From contig JAJFJQ010000038.1 of NCBI GenBank assembly GCA_021773835.1, forward strand, positions 1-38,358: a DNA stretch of 38,358 nucleotides, written 5' to 3'. A program made the position numbers and the translations under genes. The notes under the pieces were generated by a model. The model saw nothing but the letters and a program-made list of their open reading frames with translations. It was not told the DNA's origin and ran no database searches. Shown piece by piece: positions 1 to 38,358 of the stretch; the first letter of the stretch is position 1; every line of letters begins with the position of its first letter. The DNA is from Gammaproteobacteria bacterium. GTDB taxonomy: Bacteria; Pseudomonadota; Gammaproteobacteria; Ga0077536.

Positions 1-2
1 CT

Positions 3-122
3 GTCATCTATCTCGGTCGGCGAGCGATCCAAGACCGTCGATTAAACATCGACAGGCGCCAACTGAATGCGGCTGATGAACACCGTATCAAGTTGGTTCA
101 CAATGTCTTCTATCAAGACTAA
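3..122 (+). CDS. 3' end of an unrecognised gene (partial)
   Basis: An open frame enters from the left edge and runs 39 codons to a TAA at 120-122. The visible tail is basic and arginine-rich, with LGRRAIQDRRLNIDRR near its start, and ends in NVFYQD. The other two forward frames stop early (positions 43-45 and about 74-76). I do not recognise a family. The call rests only on the open frame and on its plausible C-terminal composition, so it may be spurious. Confidence 0.3.
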   Translation, partial: VIYLGRRAIQDRRLNIDRRQLNAADEHRIKLVHNVFYQD

Positions 123-157
123 TTCGTGGGGATCCTTCAGGGTCGGAGTAAATTTAA

Positions 158-463
158 AAATGGGGTCGGAGTAAATTACGAAGATTGGAAGTTTTGCTGC
201 GGATAAAAGGGACGACTAAGTAAGCAGACGACGACCAAGGTGAGGAAGCGTGATGGCGAGGAAGCCGCGCAATTACATTGCAGCTAACCCGGGTCATGTT
301 GTGCAATGGGAAAATGCTCGTCAAGCAACGTCACACACTATCGCCGAGTATGGTAAGCATCTTGAGAGTCCAGCTCTCGCGTGTGGAGAACACGAATATG
401 AGTCGCACAGTCCTATATTGCTTACGAACCGTCGAACTATCGTAATTGACTCCGACCCCATTT
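158..463 (+). mobile_element. RAYT-derived inverted-repeat element, copy 1 (decayed)
   Basis: The ends are near-perfect 24 bp inverted repeats, AAATGGGGTCGGAGTAAATT at 158 and its complement (ACTCCGACCCCATTT) finishing at 463, with one internal mismatch. Inside, at 253, an ATG preceded by AAGGTGAGG opens with MARKPRN. A later stretch reads HVVQWENARQ. These resemble the MARKPR start and the HVxxRGN motif of IS200-like REP-associated (Y1) transposases. The catalytic HUH and Tyr regions are absent. I read it as an internally deleted, non-autonomous derivative. The open frame 250-552 is therefore a relic, not a gene. A second copy lies at 1091-1394. A further partial end (GGGTCGGAGTAAATTT, about 140-155) sits just outside the left end. 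Confidence 0.65.
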
Positions 464-487
464 ATCCCCATTTATCCCCATTTATCC
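461..487. repeat. Short tandem repeat, 10 bp unit x 2.7
   Basis: The unit TTTATCCCCA is repeated head to tail immediately after the right inverted repeat of the first RAYT-derived element. It overlaps that element's last bases, which suggests slippage or repeated end processing at the element boundary. Confidence 0.7.
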
Positions 488-592
488 ATCCGTTATTGGC
501 CGCAAGCTATCCCCCGCCGATAGCGGCGCGAACGGCTCTTAACGAGGGATGAGCGACCGCTACGATTACACGAAATACCGCTCGACACACGC

Positions 593-623
593 AAAAAAAA
601 AGGCGGTCATCACAACCGCCTTT
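593..623 (-). terminator. Rho-independent terminator of the cold-shock gene
   Basis: On the minus strand the stem AAAGGCGGT pairs with ACCGCCTTT around a 7-nt loop and runs into a long T tract (the A run 593-601 on the plus strand). It lies about 40 bp after the stop codon of the cold-shock gene. Confidence 0.85.
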
Positions 624-663
624 CTCATGCTTTCCCCGCACCGTCGCGGTGTCGGGATCGGAT

Positions 664-867
664 TTATGCTGCGCTGATATTGTCAGCAGCCAACTTACCG
701 CGTTCGGTGACGACCTCGTAGCTGATGCGTTGCCCTTCACTCAATGTATTCATGCCGGCACGCTCTAGTGCGCTGACGTGTACAAATACATCAGTCGCAC
801 CATCTTCTGGTGCGATGAATCCGAAGCCCTTGGTAGGGTTGAAAAATTTAACTGTTCCGATAGCCAT
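664..867 (-). CDS. Cold-shock domain protein (CspA family)
   Basis: This is a 67-residue single cold-shock domain, the usual length for the family. It is a small OB-fold protein that binds single-stranded RNA and DNA and acts as an RNA chaperone. Both nucleic-acid-binding motifs are visible: RNP1 as KGFGFI (about residues 13-18) and RNP2 as VFVHVSA (about 27-33). The frame is open further upstream, to 1044, but the ATG at 867 starts the conserved MAIGTVKFF sequence. A strong GGAGG Shine-Dalgarno (complement of 875-879) lies 7 nt before it. That leaves room for a long leader of the kind common in csp mRNAs. A hairpin terminator follows. The gene is monocistronic and flanked on both sides by the repeat elements. 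The family is certain; which CspA paralogue it is, and whether it is cold-induced, cannot be told. Confidence 0.93.
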   Translation of the reverse strand: MAIGTVKFFNPTKGFGFIAPEDGATDVFVHVSALERAGMNTLSEGQRISYEVVTERGKLAADNISAA

Positions 868-1090
868 ATAGTGGCCTCCATAACAAGAATTACCGCGCGC
901 AAATCGGGCGCGTATACGAACAACTGAACTGTAGTGGGTTGTCTTTGAACTAGAGGCCGGAGGATCCGGCTCGAACCGAAGAGATAAGCCAAAACGAAAG
1001 TCGCGCGGGCACCATGAGGTACGCACCGACAAATTGCAAGCCAAAAATCAAAAATGGGGTCGGAGTAAATTACGAAGATTGAAAAATCAA
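868..1090. other. Intergenic: csp leader and duplicated repeat end
   Basis: No gene was found. The left part should hold the promoter and leader of the minus-strand cold-shock gene. From about 1041 a 39 bp block with the repeat end (ATCAAAAATGGGGTCGGAG) occurs twice in tandem (1041-1080 and 1081-1119); the second copy forms the left end of the next element. Confidence 0.5.
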
Positions 1091-1394
1091 AAATGGGGTC
1101 GGAGTAAATTACGAAGATTGGAAGTTCTGCTGCGGATAAAAAGGACGCCTAAGTAAGCAGACAGCGACCAAGGTGAGGAAGCGTGGTGGCAAGGAAGCCG
1201 CGCAATAACAGCAGAGAACCTGGGTTATGTTGTGCAATGGGAAAATGCTCTCCAAGCAACATCACACCCTATCGCTGAGTATCGTGCGCATCTGGAGAGT
1301 CCAACGCTTGGGTGAGGAAGAGCACGAATGTGAGTCGCATATCGCTATTTTGTTGACGGACCGTCGAACTATCGTAATTGACTCCGACCCCTTT
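1091..1394 (+). mobile_element. RAYT-derived inverted-repeat element, copy 2 (decayed)
   Basis: This is a second copy of the element at 158-463. It has the same left end (AAATGGGGTCGGAGTAAATT) and right end (TCGTAATTGACTCCGACCCC), about the same length, and is clearly alignable throughout. The relic start is a GTG here (GTGGCAAGGAAGCCGCGC, encoding VARKPR). A small deletion just after it shifts the frame relative to copy 1, so no coding function remains. The two copies bracket the cold-shock gene in direct orientation. Confidence 0.65.
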
Positions 1395-1694
1395 ATCATC
1401 GACGCACACCAGCCTGTCAGGATTTTTTACACTGGCCTGGATCTCGGGAATATAGCGTAACTACATGATATTTATATATATTTTTGAAAATCTCTGAGGG
1501 TATTGCGTGATTTAATGGTAATTTCGCAGGAATTCCATTGAAAAAAGTGTCAATGGATTTTACAACATTCCGAATCAAGTTCAGCAAATACCCCATAACA
1601 TTATGAATTTACAAGGAAACTCATATCCGGCACAGAATATCCACCAATAACGTCAACACTTTTCAATCTACACACGACGCAAGGAGACAATTCG
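1395..1694. other. AT-rich intergenic region before the PEP-CTERM gene
   Basis: About 300 bp, markedly AT-rich compared with the flanking genes, with no supported coding frame. It presumably carries the promoter of the PEP-CTERM gene. I could not identify a convincing sigma-70 or sigma-54 site by eye. An AAGGAGA ribosome-binding site sits at its right end. Confidence 0.4.
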
Positions 1695-2219
1695 ATGCTT
1701 TTTCGCAAATTTGTGTTCTCAGTAGTGCTGCTTTTCGGTGCGGTAGGCGCCGAAGCGACGCTAATAAACTTCAACGCCACTGGTGTCGCAGGTGTCTCGG
1801 GCTTTGTCCAGTTCGATGACAGTAGTTTCGACGGCGATGCGTTTCAATTTCTGTCCAATGCGGCAATCACCGATCTGAACCTACTCGTATTTGGCGAGGT
1901 ATACACCTTGGCGGATGTGGCCATCGGCGATGACACAATTATTGATTCGTCCGGTCTGGTGCCACTGATTGTCAACGGCTCGGGCAATCTTGCCGACAAC
2001 GGAGTGCAGTCCATTTCCTTTTTCCCCGATGGATTCGACGGTACCGCATCGGATGGCGATGCATCACTGGGGATCGGGCCCGGCGGAGAGTTCGCCAACG
2101 ATGAATTTTTCGCAGTGCAATGGGTAGCGGCGGCCGCCGTCCCCGAACCGACAACTGTTGCCCTTATGGGTCTTGGCTTAGCTGGGTTAGGCTACGGGCG
2201 AAAACGAAAGTCCGCATAA
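1695..2219 (+). CDS. PEP-CTERM sorting-domain protein
   Basis: A 174-residue exported protein. Residues 1-22 form a signal peptide (basic start, hydrophobic core, cleavage likely after AEA). The mature part is acidic and rich in Asp, Gly and Ser, with no recognisable enzyme motif. The C-terminus (about 149-174) is a textbook PEP-CTERM tail: VPEP, a hydrophobic segment and a final GRKRKSA basic cluster. Such tails are processed by exosortase, and these proteins are linked to exopolysaccharide or surface matrix in Gram-negative bacteria. The start is supported by AAGGAGA about 8 nt upstream. The gene stands alone with its own terminator. No exosortase or polysaccharide genes are in the window, so its partners must be elsewhere. 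Confidence 0.9.
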   Translation: MLFRKFVFSVVLLFGAVGAEATLINFNATGVAGVSGFVQFDDSSFDGDAFQFLSNAAITDLNLLVFGEVYTLADVAIGDDTIIDSSGLVPLIVNGSGNLADNGVQSISFFPDGFDGTASDGDASLGIGPGGEFANDEFFAVQWVAAAAVPEPTTVALMGLGLAGLGYGRKRKSA

Positions 2220-2245
2220 GTAACCCCTATACACTTGATGACGGG

Positions 2246-2272
2246 AACCCGCTTCGGCGGGTTTTCTTTTTT
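2246..2272 (+). terminator. Rho-independent terminator with UUCG tetraloop
   Basis: The stem AACCCGC/GCGGGTT closes on a TTCG tetraloop and is followed by a T-rich run. It lies about 27 bp after the PEP-CTERM stop codon. Confidence 0.88.
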
Positions 2273-2333
2273 GCAACGAAGATCTCCTCTTGGCCGTCGC
2301 GCCGTCTACAATTTTGATGTCAGGTTTTCCTGC

Positions 2334-3074
2334 TTATATCTCCTGACTGGTCGGGCGAAATAGGATCTCATTGACGTCAACGTCCTTGGGTTGCGAGACG
2401 GCGAAGGCGACCATGTTTCCGAAAGAGTCGGCTGGGATCGCGTGCTCCTGATAGAAATTATGGATGGCCTCGGAGATGTCGCTCTCGGTAATGCTATCGG
2501 CCAGCTCGCTCGCAACCGCACCCGGCGAGATGACGGTGGTACGAATGTTGTAAGGCTTTACCTCCTGGCGGAGTCCTTCCGAGATTACGCGTACGGCTGT
2601 TTTGGTGGCGGCGTAGACGGCGGATGTCGGTCGTACTTTATGCCCCGCAACCGATGACACGTTGATGATTTGACCACTCTTCTGGGTTTTCATCTGTGGC
2701 AGGGCGGCGGCAATCCCGTAAAGCACGCCCTTCAAATTCACATCGATCATGCGGTCCCAATCGGCGATCTTGCAGCGTTCTAACGGTGAGTGCGGCATCA
2801 AACCTGCATTGTTAATCATGACGTCGATGCGCCCGTGCATCGCTACCGCTTGGTCGACGAGACCTTGGACCTCTTCGCAACGCGTCACATCCATTTGCAC
2901 GACCGCCTCCTTGTCGAGTTCCAAGTCGTCGGCGATGGCCTGGAGCCGATCCAGTCGACGAGCACCCAGGACAAGTTTAGCGCCATCGCTTGCAAGACGC
3001 CGGGCGGCCGCTTCGCCCAAGCCGCTACTCGCACCGGTAATGACGACGACCTTGTTTTCGATTCCTACTGTCAT
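2334..3074 (-). CDS. SDR family NAD(P)-dependent oxidoreductase
   Basis: A 246-residue classical short-chain dehydrogenase/reductase, a cytosolic enzyme that oxidises alcohols or reduces carbonyls with NAD(P). Visible are the cofactor-binding TGASSGLG (13-20), NNAG (88-91), the catalytic Ser141, and Tyr154/Lys158 in YAATK. The ATG at 3074 was chosen because the SDR fold begins there and a GGAG lies upstream. The frame is open to 3191 but the extension is not SDR-like. An Arg at the end of the second strand (GARRLDR) hints at NADP preference. The gene is divergent from the hydantoinase operon across a 320 bp gap and may serve the same pathway. The substrate is unknown. Confidence 0.9.
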
Positions 3075-3394
3075 GGTTTCACTCTCCAAAGTTCTATTGC
3101 GCGCCGGGGAAGCGGCCCAACACGTGGCACAGAATGTCTGAGCATAGGCATGTGGATGGTAACGCAGAACTCGATCAGGGCGACTGGCCAAACTAGTGAG
3201 CTAGCGAGACATGGGAGGTGCCTGTCGCCTAGGTTTGGGCAGGCTGCCTGGGTTGATTTGGGTGTTTCGCACCAGTTTTCGATAAGCAATTATTTGGCCT
3301 GCGGCCCAGGCAAAACTCGCCTGGCCATGGCCATTACAAAATCCGGGAGGTATGCTTTAAGGTCTTGTATATAAAAGCCTAGACCAAAGCCATC
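3075..3394. other. Divergent intergenic region before the hydantoinase operon
   Basis: A 320 bp region with no supported gene. It must contain the promoters of the SDR (leftward) and of the hydantoinase/Mo-hydroxylase operon (rightward). A perfect 12 bp palindrome, TGGCCATGGCCA, lies at 3322-3333, and an AT-rich TATATAAAA at 3368-3376 is close to the hyuA start. Both are only candidates for an operator and a -10 region. Confidence 0.4.
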
Positions 3395-5443
3395 ATGAGT
3401 TTACGAGTCGCTATTGATACTGGTGGAACATTCACCGACGTGGTCGCCATTGACGATGTTTCCGGCGCGCACTACGCCATTAAGACGCCATCAACCCCGA
3501 GCGACCCTAGCATCGGCTTAGTTGAGGGCTTGAACAAGGCAACCAAGGCGGCAAAGCTCAAATCGAGCGACGTCGGCCAATTGCTGCATGGCTCAACGGT
3601 CGCGACCAATGCAGTACTCGAACACAAGTTCGATGGTCTAGGGCTTTTGGTCACCGAAGGATTCCGCCACATCATTGAAATCGCCCGCCAGTCGGTGCCG
3701 GATGGTTACGGCAATTCGTTCTTCTGGGTGAAACCGAAACGACTCGTACCGCTACACCTGGTCCGCGAAGTGCCGGGGCGCATGACCTTCAAAGGCGAGG
3801 AGATCACGCCCTTGGACGAAGATGCGGTTGTCAAAGCGGTCGGTGCATTAAATGACAAAGGCGTGCGCTGTGTTGGTGTGTGTCTGATGCACGGCTACGC
3901 CAATGATGCACACGAGCGACGCGTTGGAGAGATCATCGCCGAACATTTTCCCGATCTCTTCGTCTCGCTCTCTTCAGTGGTGCTACCGGAGTATCGTGAA
4001 TACGAACGCGCGATGACCACGCTGATCGATGTGATGGTCAAACCTTACTGCCAGACCTATCTCCAACGCGCGGCGGCAAAAGTGAGTTCAAACGGCAAGG
4101 GCCCATCGCTTTTAATTATGCAATCGAACGGTGGCGTCGTTAGCGACCAAACTGCAGCCGAGCGACCGGTGACAATGTTGCTTTCAGGTCCTGCCGCCGG
4201 CGTCCTCGGCGCGGCCCATATGGCACAACTCGCAGGCTATGAGGACATCTTGACCTTAGACGTGGGGGGTACCTCAACCGACGTCTCGTTGATCGAAAAA
4301 CTCACCCCGCATGTCACGAGTCATTCACTGGTCGAAAATTATCCGGTCAAGACGCCAATGTTGGATATTGCGACGGTGGGTACCGGGGGCGGTTCGCTCG
4401 CCTGGGTCGATGACTATGGTGGCCTTAAAGTCGGTCCGCAAAGTGGTGGCGCCGATCCCGGCCCAATCTGCTACGGCCGTGGTGGTCGCCAGCCCGCAGT
4501 AACTGACGCCGCGGTCGTGCTGGGCAGATTGCCGGGTGCGTTAGTTGGTGGAGAGATCGTCCTCGACGTCGACGCCGCCCGCGCGGCGTATCAAGCGCTC
4601 GGCAGCCGCTTTGATATGAGTGCTGAGGAAGCCGCGGCCGGTGTGTTTGAAATCGCCGCCGCCAATCAGGTCCACGGGATCCGTCAGGTAACAGTGCATC
4701 GCGGTCGCGACCCGGCTAACTACGCGCTCATTGCATTCGGCGGTGCCGGCGGCATGTTTGCTGCAGACGTTGCCGACTTTCTCGATATCGCAATTGTCAT
4801 CTCGCCCCCCGATCCGGGCAACCTTTCGGCCTTTGGTCTACATGTATCGGATATTAAGCGCGATTACATCCGCACACTCGTGCGCCAACGCTCGGTCGCG
4901 GACACCAATGAGATCGATGCCGCGTGGCGCGATATCGAAGACCGCGGTCGCGACGAGATCGCCGCCGAGGGCGTTGCACCGGACAAGGTTATTTTGACTC
5001 GCTCCGGCGATTTGCGTTACGTCGGCGAAGGCCACGAAATCGAGGTATCGGTTCCGCCAGGGACGGTCGGGGATGATGCGGTTGAGTTTTTATGGAAGGA
5101 TTTTCACCGCGTGCACCATGATACGTTCGGCTTTCAATATGAAGGCGAGCAAGACGTCGAATTGGTGAACCTACGGGTGCAGGCACTCGGCAGTATCCAC
5201 CGACCAAAGGTTGCAGAAATCGAAAAAGGCACAGATGCTATTCCAACAGGTCAGCGTCCGGTCTACTGGCGCGGTGACGGCTGGAGTGACTGCCCCATCT
5301 ACAACCGGCCCGACTTGGGCGCCGGCAGTACACTCGTGGGACCTGCTGTGGTCGAGGAGTATGGCTCGACCGTAGTCGTTCCCGCGGGCTGGTCACTGAC
5401 AGTGGATGCCTTTGGCAATTTGATTTTGGAGAAACGATCATGA
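3395..5443 (+). CDS. hyuA: Hydantoinase/oxoprolinase family protein, subunit A
   Basis: A 682-residue protein, the normal length for N-methylhydantoinase/acetophenone-carboxylase-type A subunits. These enzymes use ATP to open cyclic amides or imides (hydantoins, 5-oxoproline, lactams), or in some members to carboxylate ketones. The N-terminal IDTGGTFTDVV (about 7-17) and the later LDVGGTSTDVS are the phosphate-binding loops of the actin-like ATPase fold. AFGGAGGMFAADVADFL is a typical family signature. It is the first gene of an operon; its stop overlaps the next start by 4 bp (ATGA). The exact reaction cannot be deduced from the family alone. The neighbouring Mo hydroxylase and amidases favour cleavage of a cyclic amide over ketone carboxylation. 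Confidence 0.93.
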   Translation: MSLRVAIDTGGTFTDVVAIDDVSGAHYAIKTPSTPSDPSIGLVEGLNKATKAAKLKSSDVGQLLHGSTVATNAVLEHKFDGLGLLVTEGFRHIIEIARQSVPDGYGNSFFWVKPKRLVPLHLVREVPGRMTFKGEEITPLDEDAVVKAVGALNDKGVRCVGVCLMHGYANDAHERRVGEIIAEHFPDLFVSLSSVVLPEYREYERAMTTLIDVMVKPYCQTYLQRAAAKVSSNGKGPSLLIMQSNGGVVSDQTAAERPVTMLLSGPAAGVLGAAHMAQLAGYEDILTLDVGGTSTDVSLIEKLTPHVTSHSLVENYPVKTPMLDIATVGTGGGSLAWVDDYGGLKVGPQSGGADPGPICYGRGGRQPAVTDAAVVLGRLPGALVGGEIVLDVDAARAAYQALGSRFDMSAEEAAAGVFEIAAANQVHGIRQVTVHRGRDPANYALIAFGGAGGMFAADVADFLDIAIVISPPDPGNLSAFGLHVSDIKRDYIRTLVRQRSVADTNEIDAAWRDIEDRGRDEIAAEGVAPDKVILTRSGDLRYVGEGHEIEVSVPPGTVGDDAVEFLWKDFHRVHHDTFGFQYEGEQDVELVNLRVQALGSIHRPKVAEIEKGTDAIPTGQRPVYWRGDGWSDCPIYNRPDLGAGSTLVGPAVVEEYGSTVVVPAGWSLTVDAFGNLILEKRS

Positions 5444-7353
5444 GTGGAAGAACCGCAGGCCAGCTTGGTCCAGTAGAGCTCGAAGTGATCCTCGGTACCG
5501 TGAGGTCGGCCGAACTCGAAATCGAGGCTGCGGTCGAGCGTACCTCGCGCTCGCCCATGATCCGAGATCAACACGACTATCGGGTTGCGCTATTCGATGC
5601 GCGCGGTCGCAAGCTTACCGGTCGCTCCTATTCCGCATTGGTGGAACCGGTGTTCGAATACTTTGGCGACGATGAGATCGATCCGGGCGATGTTTTTTTC
5701 TGGAATGACCCGTACAACAGCAGCGGCGGTATCGGTCACGTGCCGGATCTGTGCACCACGATCCCGATCTTCCACGGTGAGCGCTTGATTGGATTCAGCC
5801 AAGTCTTCGGTCATCACGACGACGTTGGCGGATCGGTACCCGGCAGCCTGCCGGTGCATGCGACCGATATGTGGGCCGAAGGCTTAGTCGTGCCGCCAAT
5901 CAAACTCTATGAGCGTGGCGTTGTAAATTCAGCGGCCTTTAAGATCATCGAACGTAATTCGCGTTTGCCGGAACATTTAAAAGGTGACATCGATGCCGAG
6001 ATCGGTGCGGCAAGGCTCGGGTCTAAACGTGTCTGCGAGTTGGCGGAACGCTATGGCGCGGACGCGCTCGAAGCCGCCTTCGATGCGATCATCGACAATT
6101 GCGCCGCGACGCTACGACGCGAACTACTGCCGAAGATCGCCGACGGCGTCTATCACTGGCAGGACTACATCGAAAATGACGGCGTGGACGAGCCGCGCTT
6201 GCATGCATTACGGCTAACCATGACGAAAACGCCGGAGAAGATCATCCTCGACTTCACCGGCACGGATCCGGAGGCAAAAGGTCCAATCAATTGGCCGATA
6301 GACTACGCCGACGGTAAGTTCGCACGCAAATGGATGGCACCGGTATTACGGTCTTTGGCCGACACCCCAGAGCGTGCCGCCGAGATCGACATGAACGAAG
6401 GTGTGCTCGATGTCATCGAAATGAAGTTTCCAGAGAAGGGCACCCTGGTGACACCCAATTTCGGCAAACCAACCGGGATGCGTTTCTTCATTCTACTACG
6501 GTCGCTTGGCGTGTTCGCGGCGTGTCTTTCAAAGGCGACCGGCGGACGCATGCCGGCAGACCATGAAACGATCCGCATATGGGGTTTGCACGGCGGCACG
6601 ACTGGTTCTGATTTCTTTTTATTCCGCGAAGTCCTGGGTGGCGGTGGCCCTGGGCGACCATGGGCGGACGGCAGTGACGTCGTCCACGTTGTACCTAACT
6701 CGCGTAATTTGCCGGCAGAGTTTTCCGAAACTCGTTATCCAGTTTTGATTGAAAAGCTGGCCTTGGCGACGGATTCCTGTGGCGCTGGTCTGCGCCGCGG
6801 CGGCTGCGGTTACGACAAGCAAGTGCGTGTTTTGGATGACAGCATGTTGCTATCGAATGCGGATCGCGCGCTGCTAAACACCTATGGTGTGAACGGCGGC
6901 CTGCATGGCGCTACCTACGGCATCAACGTCGTTGACGATCAAGGTGCAGAACTCCCCGTTGCCGGGATGGCCGACAATATTCCGGTTACCGCCGGATCGG
7001 TCGTGCATATCGTGACGACTGGCGGTGGCGGTTGGGGTGATCCGCTGGAGCGAGAAGCCGAATGGGTCCGCTACGACGTCGAGTGTGGGCTCGTGTCGGT
7101 CGAAGCTGCGGCCGCGGAGTATGGCGTTGTTGTTACCAACGAAGGTGATGCGCCGGTGTTGGACGATTCTGCAACGAATGCGCTGCGCACAAAAATGCGC
7201 GGACAGCGCGACACACCGCAGTTCTTTGACCGTGGCCCGTACTTCGAAGACATCAAACGATCCAATGGGGTCACCTGGCCCGACGATTGGCAAGACCCCG
7301 ATGATCATGTCGTTTCTGCGAAAGCAGGTGGCGTGCACAAAGCCGCATCATGA
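5440..7353 (+). CDS. hyuB: Hydantoinase/oxoprolinase family protein, subunit B
   Basis: A 637-residue B subunit that would pair with the protein encoded just upstream. Family hallmarks include the N-terminal LGPVELEVILGTVRSAELE segment, FFWNDPYNSSGGIGHVPD, and FGHHDDVGGSVPGS (about 125-140), a probable metal/active-site loop. Near the C-terminus the glycine-rich TTGGGGWGDPLERE is typical. It overlaps hyuA by 4 bp and the following FAD-subunit gene by 4 bp, so translational coupling and fixed stoichiometry are likely. A GGAG lies in the last codons of hyuA. As in its partner, the family supports ATP-dependent cyclic amide opening, but a carboxylase role is not excluded. Confidence 0.92.
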   Translation: MSGRTAGQLGPVELEVILGTVRSAELEIEAAVERTSRSPMIRDQHDYRVALFDARGRKLTGRSYSALVEPVFEYFGDDEIDPGDVFFWNDPYNSSGGIGHVPDLCTTIPIFHGERLIGFSQVFGHHDDVGGSVPGSLPVHATDMWAEGLVVPPIKLYERGVVNSAAFKIIERNSRLPEHLKGDIDAEIGAARLGSKRVCELAERYGADALEAAFDAIIDNCAATLRRELLPKIADGVYHWQDYIENDGVDEPRLHALRLTMTKTPEKIILDFTGTDPEAKGPINWPIDYADGKFARKWMAPVLRSLADTPERAAEIDMNEGVLDVIEMKFPEKGTLVTPNFGKPTGMRFFILLRSLGVFAACLSKATGGRMPADHETIRIWGLHGGTTGSDFFLFREVLGGGGPGRPWADGSDVVHVVPNSRNLPAEFSETRYPVLIEKLALATDSCGAGLRRGGCGYDKQVRVLDDSMLLSNADRALLNTYGVNGGLHGATYGINVVDDQGAELPVAGMADNIPVTAGSVVHIVTTGGGGWGDPLEREAEWVRYDVECGLVSVEAAAAEYGVVVTNEGDAPVLDDSATNALRTKMRGQRDTPQFFDRGPYFEDIKRSNGVTWPDDWQDPDDHVVSAKAGGVHKAAS

Positions 7354-8222
7354 AGCCACCCCAATTCGAATACCAACGTGCGCTCACGATCGAAGAAGCG
7401 ATTGCCGCCCGCGCTGCAAACGACAACACGGCGATCCTCGCGGGCGGTCAAAGTTTATTACCAACTTTGAACTTCCGCTTAGGCGCGCCCGATAGCCTGA
7501 TCGACATCAGCCGGATCCCCTCACTCAGTCAAATTGAGATAACGGATTCGGAGGTCAAGATCGGTGCGATGGTGCGCCAACGCCAAGTCGAAATACACGA
7601 CGAGATTAATCAGGCGAATCCCCTGTTGCGTGAAACGCTTGCCCACGTCGCGCATCTTGTCATTCGAAACCGTGGGACTGTTGTCGGCAGCTTGGCGCAT
7701 GCCGATGCCGCTGCCGAACTGCCGTCGGTGTTATTGACCTGCGACGGGCGAGTGGAAGTTGTCGGGCCAAATGGCGCGCGCTCGATCGCGGCGGATGAAT
7801 TTTTTCGTTTTCATTTAACGACAGCACTGAAGCCTGATGAATTAGTTACCGCTGCCTGCTTCCCGGTGCTGGCACCCGGGACGGGTTGGGCCTTCGGTGA
7901 GATCGCGCGCCGGCGGGGCGACTACGCCATCGCCGGGGTCTGCGTCGTGTTGAGCGTAGATTCCAATGGCAACTGCACCAGTGCAAGTTTGGGCGCGTGT
8001 GGTATCGGGTCACGGCCGATCCGTTTGCATGGCGCGGAAAAAATCTTAGTCGGAAGCCGCCTTGACGAAGATGCTATTGCTGCGGCCGGCGATGCCGCGC
8101 GTGAGGCGGTCGAGACACCGGACGACACTCAAGCCAGTCAGGCCTATCGTCAGCAGGTGCTCGCAACCTTGGTAAGAAGAAACGTCGTACGCGCCGCGGC
8201 GCGTGCGGGAGCACCTGCATGA
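7350..8222 (+). CDS. Molybdenum hydroxylase, FAD-binding subunit (CoxM/CutM-like)
   Basis: A 290-residue medium subunit of a xanthine-dehydrogenase-family enzyme. It passes electrons from the iron-sulfur subunit to an acceptor through FAD. The two FAD-binding loops are evident: AGGQSLLP (31-38) and TVVGSLAHAD (110-119). The C-terminal part has the CO dehydrogenase flavoprotein domain pattern (EIARRRGDYAIAGV). It overlaps hyuB by 4 bp and the next gene by 4 bp. Gene order is medium-small-large (M-S-L), as in CO-dehydrogenase-like and nicotine-dehydrogenase-like enzymes. The family is certain; the substrate is set by the large subunit and is unknown. Confidence 0.93.
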   Translation: MKPPQFEYQRALTIEEAIAARAANDNTAILAGGQSLLPTLNFRLGAPDSLIDISRIPSLSQIEITDSEVKIGAMVRQRQVEIHDEINQANPLLRETLAHVAHLVIRNRGTVVGSLAHADAAAELPSVLLTCDGRVEVVGPNGARSIAADEFFRFHLTTALKPDELVTAACFPVLAPGTGWAFGEIARRRGDYAIAGVCVVLSVDSNGNCTSASLGACGIGSRPIRLHGAEKILVGSRLDEDAIAAAGDAAREAVETPDDTQASQAYRQQVLATLVRRNVVRAAARAGAPA

Positions 8223-8758
8223 GTAAAAAGATCCGGAGCGCAGCGCCGAAAGCCGCAACCGATTCGACGGCTGAAATCTCGCTAACGATCAATGGCGAGG
8301 CGATCACCCGTGAAGTATCCACCAGACGCCTATTGAGCGATTTTCTCCGTCATGAACTTGGACTCACGGGCACACACGTGGGTTGCGAGCATGGTGTTTG
8401 CGGCTGCTGCACGGTGATCATCGATGGTTGGGCAGGCCGTTCGTGTTTAACTCTAGCGGTGCAGGCCGATGGCGCCGACATACGAACGGTTGAAAGTCTG
8501 GCAGCCGACGACGGTACCTTGCACGCCGTACAACAAGCGTTCCACGAATGTCATGCCTTGCAGTGCGGTTTCTGCACCCCTGGATTCCTCATGTCATTGG
8601 TCAATTATTTCGAAAGAACGCCGTCACCCGATCTGTCTGAAGATGGTATCCGATCGGTGCTGGCCGGCAATCTGTGTCGCTGCACGGGCTATCAAAATAT
8701 TGTTGCAGCGGTACGCAGGGCGGCCGAATTACTCAACGTTGAGGGGGCCAAGTCATGA
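8219..8758 (+). CDS. Molybdenum hydroxylase, 2x[2Fe-2S] small subunit (CoxS-like)
   Basis: A 179-residue small subunit. The N-terminal plant-ferredoxin-type cluster is bound by Cys56, Cys61, Cys64 and Cys76 (GCEHGVCGCC...SC). The C-terminal all-helical cluster is bound by CGFCTPG and CRCTGY. It relays electrons from the molybdenum centre to FAD. An approximately 18-residue polar extension precedes the domain (first strand ISLTINGE about residue 20), somewhat longer than the usual small subunit. Start and stop overlap both neighbours by 4 bp. All eight cluster ligands are present, so the enzyme should be functional. Confidence 0.95.
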   Translation: MSKKIRSAAPKAATDSTAEISLTINGEAITREVSTRRLLSDFLRHELGLTGTHVGCEHGVCGCCTVIIDGWAGRSCLTLAVQADGADIRTVESLAADDGTLHAVQQAFHECHALQCGFCTPGFLMSLVNYFERTPSPDLSEDGIRSVLAGNLCRCTGYQNIVAAVRRAAELLNVEGAKS

Positions 8759-11163
8759 GCACGCAGATGTTTGGCGCGCCGATCCCGCGCAATGTCGATC
8801 CGCGTCTCCTCAAAGGCGAGGGCGCCTATGTCGACGACATCCCGCTGACGGGCGCATTACACGCGGCGTTCTTACGCAGCCCATTCGCGCGCGCGCGGAT
8901 CGTCTCGATCGATGTTAGCGCGGCACTTGCGTATCCGGGAGTCGCTGCAGTTTATACCTGCGACAACATCGGCTCGCTGGATATGGAGATGCCGCTTTTG
9001 GTACCCCATCCATGTCTGATCGGTGCACGCACGCAACGGCCGTTGGCGCGCGACGAGGTGTTTTATGTTGGGCAGACGATCGCGATGGTCGTCGCGGTTG
9101 ACCGTTACACGGCCGAAGACGCCGCCGCGTTGATCGACGTCGACTACGAACCGCTCGATGTAACGGTCGAACTCGAGGCGGCGGCCGCAGAAGGGGCACA
9201 TCTCGTGCATCCCGATGTAGCCGGCAATATCGCTGCCGATTTTACCCAGACCTCGGGCGATCCCGACGCCGCGTTTGCAAAGGCCGAGCATTTCACTAAG
9301 GTCTCCGTACGCATCGAGCGCAGTACCGCGGCGCCGATGGAATGTCGTGCCGTGGCTGCGCGTTACGATGGGGCGACCGGGGAACTTACCGTCTGGGATA
9401 GCACCCAAGGCCCGATCCCTATCAGAGGTGGGCTTGCTGCGATATTTGATATCGACGAAGACAAGGTGCGGGTCATCGCGCCGGATGTCGGCGGCGGCTT
9501 CGGGCAGAAAGTGATGTTGTTCTATCCGGATGAGGTGCTGGTGCCAAACGCGGCGATGGAACTTGGCGCGCCGGTAAAATATATCGAGGACCGACCGGAA
9601 AATTTCCTTGGCTCCAATCAGGAGCGAACGCAAGTCCACGAACTCGAATTGGCTGCAAACAAGGACGGCGAAGTCCTTGGGGTGCGCGACACGTTTTTGC
9701 ACGACACCGGTGCATTCATTCCGTACGGCATTGCGGTCGCGCAGGTTGCCTCGACCTCGATCGCAGGCCCCTATCGGATCCCAAATATTTGGATCAAATT
9801 TCAGGCGATCTACACACCTACCGTTCCGGTATCTCCGTATCGCGGATGTGGACGTCCGCAGGCGTGTTTTGCCATAGAACGGGCGATGGACAAACTCGCC
9901 GACGAACTTGGGATGGATCGCATCGCACTGCGACGCAAAAATATGATCCGCAAAGATGATTTCCCCTACCTTCGCGAAGGTCTCTTATTCGCCGATGGGC
10001 TCGCAGTGCGCCACGACAGCGGTGACTATGAAGGTGCTATCGATATGTTGGAAGCGCATATGGATATTGCGGGCTTCCGGGCGGAACAAGCGGCGGCACG
10101 CAAGGAAAATCGCTATCTCGGGTTTGGGCTCGCGTGTTACGTCGAAGGTACCGGGCTCGGGCCGTACGAGGGTGCGCATATCCGCATTCACCCGATCACC
10201 GGCAAAGTTTATGTCAACACCGGCCTGACCACACAAGGGCAAGGCCATGAAACGATCTTCGCACAAATTGTTGCCGATCAACTTGGCGTAGCGGTGACCG
10301 ACGTCATTGTCACCGAAGGCGACACCCTTGCCTATGATTGGGGCGCGGCGACCTATGCGAGCCGTGCGGCCGTGGTCAGTGGTAACGCCGTGTATAAGAC
10401 TGCCGTGGTCGTACGTGAACAAGTACTCGAGACGGCCTCAGGTATGCTCGAAGTCGCGCCGATCGATCTGGAATTGGAGAATGGCGAGGTGCGGCTGAAA
10501 GGATTCCCAGAGCGTAAAGTTACCTTGGCTGAGGTCGCAACGATTTCAAACCCGTTGCGCTATACGTTTAGCGAATCGAGTAAATCCGCCGCACAGTTTG
10601 CCTCGAGTGCGAAGCACGATCGTCCGCCGTTGGACGAAGGCGCACACCCTGGTATCGAAGCGACCGATTATTACAGCCCGCCTTGTGCCACTTGGGCTTA
10701 TGGCGGCCACGCGGCGATCGTCGAGGTCGATCCCGAATTGTGTACCGTGAAATTTCTGCGTTACGTTTGCCTGCACGATTGTGGCCGCGTGATCAATCCC
10801 ATGATCGTTGAAGGGCAGATCCGGGGTGGTCTCGCGCAAGGGATCGGTGGTGCTTTGTACGAGCGCATCGAATACGACGAGGATGGGAATCCGCGCAACG
10901 CGAATTTTATGGATTTCCTGATGCCTTATGCGACGGAGGTACCGGAGGTCGAGATCTTACATATGGAAACACCGTCGCCGTTGAATCCACTGGGGGTTAA
11001 AGGCGTTGGTGAAGGCGGAACGATTGCCGTCGGTGCTTGTGTCGCCTCGGCGATTGAAGATGCCCTACAGCCGTTTGGCATTGAACGCTTGCATGAGGTA
11101 CCGCTGACATCGAATGTTCTCCATGCCGCATTAGACAGAGCGAAGGCAGGTGGCGCACCGTAA
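8755..11163 (+). CDS. Molybdenum hydroxylase, Moco-binding large subunit (CoxL-like, not CO dehydrogenase)
   Basis: An 802-residue catalytic subunit with the usual two-domain layout: aldehyde oxidase a/b hammerhead (about 15-135), then the molybdopterin-binding domain. The pterin contact GGGFGQK lies at 246-252. The catalytic base is Glu753 in GVGEGG. The loop that in true aerobic CO dehydrogenase reads AYxCSFR is PYRGCGRPQ here (about 361-369). The protein therefore belongs to the broad hydroxylase group acting on N-heterocycles or aldehydes rather than on CO. It is the last gene of the five-gene overlapping operon. The presence of hydantoinase subunits in the same transcript suggests that the hydroxylated product, a cyclic amide, is passed on for ring opening; that is inference. 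Confidence 0.93.
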   Translation: MSTQMFGAPIPRNVDPRLLKGEGAYVDDIPLTGALHAAFLRSPFARARIVSIDVSAALAYPGVAAVYTCDNIGSLDMEMPLLVPHPCLIGARTQRPLARDEVFYVGQTIAMVVAVDRYTAEDAAALIDVDYEPLDVTVELEAAAAEGAHLVHPDVAGNIAADFTQTSGDPDAAFAKAEHFTKVSVRIERSTAAPMECRAVAARYDGATGELTVWDSTQGPIPIRGGLAAIFDIDEDKVRVIAPDVGGGFGQKVMLFYPDEVLVPNAAMELGAPVKYIEDRPENFLGSNQERTQVHELELAANKDGEVLGVRDTFLHDTGAFIPYGIAVAQVASTSIAGPYRIPNIWIKFQAIYTPTVPVSPYRGCGRPQACFAIERAMDKLADELGMDRIALRRKNMIRKDDFPYLREGLLFADGLAVRHDSGDYEGAIDMLEAHMDIAGFRAEQAAARKENRYLGFGLACYVEGTGLGPYEGAHIRIHPITGKVYVNTGLTTQGQGHETIFAQIVADQLGVAVTDVIVTEGDTLAYDWGAATYASRAAVVSGNAVYKTAVVVREQVLETASGMLEVAPIDLELENGEVRLKGFPERKVTLAEVATISNPLRYTFSESSKSAAQFASSAKHDRPPLDEGAHPGIEATDYYSPPCATWAYGGHAAIVEVDPELCTVKFLRYVCLHDCGRVINPMIVEGQIRGGLAQGIGGALYERIEYDEDGNPRNANFMDFLMPYATEVPEVEILHMETPSPLNPLGVKGVGEGGTIAVGACVASAIEDALQPFGIERLHEVPLTSNVLHAALDRAKAGGAP

Positions 11164-11229
11164 ATGTTCCCCACGCGTAGCGCATTGTCATGAAATACTT
11201 TTTCTTTGATAAGTGTGGGGATTCTTCAG

Positions 11230-11311
11230 GGCCACCCACAAAAGTCGGTAGGGGAATAGCGGTTGTTCGGTAACAAATAGTTATCGGTGTCGTCATACGG
11301 TGTTGGGTGCC
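11230..11311. repeat. Short dispersed inverted-repeat element, copy A
   Basis: An 82 bp unit bounded by GGCCACCC and its near-complement GGGTGCC. It aligns with 15536-15619: both contain a GGTAACAAATAGTTATCG-like core and a TTGGGTG end followed by a TAATT. The unit lies between the Mo-hydroxylase operon and the alpha/beta hydrolase gene. It does not share ends with the GGGTCGGAGT family. Confidence 0.6.
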
Positions 11312-11400
11312 GTCTAATTCAACACGACACGTCAAACTTTATCGGCTTGCACAGATCGACAATGCCGGGCAAAGTGCCGCTTTTTTCATTGGCGGACAAT

Positions 11401-12267
11401 ATGAGTAACACCAATAAGACGGTTACCGGACACATGGAACTCGTGGATGGATGCAAGCTTTACTACGAATTGAGCGGACCGCCGGACGGACCGGTGCTGG
11501 TATTTTCTGAGACCTTATTTTGGGACGTCGGTCTGTTCAAACACCAGGTCGCGGCGTTCAGCGCAAAAGGTTATCGCTGTGTGTGTTACGACCATCGAGG
11601 ACAGAACCGTTCCAGCCCGAGTGACACTGTGATCTCGGTTGAGCAGGCGTATCAAGATGTCATTGCATTGATAGAGGGACTAGGGCTTTCCCCACTGGTG
11701 TTTATCGGCAACTCTTACGGCGGCTTTCTTGCCTTCCGCCTGGCCTGTCGGCGACCCGACCTCGTTAAGGGGGTCGTCGCCCTCGGTAGCAGCGCGGACG
11801 CCCAAGCCTCCGAGATACCTCAGGTGTCGCCGGAAGATTTTCAGAAGCTGGTTGATGATATTGCAGAAGTCGGTCCAGAAAATCCCGACCTTCGTGAGCA
11901 AATCCTATACATCATGTTTGGTGAAACCTTCCTTAGCGATCCAAGTTACATAAAAGAGCTCGATCACTGGAAGCATCATCTTCAGCACATGGGACGCGGG
12001 GTCGCAAAGCTCGCTGGCGGCGCCGTGGTCCGGGAAAGTATGTTGCCTGAACTAGCTGCGTGTGAGACACCGATCCTGTTCGTTCATGGTGATCAAGACC
12101 ACGCATTCCCACCCGCCATGTCTACCCAGGCATTCGAGATATTGCCGGAAAAGCTCGAGCCCAAACAACTCGTTTTCGTTCCCGAGTGCGGACACTCCGT
12201 CGCAGTCGAGGCCCCCGATATCTTAAATGCCCATTTGGCAGAATTTTTGTCGCAGGTTGATCATTAA
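11401..12267 (+). CDS. Alpha/beta hydrolase
   Basis: A 288-residue single-domain alpha/beta hydrolase, probably cytosolic. The nucleophile elbow is GNSYGG with Ser105. The acid is likely the Asp in VHGDQDHAF, and the histidine is in ECGHSVAVEAP near the C-terminus. DHRGQNRS is the conserved post-strand loop. The frame is open to a GTG at 11287, but that start falls inside the short repeat at 11230-11311. An internal ATG at 11362 is also possible. I prefer 11401 because family similarity starts about there. It could be an esterase, lactonase or C-C hydrolase; the 3-oxoadipate enol-lactonase-like architecture fits a ring-cleavage product hydrolase, but this is not decisive. Confidence 0.85.
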   Translation: MSNTNKTVTGHMELVDGCKLYYELSGPPDGPVLVFSETLFWDVGLFKHQVAAFSAKGYRCVCYDHRGQNRSSPSDTVISVEQAYQDVIALIEGLGLSPLVFIGNSYGGFLAFRLACRRPDLVKGVVALGSSADAQASEIPQVSPEDFQKLVDDIAEVGPENPDLREQILYIMFGETFLSDPSYIKELDHWKHHLQHMGRGVAKLAGGAVVRESMLPELAACETPILFVHGDQDHAFPPAMSTQAFEILPEKLEPKQLVFVPECGHSVAVEAPDILNAHLAEFLSQVDH

Positions 12268-12289
12268 CGGGTGCTCAATAGTTCACTGC

Positions 12290-13081
12290 CTAACCACGGT
12301 CGATATTGACCGGATTAGCGTTATTCCACCACGGCAGGTCTGAATACGCCCGAATATCAATCTCGTGTGTCCACGTTGAACGGTGTTGTTTGGCGAGATG
12401 AAAATAGGTATCTGCAATCCGGCTCGGTAGTATTAATCCGTCGTTCTCCAAACCGTGACTTTCGCGCAAGGCCTGAAATTTCTCGGGGCCGAGCATCTTG
12501 CCTAGTGTGTCTGGTGCATCAACCGCACCATCGATAACAATGTGCGCTACATGGATACCTTTAGATGAAAATTCGGCATTCAGCGACTGACACAGCATAC
12601 GTCGGCCGCCCATTGCCGCCGCATGCGAGTGCTGACCGGCATTGCCACGAACGGACGCGGTTGAGGAGGTTACCAGTAGCGTCCCCCCACCGCGTTCAAG
12701 CATATGTGGTATGACCGAATAGGCTAGGCGATAGAGTCCAAACGTTCCGAGACGCCAGCCGAGTTCGAAGGTCTTTGGCGGCGTGTCAGCCATCGAACGA
12801 TTACCGATTTGGGCACCGAGGTTGTAAATGGCAACCTCAATCGGCCCAATGTCGGATTCGGTGTTTGCGACAAGTTCTTCGATGGTGTTCTCCTTGATTG
12901 CATTCACCAATGTTCCCGACGCCGATCCACCGTCGGATTCGATCTCGGCGGTCAATCTATCAAGACCTTCCTGATCGCTACGGCGGCAGATACAGGCGTG
13001 ATAGCCTTCGGCTGCGAATCGTTTTGCAACAGTGCCGCCGATCCCGGCACCGGCGCCTACTACTAGACATACTGGTTTCAA
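12290..13081 (-). CDS. SDR-fold protein lacking the catalytic Tyr and Lys
   Basis: A 263-residue Rossmann-fold protein of the SDR superfamily. The N-terminal GAGAGIG (9-15) is an intact cofactor loop, and YNLGA (86-90) replaces the usual NNAG. Ser139/Ser140 are in place, but the segment that should read YxxxK is H153-AAA-M157, so both the catalytic tyrosine and lysine are missing. It may bind NAD(P) without normal SDR chemistry, use the histidine instead, or have a regulatory or structural role. It converges on the alpha/beta hydrolase gene with a 22 bp gap. The reading frame is intact and codon use is like the neighbours, so it is not an obvious pseudogene. Confidence 0.85.
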   Translation of the reverse strand: MKPVCLVVGAGAGIGGTVAKRFAAEGYHACICRRSDQEGLDRLTAEIESDGGSASGTLVNAIKENTIEELVANTESDIGPIEVAIYNLGAQIGNRSMADTPPKTFELGWRLGTFGLYRLAYSVIPHMLERGGGTLLVTSSTASVRGNAGQHSHAAAMGGRRMLCQSLNAEFSSKGIHVAHIVIDGAVDAPDTLGKMLGPEKFQALRESHGLENDGLILPSRIADTYFHLAKQHRSTWTHEIDIRAYSDLPWWNNANPVNIDRG

Positions 13082-13331
13082 TTTCTCGGCTCCAACGATG
13101 ATGACGAACAGGAATTATAGGGCCTTATGAATAAGACTAGACATCACATGGGCCCGCGGATGAGCGAAATTGTCATTCACGACGAAACGATTTATCTCGT
13201 TTCTGATCGATCGGCTTGCGAGTGACAAGTGCACCTTGGCGCGAGAAGATGTCCAACCGCCCCATGTTCGATGTAACGGTGAACAATCCGATTGACCTAG
13301 GTGCACACCGCCGCCTACGGGAGATGTGCTG

Positions 13332-15521
13332 ATGGACATCAGCTTTCGCAGCGCGTTGATTATCGCGCTGCTCAGTGTGCTTCTCCTGACTGCGTTGGTA
13401 GTGGGCTCGGCGTCCTATCACCTCGCCCGATTTTCTGTGGAACATCTCGGCGCTCAAGTCTTGACCGAGGGTTCCGCTCGAATTGAACAGAATGTGCGTA
13501 AATCCCTGGACGTCGCGGAATCCCAGAGCATTATCATGTCGCGACTGCTGGAGCGGGGCATGTGGGATAGGGAGGATCACGAAGGATTTTCTCGCTATGC
13601 ATTTGAGGCCCTTGCCGCGCTTGAAAGCCTGTCTTACCTGTCACTCGGTCTGGAAACCGGCATGTACTGGCACGTGTTCCGTGATCGTGAGGGGCGTATC
13701 TCCGTCATGTGGTTACTGCCGCAAGCGTCGGGCGAACGTCGCCTGTTCGAGTTTTACCGTGGAGCGAATGGGGAACGGGAAGTCATCCGCGACATTGCGC
13801 AATCGTCTCGCGTCCCTCCCTACGAACGGCCGTACTACCTGGCAGCGCAGCGTGCCGGGAAGCCGCTCTGGACAGAAAGCTATGTATTTCTCGGCACCGG
13901 GGAGACGCTGGACATTCCAGGCGTAAGTCGGGCGACGCCAGTTTTCGCCAACCACAAGCGGGCGGGACAGGGCACATTGACAAAGGACGACCCGCCGGGG
14001 AAAGGTCGTTTCGTTGGCGCGTTCACGGCTGATTTTGATCTTCATGCATTGAGTCGGTCATTGCATGCCGCGCCCGTTGGCGAGCGCGGTTTCGCGTTCA
14101 TCATCGAGGAGCGCAAGGATGGCAGCCGCCGAGTCATCGCGCATCCGGATGCGGCCCATCCGGATCCTGCGCAGCGACTCCAACTCACTGAGCCCGCGGC
14201 CAACGGCGCAGGACGTATTACAATGCGGGTTGAGGGAATCGCCGATCCACGCGTCACGCAATTTGTCCATCAACTGCCCGACACCATTCCTGATGCCGGC
14301 GTCGAGTTGTTGCAAGTTGATGCACCCGATGGTCGCTATATCGGCGGCTACCGAAGACTACAGGGAGACGGTGCACCGCCGTGGGCCATCTGTATGTTAG
14401 TGCCGCAAGACGAAGTGACGGGTGCGGTCCAACGCATGGCCCGCACGACGGCGTGGATCGCAGGATTCGGTGTGCTATTAATCGTGTTTATTGCTGCGGT
14501 ACTCTCCAAGCTGGTTACCGACAAGCTCCGCAGGATTGCCGATGAGACCAGCAAAGTAGCGCAGTTTCATTTGGAGCCACTGCCAGTCGTCAGCTCTCCC
14601 ATCACCGAAATCGGTCGTCTCGGACGGGCAGTCGAAGAGATGAAGGCCGGACTTCGCTCATTTCAAAAATACGTACCCGCCGACTTGGTCCGTTTGATTC
14701 TCGAGTCGGGCGACGAGGCACGGCTCGGGGGTACGCGCAAGAACATCACGATTTATTTTTCGGACATCGCACAATTCACCTCCGTATCGGAGCAGCTCGC
14801 ACCGGAAGAATTGGTGGAACTATTGGCAGAGTATCTGGAAGCCATGACCGGAGAAATGATGCTCGCCGGCGGCACCGTCGACAAGTATATCGGCGATGCG
14901 ATCATGGCGTTCTGGGGGGCGCCCAAGCCTGTGCCCGATCACCCGCTCGTCGCGTGCCGGACGGCGCTCGTTAACCAAAGAACCCTGGCGCGTCTGCGCG
15001 AGAAATGGTCCGGCCAGGGGAGGCCATCTATTCGCGCGCGGATCGGCCTGCATACTGGCGAGGCTATTGTCGGTAATTTCGGTAGCGAGTCGCGTCTCGA
15101 CTTCACTGCTATTGGAGATGCGGTAAATCTGGCGAGCCGCCTTGAGCACCTGAACGAGCACTACGGCACCGAGATCCTGATGAGTGACACGACCGCTCGG
15201 CACGTTCGTAATGATGTCGTTTCGCGACCTCTAGATCGAGTCGCCGTTAAAGGAAAGCAACACAGCGTCATCATTCACGAGCTGATCGGCCAAGTGGACG
15301 ATGTATCGTCGGAGCATGTCGAAAGGGCGCAGCTATTTGGTGAAGCCTTCGAACACTATCAAAAGCGCCAATGGGATCACGCCATTGGGCTCCTCGACGA
15401 ACTCAGTCGTCTGGATCCCGAAGACACACCCATCGCGATCTTACGCGAACGGTGTGCCGCTTACCGTAATGCACCACCGCCTGAAGATTGGTCCGGCGTG
15501 TATCGGATGGAGGAGAAATAA
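13332..15521 (+). CDS. Membrane-bound class III adenylate cyclase with extracytoplasmic sensor
   Basis: A 729-residue signalling enzyme. TM1 is at about 5-28, a large periplasmic sensor region at about 30-370 (double-Cache-like in layout), TM2 at about 373-393, a short HAMP-like linker, then the class III cyclase domain at about 465-660. The metal-binding aspartates appear in FSDIAQFT and GDAIMAFWG. The adenine-selecting Lys (VDKYIGD) and Asp (TAIGDAVN), and the NLASRLE Asn/Arg pair, are all present, so it should make cAMP rather than cGMP. A short C-terminal extension has a TPR-like AxEHYQKRQWDHAIGLLD stretch. ATG 13332 has GGGAG 8 nt upstream; the GTG at 13326 is too close to it. It sits inside a catabolic cluster, suggesting sensing of an extracellular compound, though the ligand is unknown. 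Confidence 0.92.
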   Translation: MDISFRSALIIALLSVLLLTALVVGSASYHLARFSVEHLGAQVLTEGSARIEQNVRKSLDVAESQSIIMSRLLERGMWDREDHEGFSRYAFEALAALESLSYLSLGLETGMYWHVFRDREGRISVMWLLPQASGERRLFEFYRGANGEREVIRDIAQSSRVPPYERPYYLAAQRAGKPLWTESYVFLGTGETLDIPGVSRATPVFANHKRAGQGTLTKDDPPGKGRFVGAFTADFDLHALSRSLHAAPVGERGFAFIIEERKDGSRRVIAHPDAAHPDPAQRLQLTEPAANGAGRITMRVEGIADPRVTQFVHQLPDTIPDAGVELLQVDAPDGRYIGGYRRLQGDGAPPWAICMLVPQDEVTGAVQRMARTTAWIAGFGVLLIVFIAAVLSKLVTDKLRRIADETSKVAQFHLEPLPVVSSPITEIGRLGRAVEEMKAGLRSFQKYVPADLVRLILESGDEARLGGTRKNITIYFSDIAQFTSVSEQLAPEELVELLAEYLEAMTGEMMLAGGTVDKYIGDAIMAFWGAPKPVPDHPLVACRTALVNQRTLARLREKWSGQGRPSIRARIGLHTGEAIVGNFGSESRLDFTAIGDAVNLASRLEHLNEHYGTEILMSDTTARHVRNDVVSRPLDRVAVKGKQHSVIIHELIGQVDDVSSEHVERAQLFGEAFEHYQKRQWDHAIGLLDELSRLDPEDTPIAILRERCAAYRNAPPPEDWSGVYRMEEK

Positions 15522-15535
15522 ATAAGGAAGGATAA

Positions 15536-15619
15536 GGACACCCGTAAAAAGTGGCACAGGGAAAAGCGACTCTTCGCTAACAAATCGTTATCGGCGTGGT
15601 TATACATTCTTGGGTGTCC
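15536..15619. repeat. Short dispersed inverted-repeat element, copy B
   Basis: An 84 bp unit with perfect 8 bp ends, GGACACCC and GGGTGTCC, that aligns along its length with 11230-11311. It lies between the convergent adenylate cyclase and CoxG-like genes. The remaining gap to 15760 holds only small hairpins (for example CTCAATTTTTGAG) and no gene. Confidence 0.65.
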
Positions 15620-15759
15620 TGTAATTTACTATTTCAGTGAGTGATTCGTTTCCAGCTTGCTGTTTGATCCGATCTTCTCGACTTCCTGTACCACCCGCTT
15701 TTGCTTCCCAGCTCAATTTTTGAGGCGAGGATAGTGATCCGCGTAACGCGCGGCGCCGT

Positions 15760-16359
15760 TTAACCCTTGGCCGATCCAATCCCGAGCGCAGCACACAAGG
15801 CACGCCAGCGTCCACGTAGGATCACCCCAAGCATCTTAAGTGCGCTTATCTCACTTGCGGCCGGTTCGACGACGTCGGATGGCGCGGCCCCTGCTTCGAC
15901 AGCAACCTTGGCCAGTAACTTCTGCTCTAAGTTGGCGGCGAATTCACCGGTCATTTGGTGGGCGACGTCGTTAAAGATCCCGGTGCGACCCATTTGCGCG
16001 AGTTTACCGGTGAGTTTAATGTCTGCGTCCACATCGATATGGGTATTGCCACCGGTGTCCGTCAGTCGGTAGCTAAAAGTGGCCTGGGCACGTGAGCCGC
16101 CGCGTTTGTCGATCCCTTTGCCGTTAAAGCTGCAAGCGTGTGCCGCCTCATCGCGTTCTATAACGGTCGCCTCGCCATCGAATGCCGCAGTAACGGCCCC
16201 AAGTTTCACCTTGACCTTACCACCGTAGACGTCTTCGGCGGATTGGCCGGTGAATTCGGCGCCCGGCAGGCAGGTCATGACCTCTGGGATGTCTTGCAGA
16301 AGGGCCCAGACTCGGTCAACTGGCTGTGCGACGTCGAATGATTCACTAATTTCCGGCAC
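15760..16359 (-). CDS. coxG: SRPBCC family protein, CoxG-like
   Basis: A 199-residue protein of the carbon monoxide dehydrogenase subunit G family. An SRPBCC (Bet v 1-like) domain occupies about 1-150, seen in SFDVAQPVDRVWALLQDI, CLPGAEFTG and the closing GRTGIFNDVAHQMTGEFAANLEQKL. In CO-dehydrogenase systems CoxG helps recruit the Mo enzyme to the membrane; here it most likely serves the Mo hydroxylase encoded about 5-12 kb away. The tail (about 165-199) has a mildly hydrophobic stretch (ISALKMLGVILRGRWRALCAALG) that could be a membrane contact. The start is GTG with AGGA about 9 nt upstream. It is transcribed opposite to the Mo-hydroxylase operon, so it has its own control. Confidence 0.87.
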   Translation of the reverse strand: MPEISESFDVAQPVDRVWALLQDIPEVMTCLPGAEFTGQSAEDVYGGKVKVKLGAVTAAFDGEATVIERDEAAHACSFNGKGIDKRGGSRAQATFSYRLTDTGGNTHIDVDADIKLTGKLAQMGRTGIFNDVAHQMTGEFAANLEQKLLAKVAVEAGAAPSDVVEPAASEISALKMLGVILRGRWRALCAALGIGSAKG

Positions 16360-16515
16360 CGGATGTTCCTACTGTTGGCAGTGCCCTGAGTCTAGCATGT
16401 AGCGTCGAATCCGGGCGTCGGTGGGTGGTTTACAGCGGTTCACGCGCACAAACGGCTGCGTCCGTTGTAGTATTCAATCTAGCGCTGGCTGGCATTCACT
16501 AAGAGGAGTTACCTA

Positions 16516-17295
16516 ATGGAAACACGCATGGCCCATATGACCTGGGCAGAGATCCGCAAGGCCATCGGTGATGGAAAAATGGTGATCGTTCCGACCGGCG
16601 CAACCGAAGCTCATGGACCGCATCTGCCGACCGACACCGATACCCATCAAGCGGAGGAGATGGCAGTACGGCTTGCCGAACGGCTCGGCGCTGTGACCAC
16701 CCCTGGGGTCGCCTATGGCATTTCTAAGACCTTCGAACATTTCTGCGGCACAATCTCGTTGTCGATCGAGACCTATCAACAAGTCGTCTACGAGATTGGG
16801 CTCTCGCTAATTAAGCAGGGTTTTAAACACATCTTGTTATTGAACGGCAACCGACCGAACGGCACCTCGAACGACGCCGTCGCGCGCCGCCTGATCGATG
16901 ACTTTGATAAAGACTACGACTTCAAAGTTACCGCCGTAAGCTATTGGGAGCCGGGTGCGGCAGCAGTGCATGCCTTACGAAATTCCAAGGTTGGTGGCAT
17001 GGGCCATGGCGGGGAGTTTGAGACCTCGTTTCAACTCGCTACCCGACCGGAGTTGGTACATATGGATCGCCTCGATGGTGTGCATGCGCCGCTGGTCGGT
17101 TGGGATTTGGTCGCGCCTGGTGATCCGTCGCGCACCTACGCGCGCAGACCCGATCCGGAAAGCAACCACGCTTCAATATTTGGTGACCCTCATTGCGCCA
17201 GCGCAGAGTCTGGCGAGAAATTCATCGCCGCAGCGGTCGACGGTTTGGTCGAGATGATCGAAGGCTTGCAACCGTCTTACCAGGAACGACGTTAG
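16516..17295 (+). CDS. Creatininase family protein with altered metal-site loop
   Basis: A 259-residue protein of the creatinine amidohydrolase fold, metal-dependent enzymes acting on cyclic or linear amides. Three ligands expected from the family are present: Glu31 and His33 in TEAHGPHLP, and Asp42. GHGGEFETS (about 168-176) supplies the usual second-half Glu. The conserved NGHGGN-type loop is NGNRPN here (110-115), so the histidine that normally binds metal is Asn112. Activity may be shifted or lost. AAGAGGAG upstream supports the ATG at 16516. It begins a same-strand run of genes (crotonase, acyl-CoA dehydrogenase, two flavoproteins, PPOX). In this context an amidohydrolase or deformylase role on a ring-opening product is plausible. 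Confidence 0.88.
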   Translation: METRMAHMTWAEIRKAIGDGKMVIVPTGATEAHGPHLPTDTDTHQAEEMAVRLAERLGAVTTPGVAYGISKTFEHFCGTISLSIETYQQVVYEIGLSLIKQGFKHILLLNGNRPNGTSNDAVARRLIDDFDKDYDFKVTAVSYWEPGAAAVHALRNSKVGGMGHGGEFETSFQLATRPELVHMDRLDGVHAPLVGWDLVAPGDPSRTYARRPDPESNHASIFGDPHCASAESGEKFIAAAVDGLVEMIEGLQPSYQERR

Positions 17296-17397
17296 TCGCC
17301 CTGGTCGATGTAGAACTTCGGACCGGGTCGATTTGGCCTTTGTTACCCGTGTTGTGATTCACCTCGGCACAATCTAAATCTACATAAGGAACCAACA

Positions 17398-18189
17398 ATG
17401 AATTTCGATGATTATCAACGCCTCAAGTTCGAATGGCGCGAACGCGTGCTGTGGGTCACTATTGACGCTGGCCCGATGAACGCGGTTGATTTCGGACTGC
17501 ATGAGGAGTTGGCTAAGGTCTTCTACGATGTGCAAGCCGATGAACGTAGCGATCTCATCGTGTTAACCGGCACGGGCCGCGCGTTTTGTGCCGGCGGCGA
17601 CATGGATTGGTTTCAGGAAATGATCGACGACCCGGCCAAGTTCCGCGGCATCACGGTCGATGCGAAACGCATCGTCAATGGTTTATTGGAAATGGAAAAA
17701 CCGATCGTTTGTCGATTGAATGGCGCGGCGGCCGGTCTCGGCGCTTCGATTGCCCTGTTATGTGATGTGATCATCGCCGATGAGCGGGCCAAGATCGGGG
17801 ATCCACACGTTAAAGTCGGTCTCGTGGCCGGTGACGGCGGTGCGGTGATCTGGCCGCAATTGATCGGGTTCGCTAGGGCCAAAGAGATGTTGTTGACCGG
17901 CGATATGTTGCGCGCCTCAGAGGCCGCAGCAATGGGCTTGATCAATTATGCCGTCCCCGCCGATGAACTCGATGCCAAGGTGGATGAACTGGTTGGCAGG
18001 ATCACCTGCAATCCACGCTGGGCGGTACGCTGGACAAAAACAGCAGTGAATCTCGTGCTGCGCGACATCGCCAATAAGGTCATGGATGCCGCGATTGCTT
18101 ATGAGATCAGTTCTAACTCGACGAGCGATCGCCAGGAGGCGGTTAGCGCCTTTGTTGAAAAGCGGGCACCGAAATTTACTGGGGAATAG
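17398..18189 (+). CDS. Enoyl-CoA hydratase/isomerase (crotonase) family protein
   Basis: A 263-residue crotonase-fold protein. The CoA-binding and oxyanion-hole segments are clear: GRAFCAGGDMDWF (about 60-72) and NGAAAGLGASIALLCDV (about 108-124). The two glutamates of true enoyl-CoA hydratases are not conserved: the position in GGGCELA is Ile in GLGASIALL, and the second falls in DPHVKVGLV. The downstream AGDGGAVIWP carries an Asp that may serve as the acid/base, as in other crotonase subfamilies. Isomerase, hydrolase or ring-cleaving activity is therefore as likely as hydration. It is followed 12 bp later by an acyl-CoA dehydrogenase gene. ATAAGGAACC provides the ribosome-binding site. Confidence 0.88.
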   Translation: MNFDDYQRLKFEWRERVLWVTIDAGPMNAVDFGLHEELAKVFYDVQADERSDLIVLTGTGRAFCAGGDMDWFQEMIDDPAKFRGITVDAKRIVNGLLEMEKPIVCRLNGAAAGLGASIALLCDVIIADERAKIGDPHVKVGLVAGDGGAVIWPQLIGFARAKEMLLTGDMLRASEAAAMGLINYAVPADELDAKVDELVGRITCNPRWAVRWTKTAVNLVLRDIANKVMDAAIAYEISSNSTSDRQEAVSAFVEKRAPKFTGE

Positions 18190-18201
18190 GAGATCTGGGC
18201 A

Positions 18202-19371
18202 ATGTATTTTGCCGATGAACCGGAACACGTTAGCCAGCTTCGAGACACGCTGCGTCGCTTCAACGAAAAAGAGGCGCCACGTGAGAAGCGACGCGAGTGG
18301 CAGGCGGCACAAATGTGGCCGCGTGATGTCTTCGCCAAGTTGGCGGACTTGGGGGTTTGCGGTCTCACTGTACCGGAGGAATTTGGTGGCCTCGGCCAAG
18401 ATTGGTATGCGGCGACAGCCGTAATTGAGGAGTTGTGCCGCGCCGGCATGTTCGTGTCAGGCCCTTATATTCAATGCGCCTTCTACGGTGGCGGAAATAT
18501 TTCTGAAAGCGGATCGCAAGAGCAAAAAGAAACGCTATTGCCAAAGATCGCGGCGGGCGAGTTGCTGTTCGCCTATGGTTTATCGGAGCCTGATACAGGC
18601 GGTGACCTCGCCAGTGTGACGACCCGAGCGCACTTAGACGATGGTGGCGACACCGTAGTGATCAACGGTGCGAAACGGTGGTGTACCGGTGCCGATTGGG
18701 CAGACTACATTCTATGCTTTGTGAATTCCGATCCCGATGGCGACAAATATAAAAACTTGTCCATGGTGCTCGTGCCGAGCGATGCGCCCGGTATCACGCG
18801 GCAAACGCTGACACATCAGAACCTGATCTACAGCCACAGCTTCGATGTATATTTCGACGATGTGCGAGTGCCGGTCGCCAACGTCCTAGGCGGCCCGGAA
18901 CAGTGGAACCAAGGGTGGCGTTCCCTCGCCGGGCGCTCGCTTGATGTCGAAAAAGTTGAGGTTGCGGCGATGAACTTCGGCCTGGCGCAGAACGCGGTGG
19001 AAGAAGCGTGGGCGTATGCGCAACAACGCCGTCAATTTGGCAAACCGATCAGCGGTCACCAGGCTGTGCGGCATGAACTTGTTCAAGCGCGCACCCGGTT
19101 GGAAGCGTGCCGTCATATGCTCTATCACGCTGCATGGCTGATCGATCAAGGGCGGCCGGCATCGGTCGAAACGAGTATGGCGAAACTGTTCATCGGCGAG
19201 ACCGGGGTCGAGATTGGGATCGCCTGCCAGCGAATATTGGGTGCGTATGGGATGTCGGAAGAATTCGACATGGCCCAAACCGTGCAGGACTTACTCGGTA
19301 TGCCAATCGTTGGCGGTTCCTCGAATATGCAAAAAAATAATATCGCGAATCGCCTAGGGTTGGCGCAGTAG
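18202..19371 (+). CDS. Acyl-CoA dehydrogenase family protein
   Basis: A 389-residue flavoprotein with the full three-domain layout: helical N-terminus to about 115, beta-domain with the FAD/substrate signature YGLSEPDTGGDLAS (about 127-140) and INGAKRWCTGADWAD, and C-terminal helices with QYGKPI-like RRQFGKPISGHQAV. It would oxidise an acyl-CoA at C2-C3 and pass electrons to ETF. The usual C-terminal catalytic Glu (YEGT motif) is replaced: the segment reads VGGSSNMQKNN. The base may lie elsewhere, or the enzyme may act on an unusual substrate. A GGAG ahead of the ATG and the 12 bp gap from the crotonase gene indicate cotranscription. Confidence 0.9.
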   Translation: MYFADEPEHVSQLRDTLRRFNEKEAPREKRREWQAAQMWPRDVFAKLADLGVCGLTVPEEFGGLGQDWYAATAVIEELCRAGMFVSGPYIQCAFYGGGNISESGSQEQKETLLPKIAAGELLFAYGLSEPDTGGDLASVTTRAHLDDGGDTVVINGAKRWCTGADWADYILCFVNSDPDGDKYKNLSMVLVPSDAPGITRQTLTHQNLIYSHSFDVYFDDVRVPVANVLGGPEQWNQGWRSLAGRSLDVEKVEVAAMNFGLAQNAVEEAWAYAQQRRQFGKPISGHQAVRHELVQARTRLEACRHMLYHAAWLIDQGRPASVETSMAKLFIGETGVEIGIACQRILGAYGMSEEFDMAQTVQDLLGMPIVGGSSNMQKNNIANRLGLAQ

Positions 19372-19383
19372 AAACGTCTCAAT

Positions 19384-20910
19384 ATGAATCAATTCGCTTC
19401 CCTTACATCGAAAGCGATTAGCGATCTCAAATCGATCGTTGGCGAGCAGTGGATCAGCGATGTACCCGCCACCTTATTACCCTACGCCGTCAATATCGAT
19501 CCCGCCGGTGACGTCTTCCCCTCGGCTGTTGTTCGCCCGAAAGATACCAGTGAGATCCAATCGATTATCAAGATTGCGAACCGAGATCGGATCCCAATCT
19601 ACCCGATCAGCGGCGGCTTGCAGCACGGCTTGGGAATGGCGACCGCTGTTGACCCTGGTAATTTGCTGCTCGATTTAGGGCGCATGGATCGGATCCTCGA
19701 TTTCGATCCGAGTATCGGGCTTGTCGTACTTGAGCCCGGTGTAACTTTCAAACAACTCTACGATTTTCTCGAAGCCGAGCAGGCGCCGTATTGGATGAGC
19801 CCAACGTCGGGACCGGTCGAGGGGAGCGTGATCGGCAACGCACTCGACAAAGGTGCGGGCTACACACCGGTAGGTAATCATTTTGCGAATCTGATTGGCC
19901 TCGAGATTGTCCTTGGTGACGGCCGCCTATTGGTCACTGGGGACGGTGCACTCCCAGGCGCTAAGTCGGCCTATACCCACAAAGGTGGTTGCGGCCCATT
20001 GATCGATGGGCTGTTCGCGCAATCGAACTACGGCATCGTGACCAAGGCGGGTGTCTGGCTAATGCCAAAACCACCTGGGGCGCGTGGTTTTGTCGTGCAA
20101 GTGCCGGAGTATGAGGACATCGACCGCCTGGTCGAGGTCGGTGGTGTGTTGAAGTTGCGTGGCGCAATTCCTAGTACAGTCAGCATCGCGAATGATTTAT
20201 TCAGCATTGGTATCGAGACGACGACCCCATATCCATTCAAAGAACCAGGTGAGTCGCCGATAGCCGACGACGAACTTGCGGATCTAAGACGTCAACATGG
20301 CGTGGGCGCTTGGAATCTGTTCGGCTGTATCTACGGACCACCGGGCGAATTGGAGTCTCGGGTGGCTACGATTGCAGAGGCCTTCGCTAAAACGGGAACG
20401 ACGACGTTTCTAACAGAAGAACAAGCGAGTGAACAAAAGACCTTTGAGTTCCGTATCGATCTCGCCAAAGGGATCCCCAGAGCCGATGAGGTTGACGTAT
20501 ACGGTTTGCATCCGAATGGATCGTCACTTTATTTTTTACCGAGTGTTCCGTTTGCCGGACAAAATGCCGGCGAGGTAATGCGAGCCTCGCAAGCGGTATG
20601 CCGGGAATACGGTTTCAGTTATACGAGCCAGTTTTTAGGATCGCCCCGCAGTATGCGCAACACTCAACCGATCATCTTCGATAGTGAGGATGCCGGTAGT
20701 CGCGAGCGCGCGGTTGCTTGTTTTAGTGAATTGATCGATCGATTCGAAAAGCTAGGTTATCTCGTGTCACGTCCGCCGACGACCTTCCAGGATCGTATTA
20801 TGGGTGGGCTCGGCGTCCACGCAGAGGTGTGTTCCGCGATCAAGTCGGTCTTTGATCCAAATGGAATCATCGCGCCCGGACGTTACGGCATACGTTCAAG
20901 CGATATTTAA
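19384..20910 (+). CDS. FAD-binding oxidoreductase, vanillyl-alcohol oxidase / p-cresol methylhydroxylase type
   Basis: A 508-residue flavoprotein of the VAO family. The N-terminal PCMH-type FAD domain (about 40-230) shows PISGGLQHGLGMATAV, LDLGRMDRILDF, GNALDKGAGYTPVGNHF and SNYGIVTKAGVWLMPKP, closely following the p-cresol methylhydroxylase/eugenol hydroxylase pattern. The C-terminal half is the substrate cap. Such enzymes oxidise the benzylic carbon of para-substituted phenols via a quinone methide, or oxidise related alcohols and amines. No cytochrome partner gene is nearby, so an oxidase that uses O2 is possible. It starts 12 bp after the acyl-CoA dehydrogenase stop. The substrate is unknown. 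Confidence 0.88.
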   Translation: MNQFASLTSKAISDLKSIVGEQWISDVPATLLPYAVNIDPAGDVFPSAVVRPKDTSEIQSIIKIANRDRIPIYPISGGLQHGLGMATAVDPGNLLLDLGRMDRILDFDPSIGLVVLEPGVTFKQLYDFLEAEQAPYWMSPTSGPVEGSVIGNALDKGAGYTPVGNHFANLIGLEIVLGDGRLLVTGDGALPGAKSAYTHKGGCGPLIDGLFAQSNYGIVTKAGVWLMPKPPGARGFVVQVPEYEDIDRLVEVGGVLKLRGAIPSTVSIANDLFSIGIETTTPYPFKEPGESPIADDELADLRRQHGVGAWNLFGCIYGPPGELESRVATIAEAFAKTGTTTFLTEEQASEQKTFEFRIDLAKGIPRADEVDVYGLHPNGSSLYFLPSVPFAGQNAGEVMRASQAVCREYGFSYTSQFLGSPRSMRNTQPIIFDSEDAGSRERAVACFSELIDRFEKLGYLVSRPPTTFQDRIMGGLGVHAEVCSAIKSVFDPNGIIAPGRYGIRSSDI

Positions 20911-20914
20911 GCCG

Positions 20915-22219
20915 ATGGCCATCAAACGCATATCAATGGGACGCGGTGCGGTGCACGATGGTCGCGCCGAGCTGCAATGGGAAGCCGAAGTACTGATAGC
21001 GGGTGGTGCGGTGGGTGGCGCCTCGATGGCGCATGCCTTGGCGGAATACGATCTCAGTTCAGTATTGTTAGAGCGCACACCCCGAGTCGCAGAGATCAAT
21101 CGGGGCGACGTTATCCAACCGCTCTCGTTACAGTTACTCGACCGTTGGGGGATCTCACCACACATCGAGGAGATGGGTGGCTTCCCGCTGTTCGAATGGA
21201 ATTTCTACAATCCGCGCATTGGACATCTTGCGACCTGGGACTTCTCTAACATTCCGGGGAAATTCAACCACCAAACAATCTTGCGCCACCGGCAGATCCA
21301 TGAGGCCTTGTATGCGGCAATGGATGCAAAACAAGATCGCATCAACGCGCAACGCGGTGCGACCGTCACCGGCGTGTTGTTTGATGACGAAGCAGAAGTT
21401 GTCGTCGGGCTAGTCGGTCAGCAAGACGGTGTTGACTTTGAAGCACGCGGCAGAGTGGTTGTTGCAGCCGACGGCGCACGGTCACGCCTACGCAGCTACC
21501 TCGGCATTGAGCAGGAAGAACGCTACATCTACGACCACGAGTACCTGATGTTGACGACCCCACGGCCGAAGGTGCCTGAGATGGATCGCAAAGGGCTGCA
21601 GTACGTCGGGAGACATGGCCTCACGGTACTTATCCCGCTTGATGGCGGAGAAGAGATCCGGATCCCGGTCCAGATCCCTGCCGGATCGCTGGCCGAATGG
21701 CGCGACATTTCTGCCGCAGAACTCCGGCATCGACTGCTCTTGCGTGCGCCGGTACTCAAACACGTCGATACCGATGCGGCGATGGATAAATTGAGCCATA
21801 CCTACCCGGTCGGCTGGCGTCACAGTCACGAATACGTAAAGCAACATGTGTGCTTGATCGGCGAAGCGGCACACACGGTGCATCCGACGACCGCGCAAGG
21901 GATGAATATGGCGATCCTCGACGCAGAAATGCTCGCGGCGGTCATCAAGCGCTGCATCGCCGTCGATGGCGTGTCGGATGAGTCATTGAAACGTTACGAG
22001 CGTGCGCGCCGCCCGGTCGCCGAACGGGTGATGGAAACGAGTCATCACCAGACCCTGCACCATACGGCATGTGGCATTTGGCACGACATTTGGGGCGCTC
22101 GACTCTATCGGTGGGACCAAGACGAAGAGGTCAAAAAAGAGATTTCGATCGAAATCGCAGGCTTAAATAATCCCACCTCTAAGGATCTAAAGATCCTCGA
22201 AGAAGTGGGCCTGGCATAG
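20915..22219 (+). CDS. FAD-dependent aromatic-ring-type monooxygenase (PHBH/UbiH fold)
   Basis: A 434-residue group A flavin monooxygenase. An N-terminal dinucleotide loop (GGAVGG, 30-35, with Ala in place of the central Gly), a DGARSRLR motif in mid-sequence, and the flavin-ribityl motif GEAAHTVHPTTAQGMN are all in the expected order. Such enzymes hydroxylate or epoxidise activated rings, using NAD(P)H and O2. The ATG at 20915 lies 4 bp after the preceding stop. An ATG at 20936 is an alternative, and the longer frame from 20804 overlaps the previous gene and is not supported. The protein carries an approximately 25-residue leader before the Rossmann strand. The substrate is probably an aromatic intermediate of this cluster. 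Confidence 0.88.
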   Translation: MAIKRISMGRGAVHDGRAELQWEAEVLIAGGAVGGASMAHALAEYDLSSVLLERTPRVAEINRGDVIQPLSLQLLDRWGISPHIEEMGGFPLFEWNFYNPRIGHLATWDFSNIPGKFNHQTILRHRQIHEALYAAMDAKQDRINAQRGATVTGVLFDDEAEVVVGLVGQQDGVDFEARGRVVVAADGARSRLRSYLGIEQEERYIYDHEYLMLTTPRPKVPEMDRKGLQYVGRHGLTVLIPLDGGEEIRIPVQIPAGSLAEWRDISAAELRHRLLLRAPVLKHVDTDAAMDKLSHTYPVGWRHSHEYVKQHVCLIGEAAHTVHPTTAQGMNMAILDAEMLAAVIKRCIAVDGVSDESLKRYERARRPVAERVMETSHHQTLHHTACGIWHDIWGARLYRWDQDEEVKKEISIEIAGLNNPTSKDLKILEEVGLA

Positions 22220-22227
22220 GGGCACAT

Positions 22228-23022
22228 ATGGCGCGTATCGACGCAGACATGCGACACATCATCGATTCCGCGCGACTGGGGTTTGTCGCGACTGTATGCC
22301 CTGATGGGCGCCCGAACCTTTCGCCGAAAGGGTCGATTGCGGTTTGGGATGATGAGCACTTGTGCTTCGCCAACATCGCATCACCCGTGACGATCGAAAA
22401 TCTGGCCCATGACCCACGTATTGAAGTGAACGTGGTTTTTTTTCTCGCGCGTCGCGGCTACCGATTTAAAGGTACTGCCGAGGTCTCCGATAGTGGGCCC
22501 GTGTTCGAGCGTGTGGCCGAGACGCTGCGGGTGAATGAAGGGCCGCAGTATCCCTGTCATCAAGGAATATTGGTAAAGGTCGAAGAAATTGCGCCGATTG
22601 TATCGCCAGCCTATACCTTCAACGATCATATCGACGAGCCGATGGTGCTCGACGTCTTTCGCAAGCGCTATGAACTTGGTTCCGCTACGGAGGCGGCAGA
22701 ACTTGAAGCGTATAAAGAAGTAGCGCAACAAATGCTGGGTTTCCGTACGCGCGAGGAGATGGACGATGTGTTCAGTCGGCCCATTGTATGGGATGCAGTT
22801 AAACGCTTGGGACCGGCACTTCGCGCGACACGCGAGGCTGGGCAAATGGATGAGTATGCGCTCGCGTTAGCCGTGGAGCAGGAAATCATCGCTAAGTTAC
22901 CAGATGACGAACCCGACCTCTTACCCTTGTTTAACGATCCCGCGCACCGTTCGATGCCGGCGGATGATCTCGCTAAAAAGATCGTCTCGCTATGGAGCGA
23001 CGACAAACCGGGCGATGATTAG
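22228..23022 (+). CDS. Pyridoxamine 5'-phosphate oxidase (PPOX) family protein
   Basis: A 264-residue protein whose first approximately 130 residues form a PNPOx-like split barrel: LGFVATVCPDGRPNLSPKGSIAVWDDEHLCFANI and the later RIEVNVVFF/YRFKGTAEV strands. Family members bind FMN or F420 and reduce or oxidise small molecules. This group, with PNLSPKG, is common next to catabolic genes. The second half (about 140-264) is helical and acidic and matches nothing I recognise. The gene follows the monooxygenase by 8 bp and could supply reduced flavin or act on a pathway intermediate; both are guesses. Confidence 0.82.
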   Translation: MARIDADMRHIIDSARLGFVATVCPDGRPNLSPKGSIAVWDDEHLCFANIASPVTIENLAHDPRIEVNVVFFLARRGYRFKGTAEVSDSGPVFERVAETLRVNEGPQYPCHQGILVKVEEIAPIVSPAYTFNDHIDEPMVLDVFRKRYELGSATEAAELEAYKEVAQQMLGFRTREEMDDVFSRPIVWDAVKRLGPALRATREAGQMDEYALALAVEQEIIAKLPDDEPDLLPLFNDPAHRSMPADDLAKKIVSLWSDDKPGDD

Positions 23023-23028
23023 TTTGCT

Positions 23029-23898
23029 TTAGCCTCGCTCGCACTCCTCGATAAAGTTTAAGACTTGCTTACATAGCGGGCTGTCGGCTTCGGCGAAATC
23101 AGTGATCGCGGTAAAGTGATTTCTGCCTGGTTGCTCACTATAAGCCCCGATTAAACCAGCCGCCTGCCACGCATCGACGTAGCTCTTCGATTGACGCCGA
23201 AACTCCTCGCTCTCTGCGCCACCGACACTAGCGTGCATTGGTGGCGCTTGTAGCGGTAGATTAAATATCGGACTCTCACGCTGGATTGTTTGTTGATCAA
23301 TCTGGATCATCGGTTGCAAGAACGAGTAACGCAACGGATTCAGATCGAACAGACCACTGATGGCGAAACCGCCCTTGATGACATCGGCCGCTAGACCGTA
23401 GTCCGTCTCCCATGCTGTGCTCAATAGACGCCCAACTTGCTGGCCGCCGGCAGAATGACCAGAGACAAATATGCGCTCACGATCGCCTGCGAAACGATGG
23501 TCGCCGCGTGCAAGCCATGCGACGGCGGCACGACTTTGGCGCGTGATCTCACCTATGGTCACCTTAGGACACAGCGCGTAGTTGGTTATCGCAACGGTGA
23601 TCCCGTGCGCGACGAGACCGCGTGCGACTAAAGAGAATTCTTTCGATGAGAGACGACGCCAATATCCGCCGTGGATAAATACAAGAATTGGGGCATCCGC
23701 GTCGCGCGCTGGAAAGATATCGATGGTTTCTTCGACAGTCGGACCAAACGGCACGTCAAGCAGGCATTCGAGCTCGGAGCGCGCCTTCGCGCTGTCACCC
23801 ACGAATAATTCGAAATACGGCTTAGGATCTTCGATCGATCGCTCAACGTCGTATTGGTCATCGATTTCCTGTTGCGTTGAGAAGTTTCGATACAGCAT
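23029..23898 (-). CDS. Alpha/beta hydrolase, arylformamidase-like
   Basis: A 289-residue hydrolase. The N-terminal MLYRNFSTQQEIDDQYDVE and the oxyanion-hole HGGYW (76-80) are characteristic of the kynurenine-formamidase-like branch. The nucleophile is Ser149 in GHSAGG, and the catalytic His is in GRNHFTA near residue 267. The enzyme would remove an N-formyl or N-acyl group. In this cluster N-formyl products could arise from oxidative opening of an N-heterocycle. It is convergent with the PPOX gene, 7 bp apart, and AAGGA precedes the start. There are no tryptophan-catabolism genes nearby, so kynurenine is not implied as the substrate. Confidence 0.87.
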   Translation of the reverse strand: MLYRNFSTQQEIDDQYDVERSIEDPKPYFELFVGDSAKARSELECLLDVPFGPTVEETIDIFPARDADAPILVFIHGGYWRRLSSKEFSLVARGLVAHGITVAITNYALCPKVTIGEITRQSRAAVAWLARGDHRFAGDRERIFVSGHSAGGQQVGRLLSTAWETDYGLAADVIKGGFAISGLFDLNPLRYSFLQPMIQIDQQTIQRESPIFNLPLQAPPMHASVGGAESEEFRRQSKSYVDAWQAAGLIGAYSEQPGRNHFTAITDFAEADSPLCKQVLNFIEECERG

Positions 23899-24096
23899 CT
23901 TTCGGTCCTTCGGCTTGGTAGATTAAATAGTTGGTCGGTCGTCGCAATTATGCCCCCTGCGCCGAACTTAGAATAGTCGCGCATAAGAGCCGGCTCGGTC
24001 GCGTAACTCGCGGTTCACGTAGCTACTCGTTGGTCGATGCGCTATCTTTGACCGCGACAATTCGAGCAGCCAACCTCAGAAAAATAGGTAACCCAG

Positions 24097-25632
24097 ATGA
24101 GCGATCCGAACGGACAGACAGACCGACAAGTTTCACCACCAACGTTAGAAGAATTACGCGTATCAGCACAGGCTTTGCACTTTGACCTAAATGATTCGGA
24201 GCTTGAGATGTACGCGACTTTTGTCGCGCCAATGGTTGCCGATTACCAATTGGTCGAGTCGATCGAGGATCCGCGCCTGCCAGTGCAGTATCCGCGCGAT
24301 GCAGGCTATCGTCCCGAGCCAGAAGAAAACACGCTGAATGCCTGGTATTGGAAGTGCGCGATTAAAGGGGCGGGCGGTGGCAAACTTGCAGGTAAGCGGA
24401 TCGTCGTCAAAGACAATATTTGTGTCGCCGGCGTGCCGATGATGAACGGCTCAAAGGTTTGGGAGGGTTTTATTCCGGAGCAAGATGCAACCGTCGTTAG
24501 CCGTGTCCTTGCCGCCGGCGCGGAGGTATTGGGCAAGGCGGTATGTGAGAACTTCTGCTTTTCGGGTGGTAGCCATACCTCTGCGACCGGGCCAGTGCAA
24601 AATCCGCACAATCCCGCGCATATGTCTGGTGGTTCGTCTAGCGGCTGTGCTGCGCTCATTGTTGCCGGGGAATGTGACATGGCGATCGGTGGCGATCAGG
24701 GTGGTTCAATTCGCATGCCGAGTTCGTTTTCTGGTTGCTACGGGATCAAGCCGACCTATGGTCTTGTGCCTTATACGGGCGCGTTTCCGATCGACCAGAG
24801 TGTCGATCATCTCGGACCAATGGCCGGTTCGAGCGCCGACTGCGCGTTGCTGCTGGAAGTGCTGGCCGGCTACGATGATGGGCTGGATCCACGCCAAGAT
24901 CCACGTCTCGCATCGAAGTCATATACCTCAGCGCTCAGCGGTGATGCTAATGGTCTCAAGGTCGGTATTGTGAAAGAAGGCTTTGGTACACCCGTGTCGG
25001 AGGCGGACGTTGACGAGATGGTGCGTGCCGCTGCGTGGTCTCTTGATAAAGTAGGTGCGAAGGTCGCCGAAGTCTCGATCCCGATGCATGTTCAGGCGGC
25101 GAGCATCATGTTTGCGAGCATGTTGGAGGGAACACTATCCACGTTTACAGATTGCAGCGGTGTTGGGCCAAACCCGAAAGGGTATGCGTTCACCGACGCG
25201 GTACGTTATTACCATCAAATGCGTAAAGAACGCGCGATGGATATGCCGGTGACGGTGAAGACGGTGCTGTTATTTGCGCACGCGATGCGCGAACGCTACG
25301 GGGTTTACTATTCGGCTAAGGCGCAAAATTTGATCCGGGACGTGCGCGCCGCCTATGACTTGGCGTTGAATGAATTCGATGTGCTGGTTATGCCGACTAC
25401 CGCAATGAAAGCCTTACCCATCCCGGGTCCTGATCCGACTCCAGCGGAAATAATGGCGGGGGCGTTGCCGATGATTGGCAATACCGCGCCATTCGATGCA
25501 ACCGGCCACCCATCGATGAGCGTACCTGCCGGCATGTCTGAAGGTCTGCCGGTCGGTATGATGATCACCGGGCGCTGGAGTGAGGATGACGTTGTCTTGC
25601 GGGTAGGACACGCGTTCGAGCAGATTGCTTAA
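24097..25632 (+). CDS. Amidase (amidase-signature family)
   Basis: A 511-residue amidase-signature enzyme with its Ser-cisSer-Lys triad visible: Lys105 in VVKDN, Ser180 in SGGSSSG and nucleophile Ser204 in GGDQGGSIRMPSS. The GGDQGGSIR form and the following GIKPTYGLVPYTGAFPID are typical of the group that includes nitrile-hydratase-associated and enantioselective amidases. An N-terminal helical extension of about 90 residues also fits that group. It releases ammonia from an amide. Within the cluster it is a good candidate for the last deamidation after ring opening. The gene is alone on its strand, about 200 bp from the divergent formamidase-like gene. Confidence 0.92.
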   Translation: MSDPNGQTDRQVSPPTLEELRVSAQALHFDLNDSELEMYATFVAPMVADYQLVESIEDPRLPVQYPRDAGYRPEPEENTLNAWYWKCAIKGAGGGKLAGKRIVVKDNICVAGVPMMNGSKVWEGFIPEQDATVVSRVLAAGAEVLGKAVCENFCFSGGSHTSATGPVQNPHNPAHMSGGSSSGCAALIVAGECDMAIGGDQGGSIRMPSSFSGCYGIKPTYGLVPYTGAFPIDQSVDHLGPMAGSSADCALLLEVLAGYDDGLDPRQDPRLASKSYTSALSGDANGLKVGIVKEGFGTPVSEADVDEMVRAAAWSLDKVGAKVAEVSIPMHVQAASIMFASMLEGTLSTFTDCSGVGPNPKGYAFTDAVRYYHQMRKERAMDMPVTVKTVLLFAHAMRERYGVYYSAKAQNLIRDVRAAYDLALNEFDVLVMPTTAMKALPIPGPDPTPAEIMAGALPMIGNTAPFDATGHPSMSVPAGMSEGLPVGMMITGRWSEDDVVLRVGHAFEQIA

Positions 25633-26012
25633 GCCCTTTTAGGGAGTCAAAATTATTTCTTGATCGCGGTCGAGACATTGCGTCCGGTTTACCTAATCCA
25701 TATTTGACTTGATTACTGCGGTCAGGCGGAGATGCATGAATAGGATCGGCTTCGTCGTCGACATTGACTTTCTATTGTGTCGAGAAGTTTCGAATCAACA
25801 TTCTAGATCTTTTTCAAATATTTTTGCCTCGCCGCCCTGCCCACTGGCCTTACGACAATAAAACGATCATTGTGGCTCGAAGGGCCGTTGTAGCGCAGAG
25901 CTTGTAAGCGTCATTGTAGAAGTCGAGGTTGCCCCAGCAGCTGCCCCAGATCTATGGGAAAATGTGTTAGCGCCGAACAATAACTTTGGAATTGTTTATT
26001 GGACGTTAAATA
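25633..26012. other. Intergenic region upstream of the regulator gene
   Basis: About 380 bp without a supported gene. It is more AT-rich than its surroundings. A small inverted repeat, CAATAA (25978-25983) and TTATTG (25996-26001) with a 12 bp gap, lies just before the regulator start and might be an operator. CCCTTTTAGGG shortly after the amidase stop is too weak a stem to call as a terminator. Confidence 0.35.
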
Positions 26013-27065
26013 ATGGAGATCGATCTCGCACTACGATGGCGCACGTTCGTCGACGGCGAAGCCATTGAGATAGACGAACGCCTGTTTTCGTTGCTCCACG
26101 GTATAGAAGAGGCCGGGCAGTTAAACTTCGCCGCCAAAGCCGAAGGTGTGTCCTATCGCCATGCCTGGGGTGTTGTGCGCGCATGGGAAGCACGGCTCGG
26201 TGCGCCGTTATTGGTTTCGGTGCAGGGTCGTGGGGCATCGTTGACGACCTTCGCCAGAGGCTTATTGCAAGCACGCGCAGAAACGGAACTAGCGCTGCAG
26301 CCGACTATGGCGACGAACGCACTGCTTGCGAGCGCCACGATCAATGGCGCTATCGAAAAAGACCGCCGTCAGGTCCGCATCGCATCTAGTCACGACGATA
26401 CGGTGCTCCGCCTACGCGAAAGCATCGCCGCCGATAACCGCGAGGTAACGTTAGAGATAGTCGGTAGCGAAGGGGCGTTGCGTCACTACCGGCGCGGTGA
26501 CGCCGATATCGCTGGGTTTCATATGCCAATGGGTGAGTTGGGTCGCACGGTCGCGGCAAAGTTAATCGCTTCCTTAGACGATGAGCACGATCAGATCTTC
26601 CTGATCGAGCAGCGTATCCTCGGTTTAATGTCACGCGATGATAAACCTTGCCGCACCATCGAAGCGCTCATCTCAGGCGAGATGAGATTCGTGAATCGAC
26701 AGGCCGGTGCGACCACCCGCCTAACATTCGACGGACTACTCGGCGCACGCGGCCTCGTGTCGGAGGAGATAAATGGTTATCACGATGAAGAGTACACGCA
26801 CACAGCGGTTGGCGCGTTAGTGGTGAGTCGCGACGCAGATGTCGCGTTTGGTTCGCACAGCGCGGCTCAGCATTTTGACCTAAACTTCGAGCCGATGGTC
26901 GAAGAGCGGTTTTATATCGTCATCAATCGTGAGTTAGACAACACGCTTAGAGAGTTTGTCAGCGAATTCTGCGGGCAACTCGAGTTCGACGATCGCGAGC
27001 GGATAGCCACCGATGAATTCGCTCCGACCGTAGCGGTAATCAAACGGGTCCACAATGCGCAATAG
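26013..27065 (+). CDS. ModE-like HTH regulator with periplasmic-binding-protein-like sensor domain
   Basis: A 350-residue transcription regulator. The N-terminal about 100 residues are a winged helix of the ModE/LysR kind: FSLLHGIEEAGQLNFAAKA, SYRHAWGVVRAWEARLG and LLVSVQGRGASLTTFA. Residues about 120-335 resemble the PBP-like domain (PF12727 type) with an oxyanion-binding-protein fold, including GDADIAGFHMPMGE, DEHDQIFLIEQRILGLM and MRFVNRQAGATTRLTFD. Such HTH-PBP proteins often accompany molybdo- or tungsto-enzymes, and MoO4-type or cofactor-related ligands are plausible. The only Mo enzyme in the window is the hydroxylase in this island, so that operon is its likely target. The gene ends inside the start of the next one. 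Confidence 0.82.
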   Translation: MEIDLALRWRTFVDGEAIEIDERLFSLLHGIEEAGQLNFAAKAEGVSYRHAWGVVRAWEARLGAPLLVSVQGRGASLTTFARGLLQARAETELALQPTMATNALLASATINGAIEKDRRQVRIASSHDDTVLRLRESIAADNREVTLEIVGSEGALRHYRRGDADIAGFHMPMGELGRTVAAKLIASLDDEHDQIFLIEQRILGLMSRDDKPCRTIEALISGEMRFVNRQAGATTRLTFDGLLGARGLVSEEINGYHDEEYTHTAVGALVVSRDADVAFGSHSAAQHFDLNFEPMVEERFYIVINRELDNTLREFVSEFCGQLEFDDRERIATDEFAPTVAVIKRVHNAQ

Positions 27066-27684
27066 CAGGGAACTTCGGGTAAGCAAACTGTCCGCCGGAT
27101 TAAAAAAACAAGTGTTACTGGATCCCGAGCATGAGTTCTGGAAAGAGGAAGCACCTGCCGTCTTTAAAGCCAGAATTCAAACCACCAAGGGAAATTTTGT
27201 CATCGAGGCCCATCGTGATTGGGCGCCCATCGGGGTCGATCGATTCTACAAACTTGTACGTGCCGGCTTTTTTGATGACTCACGGTTTTACCGTGTAAGG
27301 GTCGAATTTATTGCGCAATTTGGTCTTCCTGGAAACCCAAAAATCACCCAGATCTGGAAAGACCGAACCATGCCGGACGACCCAGCCAAGCAGAGTAACA
27401 GACGTGGCTTTATTGCCTACGCCATGACCGGCCCCGAAACCAGAACCACCCAGCTATTTATTAACACCGTAGATAATTCCAGACTAGATGCTCAGGGCTT
27501 CGCCCCTATTGGCCGAGTAGTTGAAGGAATGGTGGTAGTTGATAGCTTGTATTCAGGCTACGACGAGGATGCAGGCGGTGGCATGCGCGGCGGCAAACAA
27601 AATAATATTTTGCAATATGGCAATCAGCACCTTGATCGAGAATTTCCCAAACTTGACCGGTTAGAAAAAGCCTCGCTGGTATAA
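27055..27684 (+). CDS. Peptidylprolyl isomerase, cyclophilin type (atypical N-terminus)
   Basis: A 209-residue protein with a cyclophilin domain at about 36-195: TTKGNFVIEAHRDWAPIGVDRFYKLVRAGFFDD, IAQFGLPG, TTQLFINTVDNSRLD and GFAPIGRVVEGMVVVD. Close family members in Gram-negative bacteria generally carry a signal peptide before the LLDPEHEFW segment. Here the N-terminus (MRNSRELRVSKLSAGLKKQ) is basic and non-hydrophobic, and the ATG overlaps the end of the regulator gene by 11 bp. The original 5' end may have been lost in a rearrangement. The protein would then be cytosolic, or expressed from the upstream gene. Codon use is slightly more A/T-rich than in the preceding genes. A minimal GGGTCGGAGT repeat follows the stop. 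Confidence 0.87.
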   Translation: MRNSRELRVSKLSAGLKKQVLLDPEHEFWKEEAPAVFKARIQTTKGNFVIEAHRDWAPIGVDRFYKLVRAGFFDDSRFYRVRVEFIAQFGLPGNPKITQIWKDRTMPDDPAKQSNRRGFIAYAMTGPETRTTQLFINTVDNSRLDAQGFAPIGRVVEGMVVVDSLYSGYDEDAGGGMRGGKQNNILQYGNQHLDREFPKLDRLEKASLV

Positions 27685-27738
27685 AAAGGGGTCGGAGTAA
27701 ATTATTTGAGTATCAAAAATGACTCCGACCCCATTTAT
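27685..27738. repeat. Minimal GGGTCGGAGT inverted repeat
   Basis: Two facing ends, GGGGTCGGAGT (27688-27698) and ACTCCGACCCC (27722-27732), are separated by only 23 bp. They form a small palindromic unit right after the cyclophilin stop, with the same end sequences as the elements at 158-463 and 1091-1394 but no interior. It could also fold as a transcript hairpin. Confidence 0.7.
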
Positions 27739-27807
27739 AATTGGTTTAGTGCCATGTTGCCTGTCGCAGTACGATTCAAGTGACCGCCGAGCCCAGGATT
27801 TAATGTG

Positions 27808-28335
27808 ATGACTCAGGAAGACGCGGCAAAGTGCTCCGTTAACGTGATCGTTGATGACCTCATGCAAAGTGGATATTCGTACGAACTTACGGAATCGGTC
27901 GGGGAGAATTTTGATCCTCAATTCGACCCGCAACTCACACCTTCCGAAATGTTGAAGTTGGGTGTATTCGGGGGTAAATACATGACCGATTGCCAGGGTG
28001 AGTTTCCGGATGAATGGTTCAAGAAGGCAAGATTCAGTGCGGGCGATCGTGATCCGAGCATCAACTTATTCGAGGTTGACGCGTCAAAACCGCTGTCATA
28101 CTGGCGCGAGAAAGGATGGATCCATGATGACGATCCGCGTGGCTGGTTCCAGTGGTATTGCCGGTATTACATGGGTCGCCGACACGAAGACGATAAGAGG
28201 CAAATTCAGCGCTGGCGAAATATGCGTCGCCACATTGCTCAGCTCAAAAAAAACTGCAAGCGAGGCGATCTGCTCTGTCGTCCTCGACAGCGCCAGGCGC
28301 TGCTCCACTGGGCTTATGATTCACGGGTAATGTGA
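27808..28335 (+). CDS. Conserved-looking protein of unknown function
   Basis: A 175-residue protein that I cannot assign. It has no signal peptide or membrane segment. It is hydrophilic and unusually rich in Trp, Tyr and Asp, with segments such as LGVFGGKYMTDC, EFPDEWF, DDDPRGWFQWYCRYYMGRR and a basic C-terminal third with many Arg (RQIQRWRNMRRHIAQLKK). The order of motifs suggests a real, conserved cytosolic protein, perhaps nucleic-acid or nucleotide interacting; this is only an impression. The ATG at 27808 follows an in-frame GTG at 27805. The next gene, a lipocalin, begins 3 bp after its stop, so the two are cotranscribed. Confidence 0.72.
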   Translation: MTQEDAAKCSVNVIVDDLMQSGYSYELTESVGENFDPQFDPQLTPSEMLKLGVFGGKYMTDCQGEFPDEWFKKARFSAGDRDPSINLFEVDASKPLSYWREKGWIHDDDPRGWFQWYCRYYMGRRHEDDKRQIQRWRNMRRHIAQLKKNCKRGDLLCRPRQRQALLHWAYDSRVM

Positions 28336-28338
28336 ACA

Positions 28339-28908
28339 ATGCGTAAATTATTTCGTCGCATCGCGCAGCCTCGTGCGGTTCTTTACACGCTTGCCGTAGT
28401 GATATTTGGCATCTGCCTGGGCGGCTGTCTGGGTATTCCGAATAATGCGACGGCGGTGCGCAACTTTGAACTGGAACGCTATCTCGGAACTTGGTATGAA
28501 ATCGCCCGGCTCGATCATCGGTTCGAGCGCGGCTTGTCTCGGGTTCACGCCGAGTACAGCATGCGCGACGATGGTGGCGTTCGCGTCATCAATACCGGTT
28601 ACAACCAGGAAGACGGTAAGTGGGAACGTGCTGAGGGTAGAGCGTACTTTGTCGACAAGCCTGAAATCGGCCGTCTGAAGGTTGCTTTCTTTGGCCCCTT
28701 CTACGGTGCGTATAACGTCGTAGCGCTGGACCAAGAGCACTACAGCTACTCAATGGTGATCAGTTCCAATACTTCCTATCTGTGGATCCTCGCACGACAT
28801 CCCACGCTCAATAGCAAGATCCTGGACGAGCTAGTGGCGATGGCCGGCAAACTGGGCTTCGACACTGATGAACTGATCTATCCCAAACACGACGGCGGGA
28901 AAAATTGA
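28339..28908 (+). CDS. blc: Outer-membrane lipocalin (Blc-type lipoprotein)
   Basis: A 189-residue lipoprotein. A basic start and hydrophobic core lead to a lipobox LGGC with the modified Cys30. The lipocalin fold then shows its first conserved region, LGTWYEIARLDHRFERG (about 49-65), followed by the strands YSMRDDGGVRVINTGYN, GRLKVAFFGPFYGAYNVVALD and SYLWILARHP. Blc-type proteins bind lysophospholipids or fatty acids at the outer membrane and are induced by envelope stress. Location next to a sigma/ChrR and fatty-acid-modifying gene set fits a role in lipid repair or transport under oxidative stress. Confidence 0.93.
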   Translation: MRKLFRRIAQPRAVLYTLAVVIFGICLGGCLGIPNNATAVRNFELERYLGTWYEIARLDHRFERGLSRVHAEYSMRDDGGVRVINTGYNQEDGKWERAEGRAYFVDKPEIGRLKVAFFGPFYGAYNVVALDQEHYSYSMVISSNTSYLWILARHPTLNSKILDELVAMAGKLGFDTDELIYPKHDGGKN

Positions 28909-28984
28909 TGTCGGCCCGCACCATGACGATCCTCTCAGTTGCTGGCTCTTCAAGATCTGGATCGTATCGGATCTTTCGATAGCC

Positions 28985-29482
28985 ATGCACACCGTGACTG
29001 TTGGGGCGGAGCTCGATCTCGACGTCAAATCATGGCGCACGATCAACGACGGCGTCATGGGAGGGGTCTCCCGAGGTGAGATGGTCGCTTTTAATCATGG
29101 GCTACGTTTCCGGGGGCTGCTGTCATTGGAGAACAACGGTGGGTTCGCGTCGGCGCGCATGGTCTATCGCGGCAACCCGACTAGTGTCGGCGGCGTTCGC
29201 CTTCGAGTGAGGGGAGACGGTCGCCGCTATCAGTTCCGTGTACGGCTGGATGATCGCTACGATGGCATCTCATGGCGTGCTAGCTTTGACACAAACTTAT
29301 CCTGGCAGATCATCAATCTGCCATTCAGAGAATTCGAACAAGTTTATCGCGGCAGACCGGTTACTAATGCCGGGGTATTTGATCCAGCGAAGATCCGACA
29401 GATCGGATTTATGCTTGTGGACGGAAAAGAAGGCTCCTTCCAACTCGATATCACTAGCATCGAGTTTCCAACCGGCAAATAG
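28985..29482 (+). CDS. CIA30 family protein
   Basis: A 165-residue single domain of the CIA30 (complex I intermediate-associated protein 30) family, a galactose-binding-like beta sandwich. Diagnostic parts are WRTINDGVMGGVSRGEM (about 17-33), ENNGGFASARM and the closing strands IRQIGFMLVDGKEGSFQLDI. Bacterial members are often near lipocalins, DUF3833 and SDR genes and are of unclear function. There is no signal peptide from this start. The upstream 76 bp contains stops in frame, so a longer exported form is not possible without an error. It probably belongs to the same transcript as the lipocalin. Confidence 0.87.
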   Translation: MHTVTVGAELDLDVKSWRTINDGVMGGVSRGEMVAFNHGLRFRGLLSLENNGGFASARMVYRGNPTSVGGVRLRVRGDGRRYQFRVRLDDRYDGISWRASFDTNLSWQIINLPFREFEQVYRGRPVTNAGVFDPAKIRQIGFMLVDGKEGSFQLDITSIEFPTGK

Positions 29483-29551
29483 GCTGAACGAAGTTTTTCT
29501 GCGCCCAAAGGCAGATTGATTAACGGATGCGGATAAGCCTATTTAGCCGAA

Positions 29552-29581
29552 TGATCCGATTTACTTTTCAATACGTAAGAA
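29552..29581 (+). promoter_or_regulatory. Candidate ECF sigma (RpoE/ChrR-type) promoter for the DUF3833 operon
   Basis: TGATCC (29552-29557), an 18 bp spacer, then TAAGAA (29576-29581). It has the same -35 hexamer and exact spacing as the two sites between the sigma and amine-oxidase genes. TGATCC is the -35 element reported for the R. sphaeroides sigma-E regulon. The expected start of transcription, about 29587-29590, is at or just before the first codons of the DUF3833 gene. Confidence 0.72.
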
Positions 29582-29586
29582 GCCAT

Positions 29587-30150
29587 ATGAACGTAATGCA
29601 AAGTCTTCGGCTCGCAGGCCGTCGCTACCGCCCGCTTGTCCTCCTCCCCCCACTATTGGCGGTCGGTTGTGGCGGTCTGCGGCTGGAGGACAGTGCCGGG
29701 GACTCCCCGCGCTTCGATCCATTCAGCTATTTTGCCGGTCAGACCCGAGCCTGGGGCATTGTGCAGGATTGGCGTGGCCGCGTCGTGCGCCGCTTCGATG
29801 TCGATATCGAGGGTTCACTCGAAAATGGCGAGCTGCGTCTCGACGAGGAGTTTCGCTATGCCGACGGCGAGCGGTCGACCCGTCAATGGCGGATCCAAGC
29901 GGACGAGAACGGGCGCCTCAGCGGCACCGCAGACGACATCGTCGGAACTGCCGCAGGCGATCTAGCTGGTAACGCGATGCGCTGGCGCTACCCAATGGAC
30001 CTCGAGGTCGGCGGCCGCAGCCATCGAGTGCATTTCGACGACTGGCTGTGGCAACTCGACCAAGACGTACTCGTGAACCGTTCGTACATTCGTAAATTCG
30101 GGCTCAAGGTCGCGGAAGTCACGATTTTCATGCAGAAATCAGACGGCTGA
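29587..30150 (+). CDS. DUF3833 family lipoprotein
   Basis: A 187-residue protein with a signal peptide and lipobox LLAVGC (Cys28), then the DUF3833 domain: FDPFSYFAGQTRAWGIVQDWRGRVVRRFDV, YADGERSTRQWRI, GTADDIVGTAAGDLAGNAMRWRYP and VHFDDWLWQLDQDVLVN. The biochemical role is unknown; it is a membrane-anchored beta-rich protein that recurs with lipid-modifying genes. The frame opens at 29527, but that stretch overlaps the candidate TGATCC-N18-TAAGAA promoter. If this promoter is used, translation starts at 29587 on a leaderless mRNA or at the ATG at 29596. First gene of a tight four-gene operon. Confidence 0.88.
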   Translation: MNVMQSLRLAGRRYRPLVLLPPLLAVGCGGLRLEDSAGDSPRFDPFSYFAGQTRAWGIVQDWRGRVVRRFDVDIEGSLENGELRLDEEFRYADGERSTRQWRIQADENGRLSGTADDIVGTAAGDLAGNAMRWRYPMDLEVGGRSHRVHFDDWLWQLDQDVLVNRSYIRKFGLKVAEVTIFMQKSDG

Positions 30151-30160
30151 GCTAGTGCAT

Positions 30161-30856
30161 ATGGCGCGACTCGGGTTATTGACCGCGTTGTTTCTGGGGT
30201 TTTCGATGTCGTCATTCGCCACGACGTGTCCGTCCTCATCGGGCCTCGGCGATTTCGTCGCCGCTACCTATGGGGACCGCATCGAATTCGACGTCCTGCG
30301 CAACGGCAAAACCATTGGCGAACACGTCACGACGTTTGCCGTCGGGACTGATGGTGTTCGAGTCGAATCCAGAATGCAGCTCGGCATCGACGTTTTTTTT
30401 ATTCCCGTTTACCGCTTCGCTTACGAATCGCGATCGCGCTGGTGTGACGATCGCCTGCAAGAACTCGAGGCGAGGACCAGCGACAACGGAGAGGTTTCAA
30501 AAACGACAGCTGCGATCATTGGCAACACTTTGCAAATCGAGCGCGACGGAACGATTGTCGAGGGTCCAGCGGACTTGATACCCACAGATCACTGGAACCC
30601 CCGCGTGCTCGCGCGCCGCACTGTGCTCAACACCATCACCGGCCGCGTCAACGCTGTGACCATCGAACGTTGCAGTACGGGCTCCGATATGATTGAGAGC
30701 GCGGCGCCGCAAGGAACGTGTTACGAATATGCTGGCGATCTGCAGACCCGCGTCTGGTATGACCCTGTCGGCCGTTGGGTCGGCCTCGAATTCGAAGCCG
30801 GGGACGGTTCCGCTATTTCCTATGTTTGCCGCGCTTGCAAGGCGAAACCGATATGA
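30161..30856 (+). CDS. DUF6134 family exported protein
   Basis: A 231-residue protein with an N-terminal signal peptide (MARLGLLTALFLGFSMSSFA, cleavage probably near residue 20). It has an all-beta body: YGDRIEFDVLRNGKTIGEHVTTF, VESRMQLGIDVFFIPVYRFAYESRSRW, PTDHWNPRVL and QTRVWYDPVGRWVGLEFE. This is the DUF6134 pattern; function is unknown, and a periplasmic lipid-binding or chaperone-like barrel is conceivable. Four cysteines, two of them in the C-terminal CRAC motif, may form disulfides. GTG 30155 is an alternative start. It lies 10 bp after the DUF3833 gene and overlaps the following SDR by 4 bp. Confidence 0.82.
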   Translation: MARLGLLTALFLGFSMSSFATTCPSSSGLGDFVAATYGDRIEFDVLRNGKTIGEHVTTFAVGTDGVRVESRMQLGIDVFFIPVYRFAYESRSRWCDDRLQELEARTSDNGEVSKTTAAIIGNTLQIERDGTIVEGPADLIPTDHWNPRVLARRTVLNTITGRVNAVTIERCSTGSDMIESAAPQGTCYEYAGDLQTRVWYDPVGRWVGLEFEAGDGSAISYVCRACKAKPI

Positions 30857-31617
30857 GCTTATCGCCGATCCCGACTCACGTATGGATAACGGGCGCGAGT
30901 AGCGGTCTCGGAGCGGCATTGGCGCATACTTATTCTGCAGTCGGCGCACAAGTAGCGTTGACCGCTCGCTCGCGGGACCGACTCGAGGCGTGCGCGGCAG
31001 CTTTACCATTGCCCGGCGACGGTAGTGTCTACCCTGCCGATGTCACAAAGCGCGACGAACTGTTCGACGCGATTTCCGCGATCGAAAAAAGCGCACCGAT
31101 AGACCTCGCAATATTAAACGCCGGCACGTATATACCGACAAATCTCGACGACTGGAACACCAAGACGATACGCGCGTTATTCGATACAAATTTCTTCAGC
31201 GTCACGACCTGCATCGAGCTGCTTCTACCATACATGCGCGCGCGCGGGCGCGGCCATATCGCCGTCGTCGCATCGGTCGCAGGTGATATCGGCTTGCCAT
31301 ATGCTGCCTCCTACAGCGCGAGCAAGGCTGCACTGAATCGGATCTGCCAATCGCTACGTCCAGAGCTCGAGCGTGAAGGGATCCGCATCTCTGTGATCAA
31401 CCCAGGGTTCGTGCGTACCCCGTTGACATCGCGCAATGCGTTTCCAATGCCATTCTTAATTGATGCGGATCGTGCCGCCGACATCATCCGGCGCAAGCTA
31501 GCGCGTGGCTGCTTCAACATCCGCTTTCCGTGGCGGATGAGCGTCGCCATGCGACTGCTTGCTGTCCTGCCGCCATCGCTGACATTGTTGCTCACTCGGC
31601 GTATGTTGCGTCGATGA
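30853..31617 (+). CDS. SDR family oxidoreductase
   Basis: A 254-residue short-chain dehydrogenase with all catalytic parts: TGASSGLG (13-20), LNAG (88-91), Ser141, and Tyr154/Lys158 in YSASK. The C-terminal stretch RFPWRMSVAMRLLAVLPPSLTLLLTRRML is hydrophobic and basic, suggesting contact with the membrane, as in SDRs acting on lipids. The ATG at 30853 overlaps the previous stop (ATGA); longer frames do not add SDR sequence. In this operon it may process a modified fatty acid or lipid aldehyde. That is inferred from neighbours only. Confidence 0.9.
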   Translation: MSLSPIPTHVWITGASSGLGAALAHTYSAVGAQVALTARSRDRLEACAAALPLPGDGSVYPADVTKRDELFDAISAIEKSAPIDLAILNAGTYIPTNLDDWNTKTIRALFDTNFFSVTTCIELLLPYMRARGRGHIAVVASVAGDIGLPYAASYSASKAALNRICQSLRPELEREGIRISVINPGFVRTPLTSRNAFPMPFLIDADRAADIIRRKLARGCFNIRFPWRMSVAMRLLAVLPPSLTLLLTRRMLRR

Positions 31618-32054
31618 ACGACGCGCTCGACACCTACATTACAGCCCTTCAATCTCTCACCGCCGATCGACTCGACGACTTTATGTTGCTGGTCACGGAC
31701 GATGTGCATTTTCGCGATCCGTTCAACGATTGCCGCGGGCGCGGCCATTACCGTGCAGTACTCGAAGACATGTTCGAGAAGCTCGACGCGATTGAGTTCA
31801 GCGTAGACGAATCTGCCTGGGTCGCGCCGCTTGATGCGGCGCATGCGAACAAGGCGCTGATCAAATGGACACTAACGGCCGAGTTACATAAGAAACTGTG
31901 GCGGTTGGAAGGCTGCTCAGACCTTCGTTTCGACCCAAACGGACTCTTGCTCGCGCACCATGACTATTGGGATGCGGCGAGTGGGCTATACGAGAGATTC
32001 CCCTTGATCAGGACAGTGCTAAAGTTGTTGCGCGGACGTATCCGTGTCGATTGA
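31614..32054 (+). CDS. NTF2-like / SnoaL-type protein
   Basis: A 146-residue cone-shaped alpha+beta barrel protein of the nuclear transport factor 2-like superfamily: an N-terminal helix (ALDTYITALQSLTADRLDDF), then VHFRDPFNDCRGRGHYRAVLEDMF, and strands ending HHDYWDAASGLYERFPLI. Members bind or isomerise small hydrophobic ligands or act as non-catalytic partners. The start overlaps the SDR stop by 4 bp. The 3' end overlaps the convergent MFS gene by 36 bp. Probably the last gene of the DUF3833 operon. Confidence 0.87.
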   Translation: MNDALDTYITALQSLTADRLDDFMLLVTDDVHFRDPFNDCRGRGHYRAVLEDMFEKLDAIEFSVDESAWVAPLDAAHANKALIKWTLTAELHKKLWRLEGCSDLRFDPNGLLLAHHDYWDAASGLYERFPLIRTVLKLLRGRIRVD

Positions 32055-33326
32055 AGGACCCGTATCGATACGGCCCAGCAGGACTATCACGGCGCATTTC
32101 AGCGCGACCGGTAGCACGACATACAGACAGAGTAATACCGCCGGATCCGGTGGCGATCCGGCAGCTGCGCCGCGTCCGCTGAGTCCCAGTCCGGCGAATG
32201 CGGCGACGATGGCAACAGCCAGCGCCAGCTTCGTCGCCATCGACCACAATGCAAATGCCGTCGCCGTTCGACGGCGGCCGGAGTGCTGCCGATCACGTTC
32301 GAGAATGTCGGCTTGTAGGGAAGGCGGCAGTGCCAGGTCGGCGCCTAGGGTCATACCGCTGGCGATGCAAATCCCGATGAACCAGACAGCGGTCGATTGA
32401 TCGAGCCAGAGAACCTGGGCGAACACCAGCACATTGAACGCTATGGCCACTTTCCAAGCGCGAACTTTGCCGTAGCGACGCGCCAACGTTAACCACAACG
32501 GCATCGCGACGACAGCCGCGCCGAAATAACACACGAGCAGACCATAAAGATCGCTATCGTCGAGTGCGAAGTAATCTTGCACCACAATAGGAAACAAAAC
32601 TGCCGGCAAACCGTTAGCAATCCCGTTCACGAACCAGCACGTCAGCGTCCGCCGAAATTCCCGCAACCGCCAAAGGTCCCCGATGTCGGACACGCTAAAG
32701 CGTTCGTGATTCGCGCGGACCGCGGGCTCCGGCACCAGCAGTGCGAAACCAATCATCGCCGGTACGCCGAATGCAATCGCCGCGACGCTGAGTGCTAAGA
32801 GCGGCGCGACATCCGCGGCGCCCGGGAGGGTCGCGGCCAGCAGCGGGAGCGTTATCGCAATCAGCATGCCGCACAAACCTGCTGCTTCGCGACTCGCGGT
32901 CAGGCGTGAACGTTCATGGTGATCGTGTGACAGTTCGGCGCCCCATGCGGTATACGGCACCATCATCAACGTCCACCCCGTAAACAGCACAATCGAACCT
33001 AGCCCCAGCCACATCGTCGTTACGGGCGCAGGGGGTAATGCCAACGCAACCAGACCAGCACCGGCAATGAGCGCACCGGCGAGCACGAGGGGTTTGTAGC
33101 GGTAGCCGTACCAGTCGATGCGATCCGCGATAGTACCAACCAGTAGATCGCTGGCTAAGTCGATGATGCGTGCCGCTCCGAGCACCAGGCCCGTGAGCAA
33201 AAATCCGAGCCCGAGATCGCTTGCGTACCAACTCGGCAGCAAGACCGCGACCGGAATCACCGGCAGCGCCGCAATCAACCCCGGCAATCCGTATCCGAAG
33301 ACGACTCGAAAAGGCAATCCGATCAT
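32019..33326 (-). CDS. MFS transporter, MelB/GPH-like
   Basis: A 435-residue integral membrane protein with about 12 hydrophobic segments. The N-terminal YGLPGLIAALPVIPVAVLLPSWYASDLGLG and DLASDLLVGTIADRIDWYGYRYKPLVL match the glycoside-pentoside-hexuronide/MelB branch of the major facilitator superfamily. The ATG at 33326 is preferred because the upstream part of the open frame runs into the preceding methyltransferase gene in another frame. The carrier belongs to the operon of lipid-modifying genes, 34 bp after the methyltransferase. A sugar substrate is unlikely from context; a lipid or lipid-derived cargo is an inference. Confidence 0.88.
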   Translation of the reverse strand: MIGLPFRVVFGYGLPGLIAALPVIPVAVLLPSWYASDLGLGFLLTGLVLGAARIIDLASDLLVGTIADRIDWYGYRYKPLVLAGALIAGAGLVALALPPAPVTTMWLGLGSIVLFTGWTLMMVPYTAWGAELSHDHHERSRLTASREAAGLCGMLIAITLPLLAATLPGAADVAPLLALSVAAIAFGVPAMIGFALLVPEPAVRANHERFSVSDIGDLWRLREFRRTLTCWFVNGIANGLPAVLFPIVVQDYFALDDSDLYGLLVCYFGAAVVAMPLWLTLARRYGKVRAWKVAIAFNVLVFAQVLWLDQSTAVWFIGICIASGMTLGADLALPPSLQADILERDRQHSGRRRTATAFALWSMATKLALAVAIVAAFAGLGLSGRGAAAGSPPDPAVLLCLYVVLPVALKCAVIVLLGRIDTGPSIDTDTSAQQL

Positions 33327-33360
33327 CAAGCCGGCCGCAGGAGAAAGTGCGCTTGCCGCG

Positions 33361-34581
33361 TCACCCAGTACGTTCCAGACGAACCTGAACGACGTCGGTC
33401 GCACCGGTACGAAAGCCGGCTTCACAATAGGCGAGATAGAAATGCCACAGGCGCCGGAAACGTTCGTCGAATCCGAGTTCACGGAGCATACTCCAGGCAC
33501 TATCGAAGCCGTCGCGCCAGTGCCTGATCGTCTGCGCATAATCGGGACCGAACGCAAATCGATCCGTTACCTTGAGTCTGGCTCGAGCGAACGTCTGCTC
33601 TATTGCTGTCTTGCTCGGCAACATTCCGCCCGGAAAAATATATTTCTGGATGAAGTCGGGCGTTGTGCGGTAACCGTCGAAACGCGACTCGTCGATCGTA
33701 ATAATCTGGAGCGCAGCAACGCCTCCCGGCCGCAACAGTCCGCGCAGCTTCGATGCGTAGGTGTCCCAATACGCCTCGCCAACGGCCTCGAACATTTCAA
33801 TTGAAACGATGCGGTCGAAACTGCCGTTGAGATCGCGATAATCGCAAAATTTTACCCGCGCTCGATCAGTAAGACCCGCGCGTGCGATCCGGTCCTCGGT
33901 AAAGCGACACTGTTCCCGCGAGATTGAAACACCCGTGACGTCCGCACCACGTCTCGCAGCGTACTCCATGAACCCGCCCCACCCACAGCCAATCTCGAGC
34001 ACGCGGTCGCCCGGTACGATCCCCACTATGTCCGCGAGACGGGCATATTTGCGCGCCTGCGCATCGACAAGTGGTTCATCCGGGTGGTTGAAAATCCCCG
34101 CTGAGTAAGTCATCGACTGATCGAGCCAATGCCCATAGAACGCATTGCCGAGGTCATAGTGATAGGCGATGTTGCGACGCGCCTGTCGACGCGAATTTGA
34201 GCGTAGATAGTGCCGCAGTTTCGCGGTGAGGCGAGTAAAGACGCCGAGACCGGTTGTCGCGCTCTCATCCGCGTCCTCGTTGCACGCAGCAAAGTACAGG
34301 AAACCGGTTAAGGAATCGCTATCCCAGTCACCCGCGAGATACGACTCGGCAAATCCGATCGATCCGCCCGTCGTCAGCGTCCACAGCGGCTTGAGATTAT
34401 GCAGACGTAAATGCGCGTCTGGACCAGGTGCGTCCGATCCGGTGTAACGACGCACTTCGCCATCCGGCATTTCGATCGCTAGTGTACCCGCGCGGACCAA
34501 ACGTCCGATCCGTTCAAGCGCGATGTGGGTGATTGATGGTACGAACCGTGGCACGGCAGCCGCGGAAGATGATTGTTTCAT
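33361..34581 (-). CDS. Cyclopropane-fatty-acyl-phospholipid synthase-like methyltransferase
   Basis: A 406-residue SAM-dependent enzyme that modifies double bonds of phospholipid acyl chains. Seen are the N-terminal lipid-binding part (GFAESYLAGDWD, 76-87), the conserved HYDLGNAFYGHWLD (141-154), the SAM motif VLEIGCGWGGF (194-204) and FDRIVSIEMFEAVGEAYW. The length and motifs suit both a genuine Cfa and the UfaM-type methylase that adds a methyl branch in furan fatty acid synthesis. The ChrR-controlled neighbourhood with an amine-oxidase-like flavoprotein makes the second reading attractive. It overlaps DUF1365 by 4 bp upstream. Confidence 0.92.
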   Translation of the reverse strand: MKQSSSAAAVPRFVPSITHIALERIGRLVRAGTLAIEMPDGEVRRYTGSDAPGPDAHLRLHNLKPLWTLTTGGSIGFAESYLAGDWDSDSLTGFLYFAACNEDADESATTGLGVFTRLTAKLRHYLRSNSRRQARRNIAYHYDLGNAFYGHWLDQSMTYSAGIFNHPDEPLVDAQARKYARLADIVGIVPGDRVLEIGCGWGGFMEYAARRGADVTGVSISREQCRFTEDRIARAGLTDRARVKFCDYRDLNGSFDRIVSIEMFEAVGEAYWDTYASKLRGLLRPGGVAALQIITIDESRFDGYRTTPDFIQKYIFPGGMLPSKTAIEQTFARARLKVTDRFAFGPDYAQTIRHWRDGFDSAWSMLRELGFDERFRRLWHFYLAYCEAGFRTGATDVVQVRLERTG

Positions 34582-35342
34582 AGTTCAGTTCCAATGGATG
34601 TCTGTTGTCGCGTAGTCGCGTGGCGGACCAACGGGAAGCCACGCAACCAAAGTTTGAAGGCTTCGTAATGGATGCCGGCGATGACCTTGACGGTTGCCGC
34701 GGGATGCGTGAGGGCAAGTTTGCGCAAGGCCGCCGCCCCGAATGGTTGATAGCTGCCGTTAAAGCCGGCGTGCAGCCGGCGCTCCCCGCCCGCGAAATAA
34801 TCGATGCCGACGCGCATGCGGTCGTTGGAAGTGTCGACGAGGAATTCATAGTGACCTTGCAGGTCGAAAAACGGTGACACAAACATGGCCTTGTCGCAGC
34901 GCTGCCGGATCGGTAACCGGCCGCTCTCGACTGGTGCCACGTAAGCAATGCGCTCGCCGAATGTACTATTGACCTCATAGATCATCGCGCCGATAGAACC
35001 GTCGCCGCGATGACAGAAAACAACGCTGATAGGGTTGAAAACGTAACCGAACATGCGCGGCATGGCTAAAATACGGAACTGCCAGTCGACGTTGCGGTAA
35101 CCCGCTTCGTGCAGAGTGTCGTTAATCCAACCGCGTAACGGCTTGGGATTTCCCGTCCCGTGATCGCTCTCTCGAAAACTGAACCACGTTCGCCTGTTAA
35201 CACCGAAAAGACGCGATACCTGGTCGAGTTCGTCCAGTTCGTCGAGATCGAGTAGCAAGAAGAATGTCTTATAACGGAACGCATGCCCACGTCCGGTGAA
35301 CCGGCGATGGTAGACCTCGCCCGTGTAAATCGCGGAATTCAT
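34578..35342 (-). CDS. DUF1365 family protein
   Basis: A 254-residue protein of the DUF1365 family, almost always found between an amine-oxidase-like flavoprotein and a Cfa-like methyltransferase, as here. Diagnostic segments are YTGEVYHRRFTGRGHAFRYKTFFLLLDLDEL (3-33), MPRMFGYVFNPISVVFCHRGDG (about 95-116), EVNSTFGERIAYV and KAMFVSPFFDLQGHYEF. There is no signal peptide or strong membrane segment. The reaction is unknown; the conserved pairing suggests a role in modification of unsaturated acyl chains. Both ends overlap neighbours by 4 bp, showing a polycistronic message. Confidence 0.9.
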   Translation of the reverse strand: MNSAIYTGEVYHRRFTGRGHAFRYKTFFLLLDLDELDELDQVSRLFGVNRRTWFSFRESDHGTGNPKPLRGWINDTLHEAGYRNVDWQFRILAMPRMFGYVFNPISVVFCHRGDGSIGAMIYEVNSTFGERIAYVAPVESGRLPIRQRCDKAMFVSPFFDLQGHYEFLVDTSNDRMRVGIDYFAGGERRLHAGFNGSYQPFGAAALRKLALTHPAATVKVIAGIHYEAFKLWLRGFPLVRHATTRQQTSIGTEL

Positions 35343-36697
35343 GCACTCAGCGCCGCGCGCGGCCGGAGCTCGCGAGCGTCATAACTACTCGGCAGGCGCG
35401 TATAGGGACCAGCGTTCGCCCACGGACGTGCGCAGCCGAGCTGTTCGGCAATCCATAATCCTGATTGCAGCGCGTCCTCGTGAAAACCGTGACCGAAATA
35501 GCTGCCGCAGAACCAGGTCCGCTGTCGACCCTGGATCGCAATCGATTGCTCCTGCTGATAGGAGGTTGCGGTGCTAAAGATCGGATGCTCATACGCATAG
35601 CGCCCTCGCGTCAATATGCCGGCTGGGTCGCGCGTCGGATTCAAGGTGACAAACAACTGGCGATCCGTTTGCAAGGGCTGTAATCGATTCATCCAATACG
35701 TCACGCACAGCGGGGTTTGCTCCCCCGAATATCCAGACTGTAGGTAGTTCCAGCTCGACCACGCGGCCCGCCGGCGCGGCATTAAGCGCCGATCTTCGTG
35801 CAGATACGCCGTATTGCGGCTGTATTCAAAAGCACCGAGTACCGAACGCTCCGTTGCCGTTGCATCGGCTAGCAGTACCAAAGCTTGGTTCGCGTGCGTT
35901 GCGATCACGACGTCGTCGAAGCGTTCTGGATGACCACTTCCGTCCACGACCGTAACGCCACTGGCGCCACGCGTAATGGCATTGACCGGCGTGCCCGCGC
36001 GAACGGTCATCACCGCATCATCGACAAGACGGGACACGTATTCGCGACTTCCGTCGAGCACGGTTCGCCACTGGGGGCGGTGTCCGAGGTCGAGCAACCC
36101 GTGATTATCGAAAAATCGAATGAATGCATCGGCCGGATACTGTGCGATGTCTCGCCGCGATGCTGACCAGATTGCAGCTGCCATCGGGATGAGATGATCG
36201 TCGATAAATGCGTCGGAATAGGCTTCGCGCTGCAGCAGCTCCTGCACCGTGAGGTCCGCTGCATTGGTCTCCAGATAAGCAGGCGCGGCGGCGTAGAAGC
36301 GTCTGATATCAAGCAGCATGCGCCAAAACCGGAGGCTGATGGCATTGCGCGGTTGCGCAAAGACGCCGGCCAGGTCCGAACCCGAGTACTCTACGCGTCC
36401 GTCGTCGAGCGACACGCCGAACGACATATCACTGTCGGCAGTGGCGACACCGAGGGTGTCGAACAGCGCAATGAGATTCGGATAGTTGCGGACGTTATAG
36501 ACGATAAAGCCGGTATCGACTGCGACGGGCCGCCCGTTATCGTCAATCTCCACGGTATTCGCGTGTCCACCGAGTCGCCCGTTGCTATCGTATAGGGTAA
36601 CTTCGTGTCGCCGCGACAACGACCAGGCGGCGCCAAGTCCGGCGATTCCGCCACCGACCACGGCTATTTTTTTAACGGCGATGGGTTCGTTTGACAT
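35339..36697 (-). CDS. FAD-dependent amine-oxidase-like oxidoreductase
   Basis: A 452-residue flavoprotein. An N-terminal Rossmann loop, VVGGGIAGLGAAW (about 13-25), is followed by the RLGGHANTV motif and VAVDTGFIVYNVRNYPNL, typical of the group found with Cfa and DUF1365. The C-terminal part holds YAYEHPIFST and the closing GSYFGHGFHEDALQSGLW flavin motif. In R. sphaeroides a desaturase (UfaD) acts on methylated acyl chains on the way to furan fatty acids, and a flavoprotein of this kind is a candidate for such a step. I have not verified this gene as an orthologue. ATG 36697 was chosen over 36727 because the promoter and flavin domain fit it. Confidence 0.9.
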   Translation of the reverse strand: MSNEPIAVKKIAVVGGGIAGLGAAWSLSRRHEVTLYDSNGRLGGHANTVEIDDNGRPVAVDTGFIVYNVRNYPNLIALFDTLGVATADSDMSFGVSLDDGRVEYSGSDLAGVFAQPRNAISLRFWRMLLDIRRFYAAAPAYLETNAADLTVQELLQREAYSDAFIDDHLIPMAAAIWSASRRDIAQYPADAFIRFFDNHGLLDLGHRPQWRTVLDGSREYVSRLVDDAVMTVRAGTPVNAITRGASGVTVVDGSGHPERFDDVVIATHANQALVLLADATATERSVLGAFEYSRNTAYLHEDRRLMPRRRAAWSSWNYLQSGYSGEQTPLCVTYWMNRLQPLQTDRQLFVTLNPTRDPAGILTRGRYAYEHPIFSTATSYQQEQSIAIQGRQRTWFCGSYFGHGFHEDALQSGLWIAEQLGCARPWANAGPYTRLPSSYDARELRPRAALSA

Positions 36698-36730
36698 GCA
36701 CAAGTGCTCCCGACAAAGATTCGTCAAAGA

Positions 36731-36760
36731 GAAGTACGCTCCGCCGGGCGTGATGGATCA
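36731..36760 (-). promoter_or_regulatory. Candidate ECF sigma promoter for the amine-oxidase/Cfa operon
   Basis: On the minus strand: TGATCC (36760-36755), an 18 bp spacer, TACTTC (36736-36731). The expected transcript would start near 36724, about 27 nt before the ATG at 36697. It lies back to back with the rightward promoter at 36771. Confidence 0.75.
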
Positions 36761-36770
36761 CGGCAGTGGG

Positions 36771-36800
36771 TGATCCGATTCGGGGCCAGCGCCGTATTGC
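36771..36800 (+). promoter_or_regulatory. Candidate autoregulatory ECF sigma promoter for sigma/chrR
   Basis: TGATCC (36771-36776), an 18 bp spacer, TATTGC (36795-36800). Transcription would start about 36807, leaving roughly an 11 nt leader before the ATG at 36818. This supports that start codon over the earlier in-frame ones. Confidence 0.72.
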
Positions 36801-36817
36801 CGGGTATGCTTGCGCGA

Positions 36818-37435
36818 ATGTCTGATGAACGCATGAAAATGCCCGATAACGTGATACCCCTGATGGGCGGCGACACCAGCGGTGATGCCGCGCGCCGCGC
36901 CGAGACCCTCCTACTCGTTAAAGTGCGGGACAACGGGGATCGGGAGGCATATGGGGAATTGTTCGACGCTTTTACCCCACGACTGCGTGCCTATGCTCGG
37001 CACCATGGTTGCGATGCAGGGGCAGCGGAGAACGTGGTCCAGGACGTCATGGTCACTGCGTGGACACGGGCGCGTCTATTCGATCCGGACAAAGCCTCCG
37101 CGCGGACCTGGATCTATACCCTCGTGCGCAACCGCCTCATCGACCAGTATCGCGCTGGCGAGCGCCGGCAGCGGGCCTATGACGGCTACGCAACAACGTT
37201 ATCGGAATCGATGAGCGACACTGACAGTTCTGAGCGAGACCTGCGCAGTTCGCGCTTATCCGCGCTACTCGTCGAGCTGCCCGAAGAGCAAGCACAAGCC
37301 GTTTTGATGTCCTATATCGAAGGTAAGTCGCACCGCGAAATTGCCGAAGAACTGCATGTACCGATAGGCACGATCAAGTCGCGTACGCGCCTCGCGCTGC
37401 AGCGACTCCGCAAACTAATGGAGGATCCGGTATGA
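36818..37435 (+). CDS. rpoE: ECF RNA polymerase sigma factor (RpoE/ChrR-associated type)
   Basis: A 205-residue sigma-70 family ECF factor. Region 2 (about 40-115) includes FDAFTPRLRAYARHHG, AENVVQDVMVTAW and ARTWIYTLVRNRLIDQYR. Region 4 (about 150-202) includes LPEEQAQAVLMSYIEGKSHREIAEEL and the recognition helix VPIGTIKSRTRLALQRLRKL. Its start codon was chosen because a TGATCC-N18-TA promoter lies just upstream. The 4 bp overlap with a ChrR-type anti-sigma gene places it in the group that answers singlet oxygen or organic peroxides. It probably drives its own promoter, the divergent operon and the DUF3833 operon. Confidence 0.92.
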   Translation: MSDERMKMPDNVIPLMGGDTSGDAARRAETLLLVKVRDNGDREAYGELFDAFTPRLRAYARHHGCDAGAAENVVQDVMVTAWTRARLFDPDKASARTWIYTLVRNRLIDQYRAGERRQRAYDGYATTLSESMSDTDSSERDLRSSRLSALLVELPEEQAQAVLMSYIEGKSHREIAEELHVPIGTIKSRTRLALQRLRKLMEDPV

Positions 37436-38088
37436 ACGCGATCCATCACCCAAGCGCGGCCTGGTTGCTCGATTACGCAACGGGCAACGCACCGCCATTG
37501 TTCGAGACCGTAATCCGCGCCCACGTCGGCGCCTGCGCAGATTGCCGTGAAGAGATCGCTTTCGCGGAAAACCTCGGCGGCGAAATCATCGCAGCCGGCG
37601 GTTTCGTTACGACGGGAACGCTAAAGGCACAGGACATCTGCGATCGGTATGAGCAACAGGACGATGGCGGAACGCCGTTTTCCCGCGCGGACGAAGTCGC
37701 GTTGAATGGCGGCATCGAACAATTCGTAGCAACCTATCTCCACAGCAGCATGGAAGCGCTGCCGTGGAGAAGCCTTGGAGGCGATCTTGAAATCTGCCGG
37801 CTAGCCGAAGAGCACGGTGCCCACATGTGGATGCTAAGGGGGCAACCCGGAACGATATTGCCCGAGCATACCCACGGCGGTAGTGAACTGACCCTCGTAC
37901 TCAAAGGTTCTTATTTCTGCGGTTCGGATATTTTCCACGCCGGTGATATAGAAGACGCCGACGAGGATACCGAGCACCAACCCGTGATCACGCGCGACGG
38001 CGAATGTATCTGCCTCGCAGTAACCGAGGGTAACCTCCGCTTCAAAAAACTCCTGCCGCGTCTAGTACAGCCGTTTATCGGTATTTGA
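37432..38088 (+). CDS. chrR: ChrR-type zinc anti-sigma factor
   Basis: A 218-residue two-domain anti-sigma factor. The N-terminal zinc-binding anti-sigma domain has His6, His31, Cys35 and Cys38, the same numbering as in R. sphaeroides ChrR. The C-terminal cupin (about 110-200) has the metal ligands His146, His148, Glu152 (PEHTHGGSE) and His182, spaced as in ChrR with a +5 offset. The first domain holds the sigma factor inactive; the cupin is needed for release on singlet oxygen. All ligands are retained, so the switch should work. It overlaps the sigma gene by 4 bp. Confidence 0.94.
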   Translation: MNAIHHPSAAWLLDYATGNAPPLFETVIRAHVGACADCREEIAFAENLGGEIIAAGGFVTTGTLKAQDICDRYEQQDDGGTPFSRADEVALNGGIEQFVATYLHSSMEALPWRSLGGDLEICRLAEEHGAHMWMLRGQPGTILPEHTHGGSELTLVLKGSYFCGSDIFHAGDIEDADEDTEHQPVITRDGECICLAVTEGNLRFKKLLPRLVQPFIGI

Positions 38089-38120
38089 TACCAGCATCGG
38101 ATCCGTGGGGAAAAAGGGAA

Positions 38121-38133
38121 AAAGGGGTCGGAG
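38121..38133. repeat. Truncated GGGTCGGAG repeat end
   Basis: AAAGGGGTCGGAG has the end sequence of the repeats at 158, 1091 and 27685. It is directly joined to the IS3-type left end, so the insertion appears to have landed in this repeat. Confidence 0.6.
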
Positions 38134-38358
38134 TGAGGCTCCCCCAGTTTAACGGATAGTTTAATTCGGCGACGATAGTCGCCTTAGAGGAGTATCCGAA
38201 CAATGAACAAACGAGCAAGTTATACCAAAGAATTCAAACTAGAAGCGCTGCGCTTAATGCGTGAATCAGAGCGACCAGCGACGGATGTTGCGCGAGAACT
38301 GGGTATCCGTCGGAACCAGCTTTATAAATGGCAGGAGCAATACGCGGCTAACGGTGAG
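38134..38358 (+). mobile_element. IS3-family insertion sequence, left end (continues beyond window)
   Basis: It starts TGAGGCTCCCCCAGTTT, with the TG terminus and CCCC run typical of IS3-family inverted repeats. The OrfA gene follows after about 69 bp. Only the left part is visible; orfB and the right end are outside the window. Confidence 0.75.
38203..38358 (+). CDS. IS3-family transposase OrfA (partial, 5' end)
   Basis: The first 52 codons of an IS3-type OrfA, truncated by the window edge. The sequence opens MNKRASYTKEFKLEALRLM and continues with the helix-turn-helix segment ATDVARELGIRRNQLYKWQ, the DNA-binding domain that recognises the element ends. A TTAGAGGAG ribosome-binding site lies about 10 nt upstream. 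In this family OrfA is fused by programmed frameshifting to the DDE-containing OrfB, which would follow. Codon use is more A/T-rich than in the sigma/chrR genes, in line with recent arrival. Confidence 0.9.
   Translation, partial: MNKRASYTKEFKLEALRLMRESERPATDVARELGIRRNQLYKWQEQYAANGE

Follow-up and report, generated by a model that had tools for sequence, protein, structure and literature searches.

The 120 bp gap between the amine oxidase ATG at 36697 (minus strand) and the likely sigma gene ATG at 36818 (plus strand) of the studied contig, which is probably gammaproteobacterial, is, with a probability of roughly nine in ten, the divergent promoter region of an ECF11-type RpoE/ChrR system, with the mechanism proposed below. 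The window, i.e. the whole stretch of DNA that was analysed, is the entire contig of 38,358 bases. A search for a 16S gene by which to place the organism gave no match; RpoB, compared with solved structures, scores best with 7xya and 7f0r of Pseudomonas aeruginosa (2238.3 bits), against 2117.9 bits for the Escherichia coli chain and 1748.5 for 7ye1 of Caulobacter, but 6wmp of Francisella, although gammaproteobacterial as well, has only 1734.7, so that the scores agree with a gammaproteobacterial origin and are no proof of it. The assignment draws on the gene families, the promoter form, and the conservation of the sites and of the gene order; from the studied systems of Rhodobacter, Shewanella and Pseudomonas we infer that the sigma factor would bind here, that induction and feedback would operate, and what the lipid product would be.

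The divergent gap, its genes and the third site

The sigma factor, whose best solved match is R. sphaeroides RpoE (2q1z_A, E 3e-34), aligns closely with that protein in region 4 (GTIKSR.RLAL.RLR), while the neighbouring anti-sigma factor reaches 150 bits with the ChrR model TIGR02451 (cut-off 124.5) and matches 2z2s_B with E 1.8e-28. The alignment to 2z2s_B retains eight of the eight zinc ligands, namely H6, H31, C35 and C38 together with H146, H148, E152 and H182, the latter four, of the cupin-like domain, corresponding to H141, H143, E147 and H177 of R. sphaeroides ChrR; the ligands of both the anti-sigma and the cupin domains are listed in PMC6852236. The window ChrR is the single match of TIGR02451 in the whole genome. 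Judged by sequence, the two proteins are an RpoE/ChrR pair matching the solved R. sphaeroides structures 2q1z and 2z2s. As to the features by which RpoE/ChrR (ECF11) systems are recognised, sigma regions 2 and 4 and both zinc-ligand sets of ChrR are present, together with a putative autoregulatory promoter of the form TGATCC-N16-CGTA, identified from its letters and its conservation. The start codon of the sigma gene is uncertain, with in-frame ATG at 36806, 36818, 36833 and 36839, the one at 36806 lying right after the -10 element of the sigma-chrR site. The start of an HTH_Tnp_1 transposase gene (38203-38358) occupies the contig end just after chrR, so that an insertion element seems to be where the assembly broke off.

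Coordinates of the genes and promoter-like sites of the system in the window
Feature	Position	Strand	Details
ECF sigma factor, RpoE/ChrR type	36818..37435	+	Pfam Sigma70_r2, r4_2
ChrR zinc anti-sigma factor, cupin-like domain	37432..38088	+	ATG overlaps sigma stop
ufaD-like flavin amine oxidase	35339..36697	-	Pfam Amino_oxidase
ufaO-like DUF1365 protein	34578..35342	-	PF07103, 241 bits
ufaM-like Cfa-type acyl methyltransferase	33361..34581	-	PF02353 CMAS, 279 bits
MFS_2 (GPH-type) transporter, final operon gene	32019..33557 (open frame, not start codon)	-	PF13347, 172 bits
Convergent operon	29587..32054	+	DUF3833 29587-30150, DUF6134 30155-30856, SDR 30853-31617, SnoaL_2 31614-32054
Promoter-like site, ufaD operon	36733..36760	-	-35 TGATCC 36760..36755, -10 CGTACT 36738..36733
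Promoter-like site, sigma-chrR	36771..36798	+	-35 TGATCC 36771..36776, -10 CGTATT 36793..36798
Third site	29552..29579	+	TGATCC-N16-CGTAAG, faces DUF3833-DUF6134-SDR-SnoaL

The two sites of the gap face outward, the minus-strand one being TGATCCATCACGCCCGGCGGAGCGTA (36760..36735) and the plus-strand one TGATCCGATTCGGGGCCAGCGCCGTA (36771..36796), and each reads TGATCC-N16-CGTA (the strict form below), by which it also fits the looser TGATCC-N18-TA. The sequence-only reading had described two TGATCC-N18-TA sites on opposite strands of this gap; the pair was confirmed in the sequence and is kept in relatives, but of the motif, present at both sites, the informative form is TGATCC-N16-CGTA. The hexamers of the sigma-chrR site are identical to those published for Shewanella rpoE2 (PMC4336711).

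The amine oxidase, the DUF1365 protein and the Cfa-type methyltransferase of the leftward operon resemble by family, and putatively correspond to, UfaD, UfaO and UfaM (PMC7380195), through which R. sphaeroides is described to produce the furan fatty acid 9M5-FuFA, UfaO carrying DUF1365; the name ufaD is given by analogy with RSP_1091 of the same source, by family and not by direct sequence comparison. We infer also that the DUF3833 gene of the convergent operon is the counterpart of the RSP_1088 lipoprotein. The core-target families ufaD, ufaO, ufaM (Cfa), SDR and, by this putative match, the lipoprotein gene are present in the island made up of these operons. The usual core target phrB, sought by its family PF00875 only, gave no match in the genome, which is 98% complete, the same search giving matches in 8 of 14 named genomes; phrB is a usual target of RpoE/ChrR and not its defining part.

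The third site, which was absent from the sequence-only reading, has its TGATCC-N16-CGTA at 29552..29577 (plus strand), 9 bp upstream of the first DUF3833 ATG. Its -10 element ends 7 bp upstream of that first in-frame ATG (29587), so that the transcript may be near-leaderless or use the next ATG. Lipocalin and CIA30-domain genes (28339-29482) directly precede this site and are kept in the relative G035 (locus L083). Counterparts of the third site were found as strict sites upstream of DUF3833 (L083, L084) or of DUF6134 (L085, L086); the strict site faces DUF3833 also in L098 and L099, and a further DUF3833 homolog with the motif in front of it lies on a separate contig in each of G016 and G017. 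Elsewhere in the window, Pfam matches mark genes for hydantoinase A (3395) and for a molybdopterin-binding dehydrogenase (8755) within 3395-11163, with frames between them that look like partner subunits, and the protein encoded by 1695-2219 is small and carries a sorting motif of the PEP-CTERM type.

Conservation of the paired sites and the rival explanations

ChrR matches were found in 27 of the 36 genomes of the family. The 31 loci examined comprise 30 from the ChrR search and the third copy of G035; after setting apart L081 (no sigma match) and L064 and L068 (cut by contig ends), 28 operons were searched up to 400 bp upstream of the sigma alignment, spacers of N16 or N17 being taken as strict. 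A strict site was present in 27 of the 28 family sigma/ChrR operons, window included, and sites in both directions in 20, counts that stand for fewer independent events because they include the window itself, its close relatives (L053, L054) and the extra copies of G035 and G002. The sole operon with no strict site, L078, has a weak partial ChrR match. A strict site faces away from sigma in 24 of the 28 operons (the 20 pairs with L060, L061, L062 and L079) and toward sigma in 23 (the pairs with L072, L077 and L080), and in four of these seven one-sided operons, L060-L062 and L079, the side with no strict site has a 9-of-10 match. The identity of the sigma factors among the 27 goes down to 40%.

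When the spacings from 4 to 39 were scanned, the 48 matches fell at N16 (40), N17 (7) and N29 (1). The N17 spacer, at one or both promoters, was seen within the family in genus g3 only (L063, L065, L066, L069, L070), and outside the family in L105. Aligned to its two closest relatives, the window keeps the -35 element and CGTA unchanged, with variation in the bases between them. The base after TGATCC was never C in 32 N16 sites of 18 loci (G 21, A 7, T 4), 3 of which lie outside the sigma/ufaD gaps, and is not C in the three sites of the window either. The gene order is kept as well: a ufaD homolog adjoins and diverges from sigma in 18 of 20 regions from relatives, ufaD being absent in L097 and L100 and partial in L090, and many of the regions have homologs of SDR and SnoaL pointing toward ufaM or the transporter. 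The relative G035 contains three sigma/ChrR/ufa islands, on contigs C16, C34 and C9 (L083, L098, L099); every island has one strict site or more, and the ChrR copies are 90, 55 and 53% identical to the window ChrR.

The centre of the gap holds a perfect 7 bp inverted repeat, GGATCAC-N8-GTGATCC at 36755-36776, which could be read as the operator of a dimeric transcription factor instead of two -35 elements, the more so as the 10 bp between the TGATCC hexamers is common to the window and its two closest relatives. However, a dimer site would keep its centre and not its outer spacing, and the reverse is found here: across the 20 family pairs the hexamer-to-hexamer distance ranges from these 10 bp to 67 bp, while each CGTA stays at 16-17 bp from its own hexamer. 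The palindromic operator was therefore rejected on the varying centre distance and is regarded as very improbable.

The short pattern being common in the genome, one of the two promoters might be real and the other a chance match, an explanation that is hardly credible with both sites present in 20 of 28 family operons and in 4 of 7 further loci of the class. For this one gap, the density of strict sites in the genome predicts an outward pair about 3e-8 times, if the gap is taken as 119 bp and the sites are assumed independent. It is just as improbable that the sites serve another ECF sigma factor of the same specificity, the adjacent one not being autoregulated: the three sigma/ChrR islands with the same motif in G035 make cross-recognition possible in principle, but in the genome of the window, where the search covered ChrR and not the further ECF sigma factors, ChrR was matched once only, and the adjacent sigma factor is close to R. 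sphaeroides RpoE in region 4. The divergent RpoE/ChrR promoter region is thus the preferred reading.

Motif counts and the extent of the regulon

The window contains 4 matches of TGATCC-N18-TA against 0.62 expected, a number reached by none of 100 shuffles; the strict form occurs at three of them (36735 minus, 36771 plus, 29552 plus), and the fourth, at 15665, has no CG before TA. The genome scan for TGATCC-N18-TA that the sequence-only reading had asked for was run and gave 224 matches, but proved uninformative, since a small regulon is lost in the background. The reverse strand has 111 of these matches, whereas six other spacings average 93.8 there (P about 0.05, with codon-phase effects uncontrolled); the comparison is confined to this strand because, on the forward one, the variable-gap search seems to give a single match for each start. 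For the strict form, the genome has 22 matches, whereas six other spacings average 15.2 (P about 0.06), and the surplus is confined to the forward strand (16 vs 5.7; reverse 6 vs 9.5). The sequence CTAG is rare in many bacteria, and the reversed-pattern control for the strict form (1+1 matches), which would make the motif look much more enriched, was set aside because its pattern contains CTAG.

Of the 19 strict sites that do not belong to the island, 18 fall, by a mechanical listing of ORFs, inside an ORF of at least 150 aa; the three island sites do likewise, via upstream in-frame start codons, so that the listing cannot separate them from the others. As the strict form is near chance genome-wide, it is conservation that decides, and, most genome matches being background, the real regulon must be small. 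By blastn, only three of the 22 strict-site loci, those of the island, had matches in relatives; the other 19 had none against 43 loci of four relatives. These relatives carry 48 strict sites (G027 14, G035 18, G016 8, G017 8), of which the 43 compared with the 22 own loci cover all those of G027, G016 and G017 and 13 of the 18 of G035, the 5 left out lying in the C16 and C34 islands. A tblastx comparison gave three weak matches, for L035, L042 and L046, which were rejected as the motifs differ in place or strand. Plausible downstream genes at L016 (EAL-FHA gene), L033 (Sel1 repeats) and L049 (PhyH) were likewise not accepted, showing no such conservation.

Among 274 genomes of the class, at least one strict match was found in 252, and ChrR over the cut-off in 10, 3 of them family members, with ChrR matches below the cut-off in a further 71 class genomes kept outside the counts; thus, finding the motif in a genome is no indication of the system. 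In the seven non-family ChrR loci, both sites are present in four (L103, L104, L105, L107), and a strict site upstream of sigma is missing in three (L106, L108, L110), L106 having a 9-of-10 match on the sigma side. Divergent ufaD neighbours occur in the non-family loci L103, L104 and L110.

Proposed mechanism and relation to the known systems

By analogy with the studied systems, ChrR would keep the sigma factor inactive until it is itself inactivated by singlet oxygen or an organic peroxide, and sigma is freed. The freed sigma factor would transcribe its own operon rightward, a positive feedback in which ChrR is co-made, ufaD-ufaO-ufaM-MFS leftward and, from the third promoter 7 kb off, DUF3833-DUF6134-SDR-SnoaL; the products of UfaM, UfaD and UfaO would then be furan fatty acids, compounds that react with singlet oxygen. 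In R. sphaeroides, RSP_1091/1090 were reported to be needed for ChrR turnover, as a positive loop (PMC3818230, PMC6852236); furan fatty acids being needed for this turnover in Rhodobacter, the output would here too feed back on the switch. Both operons of the gap would be expressed and induced by singlet oxygen. Autoregulation of sigma/chrR with co-induction of the lipid operon, which had been predicted from the letters, is the best reading of the RpoE/ChrR proteins, the published promoter form and the conservation of both sites. A distance of 10 bp between the -35 elements would leave little room for two polymerases in the gap; as this distance varies widely in the relatives, there is no sign that crowding is selected.

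The likeness to the R. sphaeroides RpoE-ChrR (ECF11) system includes the sigma/ChrR pair with the same zinc ligands and the ufaD/ufaO operon upstream of rpoE-chrR, each with an RpoE promoter (PMC3818230, PMC7380195, PMC6852236), such a promoter being described before each of the operons RSP_1091-1087 and rpoEchrR (PMC3818230). However, the ufaM-like gene lies here within the ufaD-ufaO operon, ufaM being the separate RSP_2144 in R. sphaeroides, SDR and DUF3833 form part of another operon, which is convergent and has a site of its own, and a PF00875 photolyase was not found in the window's genome. The rpoE2-chrR system of Shewanella oneidensis has the same TGATCC/CGTATT sigma promoter, with the start mapped by primer extension (PMC4336711), but cfa and phrB are described there in a separate operon, and it is a Lon-domain gene that has the neighbouring gene number and a candidate site. 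In Pseudomonas syringae, the PSPTO_1043/1042 system, reported to be induced by singlet oxygen and tBOOH, shares the TGATCC-N16-CGTA consensus, obtained by ChIP-seq with reporters, and the site upstream of the sigma gene (PMC5507510), whereas most core genes are given at another locus with phrB, and 137 putative ChIP-seq sites are reported, as well as targets particular to P. syringae. Accordingly, the earlier suggestion that RpoE/ChrR specificity is conserved in gammaproteobacteria holds, but is not new, being in print (PMC4336711, PMC5507510, PMC6852236).

The conservation of RSP_1089-1087 is restricted to Rhodobacteraceae according to PMC3818230, and P. syringae orthologs of RSP_1087 and RSP_1088 are listed in PMC5507510; the MFS, DUF3833 and SDR genes of the island side with the wider distribution, by family and not by orthology. 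A search of the open-access literature for furan fatty acid, sigma factor and Gammaproteobacteria returned no paper on the topic, which is no proof of absence. The new details are small: only three island sites of 22 were found conserved, PF00875 photolyase gave no match, and one relative has three islands. It is possible, though doubtful, that the regulon has shrunk to a self-contained three-promoter furan-fatty-acid island with no photolyase, which is portable and was tripled in G035; if so, several sigma/ChrR switches would read the same promoter in one cell.

The finding is correct and an ordinary new example of a known stress system, whose picture it leaves unchanged. It provides a clean conserved example, from a poorly known lineage, of a singlet-oxygen sigma switch placed back to back with furan-fatty-acid genes, suggests the DUF6134 and SnoaL-type genes as its regular neighbours, and supports the published view that the promoter specificity and the feedback loop between the sigma factor and the lipid are old.
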